Assembly: GCA_011525685.1 (NCBI GenBank)
Contig: WYBW01000120.1
Span: 1 to 64,000, forward strand
DNA from: Verrucomicrobiia bacterium
Lineage (GTDB): Bacteria > Verrucomicrobiota > Verrucomicrobiia > Limisphaerales > JADLHS01
Length of the DNA stretch: 64,000 bases
Direction of reading: 5' to 3'
Both the position numbers and the translations under genes were made by a program. The notes beneath the pieces were generated by a model. That model was not told the DNA's origin. It saw only the letters and a program-made list of their open reading frames with translations, and did no database searches. Positions 1 to 64,000 of the stretch are shown piece by piece (position 1 is the first letter of the stretch; each line of letters begins with the position of its first letter).

Positions 1-9
1 CGAAGGAAG

Positions 10-126
10 GTAGCGCAGACTTCCAGTCTGCTGGATCGCGGGTTTCCAACCCGCAGACCGTTCGTACGGCGGCAACCCCCTGCCGACTGGAAGTCGGCGA
101 TACAGCAGGTTGGAAACCTGCGCTAC
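10..126. repeat. MITE-like palindromic element with four triloop hairpins
   Basis: The element is bounded by imperfect terminal inverted copies of GTAGCGCAG and CTGCGCTAC. Inside are four perfect 7-bp hairpins at 15-31, 38-54, 82-98 and 105-121. The first two have the loop TCC and the last two the loop GGA, so the whole unit is roughly self-complementary. It has no coding capacity and no transposase is visible. A degenerate relative lies at the other end of the window (63844-63974). The remaining sequence to 381 shows no gene I can support. Confidence 0.75.
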
Positions 127-381
127 GAGCCGAGGGCGGGCGATGCGGCCGGACGGAGTGTGAAATATGCGGGTTAAACCGCAAAAAATGGCACGCAAGC
201 GCCGCTGCTTGACAACTCTTGGCGCGGCGATCCCTGAGAGCAGGCGGACAACAGGTCTGGTCATGGCGTGTATGTTTCCGCGTTCACCGGCCAGCCGCAA
301 GGAGCAAGAGCGGGGTTCCTGGTCTGCCAACGGCAGCCCAATCGTTCTGTGCCCTGTGGATTTGAGTTCATTGCGGCTTCG

Positions 382-1404
382 CTATGAACGGTCCGGTGCA
401 TCAGTCTGAGAGGCTCGCCACCGCCCCGCCACGGTGAGCGTGGTCGGCTCGGCGGGGATGCCGCGCTCGTTGCGCCGGAGCTGGCTGTCGAGCATCTGCG
501 CGGCGGCCGCGCCCACAGCGGCGAAGTCCTGACAGACGCCCGGCACCGCGAGCCGGAAGGTGTTTGCCGCCAGATGAATGAAGCGCGGCTTCGGGCCGCA
601 GGCCGGCGCGGCGTCTTCCAGCCAGGCGAACACGTCGTCGGTCAATGCCAGCACGGCGTCGGGTTTCACCGCGCGCAGCCAGCGGCGAAAGGCGCGTTCC
701 TCCCAGGTGTCTCGGTAGATGGGCGGCTCGGCTGCGCCAGGCATCAGCGCGAACCAGTTGCCACAAAAGGCGCCGGCCCAGCGGAATCCCTGACGGCTCT
801 CACCAACCAGCGGCACGGCAAGTGCCGGGCGGCGGCAGCCCAGCCGCAGCGTCTGCTCCAGCGCCAGCTTCACAAGTTGATGAATCTCGTTGCCCACGCG
901 GTGGAGCGCCGGCGCGCCGACCATGTTGCCCGCGACCACCCAGCTAAACTCGGCCCACGGCAGGGCCAGTGCGTGATCGGCCCGCACGTTGAGCAGGAAG
1001 ATGCCGCGCACGTTGCGCGCCCGCCAGCGACGGACAAATGCTGCTTCGTCGCGGGCGGCCGGCAACCAGCGCTCGGCCTCGGCGTGATAGCCCAAGCGCG
1101 CGGTCTCGGCGAGGAAGCCAGTCACGATGGCCTGCTCGGCCTGCGCGAGATTGCCGGCGCTCTCCTCCGCGTACAAGCAGGCCAGATTGACCAGGGACCG
1201 TGGCCGGCGTTGGCGCAACTGGCTCATGAGTGCTCCGATCATCGGATTGGGACGGTAGCCCAATTCCTCGGCGGCGCGATGCACGGCATCGCAAGTGGCG
1301 GCCGGAAGCGCCGGATGATGGCGCAGCGCGCGCGACACCGTGGCCACAGACAGGCCCAAATGCCGCGCCAGATCAGCCATCGTGACCGTGGCAGGACGTT
1401 TCAT
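382..1404 (-). CDS. LacI-family transcriptional regulator
   Basis: This is a DNA-binding repressor or activator of the LacI/GalR family, 340 aa from the ATG at 1404. An in-frame ATG at 1425 would add seven residues. Residues 8-55 are a typical LacI helix-turn-helix plus hinge (MADLARHLGLSVATVSRALR), followed by a periplasmic-binding-protein-like effector domain with lower conservation. It is transcribed divergently from the secreted-protein run starting at 1464, which suggests that it controls this carbohydrate island in response to a sugar released by its enzymes. The effector cannot be read from the sequence. A perfect inverted repeat overlaps its own start codon, which suggests autoregulation. 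Confidence 0.9.
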   Translation of the reverse strand: MKRPATVTMADLARHLGLSVATVSRALRHHPALPAATCDAVHRAAEELGYRPNPMIGALMSQLRQRRPRSLVNLACLYAEESAGNLAQAEQAIVTGFLAETARLGYHAEAERWLPAARDEAAFVRRWRARNVRGIFLLNVRADHALALPWAEFSWVVAGNMVGAPALHRVGNEIHQLVKLALEQTLRLGCRRPALAVPLVGESRQGFRWAGAFCGNWFALMPGAAEPPIYRDTWEERAFRRWLRAVKPDAVLALTDDVFAWLEDAAPACGPKPRFIHLAANTFRLAVPGVCQDFAAVGAAAAQMLDSQLRRNERGIPAEPTTLTVAGRWRASQTDAPDRS

Positions 1405-1421
1405 GCAACGGTTTGCATGAA
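1400..1421. promoter_or_regulatory. Candidate LacI-family operator
   Basis: A perfect 9-bp inverted repeat (TTCATGCAA and TTGCATGAA separated by CGGT) covers the start codon of the divergent LacI-family gene. It lies about 43 bp upstream of the start of the first island gene at 1464. TGCAA/TTGCA half-sites are typical of LacI-family operators. Its position would allow control of both directions. The function is inferred from position and symmetry. Confidence 0.6.
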
Positions 1422-1463
1422 CCATGCGTTGCGTCGGGTCAAGCTTTGCCCGTGAATGGAGTC

Positions 1464-2246
1464 ATGCGCCGATTGCTTTCTTTGGCTCCGTGGATGCCCG
1501 TAGCTGCGTTCGCCGCCGGGCTGACCAGCACCGACATCAACACGCCCGCGCCCGGCACGACGCGGGAGTTGATCCCCTTCCGCACCTATGACCTTTCCGG
1601 CTTCGGCACGCAGTTCGGCACCCATGAGGCGGAGTGCAAGGGGCGCTTCGCCTGGTGCGAGATCACTGGCGACTTCGACGTGTGGTGCCGCGTGGCGATG
1701 GTGAGCAACCGCGTCGGCCACTGTGCTGCCGCCGGGATCATGGCCCGCGCCGGCACCGATCCGCGCGCGCCTTTCGTCAAAATCGTGGCCCATTCGTTCA
1801 ACCGGGTCTGGAAGGAATACGATCCTTACGCCATGGGCGCGCGCTATGAGGAGGGAGGAAAGCTCACCAAAGACGAGAGCTGGGTGGGCGGCTACATGTA
1901 TTGCATTCCCACCAACAAGGTGAACGCTGACATCCCGTTTCCCCACTGTTGGGTGCGATTGGTGCGCCGCGGCAATGAGTTCACCGGCTACTTCGCCCAG
2001 ACAGTCGGCGTGCCCACGGAAGCGGATTGGCGAAGACACCCCTTTACTTTTGTGCTGGGCAATGGCCCGCCCGGCCCGACGATTCGTGACACGTGGGGCG
2101 TGTATCCCCAAACGATGCTCGTGGGCGTGTGCCTCGAGCCCAACGTCGAGGGCGACCCCCTCCGCGAGGCCTTCGCCAGCTTCCGCGAAATCCACGGCCT
2201 CGAACCGCGCCCGGTTGCCGCCGACGAATCCTCTGGCCCGCAGTGA
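1464..2246 (+). CDS. Secreted concanavalin-like (DUF1349-like) domain protein
   Basis: A 260-aa protein starting at the ATG at 1464, chosen because it directly precedes a signal-peptide-like stretch (RRLLSLAPWMPVAAFAAG). The rest is a single all-beta domain with motifs such as FGTQFGTH, GDFDVWCRV and AGIMAR. The same motifs occur in the N-terminal domain of the next gene, so this looks like a stand-alone version of that domain. It is probably a carbohydrate-binding or lectin-like exported protein. It is the first gene downstream of the candidate LacI operator, 55 bp before the next gene. No catalytic residues are recognisable and the exact family is uncertain. Confidence 0.75.
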   Translation: MRRLLSLAPWMPVAAFAAGLTSTDINTPAPGTTRELIPFRTYDLSGFGTQFGTHEAECKGRFAWCEITGDFDVWCRVAMVSNRVGHCAAAGIMARAGTDPRAPFVKIVAHSFNRVWKEYDPYAMGARYEEGGKLTKDESWVGGYMYCIPTNKVNADIPFPHCWVRLVRRGNEFTGYFAQTVGVPTEADWRRHPFTFVLGNGPPGPTIRDTWGVYPQTMLVGVCLEPNVEGDPLREAFASFREIHGLEPRPVAADESSGPQ

Positions 2247-2301
2247 GTCAAGTCGCCTCCCGCAAATTGCCAAGTCACTGACTGAATCCCGAAACTGAGT
2301 C

Positions 2302-4821
2302 ATGCAAAACATCCGATCACTCTTGAGAACCGCCATGCCGAGCCTGGACCTCGCCCGCCAGTTCGACTCGCTCCTGCGCCTGTCCGCGGCCAGCCGACGC
2401 GCCGCCACCGCCTTGGCTGCGTTGGCCTGTCTCGCCGCCGAGGCAAAACCGGCACTGGAGAGCGTGGACTTCAACCTGCCCGGGCCGGGCACCACGACGG
2501 AAGTCACCCCTTGGAAAGCCTATGACCTCACGGCCTCGGGCCGACAGTTCGGCGTTCACCAAAACCGGGACGAAGGCCGTTTCGCCTACGTCGTCCTCGA
2601 GGGGGACTTCGATGTCCGGTGCCGGATCGAAGTGGTCAGCAACGACGCCGGAAACCTCGCCACCGCAGGCTTGATGGCGCGCAAGAGTCTCAAGGATGAT
2701 TCGGAGTTCATCCATGTAGCCGCCAATGCCCACACCCCGAAATTCATCGGCACCCAGTTCGGTTACGACAACTACATCTTCTGCGTGCGCGGTGTGCCGG
2801 GCGGCAACCTGCACCAGCCGGGCACTTTCATGTATGCCTGCGCACGGAATGTGAACCGCAAAGAGGATCGCATCATTCCTTTCCCCAACTGCTGGCTGCG
2901 CCTGAAGCGCACGGGCAATGAATTCCGCGCCTGGTTTGCCGAAACCTCCGGTGTGCCCACCGACAGTGACTGGGTTGCCCATGAATTCAGGAACGCGGAA
3001 GGCGCCTGGCAGGAGCAAAAACCGCCGGTCATCCGTGACGAAGAAGGTGTGTTTCCCAAGCGGCTTTACGTGGGCTTGGCAGTGGACGCAAACGCGGAAG
3101 AGAGCGAAAAACTGGAGACGGTCGCCCGCGCGCGCTTCCGAGACATCCATGGACTTGCTCCGATCGCCCCTGCGGCGATGCCCGCTGCCAGTGTCGAGGT
3201 CGGGCGCGTAGCCGAGGTGAGTTTGACTGCTGCCAAGCTGCACGCCGATCCGTTCAACACGGTCACACTCGACGTTGTGTTCACCGATCCCCAAGGGCGC
3301 ACCTTCCGCGTGCCGGCTTTCTGGGCCGGCGGCGACGTCTGGCGAGTGCGTTACAGTTCGCGCCTACCCGGCCGTCATAAGTATCGCAGTAAGTGTAGTG
3401 ACACGGCCGACTCCGGCCTGCACGGCAAATCGGGCGAGGTGGAAATCCTGCCCTACACGGGCGACAACCCGCTTTACCGCCACGGCCCGCTCCGCGTGAC
3501 CGAAGACCGCCGTCGCTTCGCCCACGCCGACGGCACGCCGTTCTTCTGGCTGGGCGATACCTGGTGGATGGGGCTGACGAAGCGCCTCCGCTGGCTCGAC
3601 GAGTTTGCCGAACTCACCCGGGACCGGCGCGAGAAGGGCTTCAACGTCGTGCAACTCACCGCCGGGCTCTATGGCGACCTCGACCAAAACTTCGACGAGC
3701 GCGCCGAGGGTGACGGCGGCTTCCCGTGGACGCAGGACTTCGCCCGCATCCGGCCGGAGTACTTCGACGCGGCCGACGCGCGGGTCTTTTACCTGGTCGA
3801 GCAAGGCATCGTGCCGTGCGTGGTAGGGGCGTGGGGTTACTGGCTGACGTGGCTGGGTGAGGACAAGATGAAACAACACTGGCGTTACCTGATCGCGCGT
3901 TGGGGCGCGCTGCCGGTGGTCTGGTGCGCCGCTGGCGAGACGACCATGCCGTGGTATCTCTCGACCAATCCAGGCCCCGAAACCGAGGCCTTGCTCCGCG
4001 GCTGGACGCGGGTGGTGCGTCACATCCGCGAAACAGATCCCTTCAAACGCCTGGTCACCACGCACCCACCGAACTATCGGCACTCCCAGCAGGAGGTCGA
4101 AGACCCGGCGCTGGTGGACTTCAACCTCCAGCAGAGCGGCCACGGTACGCCGCCGCCGGGCCAGGCCGCCATCGCGCTCGACGGCTGGAACCGCCTGCCG
4201 ACCATGCCCGCGCTCAGCGGCGAAGCGCGCTACGAGAAACTCACGCTCAAGCCCGAGTGGGTGCCCGACGGCGCGGACCTGCCGGTCGTGCGCGGTCTCA
4301 AGGAACTGGGCACACGCGAAGCGCGGCAGGCTTTCTGGGCGCACACGCTGAACAGCGGCTGTGCCGGTCACACCTACGGCGCCAGCGGCATCTTTCAGAT
4401 CAATCGCCCCGATTGGAAATTTGGCCAGGCCTTTTCGGGGCTGGACTGGGGCCAGCTCCCGTGGCGCGACGCCATGCACCTGCCGGGCTCACGGCAGATC
4501 GGACTGGGCGCGGCGCTGTTACGCTCGCTGCCGTGGCATCACATGATTCCAGCGACCAATGGCTTCGTCGGCGCGACCGCCGCCGCTATCACGCCAGGCG
4601 CCAAACACGCCCTCGCTTTAACTCACTCCGGCCAGGCGATCACCGTGACTCTCGATCGCTTTCCGGGCGCAGTGAACGCGCGCTGGTTCGATCCCACCAC
4701 TGGCGACACCCGCCCCGCCTCCGCTGCGCCGCTGAGTCCGCGCGGCGAACACATCTTCACCCCGCCCGGCCAGAACGCCGCCGGCGACGCGGACTGGGTG
4801 TTGGTGCTTGAAGCGTCGTAA
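2302..4821 (+). CDS. Secreted putative glycosidase: concanavalin-like domain, DUF5060, DUF4038, collagen-binding-like C-terminus
   Basis: An 839-aa protein with an unusually long N-terminus before a hydrophobic, signal-like segment (about residues 30-48). Residues 50-290 are a concanavalin-like domain paralogous to the preceding gene. About 295-385 resembles a DUF5060 beta-sandwich. About 390-740 is a DUF4038 TIM barrel (apiosidase-like, GH140-related; motif FFWLGDTWW near the start and WCAAGE in the centre). The last 90 residues are the putative collagen-binding domain usual for DUF4038 proteins, ending in GDADWVLVLE. It is inferred to cleave a plant-type polysaccharide side chain. Its 3' portion recurs in three other places in the window. 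Confidence 0.85.
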   Translation: MQNIRSLLRTAMPSLDLARQFDSLLRLSAASRRAATALAALACLAAEAKPALESVDFNLPGPGTTTEVTPWKAYDLTASGRQFGVHQNRDEGRFAYVVLEGDFDVRCRIEVVSNDAGNLATAGLMARKSLKDDSEFIHVAANAHTPKFIGTQFGYDNYIFCVRGVPGGNLHQPGTFMYACARNVNRKEDRIIPFPNCWLRLKRTGNEFRAWFAETSGVPTDSDWVAHEFRNAEGAWQEQKPPVIRDEEGVFPKRLYVGLAVDANAEESEKLETVARARFRDIHGLAPIAPAAMPAASVEVGRVAEVSLTAAKLHADPFNTVTLDVVFTDPQGRTFRVPAFWAGGDVWRVRYSSRLPGRHKYRSKCSDTADSGLHGKSGEVEILPYTGDNPLYRHGPLRVTEDRRRFAHADGTPFFWLGDTWWMGLTKRLRWLDEFAELTRDRREKGFNVVQLTAGLYGDLDQNFDERAEGDGGFPWTQDFARIRPEYFDAADARVFYLVEQGIVPCVVGAWGYWLTWLGEDKMKQHWRYLIARWGALPVVWCAAGETTMPWYLSTNPGPETEALLRGWTRVVRHIRETDPFKRLVTTHPPNYRHSQQEVEDPALVDFNLQQSGHGTPPPGQAAIALDGWNRLPTMPALSGEARYEKLTLKPEWVPDGADLPVVRGLKELGTREARQAFWAHTLNSGCAGHTYGASGIFQINRPDWKFGQAFSGLDWGQLPWRDAMHLPGSRQIGLGAALLRSLPWHHMIPATNGFVGATAAAITPGAKHALALTHSGQAITVTLDRFPGAVNARWFDPTTGDTRPASAAPLSPRGEHIFTPPGQNAAGDADWVLVLEAS

Positions 4822-4852
4822 CCGGTGAGACAGGCTGCCTGTTGTGCAAGTC

Positions 4853-6541
4853 ATGAGGCTGTTTCGAGCATGCATTGTCCTGCCCGGCCTTCTGGTCGCA
4901 CGAATGGCAGATTCTGAACCCGAGTTTCGTGAAGGCAGTCGTACCGATCCCGCCATCAATCCGATCCACCAACGCTACGAGTGGCCCAACGACCCGCCCG
5001 CCGACGCGCCGGTCGATCGGTCACGGGATATCCGGCGCATTGTTTTTAGCGGTCGCTACGCCAATTACACCGGTGCCGACACCTGGTATTTCCAGGGCGC
5101 GCCCGACGGTCACCAGTATTCCTGCTGGACGGATGGCGAGCTCGACGGCTTTCGTTGCAACTCGAACATCCGCGCCCAAGCTACGGCTCAAGCCAAGATC
5201 ATCGGCCACGACCCGCTCAATCTCAGGATTGTCAACCTCGGTCGTCTGACCTCGGGCGCCAACTACTACCCTTGCGTGAGCCTCATTGCCGACGGCGTGT
5301 TTTACCTCGGCGTCTATTCCGCCTTCGGTGACGCCGGGCATTACTTCAAGGGTTTCCGCTGGTCGCGTGACTGGGATCATTTCACCGACCGCCTGGACGC
5401 GGGATGGAAGGACCCGTGGTGGACCGATGCCACCGCCGCCGAAGGGAACTTTTTCGGCGAGCAGGGCCAGGCGAAGTTCCGCGTGCCGCACACCGTCAAC
5501 TTCACGGCGACCAACTCGGTCGGGCCGGACGGCTACGTCTATCTCAGCGCCCACGGGTTCGCTGGTGGCAACGGCCGCAACGACTGGGATAAGGGGGATG
5601 CGATCTACCTCTGCCGCGTGCGGCCCGGGCCCGAGAACGTCGCGCGGGCCGCTGCGTACGAGTTCTTCGCCGGCCGCGCGGCCGACGGTTCGGATCGTTG
5701 GACGAAACGCGTGGCGGAGAGCCAGCCGGTCTTGAGCTGGCCCAACCACCTCGGCAGCGAAAGCATCGCGTGGGTGCCCGGCTTGAAGAAGTTCATCCTC
5801 ATCACCTGCCGTTTGAAGGAGAATGAGACCAATCTGCCTTACAACGTGACGATTTTCTGGGAGGCCGACCGCGTCACCGGCCCGTATCGTCTGGTGCATT
5901 ACCTGCGTGACTGGGGGCCGCAGGCGTATTTCCCGAACCTGCCAGCAGCGTTCATCGCGCCCGATGGCCGCTCGGCCTGGCTGTGCGTCTCCTGCAACTA
6001 CTCGGTGCCCGAATACACGCCGCACCAGTGCCGCTATGCGGCTTCGTTGCACGAGGTCCATTTCGATGTCGCTGGCCGCGAATTGCCGCCCGATCCCTCA
6101 CCCGGTCGCAACATTGCCCCGGAAGCGAAAGTCACCGCCTCCACCGTCGAGCCGGGGACGCGCCCGGAAGGCGCGGTGGACGGCCGCGTCTCTCCGGACC
6201 CCGCCCACCGCTGGACCTGCCAGGAAGGGCCGGGCAGTTTCTTGCGCCTCGAGTGGGACACGCCGCGCACCATCCACAAGGTCCGTATCTGGGATGATCC
6301 CTCGACCGAGTCGTGGTTGCAGGAGGGCTACCTGACGTTCGACGGCGGCAGCATGGTCTGGATGCACGCGCCACCGTCGAATCGAGGCGCGACCCCGGCG
6401 GAACTCAACTTTCCACCGCGCGCTACGAAGTGGCTGCGGTTCACGATCACCAAAGGTGTCGCGCCGCTGTGCATCAGCACCAAGACCGAACCTGGCCCGT
6501 TGCTGGGCGTGGCGGAGATTGAAGTTTATCAACCTGACTAA
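4853..6541 (+). CDS. Secreted protein with C-terminal F5/8 type C (discoidin-like) domain
   Basis: A 562-aa protein. The ATG at 4853 opens a signal-peptide-like stretch (RLFRACIVLPGLLVARMADS); a GTG at 4844 is an alternative. The first 400 residues are rich in beta-propeller-like aromatic segments (WYFQGAPDGHQYSCWTDGE) reminiscent of DUF4185 or glycosidase-like propellers, but I cannot assign a family with certainty. Residues from about 420 form a discoidin/F5-8 C fold: NIAPEAKVTAS, an aspartate-rich WTC segment, and a final LGVAEIEVY strand. Such domains bind sugars. It lies 31 bp after the DUF4038 gene, probably in the same transcript. Confidence 0.75.
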   Translation: MRLFRACIVLPGLLVARMADSEPEFREGSRTDPAINPIHQRYEWPNDPPADAPVDRSRDIRRIVFSGRYANYTGADTWYFQGAPDGHQYSCWTDGELDGFRCNSNIRAQATAQAKIIGHDPLNLRIVNLGRLTSGANYYPCVSLIADGVFYLGVYSAFGDAGHYFKGFRWSRDWDHFTDRLDAGWKDPWWTDATAAEGNFFGEQGQAKFRVPHTVNFTATNSVGPDGYVYLSAHGFAGGNGRNDWDKGDAIYLCRVRPGPENVARAAAYEFFAGRAADGSDRWTKRVAESQPVLSWPNHLGSESIAWVPGLKKFILITCRLKENETNLPYNVTIFWEADRVTGPYRLVHYLRDWGPQAYFPNLPAAFIAPDGRSAWLCVSCNYSVPEYTPHQCRYAASLHEVHFDVAGRELPPDPSPGRNIAPEAKVTASTVEPGTRPEGAVDGRVSPDPAHRWTCQEGPGSFLRLEWDTPRTIHKVRIWDDPSTESWLQEGYLTFDGGSMVWMHAPPSNRGATPAELNFPPRATKWLRFTITKGVAPLCISTKTEPGPLLGVAEIEVYQPD

Positions 6542-6597
6542 CGCGCTTCGCCAAGCAAGGCATGCCTTGCCGACTCAAACCAAACCTGCCTGAAACC

Positions 6598-8013
6598 ATG
6601 AACATCCGATTCATTCCCAGCCTGCGGTGGTTCGGTTCGCGCGGGCCGATGCCCGGTCTCGGCACAGTCCTGCTACTCTGCCTCGCGGGCCTGCCGTTGA
6701 AAGCCGGGTCCTCCAGCCGGCATGTCATTACTGAGTTCGGCGCGAAAGGCGATGGGCGCACCCTCAACACCGCGGCCATTAACCGAGCGATCCAAGCGTG
6801 CCACGACACGGGCGGCGGGGTGGTGGTAGTGCCCCCCGGCACCTTCATCGCCGGCACGCTCCGGCTGCTCAGCCACGTGGAACTGCATCTCGAAGCCGGC
6901 GCAACTCTGAAAGGCAGCACCAACCTCGGCGACTATCAACTCGACGGCGTGCGTCGCGGCCTGATTTTTGCCAGGGAAGCGACCGACCTGGCGCTCACCG
7001 GCATGGGAACGATTGATGGCAACTCGGACGCTTTTTTTGACCCGACCCGGATGCACGTCCTGCGCAACCCGGGCTTTGACCGCCGTTTCACGCGGCAGGG
7101 CGAGGCTTACCTTCCGCCCGACACGTTGTTCCCCGCCGGCCCCATCTACTACGAACAACGCCCGGGCACGCTCGTCCAGATGTTCCGTTGCGAGCGCGTC
7201 GTCGTGGATAGCCTCCGTTTCCTCAACCCGCCCGAGTGGACCTTCCGCTTCGGCGACTGCGACGATGTGCTCGTTCACGGCGTCACCATCCGCGCCAATC
7301 TCAAAGTGCCCAACTCGGACGGCATCCACCTGACCACCTCCCGCAATGTGCGGATTTCAGACTGCAACCTCTCGTGCGGGGACGACACGATCGCGATCAC
7401 GGGGTTTGGAGATGAGACCGGCCCGTCGCCGGAAGACCCGCACGGCATGGAGCAGCGGTTCATTTCCTCCGCCATTTTCAGCAAGATGCTCACCAGCGCG
7501 AAGTCGCTCGAAGGCGTGGACCGCGACCAACTCCGCACCGCCATCGCGCGCGGCCTGAAAAATCAGGACGGCCACGCGCGCAGCGAAATCAGCGCCATCT
7601 ACCGCCGCCTCAGCTATGACGAACTCGAGCCGCTCCTGCCTGCCGTCCTCGAAGCCATCGAGAAGCCCGCGCCCAGCGGCGAGATGTTCGCCGACGGCGT
7701 GCGGCTGAATGGCTTGAAAGTGCTGGCTGCGCATCACGTCGAGGAAGGCATGCAGGCCTGCGCCGATTACCTCCGCACCCAGAATCCGTGGGCGAGCGAG
7801 AACCGCACGCCGGAGATTTTGGAAGTCCTCCGCCCGTATGGCGCGCAAGCCCAGCGCATCCTCCCGCATCTGCGCGAGACCGCCGCGATGTTCGACCAGG
7901 GCGAAAAGAACTTCCCCCAACCCCTCAGCGCGCGAAAAGCGAAGGCCGTGCGGGAAGCGATTGAGAGAATCGAAGCCGCGCAGGAGCGGCCCGACTTAAA
8001 GCGGTTGAAGTAG
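6598..8013 (+). CDS. Chimeric ORF: N-terminal GH28/pectate-lyase-like half joined to DUF6288-like C-terminus
   Basis: A 471-aa protein with a signal peptide. Residues about 40-270 match a GH28-type beta-helix: the start motif VITEFGAKGDG, then NSDG at 239-242 and CGDD with the catalytic-pair aspartates at 262-263. The later GH28 signatures (GHG and RxK) are missing. After about residue 275 the sequence changes to a helical region (HGMEQRF, MFADGVRLNGLKVLA, RTQNPWASENRTPEIL) that resembles the C-terminal part of DUF6288 proteins. The reading frame is open throughout, so this looks like a fusion of two unrelated genes. Pectinolytic activity is doubtful because half of the active site is absent. 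Confidence 0.75.
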   Translation: MNIRFIPSLRWFGSRGPMPGLGTVLLLCLAGLPLKAGSSSRHVITEFGAKGDGRTLNTAAINRAIQACHDTGGGVVVVPPGTFIAGTLRLLSHVELHLEAGATLKGSTNLGDYQLDGVRRGLIFAREATDLALTGMGTIDGNSDAFFDPTRMHVLRNPGFDRRFTRQGEAYLPPDTLFPAGPIYYEQRPGTLVQMFRCERVVVDSLRFLNPPEWTFRFGDCDDVLVHGVTIRANLKVPNSDGIHLTTSRNVRISDCNLSCGDDTIAITGFGDETGPSPEDPHGMEQRFISSAIFSKMLTSAKSLEGVDRDQLRTAIARGLKNQDGHARSEISAIYRRLSYDELEPLLPAVLEAIEKPAPSGEMFADGVRLNGLKVLAAHHVEEGMQACADYLRTQNPWASENRTPEILEVLRPYGAQAQRILPHLRETAAMFDQGEKNFPQPLSARKAKAVREAIERIEAAQERPDLKRLK

Positions 8014-8030
8014 CAAGAAGAACCCCCGCG

Positions 8031-9524
8031 ATGCCTTTGCACTTCTTTCTGTCCCCAGCCTTCATTCCTTCTGTGCCAGCCACGAAACTCATCACCCTCC
8101 TGCTGACCGGTCTCGCCCTCTCCCCAATTCCTGCGCACGCGGCGGAGAAACCGAACATCCTCATCCTGCTCGCGGATGACCTGGGCTATGGGGATCCCGG
8201 TTGCTACAACCCGAAATCGAAAATCGCGACGCCCCATATTGACCGATTGGCCCGGGAAGGGATGCGATTCACCGATGCTCATGCGCCAGGCCCGCTGTGT
8301 CATCCCTCGCGTTACGGGCTGCTCACGGGAAGGTATCCGTTTCGCACCGACATCACGCGGTGGCCCCAGCAGCCGTTGATTGAGGAAGGGCAGATGACCA
8401 TCGCGTCCCTGCTCAAGTCGCAAGGGTATCGCACCGCGATGGTGGGCAAGTGGCATCTCGGTTTTCGAGAGGATGGCTACGATAAGCCGTTGCCCGGCGG
8501 GCCGGTGGCGTGTGGATTTGAAACGTATTTCGGCTTTCGCGCCTCCACAGACATCCCGCCCTACTTCTACATTCGCGGCGACCGCGCCGTGGCACCGCCG
8601 ACGGGTCACATCGAGGAACACCACTCACCGGGCTGGGCGTCGAACCAAGGGGAATTCTGGCGAGGCGGCGGCATCGCGCCCGGCCTGGCGCTCAAGGATG
8701 TGCTGCCCCGATTGACCGACGAGGCCCTTCACGTCATCCACTCACAAGTCAGGGCCAATCAGGACGGACGAAAGCCGTTCCTGCTCTACTTCGCTCCCAC
8801 TGCGCCGCATACCCCGTGGTTGCCTTCGCCGGAATTCGTGGGCAAGAGCGGTGCCGGCATGTACGGCGACTTCACCATGATGGTGGATGCGGAGATCGGA
8901 CGCATTCTCGCCGCGTTGGACCAGAGCGGATTGGCGAAGGACACGCTCGTCATTTTCGCGTCGGACAACGGTCCCACCTGGTATGAAGCCGATGTGGCAA
9001 AGTTCGGGCACGCCTCTGCCGGCGGATGGCGGGGCATGAAGTCGGACGCCTGGGAAGGCGGACACCGCATGCCGTTCATCGTGCGTTGGCCGGGTCGGGT
9101 CAAGGCCGGAACGGTGAGCGAACAGACCATTTGCTTCACAGACCTGCTCGCAACGTTCGCGGAGATTTGCGGGGCAAAACTCCCAGACGAGGCCGGGCCG
9201 GACAGCTTCAGTTTCCTGCCGGTGCTGGAGGGTGTGCAACCCGCCGACAAGCCGATTCGCCCGCCCATCGTCATGCACGCCGGAAGTGCCGCGTCCATGA
9301 TGATGATTCGATCCGGCGATTGGAAATTGATCAACGGACTCGGCTCCGGCGGCTTCACCAAACCCAGTTCGATCAAGCCCAAGCCCGGCGAGCCGGCGGT
9401 GCAGCTTTACAACCTCCGCGCGGATCCCGCAGAGACGACGAACCTTGCCACCCAGCACCCGGACAAAGTCAAAGAACTCCTGGCCGCCCTGCAGGCGACC
9501 GTGGACCGCGGGAGGAGCCGGTGA
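8031..9524 (+). CDS. Secreted type I sulfatase
   Basis: A 497-aa alkaline-phosphatase-superfamily sulfatase with a signal peptide ending at AHAA (about residue 38). PNILILLADDLGYGD supplies the first metal ligands. LCHPSRYGLLTGRY carries the C-x-P-S-R signature, with Cys90 as the predicted formylglycine precursor. GKWHLG and the later ASDNGP metal-binding strand are present. It should remove sulfate esters from a glycan in the periplasm or outside the cell. It needs a formylglycine-generating enzyme or anSME encoded elsewhere. It starts 17 bp after the preceding chimeric ORF and belongs to the same run. The sulfated substrate is unknown. Confidence 0.92.
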   Translation: MPLHFFLSPAFIPSVPATKLITLLLTGLALSPIPAHAAEKPNILILLADDLGYGDPGCYNPKSKIATPHIDRLAREGMRFTDAHAPGPLCHPSRYGLLTGRYPFRTDITRWPQQPLIEEGQMTIASLLKSQGYRTAMVGKWHLGFREDGYDKPLPGGPVACGFETYFGFRASTDIPPYFYIRGDRAVAPPTGHIEEHHSPGWASNQGEFWRGGGIAPGLALKDVLPRLTDEALHVIHSQVRANQDGRKPFLLYFAPTAPHTPWLPSPEFVGKSGAGMYGDFTMMVDAEIGRILAALDQSGLAKDTLVIFASDNGPTWYEADVAKFGHASAGGWRGMKSDAWEGGHRMPFIVRWPGRVKAGTVSEQTICFTDLLATFAEICGAKLPDEAGPDSFSFLPVLEGVQPADKPIRPPIVMHAGSAASMMMIRSGDWKLINGLGSGGFTKPSSIKPKPGEPAVQLYNLRADPAETTNLATQHPDKVKELLAALQATVDRGRSR

Positions 9525-9606
9525 ATCAGCCAGTTCCTCGCTGGCAGCTCGACTTCGAAAAAGATCTAGGAGCCAAAGCAAGCTCGACCCAATCACCATC
9601 TACAAC

Positions 9607-10917
9607 ATGAAACACACACGACACATTCTCCTCACTGCCCTCCTGCTGACGCCGCTCGGCGTGCTGCTTGCCGCGCCAGGCGCCGCTGTTGCTGCCGAGG
9701 GTGGCAAAAGCCCAGAGGCACTACGCGAGCGTCCGCTCCAGTCGGCTCAGCCTCGGCAAGTTGTCGGCGCAATGCATGTCATCGTCAACCAACCCGCCCC
9801 CGGCCGCGCCTTTGGCTGGCCCGCCAATGGCGGCCTCTGGAGTTGGGGGAACGAAATCCTCGTCATGTATCTCGACTGCCCCTACCAAGACCACCCCGGC
9901 TTTTCGAATCACGACTCCGACCAGGAACATCCCAGCGCCCGGTGGATGACCTCGCGCAGCACCGACGGCGGGGTGACTTGGACCGAACATCGCCCGGCCT
10001 TTACCGACCCCCGCGCGAACCGCAAGATGCTGAAGCCGCAGACCCTCACCGCGCCGCTGGACTTCCGCGCTCCGGACACCCTCGTCAATTTTCACTGGGA
10101 CGGTCTCCAGCCCGGGGCGCGAACCTACTTCTATTACTCCGAAGATCGCGGCCGTACGTGGCGGGGGCCTTTCGACAACATCCCACTGTTCGACTTCAAG
10201 GCGATGACGGGGCGAACGGATTACGAAGTCACTGGCCGCCACCGTCTGACGGCCTACATGTCCTGCACCGAGGCGTCGGACGCTGCGTGCGTGCGCGAGT
10301 CCAGCTACGCGATTACGACCGAGGACGGCGGTGTCACGTGGATGAAGGGGCCACGCATCAGCCGCGAACTGCCGCCCTGCGGGAAAGGCCACAAGATCGA
10401 ATATGGCGCCATGCCTTCCACGGTTCGGGCGGATACCAGCACTATGGTGTGTGCGTTTCGCAGCGGCTACACGCCGGCCAAGGGCCGCCGCACCGGCTGG
10501 ATCGACATCACCCGCAGCACGGACAACGGCCAAACCTGGCGGGTGGTGAACGAACGCCTGATGGAAATGCCCACGCTGAACAGCAGTCCGCCGGCGTTGA
10601 GCCGATTGCCTTCCGGCCGGCTGGTGTGCTCCTGGGGATGGCGCCTGCCGGATGACGGCAGCGGCCCCACGGCGATCCAGGCCCGCACCAGTGACGACAA
10701 CGGCACCACGTGGGGCGACACCCTCACGCTGCGCCGCGACGGGTTTGATTACGACATTGGCTACTGCCGGCAGGCGGTGCGCCCGGACAGCAAGGTCGTC
10801 ACGGTCTATTACTACCGGACGAAAGCCGACGGCCAAAGCCCAACCTACATCGCCGCCACGATCTGGGATGCAGGCGCGATCGTTGAACCAACCCACAAAG
10901 GCGACTCATCAAAATGA
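9607..10917 (+). CDS. Secreted BNR-repeat sialidase-like protein
   Basis: A 436-aa exported protein; the start at 9607 precedes a clear signal peptide (HILLTALLLTPLGVLLAAPG). It contains at least five Asp-box-like repeats of the form S/T-x-D-x-G-x-T-W (STDGGVTW, SEDRGRTW, TEDGGVTW, STDNGQTW, SDDNGTTW). These are the hallmark of six-bladed sialidase-type propellers. It is a candidate exo-glycosidase, although Asp boxes are structural and do not prove sialidase activity. Its stop codon overlaps the start of the following chimeric gene by 4 bp (ATGA), which indicates translational coupling. Confidence 0.8.
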   Translation: MKHTRHILLTALLLTPLGVLLAAPGAAVAAEGGKSPEALRERPLQSAQPRQVVGAMHVIVNQPAPGRAFGWPANGGLWSWGNEILVMYLDCPYQDHPGFSNHDSDQEHPSARWMTSRSTDGGVTWTEHRPAFTDPRANRKMLKPQTLTAPLDFRAPDTLVNFHWDGLQPGARTYFYYSEDRGRTWRGPFDNIPLFDFKAMTGRTDYEVTGRHRLTAYMSCTEASDAACVRESSYAITTEDGGVTWMKGPRISRELPPCGKGHKIEYGAMPSTVRADTSTMVCAFRSGYTPAKGRRTGWIDITRSTDNGQTWRVVNERLMEMPTLNSSPPALSRLPSGRLVCSWGWRLPDDGSGPTAIQARTSDDNGTTWGDTLTLRRDGFDYDIGYCRQAVRPDSKVVTVYYYRTKADGQSPTYIAATIWDAGAIVEPTHKGDSSK

Positions 10918-11687
10918 AAATCCTCCGCAAGAACGCGCGTGCTTCCCGGCCCATGCTCGACGCAGTCCTCCTGCTCTGCCTCGCGGGCCTGCCGTTGAAA
11001 GCCGAGTCCTCCAGCCGGCATGTCATTACTGAGTTCGGCGCGAAAGGCGATGGGCGCACCCTCAACACCGCCGCCATCAACCGAGCCATCCGGGCGTGCC
11101 ACGACGCAGGCGGCGGGATGGTGTGGGTGCCCGACGGCGCGGACCTGCCCCGCGTCCGCAGTCTGACCGAACTGGGCACCCGCGAGGCGCGGCAGGCGTT
11201 CTGGGCACATGAGCTCAACAGCGGCTGCGCTGGCCACACCTACGGCGCCAGCGGCATCTTTCAGATCAATCGCCCCGACTGGAAATTTGGCCAGGCCTTC
11301 TCGGGGCTGGACTGGGGTCAGCTCCCTTGGCGCGACGCCATGCACCTGCCGGGCTCACGGCAGATCGGACTGGGCGCGGCGCTGTTACGCTCGCTGCCGT
11401 GGCATGAAATGGCGCCGGCCACCAACGGCTTCAAAGGCTCGACTGCCGCCGCCATCACGCCGGACGCCGAACATGCCATGGCGTTCACTCACTCCGGCAA
11501 GGCCATCACCGTGACTCTCGACCGCTTCCCGGGTGTGGTGAGCGCACGCTGGTTCGATCCCACGACTGGCGACACCCGCGCCGCCTCGGCCGCGCCGCTG
11601 AGTCCGCGCGGCGAACACACTTTCACCCCGCCCGGAAAAAACGCGGCCGGCGACGCGGACTGGGTGCTGGTGATCCAGGCTGAATGA
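10914..11687 (+). CDS. Chimeric ORF: GH28 5' end fused to DUF4038 3' end
   Basis: A 257-aa ORF. The first about 70 codons are nearly identical to the 5' part of the upstream GH28-like gene (about 6660-6830: signal peptide, VITEFGAKGDGRTLNTAAI). At about 11125 it switches to a close copy of the last third of the DUF4038 gene (from about 4258: VPDGADLP, GHTYGASGIFQINRPDW, GDADWVLVI). The frame is kept. The junction lies in a GGTGGTG/GTGCCC-rich stretch similar in both parents. It contains neither a complete GH28 nor a complete DUF4038 catalytic domain, so it is probably non-catalytic, although the C-terminal binding domain could still be secreted. Confidence 0.8.
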   Translation: MKILRKNARASRPMLDAVLLLCLAGLPLKAESSSRHVITEFGAKGDGRTLNTAAINRAIRACHDAGGGMVWVPDGADLPRVRSLTELGTREARQAFWAHELNSGCAGHTYGASGIFQINRPDWKFGQAFSGLDWGQLPWRDAMHLPGSRQIGLGAALLRSLPWHEMAPATNGFKGSTAAAITPDAEHAMAFTHSGKAITVTLDRFPGVVSARWFDPTTGDTRAASAAPLSPRGEHTFTPPGKNAAGDADWVLVIQAE

Positions 11688-11765
11688 GATGACCGCCGGA
11701 AGGGGAAAGCTTCGCAGCCCCGGGTCCAATGGTCTGGGGCTAACTTGAACTTCAAATCCATCCCC

Positions 11766-14675
11766 ATGGGGACAGCTCCAAATTGCCGAATGCTGGCTAT
11801 CGCCAGCGCGTTGCTGCTGGTGAATACCGAAGCCTGGGCCGACTGGCCGGCGTATTCCACCTCTTGGATCGGCAACGATCTGCCCTACAGCGACGGCCTG
11901 TACGCCCACGGCAGCAGTTCCCAGGATCGTCGCGAACAGGGTTCGTTCCCTCAGGCGGTGCAGGGTTTGGCGGTGCGTGCTGACGGCCTCTGCGCGGTCA
12001 GTAGCCGTTGGGGCGAGGTCGGCATCATCGGCGGGCTGGCCCGAGGCGGCGACTGGATCGCCACCTTCAACACCTGGGGCGCGCGCGGCGACGGCAGCGG
12101 CGCGGCGGTGGCGCTCGGCAGCCGTTTTGCCTACGTCGCCTGGCACCAGAGCGATTACGACGGTTGGCGTGGCCGGACCAACGGCAATGGACTGCCGATC
12201 GTGCCGCCGACGGGCCGTCACTATTTCGGCGTGCGGCGTTTCTCGCTGAATGGCCAGGTCGCCCCGTGGATCGGCGTCAACGGCGGCGGGTTTGACAGCG
12301 CCTTCCTCGTAATCGCCGAAACCGAGAAACGGGACGCCGAGAACGATTCCGCCGCTCACCCGGTGCGCGGGCTTACGGTTGACGGTCAGGACCGCCTGCA
12401 CATTGCCGACGCCGAAGGCAAACGCATCCTCACCGTGGATGGCCTGAGCATGGCAGTTGCCGGCGAACGCAAGCTGGACTTCGCGCCGGAGTTTCTCGCT
12501 TGCGACAGTCGCGGCGGGCTGTGGATTGCCGAAGCTTCAGGACGGCACCTCTTCACCCCTGCCGGCCAGCGGGTGGTGCTGCCGGACGGGGCGAGGGCCG
12601 CCGGCATGAGCTGGAATCCGGCGCGCGGTGAGTTATTCGTCGCCCTTGGCGCGCCCCACCATCAAGTGCTGCGGTTGCGTGCGGACGGTACGGTAGCCGG
12701 ACGACTTGGTCGCTCATTGTTTGACGGTCCGGTGCGCGGCGCCGAGGGGCCCATGCGCTTTGCCCACCTCACTGGAGTGGGGGCCGACGCCGCCGGGCGC
12801 CTCTACACCACCGAGGAAATCCACGGGGCGCGCTTGCGCTGCCACGATGGTACCGGCCGCGAGCGTTGGGCCTTGCGCGGCCTGGAGTTTTGTGACCTCG
12901 CCGCGCCCGATCCCGCCGATGACCACGAGGTCTATACCCGGGACACGCACTACCGTCTCGACTACTCCAAGCCGGCCGGCCAGCAGTGGAGCGTCGTTGG
13001 GAACACGCTCGATGCCGAGCGCTATCCGGACGACAGCCGGCGTTGGCTGACCTTTGGCGACACCGTCCGCGTCGGCCCGCAACTGCTCCGCACCAGCCAC
13101 GGTATGGGGCCGCCCGGCGGTTTCGGCATTGCCCGGCACCGCCCGGACCAGGGCGAGTTGTTCGTGCCGGTGGCTCATTTCGAGTTGGACGACCGCAAAC
13201 CGAAGACGCTGTGGACCGATCTGGACGGCGACGGCCAGCGCGGCAGGGACGAGACTGCGCCCTTGCCCATCGGCTTCAGCGTCTGGGCGGCGCGGCTCGA
13301 CAGTCAGGGCACCGTGTGGCTTTGCGGCCCCGGCGGCGCTGCCCGCATCCCCGTCACCCGCTGGGACGAACGCGGCGTGCCCCGCTTTGCCGCGCCTGAG
13401 ACTGTGCCTTTTCCCGAGCCGTTCACTTTCGTTAACCGGCTGGAGTACGTTGCCGAGTGGGATGTCATGGTGGTCAACGGTTTCACCGCTGAACATCCCC
13501 GCCCGCCGCACGGGGCGCGCAACACCTGGGGCAATCACAAGAATCTTGGCCCGGTGATCGCCCGCTACGACGATTGGTCCAAGCCCTCCCGCCGTCTGCG
13601 CTGGCAGTTCGTCACGGCCTCTTACGCCACAGACTGGAACAGCGAGTACACCCACAGCCTTGCTGTGGCCGGCGAGCATCTTTTCACCTGCGGCAACGGC
13701 ATGGGCCAAGCCAGTCCGTGGATTCGCGCCTACGACCTCGCCACCGGCCGCGAGGACACCGACGACGACCGCCGCATCCTGCCCTTTGGCCGCAAGGACT
13801 ACGGGATCATCTTCGACGCCACCTACAGCATCGCCGCCCATCGCCGTTCCGATGGCGAGTACCTGATCTTTGCGGAGGAGAACGGCCACGCCAAACAGTT
13901 CCTTTACCGCTGGCGACCGGGCCGCACCGCGCCACCCGCGCCGCGCGGCTTTGATGTCCGCACCGCCGCCAACGGGCGCAGCGTGCGGCTGTCGTGGAAA
14001 GAGGCTCCCGGCGCGGCCAGCTACCAAATCGAGCGCGGTTTGCTCGGCCCGGACGGTTGGGGTCCGTGGACGGTGGTTGTCGCCCGCAACACCGCGACTG
14101 GCTGGGACGACGTTGGGGTGCCGCCCGGCAGCAGCGCCCGCTACCGTCTCCGGGCACGGGCCGCCGACGGCTCCCTCGGCAGCGAGAGCGTCGAACGCTA
14201 CGCGCGCACCCTGGCTTGGGAGGGGGAGCATCTCGCCGCCGCCGGCCTGTTGGGCGTGCCGCCAGGCGCGTCGGTGACAGCTTGGCGTGGCCACTGGTTA
14301 TCGGGGCCTGGACCGCTCTCCGATAATCCTCCCAACGACGAGGCGTTGCGCTTCAAGCCCAATGCCGCCGGAGACACTCTGACCATCACGCTGCCCAACA
14401 TTCCGGCCGGCCAGTGGCGCGTGCTGGCGCAGTTCGCGTGCGCCAAGGGCCTCGGCCGCTGCCGGCTGGCCGTGGAGGGGCAAGACGCCAGCGTTATCAC
14501 AGAGGACCTCGGCGTCGTGGTGGACGGTCCATACGCCAGCCATCTCAACGCTCGCCCGCTGCGGGAACTGCCGGTTGTGACGCTGCGTGCGGCGGCCCCG
14601 CTGGTCCTGCGCTTGACCGCGCTCGATGCCCGGCCGGTGGTGCTCGACAGCGTGCGCCTGGAGCCAGCCCTATAA
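11766..14675 (+). CDS. Large secreted NHL-type beta-propeller protein with FnIII-like and carbohydrate-binding-like C-terminal domains
   Basis: A 969-aa protein from the ATG at 11766 (alternatives: TTG 11745, ATG 11790), with a hydrophobic export signal followed by an AWADWP cleavage-like region. Residues about 40-720 contain NHL/SMP-30-like propeller blades (GLTVDGQDRLHIADAEGKRIL, LTGVGADAAGRLYTTEE) and an aspartate-rich LDGDGQRGRDE loop. A fibronectin III-like domain follows (APRGFDVRTAANGRSVRLSWKE split by a proline turn), then a final beta-sandwich that may bind carbohydrate. No catalytic motif is evident. It continues the island after the chimeric ORF with a gap of 78 bp. Confidence 0.75.
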   Translation: MGTAPNCRMLAIASALLLVNTEAWADWPAYSTSWIGNDLPYSDGLYAHGSSSQDRREQGSFPQAVQGLAVRADGLCAVSSRWGEVGIIGGLARGGDWIATFNTWGARGDGSGAAVALGSRFAYVAWHQSDYDGWRGRTNGNGLPIVPPTGRHYFGVRRFSLNGQVAPWIGVNGGGFDSAFLVIAETEKRDAENDSAAHPVRGLTVDGQDRLHIADAEGKRILTVDGLSMAVAGERKLDFAPEFLACDSRGGLWIAEASGRHLFTPAGQRVVLPDGARAAGMSWNPARGELFVALGAPHHQVLRLRADGTVAGRLGRSLFDGPVRGAEGPMRFAHLTGVGADAAGRLYTTEEIHGARLRCHDGTGRERWALRGLEFCDLAAPDPADDHEVYTRDTHYRLDYSKPAGQQWSVVGNTLDAERYPDDSRRWLTFGDTVRVGPQLLRTSHGMGPPGGFGIARHRPDQGELFVPVAHFELDDRKPKTLWTDLDGDGQRGRDETAPLPIGFSVWAARLDSQGTVWLCGPGGAARIPVTRWDERGVPRFAAPETVPFPEPFTFVNRLEYVAEWDVMVVNGFTAEHPRPPHGARNTWGNHKNLGPVIARYDDWSKPSRRLRWQFVTASYATDWNSEYTHSLAVAGEHLFTCGNGMGQASPWIRAYDLATGREDTDDDRRILPFGRKDYGIIFDATYSIAAHRRSDGEYLIFAEENGHAKQFLYRWRPGRTAPPAPRGFDVRTAANGRSVRLSWKEAPGAASYQIERGLLGPDGWGPWTVVVARNTATGWDDVGVPPGSSARYRLRARAADGSLGSESVERYARTLAWEGEHLAAAGLLGVPPGASVTAWRGHWLSGPGPLSDNPPNDEALRFKPNAAGDTLTITLPNIPAGQWRVLAQFACAKGLGRCRLAVEGQDASVITEDLGVVVDGPYASHLNARPLRELPVVTLRAAAPLVLRLTALDARPVVLDSVRLEPAL

Positions 14676-14702
14676 ACGCCACGTTCGCCCGGGCCCAGCG
14701 CC

Positions 14703-14956
14703 TTGCCGCCGCAGCCATCGCACTCAACGGCAAGCACGCGTCGATCTTCACTCGCTCCGGTAAGGCATCACCAATATGCTCGACTGCTTCGCCGGCGCGG
14801 TGAGCATCCGCCGGTTCGATCCAATGACCAACGACAACTAAGCTGCGTTCGGGTGTGCTGCTGAGTCCGCGCGGCGAACACATCTTCACCCCGCCCGGCA
14901 ACAACGCCGCCGGCGACGCGGACTGGCTGTTGGTGCTGAACGCGAAAGGCAAATAA
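14703..14956 (+). pseudogene. Decayed 3'-end remnant of a DUF4038-type gene
   Basis: The DNA between the propeller gene and the nucleoside hydrolase still encodes, across shifting frames, the last about 80 residues of the DUF4038 C-terminal domain. Recognisable pieces are ALNGKH, a GAVSIRRFDP-like segment, then SPRGEHIFTPPG, NNAAGDADW and LLVL before a TAA at 14954-14956. Frameshifts and an in-frame TAA near 14839 break it. No start or upstream domain is present. From 14957 to 15194 I see nothing further. Confidence 0.75.
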
Positions 14957-15194
14957 CACTCAGCCCACGACAGGGCATCCGCGGCGGCTCGGAGCGGATC
15001 GCGACCTTTCACACGCCGGGAACCGTGGCCAATGATGTTACTTGCCCGCGCAGCGTACCGGGCTGGTTGCTGGTGGTGGTTCGTGAGAAGTCCGGTTGGA
15101 CCGGCGGCTGAACGGCGCGCGTCTTCGGCGTCTTCGCACCCGCCGGCAGTCCGCGGCGGCTTGCCACGCCATCCGGACATTGATACTAAACGCC

Positions 15195-16202
15195 ATGCGA
15201 ACGTCCGCATTTCTGGTCCCTGCAACGGCCCGGGGCCGCCGCCGCTTTCTGAAACAACTCGCCGGACTGGCCGCCACCGGACTGGCTGTGCGCGGCACCG
15301 GCACCTTGTGGGGCGCACCGGCGCAGGCTTCCCCCAAGCCGCGGCGAATCATCGTGGACGCCGACACGGCGAATGAAATTGACGACGCGTTCGCACTGAC
15401 CCGCGCGCTGCTGGAGCCGGGCTTCCACGTTGAGGGCATTACGTCCGCCCAATGGCACACGCAAGAAGAGTCTCCGCGCGACACCGTCGGGCTGAGCCAG
15501 CAGTTGAACGAGGAACTGCTGCGCGTGATGAACCGCGCGGACGTGCCGCACCCCATCGGGTCGAACTTCCCGCTGGTCAGATCGGTTAAGCCCCAGCCTT
15601 CGCCGGCCGCGCAGCACATCATCCGCAAGGCTCTTGAGACGCCCGACGGGGAAAAGCTCATCGTGGCGATCCTCGGCCCCTGCACCAACCTCGCCTCGGC
15701 CGTGCTCCTCGAGCCGGCGATCATTCCCAAGGTCTCGTGCCACTTCATCGGCCTGCGCCACGACCCCAAGCAGCGCCTCTGGAGCCGCGACGAGTTCAAC
15801 ACCAACAACGACCCCAACGCGCTGGACACGCTGCTCAATACGCCCGGGCTGGAGTTCCATCTCATGACCGCCTCCGCGTCGCAGAGCCTGGTCTTCGAAA
15901 AGGCCGACGTGGACCGGCGCCTGAAGGGCCGGGGCGGCGTGGCGGATTTTCTCGTGCGCCTCTGGGACAACTACGACCGCGCGTGGCAGCGGCGGGTCGC
16001 GCCAACCAAGGCGACGTGGGTGATGTGGGACATCGCGTTGATTGCGGCCATCGCCCGGCCGGAACTGGCCAAGGCCGTCACCCTCGACGCGCCGCCGGGC
16101 AACCTCAAACGCCCCATCTCGGTCTGGGTGGAGATTGATGCGAATCGGATGCGCGAGGATTTCTGGCAATGCCTCGAACACTGGCTGGCCGGGAAAAAAT
16201 GA
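15195..16202 (+). CDS. Nucleoside hydrolase family protein with Tat-like signal
   Basis: A 335-aa protein; the start at 15195 puts a twin-arginine-like motif (RGRRRFLKQLAG) before a hydrophobic segment, so it is probably exported. IIVDADTANEIDD is the N-terminal metal-binding aspartate cluster of the inosine/uridine-preferring nucleoside hydrolase family. ILGPCTNLA and a later MWDIALIAAI segment fit the family core. The usual DTDxGxDD is altered to DADTANEIDD. These enzymes hydrolyse N-ribosidic bonds, but the export signal and neighbours suggest a different glycoside substrate here. It overlaps the next gene by 4 bp (ATGA). Confidence 0.85.
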   Translation: MRTSAFLVPATARGRRRFLKQLAGLAATGLAVRGTGTLWGAPAQASPKPRRIIVDADTANEIDDAFALTRALLEPGFHVEGITSAQWHTQEESPRDTVGLSQQLNEELLRVMNRADVPHPIGSNFPLVRSVKPQPSPAAQHIIRKALETPDGEKLIVAILGPCTNLASAVLLEPAIIPKVSCHFIGLRHDPKQRLWSRDEFNTNNDPNALDTLLNTPGLEFHLMTASASQSLVFEKADVDRRLKGRGGVADFLVRLWDNYDRAWQRRVAPTKATWVMWDIALIAAIARPELAKAVTLDAPPGNLKRPISVWVEIDANRMREDFWQCLEHWLAGKK

Positions 16203-17662
16203 AACGCCCGCACCCCGGACATCCCTCGCTTGAGACCGGCGTCCGCAGGATTTCCTCTTCTCTCCCGGACAGGATTCAGCCCGCGACCACCGTTACGGCA
16301 CGACCTGAGCGTGATTGGACAGTGACTCACAGGCCGAAATCACTGCGCCGGCGTGCGGCGTTTGTTCCTCGTGACTGGGGAGGTTGCCTGCTGACAGCCT
16401 GCATCGTTGGAATGGTTGGATTTCAGGCCGTCGCAGAGGCCGACGTCGTCCACGCCGACCGGGTCGCGACCGTGACGAACATTCCGGGCTGCGTGGCGTT
16501 CTGGGATTTCGTGAAACACGAGCCGGGTGGGCAGCGGCGGTTCACCGCCCACGTGCCGCCGGGCACGACCAATGACTTCCCACTCGATGCGGGTAACTAC
16601 GTCCGCGACTACTGGGGCGAGGGACGCGAAGCCACCTACGCCGACTTCCCGCTGCTGGGTCGCGGGCCATTCGGCAACGCCATCCGGATCATGAAAGAGA
16701 CCGATCCGACCTTTCGCCCCTTCCTGTTTGTGCCGCGGGCCCGGCTGCACGACTCGCCCCTGGACATCAAAGGACCGGGCAAATCCGTGAGCGTGGTGGT
16801 CTGGGCCATTCGAGAGAGCGGCAACCATGCACTGGCGGGCATCTGGCACGAGGGCACTGACCTGAAGCAGGCTTCCACCGCGAACATCCGCCGGGTCGAG
16901 CGCGGCCAGCGGCAATACGCACTCTTTGCCGGGCTGAACGTCGAGGGGAGCGCTTGCGGCCACGTCTCTGAAAACGGCTCCGGGTCATTCCTGAATCGCT
17001 ATGCCCTGCACAAGTGCAACTCCGCCGGCGTGTCGCCCGCGGTGCCTGCGGATTCACCTGAATCGGTGCTCGACGCCTCCTGGCAGTGTTTCGCCATGAC
17101 CTTCGACAACGAGAAGAACGAACTCACGGGCTGGCTCGATGGCGTGGCTGGCGACCGCTGGCTGGAGAACCCGAAGAGCGACCGGCTGATCTCTTCCGCC
17201 CACCGAGCCTACATGCAGGACCACTACGCCCGCACGCCGGAGCGCGAATCTGCCGAAGACCCAACCTTCCCGAAGGACCAGTATTTTAACCCGCCCGAGG
17301 ACACGCCGGTCGCCACGACCCTGGTTGCCGAAACCGCCGAGGGGCGCACCGAACTGCGCGCGTATCGCCATACCAAAGTGCGGGTTGTTCTGCGCAAAGA
17401 CGCCGACGGCATCCTCACCGAAGCCAGCCGCGACCTGGTGGCTTTGCGGCTGAACCCGTGGTGGTTTCCACACGACATTTATACACCCTCGGACGGCGGC
17501 AGCGGCGGCCCTTTCACCATTGGCCGCGTGATTCACAGTTCGCGCGGCGTGGGCTTCACCGGCTGGATTGGCGGCGTGGCGGTGTTCAACCGCGCCCTGA
17601 CCGCTGAGGAGCTTCAGCGTCTGGCAGCCCTTCGCCGCCAATCGCCCCTCCCGCCTCCCTGA
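16199..17662 (+). CDS. Secreted LamG/concanavalin-like domain protein
   Basis: A 487-aa ORF translationally coupled to the preceding hydrolase by a 4-bp overlap. The hydrophobic export segment (LLTACIVGMVGFQAVAEA) lies about 60 residues in, so an internal GTG at 16322 may be the true start. The mature part begins NIPGCVAFWDF and ends with TGWIGGVAVFNRALTAEELQRL, the usual last strands of a LamG-type jelly roll found in many verrucomicrobial and planctomycetal proteins. It probably binds a glycan. No catalytic residues are recognised. Confidence 0.75.
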   Translation: MKRPHPGHPSLETGVRRISSSLPDRIQPATTVTARPERDWTVTHRPKSLRRRAAFVPRDWGGCLLTACIVGMVGFQAVAEADVVHADRVATVTNIPGCVAFWDFVKHEPGGQRRFTAHVPPGTTNDFPLDAGNYVRDYWGEGREATYADFPLLGRGPFGNAIRIMKETDPTFRPFLFVPRARLHDSPLDIKGPGKSVSVVVWAIRESGNHALAGIWHEGTDLKQASTANIRRVERGQRQYALFAGLNVEGSACGHVSENGSGSFLNRYALHKCNSAGVSPAVPADSPESVLDASWQCFAMTFDNEKNELTGWLDGVAGDRWLENPKSDRLISSAHRAYMQDHYARTPERESAEDPTFPKDQYFNPPEDTPVATTLVAETAEGRTELRAYRHTKVRVVLRKDADGILTEASRDLVALRLNPWWFPHDIYTPSDGGSGGPFTIGRVIHSSRGVGFTGWIGGVAVFNRALTAEELQRLAALRRQSPLPPP

Positions 17663-17742
17663 AAACTCCGATCGGCCTGAAGATTCCTAACCTCTGCTCG
17701 CAGCGGCGCGAACTGGCCGGCGACCTCGACGCTGGACGTCGC

Positions 17743-18024
17743 GTGGCGAGGGTGACCAATCCCGTTGGCCGGTGCGTCACCGCCTTCCCTCACTCCGGCG
17801 AATCCATCCCCATCGGGTTGAACCTTTTCGCCGGCGCTGTGGGCACCCGCTGGTTTCTTACGGCGACGAGCCAGGCCATTGCCGTGCTGGGTTTACCCTT
17901 TGTCCCGCGCGGTCAACTCCCCCTCATCCTTCCCGGCAACAACGCCGCCGGCGACGCGGACTGGGTGCTGGTGATCGAGAATGCAACGCCCTCCGCATCC
18001 GCCCCGCAAGGCGCGCGCCGTTAA
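17743..18024 (+). pseudogene. Second decayed 3'-end remnant of a DUF4038-type gene
   Basis: An open stretch whose translation keeps the order of the DUF4038 C-terminal domain: PHSGESI, NLFAGAVGTRWF, VPRGQ, LPGNNAAGDADWVLVIE. It lacks any upstream domain and has diverged strongly in the middle. It follows the LamG gene and precedes the DUF1080 gene. It is probably a remnant and not a working gene. Confidence 0.7.
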
Positions 18025-18060
18025 CCGGGACGGTTTGATGTGAGCAAAAGGGTGGGTCGA

Positions 18061-18111
18061 GCTTTGGGGCGTGACGCCGCAAAGCGCACACCGGAGGCGT
18101 GTGCTCCCCGG
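18061..18111. repeat. Half of a GGCG-rich palindromic intergenic repeat
   Basis: A short hairpin-forming stretch containing GGCGTGACGCC followed by CCGGAGGCGTGTGCTCCCCGG. It closely resembles the right half of the element at 47299-47446 and a piece of the insert near 25200. It lies between the DUF4038 remnant and the DUF1080 gene. Confidence 0.6.
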
Positions 18112-18208
18112 GATTCAGCATCACTGTGCTGGCTTCGAGGAGGGAACCCGGCCCGCTTCGCGTGCTTTGAGCTTTGACGCTTCCGGAGTCTCATGCCAGC
18201 CTCAGCGC

Positions 18209-19057
18209 ATGAGAATTGATCCACTGAAAACGTTGTTGGTAGGCAAGCATTCAACCTGCGCGTGGCTGTCGCTGCTGACGGCCGCGGCGTTGCTGGGCGG
18301 CGGCTGCCAGACCCGGCAAGGCCAGGAAGCCGGGGCGGAACCGGCCTGGCGTCCGTTGCCGTTGATCACCAATGGAAAAGTGGACCCCCGCTGGGTGTTT
18401 CTGGGTTACGGCGAGTTTGTCGTGGACGACGGCGCCTTGCGAACGGATTGCGACCCGCGTGGTCTCGGGTTGTTGGTTTACCAGCGCGAACGGTTTGGCA
18501 ACTGCCAGATTCGCCTGGTGTTCAAGACGAAGGATGCGCGGTCGAACTCGGGCGTTTATGTTCGCATCGCCGACGGGATTCTGGACCAGGTCAATCGTCC
18601 AGGCGCGGCCTTTGTGCGCGACGCGGCCGGCAACCCCTCCGACGAGTCCATGCGGCAGATGCAGGCGTCGGCGGAACGGGAGGAAGGCCCGTGGTTCGCC
18701 GTGCATCGCGGTTATGAGGTTCAGATTGCCGGCCTGGGCGACACGCCGCACGGCACCGGCTCAATCTACTCTCTGTCGCCGGCAACGGCGGTTTCCCGGA
18801 AGAATGCAGGTGAGTGGCGGACTTTGATCATCACCTTGGAGGGCGAAAAGATTTTCGTGGACCTCGATGGACAACGCATGACGAACTTCGATCCCACCAG
18901 CCCCAACCTGCCGCCGCGCAAGCAGTGGCACGAACCGAAGCGGGAGCCGAAGCGGCCCGTGGCCGGTTATCTCGGTCTGCAAACTCATGACCCCGGCGAC
19001 GTGGTCTGGTACAAGGAAGTGAGCGTGCGGCCCCTGCCGAAATCGGCTTCGAAGTAA
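18209..19057 (+). CDS. DUF1080 (3-keto-disaccharide hydrolase-like) lipoprotein
   Basis: A 282-aa predicted lipoprotein: the n-region and hydrophobic stretch end in a lipobox-like LLGGGCQT with Cys32. The mature part is a DUF1080 concanavalin-like fold (FGNCQIRLVFKTKDARSNSGVYVRI, YEVQI, GEWRTLIITLEGEKIFVDLDG, GYLGLQTHDPGDVVWYKEVSV). DUF1080 members are linked to hydrolysis of 3-keto-glycosides or to glycan binding. It is the last gene of the forward island and is convergent with the DUF6807 gene 12 bp away. The ATG at 18209 is chosen because it directly precedes the signal. Confidence 0.88.
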   Translation: MRIDPLKTLLVGKHSTCAWLSLLTAAALLGGGCQTRQGQEAGAEPAWRPLPLITNGKVDPRWVFLGYGEFVVDDGALRTDCDPRGLGLLVYQRERFGNCQIRLVFKTKDARSNSGVYVRIADGILDQVNRPGAAFVRDAAGNPSDESMRQMQASAEREEGPWFAVHRGYEVQIAGLGDTPHGTGSIYSLSPATAVSRKNAGEWRTLIITLEGEKIFVDLDGQRMTNFDPTSPNLPPRKQWHEPKREPKRPVAGYLGLQTHDPGDVVWYKEVSVRPLPKSASK

Positions 19058-19069
19058 TCGTTCGCGGCG

Positions 19070-20047
19070 TCAACGTCGCTTGGTTTCGAGGCTGTGGAGT
19101 TTCGAGTCCGCAAAGCTTCGCCATTTGGATTCGATGCTTTCCACGGACGGCACGCCGCGATGTACCCAAAGGCCGTAGCGCAGGCGCAAAGGTGGCCCGG
19201 CCTTGATTTCGCGCGGCCCGTCAAAGGTGAGCGAAGCGCCCATCCAACCATCGTCGCGCACGTGAAACACGGTCGGGTGGTTCGGATTCGCCGGATGGTC
19301 CATGAGGGTCAAACCCTCATTCACGCCCGTCGCCACCGGGCCTGAATAATCCAACCACCGCGCGGGTTTCCAATGGGTGCCGGGCTCGTTGACGCCGCCG
19401 GCCGAGTTGCGGCTCATCCCGCCACCGTCATGCACTCCCATCGTCTTGGCCACGCGGACGCCAATAAGACCAAACGGTGTCTTGCCCAGGGTGACCGAGT
19501 TGCTCCCGGCCGCGCTGAGTTCCAAGTCCAACAACAACCACCATTCGCCCTCGGATAGCAGCCGGATGGCGGTGCGGCGGCGTTCCGTCAGGAGCACCGC
19601 GCCCTCGGCGTTTCGCCACTCGTTGACGGTGAGCGCACCCGCTTCCTCCGCGCCATCTTCCAGTTGCTCGACCCGCAAGTGAACGATGCGACCTTGGCCG
19701 CGATCATCCCAAAAACTGAGTCCGTTGGCGTCGTGGTGCGAAATCCAGACGGAGTTGTGATGACTGTGGGTCACGGGATCGTGCGGATGGCCCATCCGCG
19801 TGAGCGATTGTCCCGCCGGACCGAGCACCGGGAATACGAACGGGCGCAAGTCGGCCGGATCAAAGTGCAGCCGGGTCAGTTCGATGCCATCGCGCTGGAG
19901 GGAAATCTGATGATGCGGCAGCGGGATGGCCTGAGCCCGTGGCACGGGCTTGGCACTGGGCAACTCAACGTCCGCGCCCAGGAGCACGAAACCAACCGGA
20001 CACGACGCCAGCAGGCCGACTGTCCTTTGGAACGAGGTCGTGAACAT
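19070..20047 (-). CDS. DUF6807 (PmoA-like) family protein
   Basis: A 325-aa protein with a hydrophobic N-terminus (VGLLASCPVGFVLLGADV). The core has the family's histidine-rich block GHPHDPVTHSHHNSVWISHHD (positions about 19704-19770), then SFWDDRGQGRI, a FGLIGVRVAK strand and a C-terminal RYGLWVHRG. Members are annotated as methane-oxygenase PmoA-like or DUF6807 and occur in verrucomicrobial and planctomycetal glycan loci. The function is unproven. It is divergent from the kinase gene. A much longer upstream extension of this frame has no homologous features, so the start at 20047 is preferred. Confidence 0.85.
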   Translation of the reverse strand: MFTTSFQRTVGLLASCPVGFVLLGADVELPSAKPVPRAQAIPLPHHQISLQRDGIELTRLHFDPADLRPFVFPVLGPAGQSLTRMGHPHDPVTHSHHNSVWISHHDANGLSFWDDRGQGRIVHLRVEQLEDGAEEAGALTVNEWRNAEGAVLLTERRRTAIRLLSEGEWWLLLDLELSAAGSNSVTLGKTPFGLIGVRVAKTMGVHDGGGMSRNSAGGVNEPGTHWKPARWLDYSGPVATGVNEGLTLMDHPANPNHPTVFHVRDDGWMGASLTFDGPREIKAGPPLRLRYGLWVHRGVPSVESIESKWRSFADSKLHSLETKRR

Positions 20048-20348
20048 GCCCGAGCATGAACTCCAAGCTGCGCCATTCGCAAAACAAATGATGCGGCCAC
20101 GGTTGGGGGGCGCCTCTAAGTCTTCTTCTTGCAAGCACGCTCGTCTGCCGGAGAGGCGGCTTGCCGGCCGCCAACTGGGCCGGGCGGCCGGTGAACCCGC
20201 CACTCCATCGTCCAGGGCTGCCGCGCGCAGGCAGGCCAAGTTACAACGGAGCGCGATGCGCCCCGGGTGGGTTGGGTCCGCCGCTTCGCTTGCGCCGGGG
20301 GCGGGACTTGGGTAAAAGCTGGACATCGGCCCGCCGGGCCACACGGCA
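20048..20348. other. Divergent intergenic region
   Basis: About 300 bp separating the DUF6807 gene from the kinase gene. It is GC-rich with small GGCCGGC palindromes around 20160-20200. It must hold promoters for both directions, but I cannot identify defined -35/-10 boxes. Confidence 0.5.
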
Positions 20349-21755
20349 ATGGACTCGCCCACTAAGACGCTGGTGCTAACTCCTTGGGAGGGGCAGACGC
20401 TGAAACATTACCGGATCGAAGGGTTGATCGGTCAGGGCGGCATGGGGGTGGTGTACCGCGCCCAGGATCTCAAACTTCAGCGGCCCGTGGCCATCAAGGT
20501 CCTGCCTCCGGAACTCACCGGCGATGCGGAGCGGCGCAAACGGTTTCTCCTGGAAGCCCGCACGGCCGCTCGCATCACTCATCCGGCCATCGCCCAGGTG
20601 TACGACGTGGACGAGCAGGATCGGACCATTTTCATCGCGATGGAATTCGTGGAGGGTAAGACGATTCACGACCTCATCCACAGCCGCCAACTCGATCTAT
20701 TGGGCGCGGTGGACATCGCGATCCAGGTATGCACCGGACTGGCCAAGGCGCATGAATCGGGCATCGTTCATCGCGACATCAAACCGGGCAATGTGATCCA
20801 GACGCGCGATGGCCACGTCAAGATTCTCGACTTCGGCCTGGCCAAGCTGCTGGCCCCCGAGGCCGGCAGCAGCACTACCGCCAGCGGATTCCCAAATGTC
20901 TCCACGCTCTCCCAAACACAGGTCGGCATCATCAAGGGCACGCCCGCTTACATGAGCCCCGAGCAGATCAAAGGGGAGAGCATTGACGCGCGCAGCGACC
21001 TTTTTTCGCTGGGGGTGATGCTGTTTGAAATGGCCACCGGCGAGGTTCCGTTTCAACGAAAGACGCCCACCGAGATGATGCACGCCATCGCGTTCAGCCG
21101 GCCGCAACCCATGCACACGCTCCGCTCGGACCTGCCGGGAGACTTCCAACGGATCGTGGCCCGGTGTCTTGAGAAATCACCCGCCAACCGTTATCCCGAT
21201 GCCCGCACCCTGATCGAGGAGTTGCGAGCCCTGCGGCGCAAGATGGAATCCGGCCAGGCCCTGCCACTGTCTTTCAAGGACCAGATTCAAGGAGCGGTTG
21301 GCCGGTTGCGAGAGCGATTGGGCGACCTCACGCCCTCGGGGTACGCCTGGCTGGCCGGCAGCGCCCTGGCACTGGCGGTTGCCTTGTATCTGTTCACCAC
21401 CAACGTGGGGCTTGGCTCGCTGATCCCGCTGGGCATCTTCGGCTTGTTGCTTTATCGCCACATCCGCCATCAGCCGCGCCGGTTGATCGAAGGCTTTGTG
21501 CGCAAGGTTTCCCGACTGCCTGAAGTGCGGTTCATCGCGGTCCAGGACCGGCGGCTCACGGTGGCCGTGGATCGCGCGCCGGGTCAGTTATACGGTCGAA
21601 TCAATCAACATCTCGGCAACTGCAATCGGCGGTTGTTTTTCGGCGAGCCGTTGACCGTGGTGATTCGCGACGATTTGACGAAGGACGAAACCCGGCAGTG
21701 GCTGACCGGGCCGGGAGTGCATTACGTCCGGAGCAACGCCGACGAAACCGCGTGA
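20349..21755 (+). CDS. Pkn-type serine/threonine protein kinase with transmembrane segments
   Basis: A 468-aa membrane kinase. The glycine loop GQGGMGVVY lies at 28-36, the catalytic lysine at Lys50, HRDIKPGN at 141-148 and DFG at 161-163. An activation segment ends in GTPAYMSPEQ, and a C-lobe RYPDA motif follows. Two hydrophobic segments occupy about residues 334-376. A small C-terminal domain of about 90 residues follows (RRLIEGFVRKVSRLPEVRFIAVQDRRL split across the membrane edge) that I do not recognise. Its stop overlaps the GTG start of the DUF434 gene (GTGA), so the two are translated together. It probably senses a membrane or cytoplasmic signal; the substrate is unknown. Confidence 0.93.
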   Translation: MDSPTKTLVLTPWEGQTLKHYRIEGLIGQGGMGVVYRAQDLKLQRPVAIKVLPPELTGDAERRKRFLLEARTAARITHPAIAQVYDVDEQDRTIFIAMEFVEGKTIHDLIHSRQLDLLGAVDIAIQVCTGLAKAHESGIVHRDIKPGNVIQTRDGHVKILDFGLAKLLAPEAGSSTTASGFPNVSTLSQTQVGIIKGTPAYMSPEQIKGESIDARSDLFSLGVMLFEMATGEVPFQRKTPTEMMHAIAFSRPQPMHTLRSDLPGDFQRIVARCLEKSPANRYPDARTLIEELRALRRKMESGQALPLSFKDQIQGAVGRLRERLGDLTPSGYAWLAGSALALAVALYLFTTNVGLGSLIPLGIFGLLLYRHIRHQPRRLIEGFVRKVSRLPEVRFIAVQDRRLTVAVDRAPGQLYGRINQHLGNCNRRLFFGEPLTVVIRDDLTKDETRQWLTGPGVHYVRSNADETA

Positions 21756-22480
21756 CGCGCCATCCATCCCATCGCGGCCCCGCCTCCAAGGACCAGCGCC
21801 TGTTTGGCCCGCGGCAATTGCCGGCCCTGCGCGCCGCAACCCACGACCTGTGCTGGCTGCTCGATCACGGTTACGCCTCGCACTCGGCGACTGAACTGGT
21901 CGGCAACCGCTACAATCTGACCAGCCGCCAGCGCATGGCCGTCAGCCGTTGCGCCTGCACGGCGGCGGCTGTTCAACTCCGTCAGCAACGGGAACTGCCC
22001 CCCGCAGCGCTTCATGACCGGGAAATCTGGCTCGACGGCTACAATGTATTGACCGTGCTGGAGAGCGCGTTGGCCGGTGGCATGGTCCTGCTGGGACGCG
22101 ACGGTTGCTGCCGGGACATCGCCGGGATTCATCGCCGCTATCGCAAGGTGGAAGAAACCGTTCCCGTGCTGCGGCTGATCGGCCAGACCACGACCGATTG
22201 GGGCGTGACGTGTTGCCGGTGGTGGCTCGACCAACCCGTGTCGAACAGCGGGCGGCTGAGGTCACTCATCCTGGAAACCGCGGCCGCCGCGGGTTGGAAC
22301 ACGACGGTGGACCTCGTCTTCAATCCCGACCGCGCGCTTTGGGAAAGCGATCAGGTCATCGCCACCTCGGATGGCGTGGTGCTGGATCGCTGCCGAAATT
22401 GGGTGAACCTGACGCGGCACATCATCCACCAACATATCCCGCAAGCGCGGGTGATTATTCTCCAACCCCCCGCGACTTGA
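21752..22480 (+). CDS. DUF434 domain-containing protein
   Basis: A 242-aa soluble protein. The GTG start overlaps the kinase stop. An N-terminal helical part (LRAATHDLCWLLDHGY and NRYNLTSRQRMAVSR) is followed by a region with LDGYNVLTVLESAL, GRDGCCRDIAGIH, DWGVTCCRWWLDQPVSNSGRL and ATSDGVVLDRC. This is the pattern of DUF434/DUF5616 proteins, whose second half may have a PIN/NYN-like aspartate-rich nuclease fold. The coupling to a kinase suggests a functional partner or substrate, but that is inference only. Confidence 0.75.
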   Translation: MTRHPSHRGPASKDQRLFGPRQLPALRAATHDLCWLLDHGYASHSATELVGNRYNLTSRQRMAVSRCACTAAAVQLRQQRELPPAALHDREIWLDGYNVLTVLESALAGGMVLLGRDGCCRDIAGIHRRYRKVEETVPVLRLIGQTTTDWGVTCCRWWLDQPVSNSGRLRSLILETAAAAGWNTTVDLVFNPDRALWESDQVIATSDGVVLDRCRNWVNLTRHIIHQHIPQARVIILQPPAT

Positions 22481-22545
22481 TTGCACAGGCGACTTGGAAG
22501 GCGGCTTGACTCCACGGGGAGATCAGAACGCGCAGCCGGCAACGA

Positions 22546-23577
22546 TCACCTGGGATGGGCGGCCTGCTCATAATGTTTGCGCAGCGCGTCCTCGCCAAAG
22601 TCGTTTTCAAAATCGCGCCAGACCGTGTGAATGTGGTTGGCATTGTTCTGCGTGTTGTCGTACTCGAGAAGAAATGTCGGTCCCTGGATGCGATAGTAGT
22701 GTCCTTGTCCCGGCTCCAAACTGCCCGCCCAGGCAAAGGAAATGTTCTGCCAGCCGGCGGCTTCAATCCTGCGGCGATCCGCCTCGGCCACTTCGGCGCG
22801 ATGACGGTGGACATATTCCTGGATAAGGCGCTTGAGCAACTCGCGTTGCTCGGGATTCAACTGCGTCGCCGGCAGGCCGGCCGGCACGAGCGGCTTCACC
22901 TTGCGCTCGGCGCCGGTGATGATGTCGCGCGGAGCCTCGGTGGCGATGAAGCCCAGCTTGCGCTGGTCCGCATCCAGCGACTTCGCCAGTTGCCGTCCGA
23001 GATCCTCCTCCACCGACAGCAGGCGGAGTCCTTGGCGCGGCCCACGGCGGACCTCCGCCGGATTCACCCCGAGGAAGGAGGGCGTGGAAGCCAGCACCGT
23101 GTCGCCGCGCACCACGAAGTTCATGGAAAGATGATGCCCTTCGATCCGCCAGCCCCATACGTCCTTGCCGGGAGTACCGAACACGCTGAGGTAATACAGG
23201 TCGGCGTCGCGGTGCGGGGCGTTGTTTTCAAGTTCATGAAGGACCTGTTCCAGGCTCATCAGCGTGGCGACCTTGAAAACGCCGCGCTGACTCAGAACGC
23301 TGCCCAGGAGGGCATGGGCCAGGTGCCTTTGCGCCGGGGACATTTCCTTGAACGGCAGCCCCTTGCGTTCCTTGGGCACAAAGTGCCAGTTCACCCGCTC
23401 CTCGCTCTTCAAATCGAAAACGGTTTTGGCCTTCTGCTCCGGAGTCAGCGCCGCCAGGAAATTGCCCGCCGCAGCGGTCAGCTCCGCCCCGGGCGACTGC
23501 GCAAGGGCGGGCCTGAGACCCAAGGCCACCATGGCCAGCAAGAATAGTGTGATCGCAAAGCTGCGGGATGATTTCAT
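22546..23577 (-). CDS. DUF3500 domain-containing secreted protein
   Basis: A 343-aa exported protein with the signal peptide SFAITLFLLAMVALGLRPALAQ. The DUF3500 core includes LTPEQKAKTVFDL, WHFVP, RKGLPFKEMSPAQRHLAHALL, GWRIEGHHLSMNF and, near the end, FLLEYDNTQNNANHIHTVWRD. These proteins are widespread in environmental bacteria; the function is unknown, although the conserved His/Asp residues look catalytic. It is transcribed away from the DUF481 gene. The end of the ORF is 65 bp from the DUF434 stop (convergent). Confidence 0.88.
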   Translation of the reverse strand: MKSSRSFAITLFLLAMVALGLRPALAQSPGAELTAAAGNFLAALTPEQKAKTVFDLKSEERVNWHFVPKERKGLPFKEMSPAQRHLAHALLGSVLSQRGVFKVATLMSLEQVLHELENNAPHRDADLYYLSVFGTPGKDVWGWRIEGHHLSMNFVVRGDTVLASTPSFLGVNPAEVRRGPRQGLRLLSVEEDLGRQLAKSLDADQRKLGFIATEAPRDIITGAERKVKPLVPAGLPATQLNPEQRELLKRLIQEYVHRHRAEVAEADRRRIEAAGWQNISFAWAGSLEPGQGHYYRIQGPTFLLEYDNTQNNANHIHTVWRDFENDFGEDALRKHYEQAAHPR

Positions 23578-23747
23578 GCGCGGAAGTCAACCGAACCGCG
23601 TCGCAAAAGCAAATAGAAAAAGCGACGCGGGCCATGTCTCTTGGAGTGGTCGCTCACGTTGTTTACAAGCGTCCTCTTGTCCGCGGGTCCAATACCCGGA
23701 CGAAAAAAAGTTTCGCGTTCATCCGTCGGTTTGCTAGTTTTCGGCCC

Positions 23748-23846
23748 GTGAGTTCGCAGCCGCTCACGGAGAAACAGCTTCGGAGCATGGCGCGCGAGCT
23801 TCACCGGGATAAACTCAAACAACCAATGGCAAACCAACAGCCCTGA
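23748..23846 (+). CDS. Possible small basic protein upstream of DUF481
   Basis: A 32-codon stretch starting at a GTG (SSQPLTEKQLRSMARELHRD) and ending 3 bp before the next start. The residues are helix-prone and charged, unlike antisense noise, but it is too short to be confident. It could be a leader peptide of the DUF481 gene. I do not recognise a family. Confidence 0.25.
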   Translation: MSSQPLTEKQLRSMARELHRDKLKQPMANQQP

Positions 23847-23849
23847 CGT

Positions 23850-24611
23850 ATGCGCACTTCAACTCATCGGATCATCGTTCCTGCCTCGCTTCTGCTGCTC
23901 GGCGCGCTGGGAGGCGCGTGCCCGGTTCAAGCCGGAGAGGCCGCCGCCGTCACGCCACCGCCGCCGCCCAAGTGGAAAAGCAGCGCGGCCGCCGGCATCA
24001 CCCTCACCAGTGGCAACAGTGATACCCTGCTGTTGAACGCCAACTTCAACACCGAGAAGAAATGGGACCAGAACGAGTTGGGCTTTGGCGTGGACGGCAC
24101 TTACGGCGAGCAAGATGGTGACAAAAACGTGGAGGTCCTGCGCGGCTTTGGGCAGTACAATCGCCTGTTCACTGAACGATTCTATGGCTTGTTCCGCGCG
24201 GACGCCGTGCATGACGCGGTGGCGGACGTGGAGTATCGCGTCACCGTAAGCGCCGGCCTCGGTTACTACTTCATCAAGAACGAGAAGACATTTCTGCGGG
24301 GCGAATTCGGCCCGGGCGTCGTCTTTGAAAAGCAGGGCGGGGAAACCAGCACTTACATGACGCTCCGCGCGGGGGAGCGCTTCGAACATCAACTGAGCAA
24401 GACCGCCAAGCTCTGGCAATCGGTGGAGATTCTGCCCGAAGTGGGTGACTGGAACAACTATGTCATCAACGCCGAACTCGGCGTGGATGTCTCCATCAAT
24501 ACCAGGTGGAGTTTGCGGACTTTTGTCCAAGACACCTACGACAACGAGCCGGCACCCGGCCGCAAGCGCAACGACGTCAAACTCGTCGCGGGCGTCGCCT
24601 ATAAGTTCTGA
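23850..24611 (+). CDS. DUF481 outer-membrane beta-barrel protein
   Basis: A 253-aa protein with a signal peptide (SLLLLGALGGACPVQAG), a short proline-rich linker (TPPPPPKWKS) and then the DUF481 barrel. This has alternating strands such as AAAGITLTSGNSDTLLLNANF, VLRGFGQYNRLFTERFYGL and FLRGEFGPGVVFE, ending in an aromatic residue (AYKF). That is typical of an outer-membrane beta-barrel assembly signal. DUF481 proteins are salt-induced or putative pore proteins of unknown function. It follows the small ORF and is divergent from DUF3500. Confidence 0.88.
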   Translation: MRTSTHRIIVPASLLLLGALGGACPVQAGEAAAVTPPPPPKWKSSAAAGITLTSGNSDTLLLNANFNTEKKWDQNELGFGVDGTYGEQDGDKNVEVLRGFGQYNRLFTERFYGLFRADAVHDAVADVEYRVTVSAGLGYYFIKNEKTFLRGEFGPGVVFEKQGGETSTYMTLRAGERFEHQLSKTAKLWQSVEILPEVGDWNNYVINAELGVDVSINTRWSLRTFVQDTYDNEPAPGRKRNDVKLVAGVAYKF

Positions 24612-25046
24612 CCCACCCTGGGCCGAGGTCATCAGCAGACAATTCGCCGCTCCGGTTTAAGGGTCGGCGATCAGGTTGGCATTTTGTCCCCGCGGCATGG
24701 CCTTCAGGTCGCTTCAACGTGCGGGCGGACTTGCGCAAAGCGATTGGCCCTTGAACTTGCGGAAGCTGAAGCGGCTGGACGGAGCGCGGTGCGCTGCCTT
24801 GCTTCCGGGCAGTGCCAACAGGCAACCCGCACGCTTTGTCGGAGGCGGGATTGCGATTTGCATCGGCGATGCTGAAGACAAGCTCCTGAATCTCCACGCG
24901 CAATCCCCGCGCCGGCCAGGTTGCCAGACATGGCGGTTCACGACCCGCGCCGCAACCGGCTCTTCAACGGAGAGCGACTTTTCGGCCCTTATCCCATCGT
25001 AATCCCGGGAGGGGAGGCACGTTGAAATGCGATGCATTCCACCACT
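24612..25046. other. Non-coding stretch before the RM remnant
   Basis: About 435 bp with no gene I can support on either strand. The reading frames in it are shadows with no recognisable motifs. It runs directly into the fragment of an MmeI-like gene. Confidence 0.5.
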
Positions 25047-25262
25047 TCCACCGTCTTCGATACCTTCCGGTGGCCGCAGTTTGAGCTGGGGAACGCAACC
25101 GTCCCGGGTGCCGAATCCGGCGTCACGCCGGATTCTTCGTCCTCACAAAATTCTTCCCCGAAAAAATCAGAGGAACGAGGTTTTCGGCGCGACGCCGAAA
25201 ACCGCAGGCGAGACGCCCGCGCTCCCCAGAATGTGATTGCGCAGATTGACGCCGCGACGGCG
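25047..25262 (+). pseudogene. Internal fragment of an MmeI-like gene interrupted by a palindromic insert
   Basis: The translation begins TVFDTFRWPQFELG, matching the end of the target-recognition part of the full MmeI-like gene downstream (TVFDTFPWPQFELG near 27935). It resumes as VIAQIDAATA, matching IAKIDAVAATA of the full gene. Between them, about 25095-25229 is filled by hairpin-rich DNA (GCCGAATCCGGCGTCACGC, TTTTCGGCGCGACGCCGAAAA). The fragment has neither the nuclease nor the methylase motifs. It is a decayed paralogue lying just upstream of the intact gene. Confidence 0.75.
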
Positions 25263-25392
25263 CTTCGCGCTGGAGCAGGCGTCCAACCGCAGATGCGCAC
25301 GGGTCTGGACGGGTGTCGCCGGCCCTCCGCCGTCTCTCACACTCATTTCCTTCCGCATTGCCGCCCGCCCGCTGTTCCGATAAAAAACCGCC

Positions 25393-28389
25393 ATGCCAAA
25401 TCGGGAAAAACTCGCCGAATTCACCGCCTGGTGCGCGGAGCACGTCACCGGCGACGAAAAAGGTCAGGCGCAAATCTTCTTGGATCGGCTCTTTCAAGCG
25501 TTCGGCCAGCCCGGCTCCCTCGATGTTGGCGGGCAACCCGAGTTCCGCGTCCGCAAAGCCGATGAAGACGGCGGCGGCACGTCGTTCGCCGACCTCGTCT
25601 GGAAACCCGTCGTGCTCATCGAAATGAAGAAGCGCGGCGAGAATCTCCAGAAGCATTACCGCCAGGCGTTCGATTACTGGACGCGCCTCGTGCCCAATCG
25701 TCCGCGCTACGTCGTGCTCTGCAACTTCGACGAGTTCCGCGTCTATGATTTCGACACCGACCTCGACACGCCCAAGGACACCGTCGCGACGAAGGATTTG
25801 CCCGAGCGCTGGGGGCCGCTCGCCTTTCTTTCACCCGGCAATCCCAAGCCAAACTTTGAGAACGACCGCGTTGCCGTCACCACACAGGCCGCCGACAAAC
25901 TCGCCGAGTGTTTCCGCACCCTTATCAAACGCGGCGAATCGCGCGAGATGGCGCAGAAGTTCATCCTGCAAATGCTCGTGGCGCTCTTTGCCGAGGACAT
26001 TGATCTGCTGCCCAAATACTTCGTCACGAACCTGCTGAACGAATGTAAAACCCCCGCCGACGGATTCGACATCATCGGCGGCCTGTTCGAAGCGATGAAC
26101 AGCAAAGCGCCCAAGACCGGCGGGCGGTTCAAAGGCGTTCCCTACTTCAACGGCGGGTTGTTCGCCCAACCCGCCCGCATTGAAATCAACGACCTCGAAC
26201 TGGCTTTGCTGAAAAAAGCCGCCGAACAAAACTGGTCCAAGGTCCAACCGGAAATCTTCGGCACACTTTTCCAGCACTCGATGGACGACGAGGAACGCCA
26301 CGCCTACGGCGCGCACTTCACGCACCCGTCCGACATCATGAAGATCGTCAAGCCGACGATCACCGACCCGTGGCAGGAGCAGATTGAGAGCGCCAAAACC
26401 TTCAAGCGCCTCCGCGAACTGCGCGACCGGATGCACACCTTTCGCGTGCTCGATCCCGCGTGCGGCTCGGGCAACTTCCTCTACATCGCCTACCGCGAAT
26501 TGAAACGGCTGGAGGCACGCATCTACGAACGCATTGACACGGAATTCCCCAGGCACGCCAGCGAAGGCGAGGGCCAGATGCGCTTCAGCTACCTGAGCGC
26601 GCAAAATTTCTACGGCCTCGACATCCTGCCCTTCGCCATCGAGATCGCGAAAGTGACGATGATGATTGCGCGCAAGCTGGCGATTGACGAACTGCACATC
26701 AGCGAACCACCGCTCCCGCTCGACAATCTCGATAACAACTTCATCGCCGCTGACGCGCTGCTCACGCCCGAAGGTCTGCCCGCGCAATGGCCCAAAGCCG
26801 ATGTCATCATCGGCAATCCGCCGTTCCTCGGCTCACGCTACTTCGCGAAGGAACACGGTTATGAATACGTGCGCAAAGTTCACGCCGTATTCCCGGATGT
26901 CCCGAAGATGGCAGACTTCTGTGTGTATTGGTTTCGCAAAGCCGCTGACCATTTGCCCGCTTGCACCGCTGCTGATCCCGTTGCTGGCCGCGCCGGACTT
27001 GTCGGCACGCAGAACATCCGCAATAACGAATCGCGTGAAGGTGGACTCGATTACGTCGCAAAGACCGGCGCAATTGTAGAAGCCGTGGAAAACCAGCCGT
27101 GGTCGGGCGAAGCCAACGTCAGCGTTTCCATCGCCAACTGGATGAAAACGGAGGACGCCGCGCTCCTTCCCAAGACGCGCAAGCTCTGGTTCAAAGTCCA
27201 GCCGGATGCGGGAGCAAAGAAGCTCCGCAAACGCGGAAGCGGTTCAGCGACCAAGGAATACGAACTCAACTTCCGCAACTGTGAAGTCATTAACTCGGCG
27301 TTGTCGGATGAAACCGATGTCGGGACGGCAAACGTGCTTGGCATCAATGCAGAGCCGAAGCGGGTCTTCCAAGGACAGAATCCCGTTCACGACGGATTCA
27401 AACTTGAGCCAAGCGACGCCGCAAAGCTGCTGAAGGATCATCCAGATCATCGAGAAGTGATTTTCCCCTATCTGGTCGGGATGGACTTGGTCACGGGTGG
27501 CGCGCCGGGTATTTGGATCATCGACTTCGGGCAGCGAGATATGCTGGAGGCAATGAGATATTCAGCCGCTTTCGAGATTCTGAAGGAGAAAGTGATGTCG
27601 GATGTGCTGGCCAAGGCTGAGGCAGAGAAGGCTGCGACGGGCAAGGAAACTACTCGTTGGACTCGGATGGCCGAACGCTGGTGGCAGTTCCGTGATTGGA
27701 TGCCCGGCACGATGGCAGTGGTCAATGCGAGCCATCGCTACATCGTCTGTCCGCGTGTTACCAAGCGACCGACGTTTGAGTTTGTTTCACGCGACGTGCA
27801 TCCAGACGGCTCGCTTGCGGTCTTCGGTTTCGATGACGACTACAGCTTCGGCATCCTGCAATCGAACGCTCACTGGCAATGGTTTGTTGCCAAATGCTCC
27901 AAATTGACTGAGCGCTTTCGCTATACCTCCGACACCGTCTTCGACACGTTCCCGTGGCCGCAGTTTGAGCTTGGTAGCAGCCGACGTGAGTCGGCTCAAA
28001 CTTCTTCCCCGAAAGATCAGAGCGGACTCACGTCCGCTGCTACGATTGCGAAGATTGATGCCGTGGCCGCCACCGCGCGGGAGGTGCGCCGCGTGCGCGC
28101 CGAGGCGTTGCGGAATTTGAAAGGCGGCCTGCGCGCCCTCTATCGCACCCTCGAATTGCCCGGTGCGAATCCGCTGAAGGACGCCCACGCCGCGCTGGAC
28201 GCCGCCGTCCTCGCCGCCTACGGCTTCAGCGCCCAAAAGGATTTGCTCGCCCAACTCCTCGCCCTGAACCAGCAAGTCGCCGCGAAGATTGAAAAGGGCG
28301 AACCCGTCACCGCCCCCGGCGTGCCGAAGAATTATCCCGACGCGAAGAAACTGGTGACGGAGGATTGTATCAAACCGACCGGGCTTTGA
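25393..28389 (+). CDS. MmeI-like (type IIL) restriction-modification enzyme
   Basis: A 998-aa single-chain endonuclease plus adenine methyltransferase. The nuclease motif D67-x9-E77-x-K79 (within FADLVWKPVVLIEMKKRG) matches the MmeI D-x9-ExK pattern. Helical spacer: about 150-330. Methylase motif I, DPACGSGNF, lies at 354-362 and the amino-methylase motif NPPF at 475-478. The target-recognition domain follows, about 610-860, then the helical C-terminal domain from about 885. A hairpin-forming insert occupies residues 861-884 between these last two domains. It should modify and cut at an asymmetric site, cutting about 20 nt away as in the family. The gene ends 3 bp before the DUF429-like gene. 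Activity is unproven. Confidence 0.93.
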   Translation: MPNREKLAEFTAWCAEHVTGDEKGQAQIFLDRLFQAFGQPGSLDVGGQPEFRVRKADEDGGGTSFADLVWKPVVLIEMKKRGENLQKHYRQAFDYWTRLVPNRPRYVVLCNFDEFRVYDFDTDLDTPKDTVATKDLPERWGPLAFLSPGNPKPNFENDRVAVTTQAADKLAECFRTLIKRGESREMAQKFILQMLVALFAEDIDLLPKYFVTNLLNECKTPADGFDIIGGLFEAMNSKAPKTGGRFKGVPYFNGGLFAQPARIEINDLELALLKKAAEQNWSKVQPEIFGTLFQHSMDDEERHAYGAHFTHPSDIMKIVKPTITDPWQEQIESAKTFKRLRELRDRMHTFRVLDPACGSGNFLYIAYRELKRLEARIYERIDTEFPRHASEGEGQMRFSYLSAQNFYGLDILPFAIEIAKVTMMIARKLAIDELHISEPPLPLDNLDNNFIAADALLTPEGLPAQWPKADVIIGNPPFLGSRYFAKEHGYEYVRKVHAVFPDVPKMADFCVYWFRKAADHLPACTAADPVAGRAGLVGTQNIRNNESREGGLDYVAKTGAIVEAVENQPWSGEANVSVSIANWMKTEDAALLPKTRKLWFKVQPDAGAKKLRKRGSGSATKEYELNFRNCEVINSALSDETDVGTANVLGINAEPKRVFQGQNPVHDGFKLEPSDAAKLLKDHPDHREVIFPYLVGMDLVTGGAPGIWIIDFGQRDMLEAMRYSAAFEILKEKVMSDVLAKAEAEKAATGKETTRWTRMAERWWQFRDWMPGTMAVVNASHRYIVCPRVTKRPTFEFVSRDVHPDGSLAVFGFDDDYSFGILQSNAHWQWFVAKCSKLTERFRYTSDTVFDTFPWPQFELGSSRRESAQTSSPKDQSGLTSAATIAKIDAVAATAREVRRVRAEALRNLKGGLRALYRTLELPGANPLKDAHAALDAAVLAAYGFSAQKDLLAQLLALNQQVAAKIEKGEPVTAPGVPKNYPDAKKLVTEDCIKPTGL
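27974..28043. repeat. Palindromic element inserted in frame in the MmeI-like gene
   Basis: The element starts GTAGCAGCCGACGTGAGTC and ends GACTCACGTCCGCTGCTAC. The two 23-bp ends are inverted copies with only two mismatches. It encodes SRRESAQTSSPKDQSGLTS within a reading frame that otherwise runs from WPQFELG into IAKIDAV. Paralogous fragments nearby have other palindromes at the same place. Confidence 0.8.
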
Positions 28390-28392
28390 GTC

Positions 28393-29175
28393 ATGCCACA
28401 ATTCGAGCGATACATCGGCATTGATTACTCCGGAGCGGAAACGCCTACTTCTAGTTTGAAGGCGTTGCAGGTGTATGCGGCGGATTGGGTCATGCCGCCC
28501 AAGGAAGTCCCACCACCCACGAGTCCACGCAAGCACTGGACACGGCGAGGCGTTGCCGAGTGGTTGGTGTCGGAATTGTCCGGGCAGAAGCCGACCCTGG
28601 TTGGAATAGACCACGGGTTTTCATTTCCGATCCGATATTTCGAAAAGCACCGCCTGCCGCCCGACTGGCCCAAGTTTCTGGATGATTTCCAAAACCACTG
28701 GCCGACGGACGGAGCAAATACCTACGTATGTTTTGCGCGGGATGGCAGTTGCGGCCAGGCGGCGAAAAGGCAAGGTGATCCGGCGTGGCTACGATTGACG
28801 GAGCAATGGACCGCCACGGCCAAGTCGGTGTTTCGGTTTGATGTGCAAGGACAGGTGGCAACCTCCACACATGCCGGTTTGCCGTGGCTGCGGTTCATCC
28901 GCGAGCAATGCGGCAAGCAGGTGCATTTTTGGCCGTTCGATGGATGGGAAATTCCAACGGGGCGTTCGGTGGTGGCGGAGGTTTATCCGTCGCTTTGGAT
29001 GCGACGGTTTCCCGCAGAAGATCGCAATGGAGATCAGCAGGCGGCGTACGCAGTGGCGGCATGGTTGCGGCGCGCGGATACGGATGGATCGCTGGCGAGA
29101 TATTTAAACCCGTCGCTTGAACCGCAGGAGCGGACACTGGCACAAGTTGAGGGTTGGATTCTGGGTGTGACATGA
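28393..29175 (+). CDS. DUF429-like RNase H-fold protein downstream of the RM gene
   Basis: A 260-aa soluble protein starting 3 bp after the MmeI-like stop. IGIDYSG (Asp11) opens a ribonuclease H-like first strand and LVGIDHGFSFP (Asp73) is a second. VVAEVYPSLW and GDQQAAYAVAAWL near the C-terminus match the pattern of DUF429 predicted nucleases or other RNase H-fold enzymes. It may be an accessory nuclease of the restriction locus, but no such role is established. Its stop overlaps by 4 bp the start of the next fragment (ATGA), so it may have been translated with another copy. Confidence 0.7.
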   Translation: MPQFERYIGIDYSGAETPTSSLKALQVYAADWVMPPKEVPPPTSPRKHWTRRGVAEWLVSELSGQKPTLVGIDHGFSFPIRYFEKHRLPPDWPKFLDDFQNHWPTDGANTYVCFARDGSCGQAAKRQGDPAWLRLTEQWTATAKSVFRFDVQGQVATSTHAGLPWLRFIREQCGKQVHFWPFDGWEIPTGRSVVAEVYPSLWMRRFPAEDRNGDQQAAYAVAAWLRRADTDGSLARYLNPSLEPQERTLAQVEGWILGVT

Positions 29176-29816
29176 AGAAGGCGTGTAAACCAAAGCCCAG
29201 CGCCGCTAGGCGCGACATCGTTGTAGAATCCGCCGCCCAAAAACGTCGAGGCTCCGTAGGAGCGACGTCCTCGGAATATGCCGCTCCTGACGGAGCTAAA
29301 TCCAAATCCACGACCGCAAACTACAAAGATGCCGCCCCTGACGGGGCTGCGCCGCAAACCGCCGCGTTGTCCCGCGACGCCATCGCGAAGATTGCCGCCG
29401 TGGCCGCCGCCGCGCGGGAGGGGCGTGCTGAGCGCGCCGAGGCGTTGCGGAATTTGAAAGGTGGCCTGCGCGCCCTCTATGGCACCCTCGAATGGACTCA
29501 CTCGCGCCCGCTCGCCCGGCCCTCTCGGGCTTTTCGCCTTCGCAAAACTCCTTTCGCCGTTTCCCAAACGGCTCAAGTGCCCGGCGCAAATCCGTTGAAA
29601 GACGCCCACGCCGCGCTGGACGCCGCCGTCCTCGCCGCCTACGGCTTCAGCGTCAAAAAGGACTTGCTCGTCCAACTCCTCGCCCCAAACCAGCAAGTCG
29701 CAGCAAAGATCGCGCAAGGCTAGCCGGTCACCGCCCCCGGCGTGCCGAAGAATTATCCCGACGCGAAGAAACTGGTGACGGAGGATTGTATCCGTCCAGT
29801 GGAGGCTAGCGCATGA
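29172..29816 (+). pseudogene. Third MmeI-like fragment (C-terminal domain) with two repeat inserts
   Basis: Starting at an ATG coupled to the DUF429-like gene, the first 70 codons are hairpin-rich repeat DNA (GCTCCGTAGGAGC; GCTCCTGACGGAGC; GCCCCTGACGGGGC). From about 29380 it becomes the MmeI C-terminal domain (AIAKIAAVAAAARE, ALRNLKGGLRALYGTLE). A second insert follows (about 29493-29575), then PGANPLKDAHAALDAAVLAAYGFS. A TAG at 29721 replaces the GAG found in the intact gene. After it the frame continues through PGVPKNYPDAKKLVTEDCI to a TGA at 29816. It cannot be a functional enzyme. Confidence 0.8.
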
Positions 29817-30190
29817 AACGCACCCGGAGCGCGGTGTTCACGCCGCTTCACCGTCCGCACGTCGGGAGGTGTCGGATTATTTTGTCGCGCTCTTGTTTTC
29901 GCCCGTCTAAGCGGCCTGAAGGCCGCGCTCCTGAATCCCAACGGGATTCCAGCCTTCAGCCCAAGGTTGCGAGGCACGAACTACCCTGGGTCAGGTGTTT
30001 TATTCTTCCACAACCCCAACGGGGTTGCATCACCTTCGCCATGGAACGATGCAACCCCGTTGGGGTTGGTGCTGATTTTGATTCGTGTTCCCAGGGTAGT
30101 CGTTCCTGGCCAGTCCGGCTCGGACCTCCCGCCCTGGGCTGGATGACATTGCCCCGTTGGGGCAATCAGGCTGCCCCGCGCGCACCCTGC
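29817..30190. repeat. Cluster of nested palindromes between two RM 3'-end copies
   Basis: At least four perfect hairpins with AAC or GTT loops: GAATCCC/GGGATTC around 29934-29950, an AACCCC..GGGGTT pair, and ATTGCCCC/GGGGCAAT near 30150. A 20-bp perfect inverted repeat has arms at 30012-30031 and 30048-30067. Outer 11-bp arms ACTACCCTGGG and CCCAGGGTAGT lie at 29980-29990 and 30090-30100. There is no coding content I can support. The cluster is flanked on both sides by copies of the 3' end of the MmeI-like gene. Confidence 0.75.
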
Positions 30191-30280
30191 GTCACCGCGC
30201 CCGGCGTTCCGAAGAATTATCCCGACCCAAAGAAACTGGTGACAGAGGATTACATCAGGCCAGCGAAAGGCAATGCGTGA
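30191..30280 (+). pseudogene. Fourth RM 3'-end copy (last 29 codons)
   Basis: Encodes VTAPGVPKNYPDPKKLVTED then a short different tail and a TGA at 30278-30280. It aligns with the last codons of the intact gene with about 90 percent identity over the conserved core. Its stop overlaps the GTG start of the following small gene, the arrangement expected if an original RM gene had been followed by that gene. Confidence 0.8.
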
Positions 30281-30480
30281 GCACTCGCAGACAAAACGAA
30301 AACAAATTCGGCGCTTGGGACGAGTTGGCAGGTGGCGGGCGACGTTACCGGCTCGATGTGCAAGGCAAGCTCGGTTGGAGTGCGCGTTACCTCAAGGAGG
30401 TGGACGTGAACGAAACCACGGTGCGATTTTGGCAGGAGATATACGATGACACCGGCAAGCTGGTGGAAACGCACGAATAA
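30277..30480 (+). CDS. Small protein, first of a possible toxin-antitoxin-like pair
   Basis: A 67-aa protein with GTG start overlapping the RM remnant stop by 4 bp (GTGA). The sequence is rich in Gly, Trp and Tyr: FGAWDELAGGGRRYRLDVQGK, then LGWSARYLKEVD and TVRFWQEIYDDTGKLVETHE. After the TAA the same frame continues with YPVDKGHQKV before a TAG. One base change from AAA or similar to TAA would explain a truncation by about ten residues; this is inference from reading on. I do not recognise a characterised family. The next small acidic protein starts 42 bp downstream. Confidence 0.6.
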   Translation: MSTRRQNENKFGAWDELAGGGRRYRLDVQGKLGWSARYLKEVDVNETTVRFWQEIYDDTGKLVETHE

Positions 30481-30522
30481 TACCCGGTGGATAAAGGTCA
30501 TCAGAAAGTGTAGGATGCCGGC

Positions 30523-30783
30523 ATGACGATCACAAAGCAGACTGTCGCGGACAAGATCGCCGCATATCTCCATCACGAGATATCGTTGGCCCAGTTGGTG
30601 GATTGGTCGGAGCGGGCGATCATGGACGGGGAGCTTGCTGAACACGATGCCGGGACATTGTCCTCGGTCATCGGTCGTCTGGGCGTGGCTGACGTCCGGG
30701 CCTTTGGTCTGACTTGGGAGGATTGTGAGGATTTGTTGCGTCAGCTTGGTTTTGCGCCGCGCGTGGAAGTTATCGCAGCCTGA
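30523..30783 (+). CDS. Small acidic protein, second of the pair
   Basis: An 86-aa, helix-rich, acidic protein: KQTVADKIAAYLHHEISLAQL, then WSERAIMDGE, GTLSSVIGRLGVADVRAFGLTWEDCEDLLRQLG. It has the character of an antitoxin or adaptor: small, negatively charged and next to a small basic/aromatic partner. Its function is not known to me. It sits between two RM 3'-end copies, so it may be cargo of the restriction locus. Confidence 0.65.
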   Translation: MTITKQTVADKIAAYLHHEISLAQLVDWSERAIMDGELAEHDAGTLSSVIGRLGVADVRAFGLTWEDCEDLLRQLGFAPRVEVIAA

Positions 30784-30860
30784 ACTCGCCGTGCTCGCCC
30801 CGTGGAGTGGCACCGGCAGTGGGAACTCGGTTGGCCGGGCGGACTACTCCACGGGGCGAG

Positions 30861-31036
30861 CCGCCTACGGTTTCAGCGCCAAAAAGCATTTGCTCGCTCA
30901 TCTTCTGGCACTCAAACCAAGCCGTCGCCGCGAAGATTGAAAACCGCTTACCCGACACCGCCCCGAGGTGCCGAAGAATTACCCCGACGCGAGGAAGTTG
31001 CTGACGGAGGATTGTATCCACCGTGCCGAACTCTGA
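30861..31036 (+). pseudogene. Fifth RM fragment: decayed 3' end
   Basis: Encodes AAYGFSAKKHLLAHLLAL, then crosses two frameshifts through VAAKIEN and ends VPKNYPDARKLLTEDCI before a TGA at 31034-31036. It aligns with the last about 55 codons of the intact MmeI-like gene. The reading frame is broken by single-base indels, one in an A run near 30916 and one near 30965. The next gene begins about 8 bp later. Confidence 0.75.
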
Positions 31037-31044
31037 ATTGAAAA

Positions 31045-31763
31045 ATGGGCCGGCCAGGAAAGATCAAACATCCCATCGGACTGGAGGTGGCCCCGCGCAT
31101 GGTCTTCAGCAAGAAGCGGCCGGAGGACCGCATGAGGATCTTCCGCCAATGGCGGCGGTGGTGGCGCGGGACTTTGGCGGCTGCGTGATCAGCAAACAGA
31201 ACCTCTGCGAATGGCGGGCCGGCGGTTCTGTGGAGTGGCAGGCGCGGCAGGAAACCCTGGCCCAGGCCCGCGAGCTGACCGCCGATGCCGCGCAACTGTC
31301 CGCGGCCACGAAGGGGAAATTGACGGACCATCTGGCCACGGTGCTGGCCGCCCACGACGCCTCCGCACTCGCAGGCTGGGACGGGGAATTGAGCGAGACG
31401 CTTCGCCGCCAGTTGCGCGCGTTGCGCGGGCTGTGCCAGGACATCGTGGAGTTGCGCCGGGGCGATCACGGCGGCGCGCGGCTGCAGATGGAGCGCGAGC
31501 GGCTGGAGCGGGAGCGGAGAAAGACCGAGGAGGAAACGGTGGCGCAATTCGAGCGCTGGGCGGAGACCACCCAGGTGCGGGACTGGATCTGCCAGACGTG
31601 GGTCAGCCCGCAAGAGCGGCGGCGGCGATTGCGCGAGATTTTTGGCCTGCCGCCAGAACCGGCACCGGACAAAGACACCCGCTCGCCCGGGTCAAACCCA
31701 GTCAAACCCAGTCATAGTGATTCCGATTTAGCCAAACCAGATGAACTCCCTGACCCAACTTAA
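31045..31763 (+). pseudogene. Conserved helical protein of verrucomicrobial type, frameshifted near its N-terminus
   Basis: An ATG at 31045 opens MGRPGKIKHP, the usual start of a family I have seen in related genomes, but that frame closes at about 31185. From about 31149 a different frame carries the rest: AAVVARDFGGCVISKQNL, EWRAGG, then a coiled, charged region (LRALRGLCQDIVELRRGDHGGARL and ERERLERERRKTEEE) and EIFGLPPEPAP. The switch of frame points to a +1/-1 frameshift, or to a sequencing or assembly error. The intact C-terminal part alone is 204 aa. The family has no known function. Confidence 0.55.
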
Positions 31764-31776
31764 ACGCAACCAACCC

Positions 31777-31835
31777 GGAAGCCGGTCCTCCGGCTTCCCG
31801 GGGAGTCCGGTGGCGGCGGTCAGCAGACCGCCGCC
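31777..31835. terminator. Two strong hairpins between converging genes
   Basis: A 9-bp stem GGAAGCCGG/CCGGCTTCC with loop TCCT at 31777-31798, and a 10-bp stem GGCGGCGGTC/GACCGCCGCC with loop AGCA at 31812-31835. They lie between the converging helical-protein ORF and eno. They could be bidirectional terminators, but no T tract follows, so they may belong to a palindromic repeat family. Confidence 0.45.
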
Positions 31836-31879
31836 AGTTGCACGATCGCGGCGCTCTTCCGAGTCGCCGCTACGCAGTC

Positions 31880-33753
<1,874 letters not shown>

Positions 33754-36700
33754 ATGAAACTCAACCCGTATCTGGCGGCCGCGTCAGCCTGCCTCTTGCT
33801 GGGAAGCTTGACTTCCCTCGCGCAACCCGCGTTCCCTCCGCCACCCGGAGGATGGACGTACATCTACAACGGCAACCAGTTGATTGTCGGTGACCCGGGC
33901 ACGGGCTGGACCTCGCTGGACGGCACCTGGACGCACGACAACGGCTCCGATGAATGGGATGGCTCGACCATCGGCGGCGAATTCTCCACTGGCGGCTTTG
34001 GCATCGGCAATGGTCCCGGCGGCACCATTCTCGGCACGCAGGGCGGGGCCGATTATCTTCGCATCCAAGTGACTGGCGATCCGCGGGATTACGGCTATCC
34101 CGATCCCTCGAACCGCAAGATCTATTTTGGCCACAACATCGGGTCGGACATTGATCCGATCAAAGCCCAAACCATCATGCGGGACGGCGTTACGCTCACT
34201 TTCCGGGCGCGCATCCCTACGCTGGCCAAGGCCGGGCCGCCGCTGGATCCCCTACATCGCGATGGCCAGCAGGCCAGTGGGGTGCAGCCTTATCCAGACA
34301 GCGGCGACGGTTACGTGACCAGTGACGGCGGCAAGGGCAATTTTGTGGTCCGCGAAGGCGGCAATGGTCTCGATGTGCCCGCAGCCGCCATCGCGTTCTC
34401 GCTCACCCAGACCAACGACACCACCGGCGGCAATCCCGCGACCGGCCAGGCCGGTTTCGCCGGTCTGACCTTCAACGAGTTCAACGGCAATCAACCCAGT
34501 GCCAGCGTCAACTTCGGTCAAGGCAGCCGGACCAACCTGGTCCCCTTCGATCCGACGGAGTGGCATGAGCTGTACATCGTGCTTCGTGACGATCCGGCGG
34601 ACATCGGCACGCATGAGGCGTTCATTTTCCTGGATGGCAACGTGGTGCCGTATGTATTCAAGATCACCGGCGGGACGGGCTCCGACCTGCCCGATTCCTT
34701 CCTCGCCATGGGCGGCTCCGCCACACCGCAAAACTTCGCGCTCGACGTGGATTGGTTTGGCTACAAGGACGAGGCGGTCTTTCCGCCCGGCGCCCTGCTT
34801 CCACCGTCAATCTTCGGCTTCGTGCCGGCGAACCGCGCGGCCTTCCACCCGGCCGCCAGCGGCCTGAGCTTCTCGGCCTCGGCCCTGATGCCCACCAACA
34901 CGCTGCCCGCCTCGGGGTTCAAAGTGATATTGAATGGCCAGGATGTGAGCAGCCAGTTGTTGCTTACGGGCAACAACAACTCGCAGAGCCGGACCGCGAC
35001 CTTCAACGGCTTACAGCCCAACTCGGTTTACTCCGCCATCTACATCGTCACGGACTCGGGGGGACTCAGCACCACCAATGACGTTTCCTTCGATACGTTT
35101 GTCGAGGCCACGACGGTGGTGGTCGAGGCCGAGGATTACAATTACGGCGGCGGCGAATTCTTCGACAACCCGCCGCCCGGCCTCTACGCCGGCACCGGAG
35201 GCCTCCAGGGCATTGATTTCCATGACAGCACCTTGAACAGCTTCGGCACCTACCGCTTTGACGAGGTGGACACGGCGACCACCGCCGACGTCGCGCGCTC
35301 CAAGTTTACCAGCGTTGGCGCTACGGACTATCAGATTGGCGGCATCATTGCCGGTGAATGGCTGAACTATACGCGCACGCTCTCCAGCCCGGCCTATCAG
35401 TTGTGGGTGCGCGCCGCAACGACTGCAGCTCAACCACTCCGCGTGGACCGGGTGACTGGAGATCGCACCCAGCCCAACCAAACCCTACAGTTCGTGGGGA
35501 CGTTGGATATCCCTCGCACCGGCACGCTGAATCTGTTCGATTACTTCCAGCTCAAGGACATTCAAGGCCGACCCATCTCCATTCCAGCGGGAGCGGTCAC
35601 CACCCTGCGGTTGACCGCCCCGGCCGCCAATGGCGACCTGACACTCAATTATTTGATCTTGGTGCCCGCCACGGCCACAACGGACTCGCTAACCTCGGTT
35701 TCGCCTCTGCCCGGGGCGGTGGCGGTGAGAGCCGACGCGCCAATTGAGGCGACCCTATACGACGGGAGCACTCCAATCAGCGCGGCCTCGGTCAAGCTGC
35801 TGGTCGGCGGAAACGAAGTCGCTGCCACGGTCACCAAAGCGGGAAGTGTCACTTCCGTCAAATACACGCCTCCCGCGATCTGGTCGCCAGCCACCACCGT
35901 CACCCTCAGCCTCATCTACAATGACGGAGCAGATCGAACCAACAACTGGTCGTTCACCACCGCGAACTACCCGGTGCTCACGCCCAACATGAAGGTCACG
36001 GATGCGACCACGCGTGGCTTCGTATGGCGGGTGCATCAAAATGAGGCCAATCAGGATGCGAATATGCAAAAGGTGCTCAATGCGCTTTCGGGCGCGCTGG
36101 GGTTGCCGAACCTTGCCGACCCCAATTCCCAAGGTCCGGCTTCCGCACCGGGCACCCCGGCCACTCCCGGCAACGGGATGATGACCTTCAACATTCCTAC
36201 CGTGATCAATGTGGGCCAGGATACCTTTGGCAACTTCGGCAGCTTCATCCCGGACGAACAGATGCCGGGCATCCCCGGACTGAACTTCAGCACCGATGGC
36301 ATCGCTGTCGAGATCACCACGTTCATCACCCTGCCCAGCGGCCTCATTACCATGGGCGTGAACAGCGATGACGGCTTCCGCACGTTGGCCGGCTTCTTGA
36401 ACCACACACCGCTCATCTTGGATCAGTTCGATGGCGGGCGGTCCTCCACCGACTCCATCTTCCAGTTCGCGGCCCAGGAAGCCGGGGTTTATGCCTTCCG
36501 AACGCTCTATGTCGAAGGCGGCGGCAACGCCAACTTGGAATGGTTCATCGTCAAGCCCGACGGCACGCGCGTGCTGGTCAACGACACGGACAACGGCGGT
36601 CCGGCCTCGTTCCAGCAGGGCACCATCCCCACGCCTCCAGTGGACGTGACGGTCAAGGCCAGCCTTAACGCCGGCGGCCAGGTGGTCATCGAATGGAGCG

Positions 36701-36825
36701 CGGGCACGCTCGAGTCCGCCACCGAAGTGGGCGGCGCGTATTCGACCGTCACCGGAGCGACCAGCCCGTACACGGTGAACCCCGCCGACGCTCCTCGGCG
36801 ATACTTCCGGGTCCGCGTCCAGTAA
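33754..36825 (+). CDS. Large secreted multidomain protein with CBM6-like and PA14-like regions
   Basis: A 1023-aa exported protein; the start at 33754 gives MKLNPYLAAASACLLLGSLTSLAQ as signal peptide, while the longer frame has no homologous content. Residues about 30-350 form an unrecognised beta-rich domain. About 460-630 resembles a CBM6-type module (VEAEDYNYGGGEFFDN, then GEWLNYTRTLSS and QLWVRAA). Then come Ig-like strands and, at about 790-985, a PA14-like region (VNSDDGFRTLAGF, YAFRTLYVEGGGNANLEWF). The end YFRVRVQ is the usual finish of verrucomicrobial autotransported or sorted proteins. It probably binds a polysaccharide. No Shine-Dalgarno sequence precedes the ATG. Confidence 0.8.
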   Translation: MKLNPYLAAASACLLLGSLTSLAQPAFPPPPGGWTYIYNGNQLIVGDPGTGWTSLDGTWTHDNGSDEWDGSTIGGEFSTGGFGIGNGPGGTILGTQGGADYLRIQVTGDPRDYGYPDPSNRKIYFGHNIGSDIDPIKAQTIMRDGVTLTFRARIPTLAKAGPPLDPLHRDGQQASGVQPYPDSGDGYVTSDGGKGNFVVREGGNGLDVPAAAIAFSLTQTNDTTGGNPATGQAGFAGLTFNEFNGNQPSASVNFGQGSRTNLVPFDPTEWHELYIVLRDDPADIGTHEAFIFLDGNVVPYVFKITGGTGSDLPDSFLAMGGSATPQNFALDVDWFGYKDEAVFPPGALLPPSIFGFVPANRAAFHPAASGLSFSASALMPTNTLPASGFKVILNGQDVSSQLLLTGNNNSQSRTATFNGLQPNSVYSAIYIVTDSGGLSTTNDVSFDTFVEATTVVVEAEDYNYGGGEFFDNPPPGLYAGTGGLQGIDFHDSTLNSFGTYRFDEVDTATTADVARSKFTSVGATDYQIGGIIAGEWLNYTRTLSSPAYQLWVRAATTAAQPLRVDRVTGDRTQPNQTLQFVGTLDIPRTGTLNLFDYFQLKDIQGRPISIPAGAVTTLRLTAPAANGDLTLNYLILVPATATTDSLTSVSPLPGAVAVRADAPIEATLYDGSTPISAASVKLLVGGNEVAATVTKAGSVTSVKYTPPAIWSPATTVTLSLIYNDGADRTNNWSFTTANYPVLTPNMKVTDATTRGFVWRVHQNEANQDANMQKVLNALSGALGLPNLADPNSQGPASAPGTPATPGNGMMTFNIPTVINVGQDTFGNFGSFIPDEQMPGIPGLNFSTDGIAVEITTFITLPSGLITMGVNSDDGFRTLAGFLNHTPLILDQFDGGRSSTDSIFQFAAQEAGVYAFRTLYVEGGGNANLEWFIVKPDGTRVLVNDTDNGGPASFQQGTIPTPPVDVTVKASLNAGGQVVIEWSAGTLESATEVGGAYSTVTGATSPYTVNPADAPRRYFRVRVQ

Positions 36826-36850
36826 CTTAAGCACCCATACCCAACCCATC

Positions 36851-36890
36851 CCGCCGAGCCGCGCTCACCGCGAGGCCCGGCGGCTTTTTG
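36851..36890 (+). terminator. Rho-independent terminator
   Basis: CCGCCGAGC pairs with GCCCGGCGG (one mismatch) around a GC-rich inner loop, followed by TTTTT. It lies about 25 bp after the stop of the secreted giant. Confidence 0.75.
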
Positions 36891-36946
36891 TCCGGTGGTT
36901 TGTTTGCTTGGATTTCCGGGCGGATTCGTGTTTCATCTCCCGCCGC

Positions 36947-38491
36947 ATGTCCATGGACGATACCAATTCACTGATCGAACAACGCAAAGCCAAGCTCGCG
37001 GCCCTGCGCTCGAAGGGCATTGATCCGTTCCGGAACAAATTCACCCCCACGGAAACCTGCCAGCAGGCGCGGGCCAACTACCTCGAGGGCCGGGAAGTCG
37101 CTCTCGCCGGGCGCATCACCGCGCATCGCGAGATGGGCAAGAGCCAGTTCATTGACATTCGCGACCAGAGCGGGCGGATGCAGGTCTATGCGCAAAAGAA
37201 TGTCCTTGGCGAGGAGCAATGGAACATCTTCACTCATCTTGACCTGGGAGACTTCATCGGCGTTCGCGGAACACTGTTCATCACCAAGACCGGCGAGATT
37301 TCCGTGAAGCTGGGTAGTGGGACAGGCGTCTCGCCTGTCCAGACTAGCTCTTCACCAGCCCCCCAACCCAAGACAGGCGGGATGCCCATCCCACTAGCCC
37401 CCTTCACCATCCTCGCCAAGGCGCTGCGTCCGCCGCCGGCCAAATGGCACGGGCTGGAGGACACCGAGATTCGCTATCGCCAGCGCTACCTGGACCTCAT
37501 CGGCAATCCCGAGGTAAGGGAACTTTTCCTCAAGCGCAGCGCCATCGTGCATGAAATCCGCCAGTTCTTTCACGGCCGCGGCTACGTGGAAGTCGAGACG
37601 CCGGTGATGCAGGCGATTCCCGGCGGCGCGGCGGCCCAACCGTTCAAGACCTGGCACAACGCGCTGGGCTGCGAGTTTTACCTGCGCATCGCATTGGAGT
37701 TGTATCACAAGCGGCTGCTGGTGGGCGGGATTGACCGACTGTTCGAGATTGGCAAGAACTTCCGCAACGAAGGCCTCTCGCGGCGGCATAATCCCGAGTT
37801 CACCATGCTCGAGGCGTATCAGGCGTTCGGCGATTACGAGACGATGATGGAGACGGTCGAGTCGCTTATCAAACACGTCGCGCAAAAGGTCCTTGGCACA
37901 CTGGTCATTGACATCAAGGACGCCGAAGGCAAGGTCGCCAAGACCATTGATCTCACCAAATGGAAGCGCGCCAAATACAAGGACCTCGTCCGCGCCGTCG
38001 CCGGCCAAGATTGGTTCGACGTCACTCCGGCGGAACGCCGTCGCCGGGCGATGGAGGACCTGAAACTCGCGGGCGACATCGCCACCGGCTACGAAGATTT
38101 TGAAGTCACCGGCGCCGTGTTCGAGAAACTCGTGGAGCCGACGCTCATCCAGCCCACCTTCGTCACGCATCTGCCGAAACAACTCGTGCCGCTGGCCAAG
38201 CTCTCGCCCGACGATCCCTCCACCGTCGAAGTCTTCGAGTGCTGCATCAACGGCCAGGAAATCGCGCCCGGCTACACCGAACAGAACGATCCCATCGCCC
38301 AGCGCGAAGTGCTGGAGCATCAGGCCGGCGGGGAACAGCAAAAGCTCGATGAAGATTTCCTGGTCGCCCTCGAACACGGCATGCCCCCGGCGGGCGGCAT
38401 CGGCATCGGGATTGACCGCCTGTGCATGATGCTCCTCGGCCAGGAAAGCATCCGCGACGTGATCCTGTTCCCGCAGTTGAAGCCGAAGTGA
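36947..38491 (+). CDS. lysS: Lysyl-tRNA synthetase (class II) with a repeat-derived internal insertion
   Basis: A 514-aa class IIb enzyme that charges tRNA-Lys. An N-terminal OB-fold domain binds the anticodon (VALAGRITAHREMGKSQFIDI). Catalytic motif 1 (VEVETPVMQ), motif 2 (FRNEGLSRRHNPEFTMLEAY) and motif 3 (GIGIDRLCMMLLG) are intact, as is the IDRLFEIGKNF segment. Between ISVKLGS and FTILAKALRPPP, where bacterial LysS normally continues directly, about 28 residues (123-150) are encoded by a palindromic repeat in the same frame. Since LysS is normally essential, the insertion is presumably tolerated as a surface loop, unless a second lysS exists. Starts at 36947 or 36953 are both possible. 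Confidence 0.96.
   Translation: MSMDDTNSLIEQRKAKLAALRSKGIDPFRNKFTPTETCQQARANYLEGREVALAGRITAHREMGKSQFIDIRDQSGRMQVYAQKNVLGEEQWNIFTHLDLGDFIGVRGTLFITKTGEISVKLGSGTGVSPVQTSSSPAPQPKTGGMPIPLAPFTILAKALRPPPAKWHGLEDTEIRYRQRYLDLIGNPEVRELFLKRSAIVHEIRQFFHGRGYVEVETPVMQAIPGGAAAQPFKTWHNALGCEFYLRIALELYHKRLLVGGIDRLFEIGKNFRNEGLSRRHNPEFTMLEAYQAFGDYETMMETVESLIKHVAQKVLGTLVIDIKDAEGKVAKTIDLTKWKRAKYKDLVRAVAGQDWFDVTPAERRRRAMEDLKLAGDIATGYEDFEVTGAVFEKLVEPTLIQPTFVTHLPKQLVPLAKLSPDDPSTVEVFECCINGQEIAPGYTEQNDPIAQREVLEHQAGGEQQKLDEDFLVALEHGMPPAGGIGIGIDRLCMMLLGQESIRDVILFPQLKPK
37315..37396. repeat. Palindromic element inserted in frame in lysS
   Basis: The left half reads TAGTGGGACAGGCGTCTCG and the right half, read on the opposite strand, TAGTGGGATGGGCATCCCG, so the ends are about 80 percent identical inverted copies. 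Internally, GACAGGCGTCTCGCCTGTC forms a hairpin. Its translation (TGVSPVQ ... TGGMPIP) keeps the LysS frame. It belongs to the type of intergenic repeat common in this group, here within a gene. Confidence 0.8.
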
Positions 38492-38595
38492 TCATCCCCG
38501 ATCGAACAACCCTGTCGAATTGACAGTGGCGAGGCGGGAAGGATCGCGGGGAGGTTGGCTTTGACAGGATGAACGCGAGTCGTTAGGCTTTGCTT

Positions 38596-39162
38596 GTGCC
38601 TGTTGCGGCCGATCAACTTGTCACTGTCAGCGAATTCCGCAGGTTGCCGGAAGGACCGCCGTATTATCAGCTCATCCACGGAAGATTGCTCGTGTCACCT
38701 TCGCCCAACCGTTACCACCAGGACATCTGCCAGAACTTGCTCGTGATGCTGCGCAACCATCTGGACAAGCATCCGGTAGGCGTGGTTTATCACTCCCCTT
38801 CGGACGTCTATCTGACCAGTTACGACGCGTATCAGCCCGACCTTTATTTCGTCTCGAACGCCAACGCGGGCATTCTGACGCCGCAAGGCGCGGCGGGCGC
38901 GCCGGACTTGGTGGTGGAAATTCTGTCGGCGGGCACGGAACATTACGACCGCGAACTCAAGCGCAAGGTCTATGCGCAGGCCGGCGTGAAGGAACTGTGG
39001 CTGATTGACCCGGATGCCAAGGAAGTTCAGGTCCATCGATTGAATCCCAAGTCCAGAAAGTCCGTGATCGCTTACGGACCTCGATCCAGATTTCGTTCGG
39101 CGTTGTTGCCCGACCTGGTGATTCGGACGGACAAGGTGTTCCAAGCATCACGTTTGGGCTGA
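38596..39162 (+). CDS. Uma2-family (DUF820) putative endonuclease
   Basis: A 188-aa protein; the GTG at 38596 is preferred over the TTG at 38590. It has a PD-(D/E)XK-like core typical of Uma2/DUF820: YYQLIHGRLLVSPSPN, YQPDLYFV, PDLVVEILSAGTEHYDRELKRKVYAQAGVKELWLID split over the active-site helices, and VQVHRL. The family is abundant in cyanobacteria and environmental bacteria, and its role is uncertain. It may be linked to mobile DNA. It is monocistronic and lies downstream of lysS. Confidence 0.85.
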   Translation: MPVAADQLVTVSEFRRLPEGPPYYQLIHGRLLVSPSPNRYHQDICQNLLVMLRNHLDKHPVGVVYHSPSDVYLTSYDAYQPDLYFVSNANAGILTPQGAAGAPDLVVEILSAGTEHYDRELKRKVYAQAGVKELWLIDPDAKEVQVHRLNPKSRKSVIAYGPRSRFRSALLPDLVIRTDKVFQASRLG

Positions 39163-39295
39163 GGCCGCGTGGACCGCCGGCCTCCTCGCTGAACGTTGCC
39201 ACAGCCAAACCACTCCAGGCGCGCAGCCTTGCGCCGAGACCAACCCTTTCGCCGGTGGAGAGTTTACCGGCCACCGTTGAATACTGTAGCTCACG

Positions 39296-40582
39296 ATGAA
39301 CCGAAGCGCGTCATTACGCAGCCACCACCCCGGCTTTGGTGGGAGCGGGATGCTGGCAGCATGGCTGGTGCTCTGTTCAACGGCAATCGGAGCGGAAGCA
39401 AATCGGGTTGCAGCGCTTCCACTGTCAGTCAGCGCCGCTTCAGGTCCAACCTGGAAGCGGCATGTGATTGATGATTCGTCCCGGGGCGCTGATGGGGTGA
39501 AGCTCGGTGATCTCAACGGAGATGGCTTGCCGGACATCGTCACCGGGTGGGAAGAAGGCGGCGAAGTGCGAGTCTATCTCAATCCCGGCCCGCATCAGGC
39601 GCAACAGCGCTGGCCGCGCGTCACCGTTGGCGAGGTTGGAAGCCCGGAAGATGCCATATTTGCCGACCTCGACGGCGATGGCCGATTGGACGTGGTCAGT
39701 TGCACGGAGGGCAGCACCCGAACGGTTTACTGGCATCGCCATCGTGGTGACATGCCGAACTTCCTAATGCCTGAGCAGTGGAGCACCGCGGCCTTTCCGG
39801 CGACGAGCAACGCGCAGCAGTGGATGCAAGCCGTCGCGCTGGACCTGGACGGCCAGCATGGCCTTGATGTGGTGCTGGCTTCCAAAGGTGAAAACGCAAG
39901 CATCGGCTGGCTGCGATCGCCCGGGCGGGCGGATGATCCTGGTGCGTGGACCTACCACTCGTTGCGCAAGGCGGGCTGGATCATGTCGCTCATCGCGCAA
40001 GACCTGGATGGTGACGGCGACCTGGACGTGCTGTTCAGCGACCGCAGAGGCGAACGCAGCGGCGTGTTCTGGCTGGAGAATCCCGGCGCGGGCGACAATC
40101 GCCATCACGCTCCGTGGCACGAGCACGCCATCGGCGGACTTGGCCGCGAAGCGATGTTCGCCGACCTCGGAGACGTGAACCGGGATGGCCTCACGGACGT
40201 GGCGGTAGCGGTGAAGCCCCGCGACATCGTTGTCTGCCTTCGCAAGCCGGACGGTGGTTGGAGCGAACACGTTTTGACTTTGGACGGCACCGGCATTGGC
40301 AATGCAAAGGCGGTCAAGATCGCCGATGTCAACCGCGACGGCTGGCCGGACTTGTTGTTCACTTGCGAAGGGGCGACTGGCGAGCGCGAGGGCATCATCT
40401 GGCTGGAACGCCAACCGCACGGCCCGTGGTTGCAACGTCCGCTCGGGGGGCCGGCGGGAGTGAAATTCGACTTGATGCAGACGCTCGATCTGGATGGCGA
40501 CGGTGATCTGGATGTCATCACTTGCGAGGAGAGCGACGGACTGGGCGTGATTTGGTACGAGAACCCAACGCCGCGCCCGTGA
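39296..40582 (+). CDS. Secreted FG-GAP/VCBS repeat propeller protein
   Basis: A 428-aa exported protein with a hydrophobic signal segment (MLAAWLVLCSTAIGAEA, about residues 19-36). It carries at least five calcium-loop repeats of the form D-x-D/N-G-D-G-x-x-D: LGDLNGDGLPDIV, FADLDGDGRLDVV, AQDLDGDGDLDVL, LGDVNRDGLTDV, TLDLDGDGDLDVI. This is a FG-GAP/VCBS integrin-alpha-like seven-bladed propeller of unknown ligand. It is convergent with the following oxidoreductase gene. Confidence 0.9.
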   Translation: MNRSASLRSHHPGFGGSGMLAAWLVLCSTAIGAEANRVAALPLSVSAASGPTWKRHVIDDSSRGADGVKLGDLNGDGLPDIVTGWEEGGEVRVYLNPGPHQAQQRWPRVTVGEVGSPEDAIFADLDGDGRLDVVSCTEGSTRTVYWHRHRGDMPNFLMPEQWSTAAFPATSNAQQWMQAVALDLDGQHGLDVVLASKGENASIGWLRSPGRADDPGAWTYHSLRKAGWIMSLIAQDLDGDGDLDVLFSDRRGERSGVFWLENPGAGDNRHHAPWHEHAIGGLGREAMFADLGDVNRDGLTDVAVAVKPRDIVVCLRKPDGGWSEHVLTLDGTGIGNAKAVKIADVNRDGWPDLLFTCEGATGEREGIIWLERQPHGPWLQRPLGGPAGVKFDLMQTLDLDGDGDLDVITCEESDGLGVIWYENPTPRP

Positions 40583-40642
40583 CCAACCGGTTCACAGCAG
40601 TCACGATTGGGCGGGCATCCGGATCGCAGGTTGATTGGCGGG

Positions 40643-42082
40643 TTAACTGAGTTCCCACCCAGGGCGGTAACTGCCCTTGAGGAATTTCTCGGCCTCCGGC
40701 GCGTTCGTGGCTTTCATCGCCTTGGCATCCCACTGGATGATCTTCTGCGTCCGCATCGCAACCAGACCGAGCAAACCCACTTCCGTGAGGACCGCGCCGT
40801 AATCGAAATTCGCGCTGGCGGGCGGACCGCCTTTGCAGGCGTCCAGCCAGTCGCGATGATGTCCCTTGGACCGAGGCAGCTTTTGGGGCGGACGTTCATA
40901 GGCTTCGTCGCGCGAACCAGGCAGCAGCGTGGGCCGGCCTCCCCATCCGGCGCAAGTCAGCAGCCCCTTGTCGCCGACAAACAAAATACCGTTGCCGCCG
41001 GCGCCCAACCGGTCCTCAGGCTCCAGCCCTTCCGGTCGCGCCGGCATCAGCCCGCCTTCGTACCAGGTGAACTTCACTGGCGGCATGTTTCCCCGCGCGC
41101 CGAAGCGATACGTGTAAAGGCCGCCGGGCGGAGCAATCTGCGGGTCCACTCCCCCGACCGCGTGCGCCTCAATCGTCAGGGGTTCGCGTAAGTCCAGCGC
41201 CCACAGTGCGGGATCGAAGTTGTGGCAGAAAAAGTCGCCGATGGGCGCCGTGCCAAAATCCCAGAAGTCGCGCCAGGTGACTGGATTGTAGGCGGCGCTG
41301 TAAGGCCGGGTGGCACGCGGGCCGAGCCACAAGTCCCAGTTCATTCCCTTGGGCACCTCCGACGTGGGCGGCGTGCCGCTGGTGAGCTGCTTGTTCCAAC
41401 GCGAGGCGCTGGTCCAGGCGTGGACCTCGCGCACGTCACCAATCGCCCCGGACCAGATGATTTCGCAGGTCGTGCGAATGTCGTTGCCCGAGTGTCCTTG
41501 GTTGCCCAACTGGGTGGCGACTCCGGTTTCGCGGGCCACGCGGGCCACCAACCGCGCCTCGGCGACATTGTGGGTGAGCGGCTTTTCGCAATAAACGTGT
41601 TTGCCCTGCCGCATCGCGGCCAGGCAGACATACGCATGAAGATGATCCGGTGTGGCGCAGAGCACGGCGTCAATGGCTTTTTCCTTTTCCAGCATGACCC
41701 GGAAATCCTCGTAGTCGTTGACCTTGAAATTGGGCGTCTTGGCCGCGTAATGCTCCTGCGCCGATTTCTTGACCAAGAGGCGACCGGCTTCATACCGGTA
41801 ATAAAACGCGCGCAGGTCCTGATATTCGGCGGGATCGGCCACGGCAATGATTTGCGCGTCGGCTTGGGCGGTCAGGGCCCGCAAGTTGGTCATGCCTTGG
41901 CCACCGCAACCGATGATGGCCACGTTGACCTTCTCACTGGGAGGCACAAACTTCGCACCGCCCAAAACGTGGCGGGGGACGATGGTGAAAGCGGCCACGG
42001 CCGCGGTCGAGCGGGCCAGAAACTGGCGGCGGGTGCAGGCGGCGTTGCGTTTGGCGAGTGCGGGAGTCTTCTTTGTCTTCAT
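40643..42082 (-). CDS. Gfo/Idh/MocA-family oxidoreductase with Tat signal
   Basis: A 479-aa NAD(P)-dependent oxidoreductase of the verrucomicrobial/planctomycetal exported type. The start at 42082 gives a Tat signal, CTRRQFLARSTAAVAAF. VNVAIIGCGGQGMTN is the Rossmann GxGxxG-like loop, [11 protein letters not shown] is the conserved EKP catalytic region, and WDFGTAPIGDFFCHNFDPALWAL is typical of the C-terminal domain. It probably oxidises or reduces a sugar derivative or its glycoside. It is divergent from the esterase-like gene at 42440. A longer upstream extension of the frame has no homology. Confidence 0.92.
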   Translation of the reverse strand: MKTKKTPALAKRNAACTRRQFLARSTAAVAAFTIVPRHVLGGAKFVPPSEKVNVAIIGCGGQGMTNLRALTAQADAQIIAVADPAEYQDLRAFYYRYEAGRLLVKKSAQEHYAAKTPNFKVNDYEDFRVMLEKEKAIDAVLCATPDHLHAYVCLAAMRQGKHVYCEKPLTHNVAEARLVARVARETGVATQLGNQGHSGNDIRTTCEIIWSGAIGDVREVHAWTSASRWNKQLTSGTPPTSEVPKGMNWDLWLGPRATRPYSAAYNPVTWRDFWDFGTAPIGDFFCHNFDPALWALDLREPLTIEAHAVGGVDPQIAPPGGLYTYRFGARGNMPPVKFTWYEGGLMPARPEGLEPEDRLGAGGNGILFVGDKGLLTCAGWGGRPTLLPGSRDEAYERPPQKLPRSKGHHRDWLDACKGGPPASANFDYGAVLTEVGLLGLVAMRTQKIIQWDAKAMKATNAPEAEKFLKGSYRPGWELS

Positions 42083-42439
42083 ACAACACTTGGTCTTGCT
42101 TTGATTTCCGTGGGACTGCGGCCAGCCTGCCGGACCGGCGACCAGCCTCAACGCGATTATGCCCCGGCCTTGGCCCGGCTCAAGGGTTATTCCGCGGCGA
42201 CACCCCACTCGCCTTGACTTTCCTCGATCCCACCCTGCCGAGAATGGCTTGGTTTGTTCCAACCACCGAGGCCGGCGGCCAGCGCGCGGCGAGGCTGGGT
42301 TCGGATGGAGCACATCGCAAACGAGCAGGCACTCGAAAGCTTGTCTCCGCAGACTCGCCTTTTTCGATCCGGCAGAGTAGAACTCGGCGCAGTGAAATTT
42401 CCGTTGCCGCTTCCCCAACCCAGCACGCCCAGCCCCACC
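42083..42439. other. Divergent intergenic region
   Basis: About 357 bp between the oxidoreductase and the hydrolase gene. The upstream extension of the reverse frame through this region carries no conserved motifs. It must hold promoters for both sides, but no defined sites are visible. Confidence 0.5.
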
Positions 42440-43276
42440 ATGCATTCATCACTCCATTTCCTGCTTCGACTGTTTCTCGCCTTTGCCGTCATCGAAACGG
42501 CTTGGTCCCAAGGAACGTCGAACCCCGAATACCGGTTGGAGAAGGACATTCCGTACCGCGAAGGGGACGCCCTGACTGATTACATGAAGGAGCGTTGCCG
42601 GTTGGATGTGTACCGACCGCTTGACCTCAAGGGATTCCCCACGGTGGTGTGGTTTCACGGCGGCGGGCTTACCAGCGGCAGCCGCTCGATTCCAAGCGGG
42701 CTGCAAGGGAAAGGGTTTGCCGTGGTCGCGGCCGGCTATCGCCTCAGTCCCCGGGTGAAGTCGCCGGCTTACATCGAAGACGCGGCGGCGGCGGTTGCCT
42801 GGACTTTCCGGCACATCGGCCAATACGGAGGTGACACCAACCGCATCTTCGTCAGCGGCCACTCGGCGGGAGGCTACCTTGCCAGCATGGTCGGTCTCGA
42901 CAAACGGTGGCTGGCCGCGGAGGGCATTGATGCCAATCTCATCGCCGGGCTGGTGTCTTACAGCGGACACGCCATCACGCACTTCACGATTCGGGCCGAA
43001 CGCAACATTCCTGAGAAGCAACCCCTCGTGGACGATCTTGCGCCTTTGTTCCATGTTCGCAAAGACGCGCCACCTTTGCTTTTGATCACCGGAGACCGGG
43101 AACTGGAGTTGCTCGGGCGTTACGAGGAATCCGCCTACCTGTGGCGCATGATGAAGGAAGTTGGACACCCCGGCACCAGGCTGCACGAACTCGAAGGCTT
43201 CGATCACGGGCAAATGGCCGAACCTGCCCATGCCCTGCTGGTCGGTTTCGTCCGAACGGTTTCCGCAAAGCCGTGA
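42440..43276 (+). CDS. Secreted alpha/beta hydrolase, esterase-like (BD-FAE/Abhydrolase_3)
   Basis: A 278-aa protein with signal LRLFLAFAVIETAWSQG. The serine-hydrolase core is visible: the oxyanion-hole motif VVWFHGGGLTSGSR, the nucleophile elbow GHSAGGYLA, an acidic residue near TGDREL, and the catalytic His in GFDHGQM. This is the pattern of the BD-FAE carbohydrate esterases and related carboxylesterases. It may release acetyl or feruloyl groups from polysaccharide. It sits 107 bp before the metallopeptidase gene. The ATG at 42440 has no clear SD, and its upstream sequence is C/A-rich. Confidence 0.9.
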   Translation: MHSSLHFLLRLFLAFAVIETAWSQGTSNPEYRLEKDIPYREGDALTDYMKERCRLDVYRPLDLKGFPTVVWFHGGGLTSGSRSIPSGLQGKGFAVVAAGYRLSPRVKSPAYIEDAAAAVAWTFRHIGQYGGDTNRIFVSGHSAGGYLASMVGLDKRWLAAEGIDANLIAGLVSYSGHAITHFTIRAERNIPEKQPLVDDLAPLFHVRKDAPPLLLITGDRELELLGRYEESAYLWRMMKEVGHPGTRLHELEGFDHGQMAEPAHALLVGFVRTVSAKP

Positions 43277-43382
43277 GCGGGGAACAACAGCTATTCGCCG
43301 CGTCGGCTTCAACCCGATCTGGTCCTGCCTGCGGGCTGGGTTGAAATCCATAACAGTCTTAACAACGCGAACCGCGTGAGGC

Positions 43383-45158
43383 ATGATGCGGCCCATGCAA
43401 AACCTTACCTCCCTCCGACTTTGCCGCGGAGTCCTCGCGCTGCTGGCCGGCCTGCAGGTGTGGGAGGTGGCTTTTGCGGCTGAACAAAGGCCAACTTCGG
43501 CGGGCCGTCCCGTGCTGCGGGTCGTCTATTTCATCCCGACCGACCGCGAGCCGATTCCGGACCGCGTCGAGCGCCTGGATCGCGTCTTGACCGAGGTGCA
43601 ACGGTTTTATCGCGAGGGCATGGAGCAGAATGGTTACGGCCCAATGACCTTTGAACTGGACCGCGAGCCGGATGGCCGGTTGCGACTCCTCGAGGTGCGC
43701 GCCAAAGAACCGATGCAAGCCTACGGACGCGACGCCAGCGGCAAGGTCCGCGACGAGGTGAAGGCCGCCCTGGCAAAACAGTCTGTGGACCTCGACCGCG
43801 AGACGGTGATCATTGTTCAATTGCTGCTCGACTGGAAAGATGGCCGGGCCATCGAAATCGGGCCGTATGTCGGCGGAGGGGACGCGCATAGCGGAACGGC
43901 CTGGGTCTATGACAATGCCAGGCTGGATCCCCGGCTGCTGGCCTCCACGGCGCCGGGCGGTTACTACCATCGGCCTTGTTCGCTGGGGCAGTTCAACACG
44001 CACTACATTGGCGGAGTCGCGCACGAGCTGGGGCACGCCCTGGGCCTGCCGCACGAGCGCGAACGGCCCGAAGAACAAACCCGCCGCGGCACCTCGCTGA
44101 TGGGCGCGGGCAATCACACTTACGGCCAGGAGTTGCGTGGCGAAGGACGGGGAACTTTTCTCACGGCGGCCGCGGCACTGCCGCTTTCCGTGCATCCCCT
44201 GTTCACGGGCCAACGGTTTCCCCGCGCCGAACTGCTGTGCCAGGTCGCACAAATGGACACCGAAACCGGGCCAAACCGTCTCCTGCTTGCGGGGCGGTTG
44301 GCAAGCAGTTCGAATATTGTGGGACTGGTGGCCTACAATGATCCGCAGGCCTTCGAGGCCGATTACGACGCCTCGGGTTGGGCCAGCCGCGTTGACCTGG
44401 ACGGCCGCTTCCGGCTGATGGTCGAGGACCTGTCCCCGGGCCTTTACGATCTGCGGCTGCGAGCGATTGGCTCAAGCGGCGACACGAAGTATTTCCATTT
44501 CAGCTACGAAGTGGACTCAGCGGGCCGTCCATTGGTCGAGCCGCTCCTCGAAGGTCCCTGGATTCAGCGCGCCCACGACGCGTTCCGCGCCCGAGACAAC
44601 CAACGGATGGCAACTGTCGCCGCCGCGGCAAAGGAATTTCGGCCTGACGCAACCGTGCTGCATCGCAAGCTCGCGCACTATGCAAAACTGGCCTCAGCCA
44701 CACCTGCGCGACTGTTGCGTGATGTGCCAACCGACGTGAAACGCCTGTCACTCGCCGAGGTGGAATGGGAATCGGCCAGGACAGGCTGGGGACCGCCGCT
44801 ACGGAATCAGGTTTCACCCAATGGCGACGCCAGCGGCTTGCTGGAAGCAGGAGGCAAGTTCTTTGAGTCGGGGCTTTATGCCCACGCGCCGGCCCGCCAC
44901 GTCTTCCGGATGGACAAAGGGTGGAAAACGCTCAAGACCGGCTACGGTTTGCAGGATCGGCACAACGGCTCGGTGGTGTTTGTCATCAAGGGCGACGGCA
45001 AGGAACTTTTCCGATCCGCCAGGATCAACGACCACCGACTCCGGGAGCAGATTGTCACTCTCGAAGGGGTCACGCTGTTGGAACTGATCGTCGAGGACGC
45101 CGGCGATGGCGCAAACAGTGATTGGGGAGTCTGGCTTGATCCGCAACTGGAGCGGTGA
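43383..45158 (+). CDS. Secreted zinc metallopeptidase-like protein with C-terminal NPCBM domain
   Basis: A 591-aa exported protein; starts at 43383, 43386 or 43395 are all possible, the last directly preceding the signal LCRGVLALLAGLQVWEVAFAA. HELGHALGLPHE, from His214 to Glu225 counted from 43383, is the metzincin-type zinc-binding HExxHxxGxxH. It is followed by a Met-turn-like TSLMGAG segment. The last about 150 residues form an NPCBM domain (GLYAHAPARHVFRMDKGWKTL broken after a loop, then GYGLQDRHNGSVVFVIKGDGK). It could cleave glycoproteins and is anchored to sugars by NPCBM. Confidence 0.9.
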   Translation: MMRPMQNLTSLRLCRGVLALLAGLQVWEVAFAAEQRPTSAGRPVLRVVYFIPTDREPIPDRVERLDRVLTEVQRFYREGMEQNGYGPMTFELDREPDGRLRLLEVRAKEPMQAYGRDASGKVRDEVKAALAKQSVDLDRETVIIVQLLLDWKDGRAIEIGPYVGGGDAHSGTAWVYDNARLDPRLLASTAPGGYYHRPCSLGQFNTHYIGGVAHELGHALGLPHERERPEEQTRRGTSLMGAGNHTYGQELRGEGRGTFLTAAAALPLSVHPLFTGQRFPRAELLCQVAQMDTETGPNRLLLAGRLASSSNIVGLVAYNDPQAFEADYDASGWASRVDLDGRFRLMVEDLSPGLYDLRLRAIGSSGDTKYFHFSYEVDSAGRPLVEPLLEGPWIQRAHDAFRARDNQRMATVAAAAKEFRPDATVLHRKLAHYAKLASATPARLLRDVPTDVKRLSLAEVEWESARTGWGPPLRNQVSPNGDASGLLEAGGKFFESGLYAHAPARHVFRMDKGWKTLKTGYGLQDRHNGSVVFVIKGDGKELFRSARINDHRLREQIVTLEGVTLLELIVEDAGDGANSDWGVWLDPQLER

Positions 45159-45230
45159 GCCACCGAATCCAGCAGCCTCGCTCAGGCCGGTGTTGCGGAC
45201 TGGCTGCCGACTCGGGCAGTCGCGCCGCGT

Positions 45231-46484
45231 TCACGGCTTCGCGCTGTGCTTGAGACTGGCGTTGAGCGAGTCGCGGTTCTCGTAAACCTTCTCGAACGCG
45301 TTGGCGATGTCGTCCATGTCCGCCCGAGTGCCGAGGAAGATGCTTTGCTCCAACCACACCGATTGCTCGCGGCAAATCAGCTCACTGTTCGGGCAGTGAA
45401 CTTTGCGGTAATTCAATTCCTTGGAAATCTCCGGCAGGTACGGCCCGAACGCTTTGTGGCGAAACATCGGCTGTTGGTGGAGCGGCCAGCCGTAGCCCGC
45501 GGCACAGGGAATTCCCTCGGCTTGCAACGCCTTCAACAGCGCCGCGCGCGCCGCGCCGAATTCCCAGGGAACAATCCGCAGCATGAACAGATGATAACTG
45601 TGCCGCGTGCAGTCCCGGGGCCGCTGTTGCGGGTAAACGCCCGGGAGCTTGGAAATCCGGGCCGCGAGATATTGTCCGTTGCGGTCGCGCGTTCGGGTTT
45701 GTTGCTCCAGCCGGTCAAGCTGCGCGTTGAGCACGGCGCCCTGGAATTCGCCCAGGCGATAGTTGCCCGAGAGGACGTGGTGCTCGTACCAGACGCCGGT
45801 GGGAATGCGGCCGCAGTTGTGGATGGAACGACACGCCGCCGCCAGTTTGTCATCGTTGGTGGTGATGATGCCGCCCTCGCCGGAGGTGAGGTTCTTGCTC
45901 GACTGGAAGGAAAATGACGCGACGTGCCCGAGCGAGCCGGCGGGCCGGTTGCGATGGCTCGCGCCATGCGCGTGGGCCGCGTCTTCGATCACCAGCAGCC
46001 TGTGCTTCTTCGCGATCGCCATGAGGGCGCGCATGTCCGCCGGCTGGCCGGCGAAATGCACGGGGATGATCGCCCGCGTACGCGGCGTGATGGCGGCTTG
46101 CACCGCCTTCGGGTCGAGATTGAACGTGTTGAGATCAATGTCCGCAAAGACCGGAATCATGTTGGCTTCGATCACCGCTGAAGCCGTGGAGAAGAAGGTG
46201 TAAGGCGGAACGATGACTTCCGCATGGGCCGGCAGGCCGGCCGCCATCAGCGCGATGCGGAGCGAAACCGTGCCGTTCACGACGGCGATGCCGTGATTGC
46301 AGCCGTGCATGGTGGCGAAGCGCTGCTCAAATTCGGCCACTTCCAGACCATTCAACCGTCCCCACTTGCCGCTGCGCAAGGTGCGCAGCAGACGTTTCTC
46401 CTCGGGTTTGCCAAAGACCGGCCAGGCGGTAAATGGCCGCGTGCGAATGGGGGTTCCTCCCAACAAAGCCAGTTGCTGTAACAT
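45231..46484 (-). CDS. DegT/DnrJ/EryC1/StrS family PLP-dependent aminotransferase
   Basis: A 417-aa sugar aminotransferase. The PLP lysine is in FSFQSSKNLTSGEGG (Lys197), with DAAHAHG (168-174) as the pyridine-ring aspartate region and VVNGTVSLRIAL and PPYTFFSTASAVIEA as cofactor and substrate loops. Such enzymes make amino sugars (for example 3- or 4-amino-deoxy-hexoses) for glycans or antibiotics. No partner dehydratase or transferase lies adjacent. It is transcribed towards the metallopeptidase. The window has no O-antigen cluster, so its product may be a cell-surface sugar. Confidence 0.93.
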   Translation of the reverse strand: MLQQLALLGGTPIRTRPFTAWPVFGKPEEKRLLRTLRSGKWGRLNGLEVAEFEQRFATMHGCNHGIAVVNGTVSLRIALMAAGLPAHAEVIVPPYTFFSTASAVIEANMIPVFADIDLNTFNLDPKAVQAAITPRTRAIIPVHFAGQPADMRALMAIAKKHRLLVIEDAAHAHGASHRNRPAGSLGHVASFSFQSSKNLTSGEGGIITTNDDKLAAACRSIHNCGRIPTGVWYEHHVLSGNYRLGEFQGAVLNAQLDRLEQQTRTRDRNGQYLAARISKLPGVYPQQRPRDCTRHSYHLFMLRIVPWEFGAARAALLKALQAEGIPCAAGYGWPLHQQPMFRHKAFGPYLPEISKELNYRKVHCPNSELICREQSVWLEQSIFLGTRADMDDIANAFEKVYENRDSLNASLKHSAKP

Positions 46485-46670
46485 GGTTCAAGTTTTGATT
46501 CGGCTGCGGTCGTTGATGATCGTCGCCAGCGTTACAGAGGCGAGGACGGAAACGCAAGCGCGCAGAGTCCGGAGCGCCCCGGCTGGTTCGCAACTTCCAG
46601 CAGGGTTTCAGTTTTGGTGCGGAACCGCAGCCGGGTCTCGCCTGCGCCAAGTGGATGGCATACCCCGGCG

Positions 46671-47054
46671 TCAGGACGTGGCTGCGGCCATGGAAACCGC
46701 CATCGCACGGCGCAGGGCCTCGATGCTCAGGGGTTTGCCGAGCAGGGCGTCGGCAGGTTTGCCCTGGTTTACGAGCTTCTCGAGATAGGCGGTGACCATA
46801 ACCACGGGTTGCTTCGGCGCGAGGTTCTTGATCTGTTGCGCCAGTTCCTCGCCGAGCATGTCCGGCATGAGGTAGTCCATAATGACCAGATCAAATCGCT
46901 CGCCCGTGAACAAGTGCAGGGCTTCATGCCCGCTGCACGCTTCCGTCACCGTGTGCCGATCAATGCTCAGGAAGAGCTTGATGGACTCACGGACTGCCGG
47001 ATCGTCATCCACGAGCAGAATGTGTTTCCCCTTGGCGATGCTTGCTGTGTCCAT
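46671..47054 (-). CDS. Stand-alone CheY-like response-regulator receiver
   Basis: A 127-aa single REC domain; the start at 47054 gives MDTASIAKGKHILLVDDD. It has the acidic pair in HILLVDDD (Asp16, Asp17), phosphoacceptor Asp60 in DLVIMDYLMP, switch Thr88 in VVMVTAY and Lys107 in LLGKP. There is no output domain, so it should act by protein-protein contact after phosphorylation by an unlinked sensor kinase. No neighbour is a two-component partner. It is separated by 186 bp from the aminotransferase gene on the same strand. Confidence 0.93.
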   Translation of the reverse strand: MDTASIAKGKHILLVDDDPAVRESIKLFLSIDRHTVTEACSGHEALHLFTGERFDLVIMDYLMPDMLGEELAQQIKNLAPKQPVVMVTAYLEKLVNQGKPADALLGKPLSIEALRRAMAVSMAAATS

Positions 47055-47723
47055 GGCGAGTGAAAATAGAAGCATTTCCGAGGCCGCAGCTCACGCCCAT
47101 CAGGCCGTGCTACCAGTCAAGTAGCCTATGTGCCAAGTTCTTGAATCTGAGCAGTCGCCGCAGCTCTCCTCCGGCAGAATCCGGCGTGTGCCGGGGAACT
47201 TCCAGCTTCACCTGGGAATGTAGTCTCAAGTTGGTGCAACCATGTTTAAGAGTGGACGCTCCAGACGGTCTCTTGGCCGGATCCATGCAGTTGGTTTTGG
47301 GGAGCGTACGCGTCCCGCGTGCCGCCGCCAGCGTCGCGCCGGCGGCTTCGTGACTTCATATTCCCCGCACCGTTTGGTGCGTGATAAGGCTGAACGAAGT
47401 TTGCGGCGCGACGCCGCAAACCACACGCCGGAGGCGTATACTCCCCGGTTTGAACCGCATCGTTCCGGCTTGGCCGGCCGAATGAACCTCACACCAGCCA
47501 GAGAAGAGTGGAGGTCTTGTAAGTCACAGTTCACTCGGACGTTCATTTCGGGCGGCAGGAGGCCGCCTTCAATGGCAGCCAGGGATGGTTGCCACCACAC
47601 TCCTTGATCAGCGATCCGCGCGCACTCCGTTCGAGGCGCAAGATTGACCTTGTGCGGGACAAGTTCCATTCTCGCACGCGTGTCCGCACCCCACATCCCA
47701 ACTTGCCAGGAAAGGAGACTGCG
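47055..47723. other. Divergent intergenic region with a palindromic repeat
   Basis: About 670 bp between the receiver gene and the DUF4838 gene. Besides the repeat annotated separately I see nothing encoding a supported gene. A strong ribosome-binding site AAAGGAGA sits about 8 bp before the ATG at 47724. Confidence 0.55.
47299..47446. repeat. Palindromic intergenic element with GGGGAG termini
   Basis: The left end GGGGAGCGTACGCGTCC is matched on the other strand by GGGGAGTATACGCCTCC at the right end. The interior has GCGGCGCGACGCCGC and GCCGCCG/CGGCGGC hairpins. The right half resembles 18061-18111 and the insert near 25200. It is about 148 bp, with no coding frame. Confidence 0.7.
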
Positions 47724-50309
47724 ATGACTTCATTGATTCGCGCGGTGGCGATCTGTTGGTTGTTCGTCCTCGCAACTCCGGCGTTTGCGCAGACGCCGGA
47801 TCGTCCATTCGAGCCGTCCGGGCATTACCTGAGAGAGTGGTTGTTATGCGGCCCATTTCCCGCCCTGACGGAGACTGAGCAGGACATTGAGGCCATCCGC
47901 CTGCCGGGAATGTATGCGGACTTCCTTCACGCATTCGGAGGCGAGGCCAACGCAAGGCCTGAGGTTGGACAAGTGATTTTCTTTGCGGGTGGGTCATGTG
48001 AATGGGTGCGCCACGCGTCGCCGGGTGAAGTCATTGATCTCGACGCGGCCATCAGCAGGACGGACCGCGTGGTGGGTTACGCCTACCGCGTGATCGAGTC
48101 GCCGAAACAAGAGGCCTGCATCCTTGCGGTGGGCAGCAACGATGGCGTCCGCGTTTGGCTCAACGGCGAGCTTGTCCTGGACAGCCCCGGCCCGCGCGGC
48201 CTGCAGATGGATCACAACCTCGTGCCGGTGGCGTTGCGCGAGGGACGCAATCACCTGCTCCTGAAGATAGAGGAACGGGGAAACCGTTGGGCGTTCGCCT
48301 GCCGATTGCTGCCCCTCAGCCAGGAGCTCATGGCCGAGCGACTGCGGCTCTTCGAGGTCGTCTCGCGCCAAGATGGCCAGCCGGTCATCCGGGCGCGTCA
48401 TTCGCAAGGGTTGTTGGCCGCGGTGTTGCAGTCCGCGAGGTTCGAGGTCGCTTCCGCGGCGTCGCCGGAGCGGGTGCTGTGGACTTCCGAGTGGAACCAC
48501 CGCGAGGAGCTTCCCATCGGTGTGGATACGGAACGGTTCTCTCAACATGAATTGCGAATCAACGCGGCGCTGGTCGGAGGAGCGACGCAAAAGCTGACCC
48601 TGCCTTTCACCGCTGGCCGACGCGTGGAACACGTCCTTTTTGAGAAGGGCCGGAGTGATTATCGCATCATCGTGGGCGCTGACGCTTCCGAATCCGAGAA
48701 ATGGGCGGCAAGCGAGTTACAGCATTGGCTCAAGGAGGTCGGCGGCACTACGCTGGACATTCAAGCGGATGATGGCCGGCCCACATTTGACAAGGCGATA
48801 GTCATCGGCTGGAATCGCCACTCGGAGAACCAGTTCGGTCCGGACGTCCGGCCGCCCAAAGCCGACGATGAATCATTCACCTACCGGAGCATCGGCCCGA
48901 CCGTCTTCATCTGGGGTGGAAACCAGCGCGGCACGATGTACGGCGTAATGTCCTTCCTCGAACGGGAGATGGGCGTGCGCTTCTACACGTCGAGGGTGAC
49001 GGTGACGCCGCAGAAGGCACGTTACGCCTTCACCTGGCTCAATCACTCCGAAAAGCCCGGCGTCCGCGTCCGCAATGACTTCTACTACGAAGCTTTCGAG
49101 CCGATCTGGGCCGCGCGCAATCGCGTCAACGGTGCCATGGGGTTCCGCCAACAACCCGGCGGGCTGGAGTGCTATTGGTCGGTGCATACCTTCTACCCGC
49201 TGATGCCGCCGGGGGAGTTCTTCAAGGACCATCCGGAATACTACAGCTTGCTGGACGGGAAACGCACTGCCGACCACGCACAACTCTGCCTCGCGAACCC
49301 CGACGTGCTCCGCATCATCACCGAACGCATCAGGCGGAAGATGCGCGAACTCCCCGAGTACCTGATCTACGACGTATCCCAAAACGACTGGAGCAATCCC
49401 TGCCAATGCTCCGGCTGCCAGGCCATTGTGGACCGTGAAGGCAGTCAGTCCGGCCCGGTCATTCAATTCGTGAATCAGGTCGCGGACAGCGTCAAGGGGG
49501 AGTTCCCCGACAAGTTCATTGGCACCCTTGCCTACAGCTACACGCGCAAGCCGCCCCGCACCCTCAAGCCGCGCGAAAACGTCGTTGTCCGTTTTTGCAG
49601 CATCGAATGTTGTTTTGCGCATGACTTCACATCCTGTCCGGAGAACACGTCTTTCGTCGAAGACATGAAGGGCTGGGCGGCCATTGCTCCGCATATTTAC
49701 ATCTGGGATTACGTCGTGAACTTCAGCCATTACGTGATGCCCTATCCAAACTTCCGGGTGCTGCAACCGAACATCCAGTTCTTCCGCGATCACAAAGCCA
49801 TCGGCATCATGGAACAGGCCGCCTACCAGAGCCGCGGCGGCGAATTCGCCGAACTCCGGGCTTACCTTATCGCGAAGTTGTTGTGGAATCCCGAGGCCGA
49901 GGTCGAGCCGATCATCGCCGACTTCATGCACGGTTACTATGGCCGTGCCGGCCAATTTGTGCGGGAGTATTTCGACCTGCTTCACGGCCGCCTGACTCCG
50001 ACGACGCACATCCACCTTGGGTTGCAACACGACGACAAGCTGTTCTCGGACGACTTTGTCCGACAAGCTGAAGTCCTGTTCGACCAGGCCGAAGCCGTCG
50101 CCGACACGGAAGCGATCCGGCAACGCGTCGAGATGGCCCGCCTGCCGATCCTGTATCTCAAGTGCAAACGAAGTCCCGTGATCGCCAAACAGGACGGCAC
50201 CTACGCCCGCTTTTGCCAGATCGTCGAGCGGGAGGGCGTCACGCATTACGCGGAGGCCGGCGAACCGCACAAGCGGGCTTTCCATGCCGCGGTGGAAGCG
50301 GCGAAGTGA
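47724..50309 (+). CDS. Secreted DUF4838 putative glycoside hydrolase
   Basis: An 861-aa exported protein with signal LIRAVAICWLFVLATPAFAQ and SD AAAGGAGA. An N-terminal jelly-roll-like domain (VGSNDGVRVWLNGELV) is followed at about 325-460 by an alpha-glucuronidase-type N-terminal fold (ADASESEKWAASELQHWLKE). The DUF4838 barrel follows, with YGVMSFLEREMGVRFYTS, NDFYYEAFEP and DVSQNDWSNPCQCSGCQ. In this family an Asp/Glu pair in the barrel is thought to be catalytic, but I cannot assign it here. It is convergent with the DUF5696 gene 26 bp away, so the two probably act on the same or related glycans. Confidence 0.88.
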   Translation: MTSLIRAVAICWLFVLATPAFAQTPDRPFEPSGHYLREWLLCGPFPALTETEQDIEAIRLPGMYADFLHAFGGEANARPEVGQVIFFAGGSCEWVRHASPGEVIDLDAAISRTDRVVGYAYRVIESPKQEACILAVGSNDGVRVWLNGELVLDSPGPRGLQMDHNLVPVALREGRNHLLLKIEERGNRWAFACRLLPLSQELMAERLRLFEVVSRQDGQPVIRARHSQGLLAAVLQSARFEVASAASPERVLWTSEWNHREELPIGVDTERFSQHELRINAALVGGATQKLTLPFTAGRRVEHVLFEKGRSDYRIIVGADASESEKWAASELQHWLKEVGGTTLDIQADDGRPTFDKAIVIGWNRHSENQFGPDVRPPKADDESFTYRSIGPTVFIWGGNQRGTMYGVMSFLEREMGVRFYTSRVTVTPQKARYAFTWLNHSEKPGVRVRNDFYYEAFEPIWAARNRVNGAMGFRQQPGGLECYWSVHTFYPLMPPGEFFKDHPEYYSLLDGKRTADHAQLCLANPDVLRIITERIRRKMRELPEYLIYDVSQNDWSNPCQCSGCQAIVDREGSQSGPVIQFVNQVADSVKGEFPDKFIGTLAYSYTRKPPRTLKPRENVVVRFCSIECCFAHDFTSCPENTSFVEDMKGWAAIAPHIYIWDYVVNFSHYVMPYPNFRVLQPNIQFFRDHKAIGIMEQAAYQSRGGEFAELRAYLIAKLLWNPEAEVEPIIADFMHGYYGRAGQFVREYFDLLHGRLTPTTHIHLGLQHDDKLFSDDFVRQAEVLFDQAEAVADTEAIRQRVEMARLPILYLKCKRSPVIAKQDGTYARFCQIVEREGVTHYAEAGEPHKRAFHAAVEAAK

Positions 50310-50335
50310 GCAGACGCCAGAACAGGAAGGGTGCG

Positions 50336-53026
50336 TCAGTTTGTCTGTTCCCGCGACACGATGCGGACGGTGCGGTCTAGTTTCACCCGCGGATCGCCGA
50401 ACCCATGAAACACCCGCACCTGTTTCGATCGCGTCAGCGAGCGGCCATCCAGGCTGCGCAACGTGAACAAGGGCGCGGCTTCGTAATTGAGGCCGTTCCA
50501 ACTCAGGGCATGGAAGGCGGCGAAGACCGGTGACTCCACCACGAATCCGTTGGGAGGCAACAGCACCTCTCCAAATGACTTCGAGCGATGGCGATAAGCC
50601 GTCGAGCCGAGGTTCACGACCACTTCCGTGGCGTTTGCGCCCTGACCGAACACCGAGCGGCGCACGCGGCGATCGGCGGTGAGAAACTGGTATTCGCTCA
50701 TCGGCACGCGCGAGGTCAGCTCATTGAGTGGCGACAGGATTTCGTGGGTATTCTTCACGAATCGGTCCAGGGGATGCATGCCCTCGGCCCAACCGCCGTC
50801 GGCACGGGTAAAAACACCGCTGTCGCCCGCACTTGCTGGCGCATCCAGTGAGAGAGTCTCGAATCCGATCTTCCCTTCGTTCACCACCAGTTTGCCGGCG
50901 AAGACCGTGCGCTCGCTGTCCTGACGCACTCCGAGCAGAGCGCGTTGACCACCCGCCGGCTGAAACAGACCGAGCCGGACATGGAATGTACCGCTCAAAC
51001 CTTCCGGCACCCTGACCGTGAATGGCCCGTGGCGCGTTTCGCCCGGCAACCACTTTGAGGTTGGTTCGGGCGGCGCGTAATCATTTTGGAATTTGATGTT
51101 GCCGGAAGCATCGCAGAAGTGAACGAACACGCGCCAGTCTTCCGCGGGCGACTTTTCCACCTTCCAGTTGTAACTGATCCTAAACTCACGCGGGCCGGTC
51201 TGTTGAAAGGTGGCGACAGAGGGTCTCAAGGCCAGCGGCGCGTTCTCGCCTGCGTGCTCCCTCCAGTAGAGGCCCGGCGGAATGTTGTGGTAATGCAACG
51301 GTCTTCCGAGACTGACGTGATGCAGCACATACTCCGCGGCTTGGGCGGGGTCGTAGCCGTATTTGCCGTAGAGCTGGAGGCACTCGCGATAGACCAGCTC
51401 GAAGAGCGGCACAGGGGTTGCCCCCAGTTGCTTGAGCAAGTCTTTGTTGTGATAATAGGTGCCGCTCACACCGGTGAGACCCTCGAAGAAATCGGCTTGA
51501 GGCACGGCCCATTCCCGTCCACATTCGCTGCCGAAACTACCGAACACGTCACGGGCGTAATCGCTCAATGCCTGCTTCCACCGCAGATCGTCGGCGCGGG
51601 TCATTGGGTGGTTGGGGTCGAAGCACTCGTAAAGTCCGGCCGCGTAGGTGGTGTCAATGAAGTAGGAGTCGGCACCCGAGAGCCGCTTCACCGCGATCAG
51701 ATTCTGCGGACGTTGCGCCAGTTCGAGGGCCTTTTGCGCGCAGGTGATGTAGGCCACGCCGCCGGCCCAGTGACCGCCCTTGGTCAGGCTGCCGTCCGGG
51801 TTCTTGTTGATGTAATCCTCGCTCCAGGATGGCGCATCCCGGTAAATGTCCTGATAATTGTCGTGGAGGCTCAGAACATAACCCAATTCGCGGATGCGCT
51901 GACAGGCCTTGCTGAAGGCGGAATCGCCTCCGCACTCCGGCGCCGTGGGCAGGATGTCCGGATGCTGGTTGTCGTAACCGCGGTGAATCCAGCCGCCCAG
52001 GATGAACAGAACCTTGTCCAGCTTCAGATCGTGCTTGAGATGCTCGGCCACTTGCGCCGCCTGGTCGAAAGTCCAGTTGACCTTGACCGATTTCTCAACC
52101 GAGCTGTCTTCGTTCATGCTGCGCGAAAGCATGCTCCAGAGCTTGTAATTGGACGCACCGAAATACTTCGCGCGATTTGGATGGCCCTTGAGCTTCTCGT
52201 CCCACGTCACCAGCAAGCCCTTCTCGCGGGCGACCTCGCGATAAGCCTTCGCGATGTCCACGTAACCGCCCTTGCCCAGCAAATGAACCTGAAAGCTCTT
52301 CGCCGACTGGCGGAGTCCCAGCGAAACCGACAACACCTGCTGCGCGTTGGGAGAGGCGATGTTCGTCACGGAACTACGGACCTCGGCCGCCACGTAGGGG
52401 TCAGTCCAAGTGGCAAGCGCCGCCGCACCCCGCTTGACCACTCCCAGCATCGTCATGTGGCAACCCTCGTAACTGTAGGTGTCGAAGCGATGGTTGAAGT
52501 TGAGGCCGCTGTCCGCCGGGATCAACAATCCCTCGCGCACGGGAACAACCACATATCCCTGCTCCGCTTCCGTGGTCCACAGCGCGTCCTCCAGCAAGCG
52601 AACGCTTTCGACGGCCAGCAGTGGATCAGCCTCCAAGGCAAAGTCCAGCGCGCGGCCTCCCGGGAGTGGGCGCACGGTGACGCGCAATTTCAATTCCCGC
52701 CGGTCCACCAGGGGCGCAAACACAGCCACCAGACCGGCTCTCGTCCTTTCGACCTGACACCGCTCGAGATTCACGCGCCGACGACGGCCGTTTTCAATCA
52801 AGGTCACCTCCCCGAACCGAGGCGCATACGGATTCGACTGCCAGATCACTCCCGCCTCCTTGTCCGTGAGTTCGTAGCTCCCGGTGTCCGGAAACAGTGC
52901 AAAGCGAAGCTTGCGGGTCTCGATGGATTGTGAAGGTTCGGCATGGGCGGAAGCGGCGATTAGCAGAACGACCATCACCAGTGAAACGCACCCGTGCCGA
53001 AGAACCCAAGGGCTTGTCTTGTTCAT
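50336..53026 (-). CDS. Secreted DUF5696 putative glycosidase
   Basis: An 896-aa exported protein; the start at 53026 gives MNKTSPWVLRHGCVSLVMVV and a signal ending AHAE. The N-terminal 280 residues form a beta-sandwich. The centre has a TIM-barrel-like region with ILGGWIHRGYDNQHPDILP, LSLHDNYQDIYRDAPSW, GADSYFIDTTYAAGLYECFDP and a conserved acidic GSECGREWAVPQADFFEG. That pattern is seen in DUF5696 and in large alpha-galactosidase/hexosaminidase-like families. The C-terminal part is beta-rich. Function is inferred from fold. It is convergent with DUF4838. Confidence 0.82.
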   Translation of the reverse strand: MNKTSPWVLRHGCVSLVMVVLLIAASAHAEPSQSIETRKLRFALFPDTGSYELTDKEAGVIWQSNPYAPRFGEVTLIENGRRRRVNLERCQVERTRAGLVAVFAPLVDRRELKLRVTVRPLPGGRALDFALEADPLLAVESVRLLEDALWTTEAEQGYVVVPVREGLLIPADSGLNFNHRFDTYSYEGCHMTMLGVVKRGAAALATWTDPYVAAEVRSSVTNIASPNAQQVLSVSLGLRQSAKSFQVHLLGKGGYVDIAKAYREVAREKGLLVTWDEKLKGHPNRAKYFGASNYKLWSMLSRSMNEDSSVEKSVKVNWTFDQAAQVAEHLKHDLKLDKVLFILGGWIHRGYDNQHPDILPTAPECGGDSAFSKACQRIRELGYVLSLHDNYQDIYRDAPSWSEDYINKNPDGSLTKGGHWAGGVAYITCAQKALELAQRPQNLIAVKRLSGADSYFIDTTYAAGLYECFDPNHPMTRADDLRWKQALSDYARDVFGSFGSECGREWAVPQADFFEGLTGVSGTYYHNKDLLKQLGATPVPLFELVYRECLQLYGKYGYDPAQAAEYVLHHVSLGRPLHYHNIPPGLYWREHAGENAPLALRPSVATFQQTGPREFRISYNWKVEKSPAEDWRVFVHFCDASGNIKFQNDYAPPEPTSKWLPGETRHGPFTVRVPEGLSGTFHVRLGLFQPAGGQRALLGVRQDSERTVFAGKLVVNEGKIGFETLSLDAPASAGDSGVFTRADGGWAEGMHPLDRFVKNTHEILSPLNELTSRVPMSEYQFLTADRRVRRSVFGQGANATEVVVNLGSTAYRHRSKSFGEVLLPPNGFVVESPVFAAFHALSWNGLNYEAAPLFTLRSLDGRSLTRSKQVRVFHGFGDPRVKLDRTVRIVSREQTN

Positions 53027-53550
53027 GAAACCTCGCGCATCGGCATCATGACGCAGTCGTCGCAGCTTTGCCAACTGCAAATCAGAACTGTGGAGAGTTG
53101 ACTCGTGTTTAATCCCATGAGCTCGGTGAGTTGGCGCGTGACGGCAAGGAGCCAACCTCTACCTCACCTGGTCAAGGATGGGGAGACAGTTGACCGGCGC
53201 GCCCGCAACCGCCACGGATTGCGACGGCGCGGGCCACCGGCCGCAAACCATCGCTCAACCGGTGGGAGTTGGGCGAGTGGCAATTCCTGCCTGCGTCTCG
53301 ATCGCCGGGCGCGCAGCGGCAGCTTGAGCTGAGTGGCCTTTGAACTCACGTTTACCATGCCGTAAGTTCGCTCGAATTTTGAAAGTGTGCCACTCCTGCC
53401 AGCGAAGTTGTTTTGTTGAACAAGTTCGCCGCCGAACCTCTTCGTCTGTCACTGCCAACAAATCACAGCACGACTTCCCATTGGAGTGCCGCTGCCGGGG
53501 AAACCCTCGAGGCAGTTCGCGGGCGCTGGCGAAGCTTGCCGTTTCCAGGC
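53027..53550. other. Intergenic region, no gene seen
   Basis: About 520 bp between the DUF5696 and GNAT genes, both on the reverse strand. The short frames in it show no recognisable motifs, and I see no repeat or terminator consensus. Confidence 0.5.
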
Positions 53551-54180
53551 TCAACCCTTGAGCCGTTTCCCCATGTAAATACATCCGTCCTTGCCCTCGC
53601 CCACGCGGAGCAGGTCCTTGAAACCGAGCTTGAGATAAAATCCGTACGCCGCCGTATTCATCATGCTCACCCCCAGATGCGCGCCGGGTGAACCATCTTG
53701 ACGGAGTTTGTCCATGACCATTTCCATCATGCGCCGGCCAAAGCCACGTCCCTGCGCCCGTTCCAACAGATCAATGTGCAGATGTGATGGATATTCCGCG
53801 TAAGGCTCGGGCATGGTGTAATCGGGATGGTGGTACCACGAATACACCATTTGCACGCGCGTCCATTGGCCGGGATCACCCTGCGGCATGGGAAATTGTG
53901 CGCACAGCTTGGGCCGCCACTCCTTTTCATAACGATCGTAGAACCTCTTCGAGTCCAAAGCTCCAAAGGCATAACCGCAGATGCCTTCCATGTCCTCGAG
54001 GATCAAGGCGTAATCCGGCTCAAAAACCAGATACGGACCGACGAAAATCCGGCCCAATGCGTCCGGATCCTCGCGGTAAAACGGCTCGCCGTCTTTACCG
54101 AAGTCGCCGGTCTTGAGGCAGACGTGGTAGGCGCCGGCTTGATCTTCCGGCCGGGCGGGGCGGATGGTGAAATCGTTCAT
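53551..54180 (-). CDS. GNAT-family acetyltransferase resembling the C-terminal domain of animal O-GlcNAcase
   Basis: A 209-aa protein. Its N-terminal strand FTIRPARPEDQAGAYHVC, the EDMEGICGYAFGALD segment and the closing FYLKLGF and GKRLKG recall the HAT-like domain of human OGA (compare IRP..., EDEDGICGYALGT, EFYSKLG). Unlike the degenerate animal domain, the acetyl-CoA loop R-A-Q-G-R-G-F-G (141-148) is intact, so acetyltransferase activity is likely. Its ATG overlaps the stop of the upstream GH84 gene (ATGA), so the two are translationally coupled. A glucosamine-type acceptor is plausible. Confidence 0.85.
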   Translation of the reverse strand: MNDFTIRPARPEDQAGAYHVCLKTGDFGKDGEPFYREDPDALGRIFVGPYLVFEPDYALILEDMEGICGYAFGALDSKRFYDRYEKEWRPKLCAQFPMPQGDPGQWTRVQMVYSWYHHPDYTMPEPYAEYPSHLHIDLLERAQGRGFGRRMMEMVMDKLRQDGSPGAHLGVSMMNTAAYGFYLKLGFKDLLRVGEGKDGCIYMGKRLKG

Positions 54181-55577
54181 GTGGTTGAATCGGAATGTTT
54201 ACCGGCTCGATCGCGATCCCGGCTCGGTGTGAGGGTGCCGTCCGGCTGCAAGACGAGCAATCGCTGCAACCGCGCCACCAACCCGCCGCGATACGTGCCG
54301 GGCAGATGGAAGTCCGAGCCGAACGCAGAATCCTTTTGCCCACCCTTGGACTTGAACTCAACGTATTTCTCAAGCAGGTCCAGCTCTTCGCGCAGTTCCC
54401 ACACCCGGCGGCTCAACGCGTAGAAGAGGGGGCGATGCTGAAGCTCGGTCATCCGCGCGCAGAACTCGCGCAGCCTCGCCGCGCGTTCCCGGAAAGCGGC
54501 GGTCAAACTGGAATCCACTGTTTCATTGCCACCGATAATCAGTCGCCTGGCCATTTGAAACAGCGCCTCGGCTTCCGGGCCTTCCTCGTAAGGCAGGTAG
54601 TAACTGTCACCGAACAAGACCAAATCCTCCAGCGTGACCGGCTGGCCGACCGTGGCGAAACGCGGCAGCCATTCCCGCATGGCTGAAAGGTGGGACTGTC
54701 TGGCATCCCAGGTCGCTTCGCAGCGCACAAACTCGGCCAGCGTGCGGAGCGGGACGTAGTTCAATGCGAACTCGCAGTTCGGGTTGCTCAACAAACCAGC
54801 CACCTCGCCGCGCAGTTCCAGTGGGCGACCCGCATAAGGGCCGCAGTAGAATCGCCGCCCATCGTAATCATTGGCGTGGAGGTTGTCCCAGATGAGCGGC
54901 TTGCGGCGGAGCAGCTTTCGCAGATCACGGACGTGTTCGACCGGAATCTCGCGCGAAATGATTTCCGGCCCGGTCCAGAACACGTCAATCTCCGGCAAGA
55001 GTTCGCGGCCCACGGTGGCCAGGTAACCTTCCCCGCCATACTTGCGTTCCGCCATGCGTCCGCAATAAGGCGTGGGACAGAAGAGAAAGCGCGCCCGCGG
55101 ACTACGCTCGCGCACCCACTTGAACAGTGTGTTGGTGACATGACACTGCGCCGAAGCAAACGAATCCCAGCGCTTCAAATCCTCGTCCGCCATCCGATCG
55201 GGAATGTCGTCGAACAGCAGGGCAAAATTCTGGCAACCCATGGCGAGCATCTGCTGCAGCCGCTTCTTGAGATGCTCCAGTTCAGCCTCATGGCTGTAAC
55301 GGATGTCCAATCCCGGACTCAGCGCGTAGATGAATCGAAGGTCGCGCAACCGGCAGGTGCGGATCAATTCGGCGAGCGGTTCTGCTTCAGCGGTTGAATA
55401 CAATTCGCGCCAGATGGCACGATGCTTCAGGTCGTCCTTCGGTGCGTAAAGATAGGTGTTCAATCCCCATGCGGCCATCTGCTCGAACAACTCGAATCGC
55501 TCGGCCTGAGACCAGGGCGGGCCGTAGAATCCTTCGATTACACCGGTCAGGAAATCCGTTGTTGCTTGGGTTGACAT
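54177..55577 (-). CDS. GH84 beta-N-acetylglucosaminidase (O-GlcNAcase-like), cytoplasmic
   Basis: A 466-aa GH84 enzyme without a signal peptide; the ATG at 55577 is chosen because the frame upstream has no homology. GVIEGFYGPPWS opens the barrel, and Lys47 in NTYLYAPKDDLKHR is a substrate contact. The catalytic pair Asp123-Asp124 is in ALLFDDIPD, Tyr171 in CPTPYCG, Asn232 and Asp237 in DNLHANDYD, and NPNCEF lies at 265-270. All are conserved with human OGA. It removes GlcNAc in beta linkage, by substrate-assisted catalysis in this family. A short stalk-like helix (VWELREELDLLEKYVEF) ends the protein. Confidence 0.95.
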   Translation of the reverse strand: MSTQATTDFLTGVIEGFYGPPWSQAERFELFEQMAAWGLNTYLYAPKDDLKHRAIWRELYSTAEAEPLAELIRTCRLRDLRFIYALSPGLDIRYSHEAELEHLKKRLQQMLAMGCQNFALLFDDIPDRMADEDLKRWDSFASAQCHVTNTLFKWVRERSPRARFLFCPTPYCGRMAERKYGGEGYLATVGRELLPEIDVFWTGPEIISREIPVEHVRDLRKLLRRKPLIWDNLHANDYDGRRFYCGPYAGRPLELRGEVAGLLSNPNCEFALNYVPLRTLAEFVRCEATWDARQSHLSAMREWLPRFATVGQPVTLEDLVLFGDSYYLPYEEGPEAEALFQMARRLIIGGNETVDSSLTAAFRERAARLREFCARMTELQHRPLFYALSRRVWELREELDLLEKYVEFKSKGGQKDSAFGSDFHLPGTYRGGLVARLQRLLVLQPDGTLTPSRDRDRAGKHSDSTT

Positions 55578-55690
55578 CAGCGTTCGGTTTAACGGATGCA
55601 GGCTAAACGGCAACGCGAAGCGATGGCAAGGATGCGCATCGCCGGCTGGTAGCGCCGGCCACCTCACAAGGCCGGGCTGGACGCCGGAGG

Positions 55691-55708
55691 GGCGGCTGGC
55701 CAGCCGCC
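55691..55708. repeat. Perfect 18-bp palindrome
   Basis: GGCGGCTGG followed by its exact reverse complement CCAGCCGCC. It lies between the divergent GH84 gene and the amidohydrolase operon, 140 bp upstream of the ATG at 55848. It could be an operator or part of a repeat. Confidence 0.4.
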
Positions 55709-55847
55709 TTTCCAGCGTACCCGCGCATTCGCGAAAAGACTCAGTCGCGGCGGGCCTCGCCCCAGACCAGTCAATCCGATTGACCCAGCCGGTGCGGCCC
55801 GGCAGTCTCCGAACCGAGATGTGCCACCCAGAATCAAAAACGCCGTG

Positions 55848-57104
55848 ATGAGTTCACTCAAGGAATTCATCGCCGGCCTCGGCATCGTGGATGTTCACGA
55901 ACATCACTTGCCGGAAGTCTTCTCGAACCGCGAAGTCAACCTGCTTCAGTTGTTCCAGCAGAGTTATGCGGGCTGGACCCGGGCGCGTCCCTATCCCCTG
56001 CCCTCCGAAACCCGTGACAGCGATCCCATGCTGGCTGCCGCCGGCCCGACGACGTGGGAGGCCCTAGTGCCTTATCTGGAGCACTGCGGATCAAACTGTT
56101 TCGTGCGCAACCTGGTCCGCGGCATCACTGAGTTGCACGGCGACGGCAAGGACATCACACGCGAGAACTGGGAGGCTCTCGAGGCCGCCGTCCGCGAACG
56201 GCATCGGCAAGCGGACTGGTGCGCGTCCGTGCTGCGCAACGCAGGCATCGAGCGGGTCATCACCGACCCTTACAGCGACCCCTTGCTAAACGCACACGAG
56301 GCTTTCGGCAAGCACTACAACTCCGTCCTTCGCATCAACGCGTTGGCCTGCGGCTGGCATCCTGATTCCCGCGATCACAATGGAAATAGCGCGCACAGCC
56401 TGCTCGCGAGACTCGGGCTGGAGGCGGCTTCCTTCCACGATTACCTCGCAGCCCTGGAAAAGCTCGTGGAGGATCTGACCTCACGTCATCAGGTCGCTCT
56501 CAAGAACGCGTTGGCTTATGACCGAGACGTCGCCTTTGATGAACCGGACGAAAAGACGGCGCGTCAAGCCTGGGGCAAATGGTCACCTTCTGTCGCCGAG
56601 CGGAAGGCGTTTGGTGATTTCATCGTGGACCACCTTTGTCGGCTTGCTGGTGAACGCGACATTCCCGTGCAGATGCATCTGGGCACGGCGATTATTCGCG
56701 GTTCGCATCCGCTGAAGGCAGCCAGCCTGGTCGAACGCCATCCACGCACGCGGTTTTTGTTGATGCACCTGGCCTATCCGTGGAGTCGTGACCTGCTGGG
56801 CATGGCCTTCGTCTATCGCAACATCTGGCTCGACCTTACCTGGTCGCTGCTGCTTAGCCCGTCGCATTTCAAACTGGCCCTGCACGAAGCCATCGAAATC
56901 CTGCCGGACGAATCGCGCCTGATGATCGGCGGCGACAACTGGCACGTCGAGGAAACTTACGCCACGATGAAACTCGCGCGGCAGTTGATTGGCGAGGTGC
57001 TGGAGGAAAAGGTCGAGAGTGGCTATTTCCGCGAAGCCGACGCCCGCCGGCTGGCGGCAAGGATTTTCAAGGAAAACGCACTTCGGTTTTTCAAGCTGAC
57101 ATGA
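55848..57104 (+). CDS. Amidohydrolase-family protein
   Basis: A 418-aa cytoplasmic protein of the metal-dependent hydrolase superfamily. GIVDVHEHH (Asp15, His17, His19) supplies the first metal site. MHLG and HLAYPWSRDLLGMAF contribute later residues, and IGGDNWHVEE the catalytic aspartate region. It resembles uronate isomerase-like or amidohydrolase-2 proteins, without a firm assignment. The start at 55848 (MSSLKEFIAG) is preferred over 55821. It overlaps the next gene by 4 bp (ATGA), so it is the first cistron of a four-gene operon. A role in uronic-acid metabolism is possible. Confidence 0.8.
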   Translation: MSSLKEFIAGLGIVDVHEHHLPEVFSNREVNLLQLFQQSYAGWTRARPYPLPSETRDSDPMLAAAGPTTWEALVPYLEHCGSNCFVRNLVRGITELHGDGKDITRENWEALEAAVRERHRQADWCASVLRNAGIERVITDPYSDPLLNAHEAFGKHYNSVLRINALACGWHPDSRDHNGNSAHSLLARLGLEAASFHDYLAALEKLVEDLTSRHQVALKNALAYDRDVAFDEPDEKTARQAWGKWSPSVAERKAFGDFIVDHLCRLAGERDIPVQMHLGTAIIRGSHPLKAASLVERHPRTRFLLMHLAYPWSRDLLGMAFVYRNIWLDLTWSLLLSPSHFKLALHEAIEILPDESRLMIGGDNWHVEETYATMKLARQLIGEVLEEKVESGYFREADARRLAARIFKENALRFFKLT

Positions 57105-58264
57105 TCACATCGGCGACAATTCCATCCGGCCCGGGCGGGCGCTTCAGGAAGTCGGCGGCAAGCCTGGCCATGCTCGCCGCCACATCAACGCTGATCGGAG
57201 CCGCGCCCATCCGTAGCATCACCATTGACGGCAACTTTGCAGACTGGTCCAGTGTGCCTTCCCACTTCGACCCGGTGGCCGGCCCGGGCGTGTTGCACGA
57301 CGGCATCCCGGATACGCACGACACGAATCATTCCAATTCCAACGACGTTCCCGCCTACGTCAACCATCCGGACATTGATCTGGTCGAGTTCAAGTTTGCG
57401 CATGATGCGTCAAACCTTTACGCCTACTTCCGGGCGACGGGTGTGATTGGCCGCACGGCGAACACCTCCACACAGCGCGGGCGCTACTATGTGATCGTGA
57501 CCCTTGACGTGGACAACAACGACGACACCGGTTACCCGCTCCACGAAGGCGGCTATTATCCCACCAGCACGGGTTACGACATGAACATGGAAGTGGAGTA
57601 TTACACGAACACCTTCAACACGGGGCACTACCTCAATCATGGCGCACGCAACCAGGCGGAGTTGAACGCGGCGATTCGGGATCAGACAAATGGCATCGTT
57701 CGCGTTCTGCCCGGCTCGTACGACTATTACTCGCAATGGGTCTGGTTTGAGTCGCCGAGCGCCGGCAACCACCGCCTGCCGCCGCCCGATTCCGACGCGA
57801 GCATCACCTTCGTCGCGGATCGCGGACCGGTTTATCAGGGCAACATCCGCATCGCACGTTCGCCGGACGGTCATGAGGCGGAAATCATCGCGCCGTTTCG
57901 CGGCTTCATGCGCGATCCGGCGGGCCAGCCCATCATGGCGCTGGGCAAGACGATTGATCTTTCATTCTCGCTGGAAGCCAGCGGCGAACTTGCCCCCGGC
58001 AACTCATGGGCCTCGGACACCGGCGATCCCATCGTGGGCTATTACCTCAGCCCTTACACCGAGCCGGAGTTGCAGATTGCACCCTCCACTCAGGACGGTC
58101 AGGTTGTCCTCTCGTGGGCCGGCGGCGCAGAAGGCATGGTCCTCAAGCAGTCATCAAGCCTGACGAATCCTAACTGGCAACCGGTGTCCGGATCTGACAC
58201 GACGAACAGAGTTTTCCTGCCCATTGGGTCCGGCAATGCCTTCTTCCGTTTGGAGGAACCGTGA
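57101..58264 (+). CDS. Secreted DOMON/CBM9-like carbohydrate-binding protein
   Basis: A 387-aa exported protein: an arginine-lysine n-region, SAASLAMLAATSTLIGAAP signal, then ITIDGNFADWSSVPSHFDP, the opening of a CBM9/DOMON-like beta-sandwich. Aspartate-rich VDNNDDTGYPLH, aromatic YYVIV and the C-terminal WQPVSGSDTTNRVFLPI follow. The last strands resemble verrucomicrobial sorting-type ends. It has no catalytic motif and probably binds a glycan. Its ATG overlaps the amidohydrolase stop, and its TGA overlaps the next GTG start, so it is the second cistron. Confidence 0.78.
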   Translation: MITSATIPSGPGGRFRKSAASLAMLAATSTLIGAAPIRSITIDGNFADWSSVPSHFDPVAGPGVLHDGIPDTHDTNHSNSNDVPAYVNHPDIDLVEFKFAHDASNLYAYFRATGVIGRTANTSTQRGRYYVIVTLDVDNNDDTGYPLHEGGYYPTSTGYDMNMEVEYYTNTFNTGHYLNHGARNQAELNAAIRDQTNGIVRVLPGSYDYYSQWVWFESPSAGNHRLPPPDSDASITFVADRGPVYQGNIRIARSPDGHEAEIIAPFRGFMRDPAGQPIMALGKTIDLSFSLEASGELAPGNSWASDTGDPIVGYYLSPYTEPELQIAPSTQDGQVVLSWAGGAEGMVLKQSSSLTNPNWQPVSGSDTTNRVFLPIGSGNAFFRLEEP

Positions 58265-59580
58265 GAAGCCTTCCCCTGCTGTTTGCCACGGCCACCATCG
58301 CAATGCTCTTGGCGCCGCAGACATTCGCAGCTTCCGAAGTCCAAACAACCAATCCTGCAGCCATTGAACCCTGGCGCACGATCACGCTTGATCCCGATTA
58401 CAGCGGCGCGTGGGTGGTGGCCGGCGATTTGGACGGCGACGGTGCGGTGGACATCGTCAGCACGCGAAACGTGGACAACAACGACATCCATTACACCAGC
58501 GCCGTCGTCGCGCAAAAGCTTGATGGCAGCGTGCTGTGGCGCTGGGGTGATCCCCAGATCGGCCGTAAGAAACTGCACCACGACGTGGCATGCCAGATTT
58601 ACGATTGGGACGGCGACGGAAAAAATGAGGTGGTGCTTTGCGGCGACCGATTCCTGTTTGAACTGGATGGCGCGACTGGTCGCGAGAAGCGCCGGCTGCC
58701 ATTGCCCAAGGACTCAGGCGACTGCCTCGTCTTCGTGAACCTGTCCGGCAATTCGCGGCCGACCGATGTGCTGGTCAAAACCCGCTACACGCAAATCTGG
58801 GCGTTCAGCCGCGACTGGAAGCAACTCTGGACGGTCGAGAATCCCGGTGGGTATCGCACGGCGCATCAACCCGTGGCCGTGGACCTGGATGGTGATGGGC
58901 GCGATGAAATCATGGCTGGCTACGCCATGCTGAATGCCGATGGTTCGACTCGCTGGGTGTTCAAGTCGCAGAAGATCGAACAAGGCCGCGGCCACTGCGA
59001 TGCCTTCCGCCTCGTGAGGGCGGCGAAGCGACCCGAGGATTCCCGTTTCGTGATCACGATGTGCGGCGCGAACGGCATCGCCCTTTTGGACGGAAATGGG
59101 AAACCGATCTGGGAAGTTGGCGGCGAACATTTTGAATCGGTGGACGTGGGTCGGATCATTCCCGGCCTGGAGGGACTTCAAATGGCGGTGGACCTTGATC
59201 ATCGTCCGTGGGGCGACGGCCTGGTCTGGGTTTTCGACGAGCAAGGACAAGTTCGAACAAAGCTCAAGACCGACTATGCGCGCCATCACGCGCTGCTGGA
59301 TTGGACCGGCGATGGCGTGGACGAAATCGTGATCGCCCAGTCACGTTCTCTTTATGACGGCCACGGCAGCGTGGTAGCGACGCTCGCGATGGAGGCGAAG
59401 GATGACGTTGACGGTGAGGAGCGGCTCGCGCTAACGGGCGACTTCACCGGGGACGGCGTCCCCGACGTGCTGCTGACCACGCGCGCCATGACGCAGGTTC
59501 ACATTTTCAAGAACGAGCATGGCAAAAGACCAAACCCACCGGCGCCGCTGGGATCGGGCGTGAATTTCACTCTCTACTGA
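58261..59580 (+). CDS. Secreted FG-GAP/VCBS propeller protein (rhamnogalacturonan-lyase-like)
   Basis: A 439-aa exported protein with GTG start overlapping the previous stop (GTGA). The signal SLPLLFATATIAMLLAPQTFAA is clear. It carries Asp-rich calcium loops: VAGDLDGDGAVDIVS, IYDWDGDGKNEVVLC, AVDLDGDGRDEIMA, LDWTGDGVDEIVI and LTGDFTGDGVPDVLL. This repeat fold is seen in polysaccharide lyase family 11 and in FG-GAP integrin-like proteins. The lyase residues cannot be confirmed here. It is the third cistron of the operon, before a sugar isomerase-like gene. Confidence 0.85.
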   Translation: MRSLPLLFATATIAMLLAPQTFAASEVQTTNPAAIEPWRTITLDPDYSGAWVVAGDLDGDGAVDIVSTRNVDNNDIHYTSAVVAQKLDGSVLWRWGDPQIGRKKLHHDVACQIYDWDGDGKNEVVLCGDRFLFELDGATGREKRRLPLPKDSGDCLVFVNLSGNSRPTDVLVKTRYTQIWAFSRDWKQLWTVENPGGYRTAHQPVAVDLDGDGRDEIMAGYAMLNADGSTRWVFKSQKIEQGRGHCDAFRLVRAAKRPEDSRFVITMCGANGIALLDGNGKPIWEVGGEHFESVDVGRIIPGLEGLQMAVDLDHRPWGDGLVWVFDEQGQVRTKLKTDYARHHALLDWTGDGVDEIVIAQSRSLYDGHGSVVATLAMEAKDDVDGEERLALTGDFTGDGVPDVLLTTRAMTQVHIFKNEHGKRPNPPAPLGSGVNFTLY

Positions 59581-59619
59581 GCACCCGTCGAACAAACCAA
59601 AACTGAAAGGAACACGAAC

Positions 59620-60447
59620 ATGGGTAAAGTATTCATCGGATTGAATGCAGAATTCTCCCGCAGCTCGGACAAGCCGTTCGAGTGGGCGGTCAAAGCCGCG
59701 GCTGACATGGGCTACAAGTTCTTTGAGCCAATGGTCCACTTCGGGCGCGAACTGATGAGCGAGGCGGGCTATTTCCACACTGTCTCAATGTTCGACGATC
59801 CCTGGCGCATCAAGGAGGCCTGCGACAAGGCCGGGCTGAAAATCTCTGGCCTGCAATCCCACGGCCCACTCGGCCGGCCCGATGTGCATGGCGAATATAT
59901 CAAGCTCGCCATCCGCGTCGCCGCCGAAATCGGCGTGCCGGTTATCAACACCGACGAAGGAATCAAGGCCAGATGGACGACCGAGGAAGAGGACTTCGTG
60001 CTGATCAAGTACACGCTTCAGGAAGCAGCGTTCATTGCCGAGCGGCGCGGGGTGAAGATCGGCATCGAACCCCACGCCCAATACTCGCGCCATCCTGACG
60101 GCTTGGATCGCATCTACAACCTGGTGAAGTCATCGGCCATCGGCATCAACTTTGATACCGGCAACGCCTACCTCTGTGGGCATGATGTCTATGCCTGGCT
60201 GGATCGTGTGGCCTCGCGCCTTGTGCATTTGCACGCCAAGGACATTTCCGTGGCTCATTCGGAAGCTGAGCGCGGCAAGGTCACCGGCACTCCGGTGGGC
60301 TGTGCGTGTGGCGAGGGCGTGCTGGACTGGGCGCGGATCATCAGGACCGTGAAGGAGAAATGCCCGCGCGACATCGTGTTCTCCGTCGAGTGCGGCACGC
60401 CGACGCAAGCTGCCAAGAGCCTCGAACATCTTTCGAAGCTGGTTTGA
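59620..60447 (+). CDS. Sugar phosphate isomerase/epimerase (xylose-isomerase-like TIM barrel)
   Basis: A 275-aa cytoplasmic TIM-barrel protein of the AP endonuclease 2/xylose isomerase-like family. Visible metal-ligand regions are GIEPHAQYSRHPDG, INFDTGNAYLCG, LVHLHAKDIS and the glutamate in FSVECGTP. An SD AAAGGAAC sits about 11 bp before the ATG at 59620. It lies 39 bp after the FG-GAP gene, apparently the last cistron. It may isomerise or epimerise a sugar released by the secreted proteins of this operon. The substrate is unknown. Confidence 0.92.
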   Translation: MGKVFIGLNAEFSRSSDKPFEWAVKAAADMGYKFFEPMVHFGRELMSEAGYFHTVSMFDDPWRIKEACDKAGLKISGLQSHGPLGRPDVHGEYIKLAIRVAAEIGVPVINTDEGIKARWTTEEEDFVLIKYTLQEAAFIAERRGVKIGIEPHAQYSRHPDGLDRIYNLVKSSAIGINFDTGNAYLCGHDVYAWLDRVASRLVHLHAKDISVAHSEAERGKVTGTPVGCACGEGVLDWARIIRTVKEKCPRDIVFSVECGTPTQAAKSLEHLSKLV

Positions 60448-60505
60448 AACCACGGTGAACGAGGCTTTTCAAGAATCGCGGGAACTGTAGGCCAAGGAAA
60501 CCGGC

Positions 60506-61843
60506 CTACAGCTTCCAACCCTTACGGTAGCTCCGCCGGATGAACTGGTCCGCCTCGGGGGCGTTTGTCGCCTTCAGCTTCTTGGCGTCCCACAACAATT
60601 TCTTGCCGACGCGGTAGGCGACGTTGCCCAGGTGATTCGCTTCGGTCAACCAGCCGGAATACTCGAAGTTGGCGCTGCAAGTTTTGCCGCTGCGACAGGC
60701 CGCCAACCATTCTTCGTGATGACCGGACACGCGTGGGATCGTGGCGGCGGGGCGTTGGAAGCCAGCGAAATCTTCTTCCGGCAGCAACACGTGTTTGCCG
60801 TAGTCGGCGAGGATCATGCCTTTGCCGCCGATGAACAGGCAACCGCTGCCCCACTGTGGAATTTCGCCGCGCTTCCAGACTTCTGGTTTGCTCTCGCCTT
60901 GATGCCACGTGAGTTTTACCGGCGGCAGATCACCACGCTTCGCGAATTCGTACGTCGCGTTCATGGTGGCCGGGGCAATTTCCGGATGCGGTGGCGGCCC
61001 GCCCGCCTCGATCGTGACCGGGGCTTGAAGCTTGAGCGCCCAGAAGGGCAGATCGTTCCAATGACTGCCCAGGTCGCTCATCGTGCCGCTGCCAAAGTCC
61101 CACCAACGATACCATTTCGGGCCGGGAAAATAGACGTTGTTGAATGGTCGCGCCGGTGCTGGACCCAGCCAGAGATCCCAATCCAAGCCTTCGGGCACGG
61201 GGTCGGTCTCTTTTGGCCGTTCCGTCACGAAAACGATGTCATTGTGTTTCTTCGCGTCGGCTTCGCTCTGCAATCCCCACGCGCGCCCTACCCACACATG
61301 CGCCTCGTGAACCGGCCCGATGATGCCGCTCTGCACGAGTTCCACCACCTGCCGGTAATTCTCCGTAGCGTGAATCTGGATGCCCATCTGCGTCGCGACC
61401 CCGGCCTTGGCGGCCGCCTCGCGAATCTTGCGCGCCTCCCAGATGTTGTGCGTGAGCGGTTTCTCGCAATAAACGTGCTTGCCGAGTTCGAGCGCCGGCA
61501 TCGTGGCGAAGGCGTGCGTGTGTTCGCAGGTGCTGACGACCACGGCGTCGAACTCCCGGGCATGATCAAAGACTCTGCGAAGGTCGGCAAACTTGCGGGC
61601 GTGCGGGAATCGGGCCGCCGCGCGGTCCAGATTCTTCCCATTGACATCGCAGAGCGCGACGATGTTCTCCGATGAAACGGAATTCAAGTTGCCGCCACCA
61701 CGTCCACCCGCGCCGATGATGGCGATGTTGAGTTTGTCATTGAGATTCTGTCCGCGCAGAAAAGCGGGCGCCACTCCGGCGGCGCAGGCGGCGGCAAGCA
61801 ACTGGCGGCTGAACTGTCGGCGAGTGAGGCGATTGAGTTTCAT
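60506..61843 (-). CDS. Gfo/Idh/MocA-family oxidoreductase with Tat signal
   Basis: A 445-aa exported oxidoreductase. The start at 61843 gives [19 protein letters not shown], a Tat signal. Rossmann loop [13 protein letters not shown], catalytic region [18 protein letters not shown], and C-terminal [19 protein letters not shown] match the family. It ends NAPEADQF...SYRKGWKL, similar to the C-terminus of the oxidoreductase at 40643, so the two are paralogues. It is convergent with the sugar isomerase gene 58 bp away. The frame continues far upstream without homology. It probably acts on an oxidised sugar or glycoside. Confidence 0.92.
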
Positions 61844-62015
61844 GGCTGGTAAGGTTTGTTCCGGTCTGGGCAGCGTGAGGGTTTGCCGGCTCTGGCTCAA
61901 GCGACAATTTGGCATAATCGAACGCAGGGCGACGGGATGACTCTGGCGCGCGTATTTCCGCCTTGGGCAACTTCTCATGGGGCGAGCCGAAGGCCACCTT
62001 CGCTTTGAATTCGCT

Positions 62016-63758
62016 TCACCCGCGAGCGGGTTGAAACTCCGCCAGGGCACGGTTCATCTCCGGCTCAACGTCCTTACCCTCGAAAAACCAAAGTCGGCCA
62101 CGCAGGCGGACCGTTTGGCCGGGCGCGCAATCCGGGAAGACGGGATCGGCATGGATGCACGGCACCAATGGTTGTCCCCAAGCACGACCGCCCCGTTCCC
62201 ATGCCGTGATGATCCAGCGATCACCGCTGTCGGAGTGAACCGCCACAGCCGGTGCGCGAAAAACTTTATTGGTGGTTGTCTGCCGGTTGAAGCCGGGCGC
62301 GCCTTTCAGATGGCCGCAGATCTGGGTTCGCAACCCGGTCAGGGCTTCCTCCGAGCCGTTGCGCAGCCACAGGTCCATTTCCACGCTGCCGACTTGAGGC
62401 TGGATCGAAGCGCCGAAAGCGACTTTGTTCGGCAACACGCGCTCGAATCGCAGGCTGCCGTCCTCAAGCCGGTTCCAATCAATGTTGTCGAGGTGCAGAT
62501 TTTGTTCGTCCCAGATGGTCGGGATGTGCGTGTGTGCCAGGTAAAGCAAACCGCGCTGGAAAAAAATCGCCTCGGGCAGATCCACCACCACGTAGCTCGT
62601 CGGCTCCCACGGGAGGAACACGCTGGCCTTCATGCCGCGCTGGAAATCAATGTTGCCGTCCGTGAAGCCGAGCCGCACTTCGCGTCCGCCCGGATAAGGC
62701 AGCACCCGGACTTTGCCGTCCGCCGGTTTGCCGGGCACGGCCTCTGGACTGACGTTGAGTTCAGCGGCTTTGCTGCGAACCTCCTCCACGCTCCAGCCAC
62801 AAACTTTTGCCGCTTCCTCATACGAGTAGCGGTGATGAACCAGCATGTTCTCCAGCCAGAACCCGAGGTCACGTCTCGTCGCCTCCACTTCCGCCGGCAG
62901 CGCCAGCCGTTCCGGTGGGCGTGGTGGCTGGCGCGCCTTCAGCAATGGGTCGTCCGGGAGGTGCTGCCAGTCCACGTACGGCTCAAGGTCGCGCACGGCG
63001 ATGCCGCGGAAATTGTTTTCCTTCAAGTAGGCCATGTATTCGCGAAACCGTTCGGGTGGCGTGTGAACCCAGGGATGCGCCACGTCCGGCACGCCGTGAA
63101 ACTGCAGCACGACAATCTGACCGTTCGCCGCGCGGGCCAGGACGTTGGTGAAATGTTCGAGCGTCCAGATCGGATACGCGTCGCCCGTGGTGGGGATCAG
63201 CAGCGGATGATGGCGTTTGGGATCGTAGGTCGCGCCGATGTCCAAGGTGGCGTAGCGGGCCTCCGGCTGCTCACCGCGCCTTGCAAACTTGTAACCCAAT
63301 TCCTTCAACCGCTGGACGGCCTCCGGGCCGAAAGTATTGCCACAGTATGCAAAGCTGGTCGGGCGCGGCACTCTGGCCTTGGTCTGCGCCAGTTCGCGGT
63401 CCACCAGAGCCAATTCTCCCGCCAAGCGCGCGGCGTTCTTCGGTTGGGAGAAGTCCGAATGAGTCCAACTGTGATTGCCGATCTCGAAACCCATCTGATG
63501 AATCTCGCCAATCTCCTCCCAGGTCATGAAATTCGTGCGATCGTCCATCCATTTGTGGGTGACGAAGAACGTCGCGCTGAAGCCGAGTTCCTTCAGCAAG
63601 GGCGCGACAAAGGTTCGGTGCGACTTGACCGCGTCGTCAAACGTGAGCACGACGAGCTTGTCCGGCACCGGCTGCGGAGCGCACAAGGCGGCTCCGTTGC
63701 ACATCACCAGCGTTGCGGCGACCGAGCAGATGGCTTTTGCGCGAAGCTTGGGATTCAC
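62016..63758 (-). CDS. Secreted polysaccharide deacetylase (CE4/NodB) with long C-terminal extension
   Basis: A 580-aa exported protein with GTG start at 63758 and a signal ending CAPQP. The NodB domain occupies about 30-250: [10 protein letters not shown] with Asp41/Asp42, [10 protein letters not shown] with His96 and His100 as metal ligands, [11 protein letters not shown], and a VLQFHGVPD motif near the end. The C-terminal half contains beta-rich DUF-like segments ([29 protein letters not shown]) unlike known CE4 proteins. It may de-N- or de-O-acetylate a surface glycan. It starts the leftward run ending in the oxidoreductase. Confidence 0.88.
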
Positions 63759-63843
63759 GCTGGGACGCTAACTGAACCGAGCCAGCATTGGCAAATGCGT
63801 TCGAGGGCGCGTCTCAGTGTATTGCAGGCAGGCATTCCTGGCC

Positions 63844-63974
63844 TAGCGCCGGTTTCCCCACCTGCGGCATCGCCGACTTCCAGTCGGCTGGCCCAGGCAC
63901 GGCGTGGCAGGCCAGGAGTTCGCCGCCTTTGCGCATTGGAAATCCGCGATCCGGCAGACTGGAAGTCCGCGCTA
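63844..63974. repeat. Degenerate triloop palindromic element
   Basis: Terminal TAGCGC/GCGCTA arms enclose a perfect GCCGACT-TCC-AGTCGGC hairpin at 63872-63888 and imperfect hairpins with GGA loops near 63930-63970. It is the same repeat family as 10-126, but more decayed. I see no gene in 63759-64000. Confidence 0.6.
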
Positions 63975-64000
63975 CAGCATCCCCTCGGCGCCCCCCTGCA

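Follow-up and report, generated by a model that had tools for sequence, protein, structure and literature searches.

The site around an MmeI-type restriction-modification (RM) gene in a genome of the Verrucomicrobiia is probably a stack of scars, left behind by the serial displacement of RM genes in place. The gene lies within a stretch of 64,000 nucleotides (the window) that belongs to contig C101 in a draft genome of 6.73 Mb, and fragments of MmeI genes flank it, all in one orientation and each adjoining different genes. The site was read as a record of displacement because relics at such sites match the alleles of other genomes and because foreign RM genes precede MmeI tails in related genomes. 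The extra copies of the gene end are best read as the tails of predecessor alleles that were displaced. The material used for comparison consisted of draft and metagenome-assembled genomes, none of which was from the same species.

The resident gene (25393-28389, plus strand) encodes a protein of 998 aa, in which the MmeI_N, MmeI_hel, MmeI_Mtase and MmeI_TRD domains were all above their Pfam cut-offs. The MmeI_C match fell below its cut-off (22.7 bits versus 27), and the PADLOC Type IIG model covered residues 4-997. On this series of domains within a single protein, the product is predicted to be an MmeI-type Type IIG enzyme; the gene is seemingly an intact DNA-cutting defence gene for which both cleavage and methylation are predicted. 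A palindromic element (inverted repeat I4, 27974-28043) is located in the coding linker between the TRD and the C-terminal part, and a related element is present at approximately 77.6 kb on the same contig. Other MmeI alleles carry other palindromes at this linker position.

Four copies of the 3' end were aligned in register at 28306-28395 (the gene itself), 29727-29816, 30191-30280 and 30953-31042. Comparison of the gene with the downstream DNA by blastn gave matches to relic 2 at 29575-29792 (90%, E = 2e-82) and 29382-29493 (89%, E = 2e-37), to relic 3 at 30190-30257 (90%, E = 6e-20) and to relic 4 at 30860-31018 (83%, E = 1e-40). These values, from 6e-20 to 2e-82, are far beyond chance and confirmed the four copies that had been reported in an earlier, sequence-only reading of this DNA. 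The extent of about 60 to 90 nt given there was too short for copy 2, which covers 29197-29792, and for copy 4, which starts at 30860. A search of the rest of the 6.7-Mb genome for MmeI tail copies yielded one 26-nt match and nothing comparable.

Relic 2 (29197-29815, plus strand) is a tail of the type found at loci L143 and L140 of related genomes. Its MmeI homology (29197-29792, about 600 nt) is interrupted by an 81-nt insert at 29494-29574 and contains an in-frame TAG. The interval from relic 2 to relic 3 is occupied by a palindrome cluster (29824-30189) that had also been described previously and that comprises the inverted repeats I7, I9 and I11. Relic 3 (30190-30280, plus strand) retains the last 25 or so MmeI codons and the stop; it was 90% identical to the resident gene over 68 nt, and its best match was L049 (90% over 73 nt). 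Relic 4 (30860-31018, plus strand), which is about 160 nt long and has a hairpin just to its left, corresponds to MmeI residues ~941-993, is frameshifted, and was 86% identical to L049, compared with 80% for the resident gene. A fifth fragment, absent from the sequence-only reading, was found upstream of the gene (25049-25274, plus strand); it represents residues ~845-900 of an L007-type allele, with 83% identity to L007 over 226 nt.

The last 66 nt of MmeI homology in the resident gene (28306-28371, plus strand) have been exchanged and were identical at 66 of 66 positions to relic 2 (29727-29792). An identical core shared by copies 1 and 2 had been recognised earlier, at a length of almost 60 nt. 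If the neighbouring identity is 85-90%, the probability of 66 straight matches is approximately 2e-5 to 1e-3. In the stretch compared with a genus mate, G011, the window shared only the MmeI gene (25351-28371) and the enolase gene (31878-33252); the two MmeI genes were alike along the body, and identity dropped to 74% in the last 66 nt. When the tail was analysed alone, grouping of the window gene with the G011 gene on contig C5 was rejected (p-AU 0.011). Furthermore, the two G011 tails, which lie on different contigs (L006 on C5 and L143 on C78), formed a group with support of 100/99, a sign that tails may be homogenised within one genome. The 66/66 identity, the rejected grouping and the association of the G011 tails together argue that MmeI tails have been exchanged through homologous recombination. 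The earlier suggestion that the gene end was hit repeatedly and rebuilt is upheld to this extent, since the identical 66-nt core points to rebuilding by exchange.

Relics that are copies of the resident gene should resemble the resident gene most. The first part of relic 2 was 88% identical, over nearly 300 nt, to the tails of L143, from the genus of the window, and of L140, from a different genus in that family, and it has in common with both of them a linker insert that is absent from the resident gene. This homology begins abruptly. The upstream fragment matched L007 over 226 nt including the linker, compared to 42 nt only for the resident gene. At L034, the relic showed 76% identity to an L027-type gene versus 62% to the L034 gene itself, and at L226 an MmeI-type gene that is about 25% identical to the window gene is followed by two tails of the window type (67%). 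The 3' end of a predecessor allele was thus found behind a newcomer gene for the first part of relic 2, for L034 and for L226, and the sequences of the latter two loci appear to be clearer on the origin of the tails than the relics of the window. Not every relic is informative, since five of them (at L010, L037, L075 and L081, and the second fragment at L022) were nearest to their own gene, at 82-85%. A tree of the tails, which are short, resolved little, with good support for 2 of 24 inner branches; it left relics 2 and 4 unplaced, and their sisterhood with the resident gene was not rejected (p = 0.47 and 0.26, respectively).

RM genes of other kinds were found beside MmeI ends in the related genomes. 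L140 has an N4-type methylase gene between MmeI residues 1-131 and 837-997. At L143, MmeI residues 1-100 and 840-997 are separated by restriction ORFs of HaeII-like and NotI-like type together with a D12 methylase. A methylase of the L140 kind (91%) adjoins an MmeI head at L242, so that MmeI heads have been kept at all three of these loci. At L222, two MmeI tails lie behind a Type III mod-res pair, and at L230 one MmeI tail lies behind an Eco57I-type gene. The genes downstream were also retained. Three genes, here named CCYWE, small and helical, stand behind an intact MmeI gene at L008, and they stand in the same order behind a bare MmeI tail at L140; homologs of the small and helical genes were found behind the MmeI tails at L222, and homologs of the CCYWE and helical genes at L230. 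The downstream genes of a predecessor were therefore kept behind its remnant, as seen from L008 versus L140 and from the helical gene behind relic 4. The pattern at L140, L143, L222, L230, L242 and L008 is displacement in place, in which the RM body is swapped and the ends and neighbours stay. A before/after strain pair for such a displacement was not found.

Orphan MmeI tails outnumbered orphan heads by 10 to 5 in an even draw over 286 genomes of the class, a difference that was not significant (p = 0.30). A 2.29-Mb survey, which took in 0.75 Mb of the own genome, gave raw same-strand counts of 29 tails downstream, 15 tails upstream, 8 heads upstream and 8 heads downstream; these counts include reciprocal matches and repeated domains (for example L057, on the genome's own contig C14), and no clean statistic is claimed from them. 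A strict rule that only tails remain was dropped, given the unclean raw counts and the ratio of 10 tails to 5 heads.

The first cargo gene of the window (28393-29175, plus strand) encodes a conserved protein of 260 aa without a named family. The DUF429-like character proposed for it earlier was not borne out, as the protein had no Pfam match and only a weak match to PRK14495. Homologs were detected in 17 other genomes of the 286 searched, and within the short stretches inspected no recognised RM gene was located near them, which counts against displacement. The small-protein pair (30281-30783, plus strand) consists of ORF 30157-30480, the start of which falls inside relic 3, and ORF 30523-30783; neither gave a Pfam family above the cut-off. 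The helical gene (31023-31763, plus strand) lies directly behind relic 4 and was 63% identical to L008 10989-11588. It is followed by a convergent enolase gene (31880-33172, minus strand), whose own 3' end is similarly scarred in related genomes. Searches of the cargo proteins against PDB sequences returned no match worth naming. None of the window cargo proteins belongs to a named family, and their retention is not claimed to be beneficial.

From these data we infer the order of the layers, the recombination pathway and the route of DNA entry as follows. Incoming DNA with another RM gene, either an MmeI allele or a gene of a different type, would replace most of the resident MmeI gene, often bringing its own downstream gene or genes. 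The 3' end of the predecessor and whatever stood behind it would remain, and sometimes the 5' end as well. Repeated events would push the older tails and their neighbours downstream, giving layers. Judging by position and neighbours only, the oldest layer would be that of relic 4 and the helical gene, and relic 2 would probably be the youngest. One side of the incoming DNA would pair with the conserved gene end, and the other would join within or behind the resident gene. The likely route is either homologous recombination at the conserved gene end combined with a non-homologous joint opposite (homology-facilitated illegitimate recombination) or the insertion of a circle through the shared tail. 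In 750 kb of the same genome, few further copies of the elements that border the relics were present, and that dispersed repeats served as joining points is a guess.

Several other explanations were weighed against serial displacement. Tandem MmeI genes, all complete and accompanied by downstream genes of their own, might have been reduced to tails by deletions, as the sequence-only reading had also proposed. The fragments are co-oriented and each is beside different genes, as such decay would leave them, and internal deletion of MmeI does occur: a 263-aa open frame at L225 (G250:C87, 7816-8607) joins MmeI residues 1-182 to residues 966-995, a deletion with both ends retained. This explanation is nevertheless unlikely, because none of 80 relatives had a second MmeI copy of >300 aa. 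The arrangement earlier linked to decay of tandem paralogues, with a complete RM gene where each fragment now stands, was not found as such; the genes that precede the tails in relatives are often of a different RM kind and not MmeI genes. A site-specific mobile element of the integrase type, which inserts at the 3' end of a gene, replaces that end by the copy it carries and subsequently loses its integrase, would account for the complete gene end, the last 66 nt of which equal relic 2, for the recurrence of the order gene, cargo, tail at L010, L034 and L075, and for the similar tail copies behind enolase. Scanning of the cargo proteins with Pfam revealed no integrase, transposase or recombinase family. 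Moreover, the starts of the relics vary widely, between residues ~845 and 975 (of 998) in MmeI and between residues 311 and 408 (of 430) in enolase, so that there is no fixed attachment core, and the MmeI heads kept at L140, L143 and L242 would not be expected. Since the cargo tested has no integrase family and the fragment starts vary, an element of this type is improbable; the earlier proposal of insertion at a single gene end that is rebuilt by the inserting element is disfavoured on these points and on the better matches of several relics to alleles from other genomes.

Very little probability was given to self-duplication, in which breakage or template switching where the gene ends would pick up cargo and copy the gene's own tail a second time. 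The upstream fragment and the first part of relic 2 are unlike copies of a resident gene, and so are the relics of L034 and L226. The five relics that were nearest to their own gene agree with self-duplication, and the palindromes, present in the gene linker and to the left of both relic 3 and relic 4, could promote breaks. It is also doubtful, and held to be of low probability, that units of a cargo gene and a conserved-gene tail circulate as integrase-free DNA circles, which enter at matching 3' ends (MmeI, enolase) by homologous recombination and restore the gene each time, as a regular form of gene acquisition.

The 3' end of enolase recurred behind the enolase gene in several genomes, with three relics in G004, two in G009 and one each in G001 and G010; in the last two, a phosphoglucose isomerase gene stands between enolase and the relic. 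Every enolase fragment found was a 3' part. In G011, 123 nt of enolase tail with a terminator are present at both ends of an insert of cargo and MmeI (94%), in G033 an enolase copy lies beyond an MmeI head, and in G004 enolase copies stand on both sides of a Type ISP-like gene. Direct target copies on both sides of an RM insert were represented by the enolase tail in G011 and G033. In the window there were none for enolase, as no enolase copy was found beyond MmeI on its far side. The recurrence of the enolase tail behind the gene and around inserted genes, often including the terminator, was seen at L124, L125, L126, L127, L135 and L242 and spans several genera and two families.

Prophages and islands integrate at the 3' ends of genes such as icd, guaA and trmE. 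Integration at trmE has been described (PMC8409611). The window is similar in that the gene end is restored and a displaced tail lies behind cargo; it differs in that its cargo, often a single gene, had no integrase family in the scan and that there is no fixed core. The process proposed for the window resembles two published ones, the displacement of type VI secretion (T6SS) effectors and the insertion of RM genes with a long duplication of the target. In Vibrio, T6SS effector genes are displaced sequentially (Kirchberger 2017, PMC5361080): a newcomer and its downstream partner replace the resident, the predecessor 3' end and its partner shift downstream in layers, and homology-facilitated illegitimate recombination has been proposed. 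The newcomer with a downstream gene and the layered 3' ends are common to both, whereas the window has RM genes, its downstream genes are not known immunity partners, and heads are sometimes kept. Insertion of RM genes with a long and variable target duplication (Nobusato 2000, cited in PMC3031569) is described as leaving RM genes flanked by long direct target copies without a known recombinase. The enolase-flanked islands of G011 and G033 fit this description; unlike it, the MmeI tail copies are stacked and derive in part from other alleles, and the window has no far-side enolase copy. The displacement of rhs C-terminal parts, by homologous recombination through the conserved part (Jackson 2009, PMC2935791), also leaves a single intact gene trailed by strings of conserved fragments, which vary in length and each precede a different sequence. 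The variable part of rhs is fused in frame to the core; in contrast, whole separate genes follow the conserved tail in the window.

Swaps of RM genes are usually inferred from before/after comparisons; here the scars were readable in single genomes, as displaced RM tails and heads with foreign RM genes in between, and as downstream genes that recur from one family to another. The turnover of RM loci can thus be counted without close strains. The enolase scars suggest that conserved gene ends may be general landing points for foreign DNA in Verrucomicrobiota.

Several minor observations were made. A C-terminal motif like EQAYxDAAHYYSxKEExPPY was seen by eye to be common to MmeI-type and Type ISP-like ends (L022, L143, L124). 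Elsewhere in the window, ORF 10914-11687 consists of the start of the 6562-8013 gene (29 residues, 97%) fused to the last ~190 residues of the 2302-4821 gene (89%), and two more, more diverged tail copies of the latter gene are located at 14732-14944 and 17743-17979. On the minus strand of L152 (G000:C7, own genome), positions 139-773 hold a tail copy (residues 615-727, 75%) downstream of 1386-3569. At L141 (G002:C377), the end of one gene and the start of the next (6269-7707) repeat at 16141-16319, about 9 kb away with the MmeI locus between; the identity was 100% over the first 31 residues of the second gene, up to the contig end.
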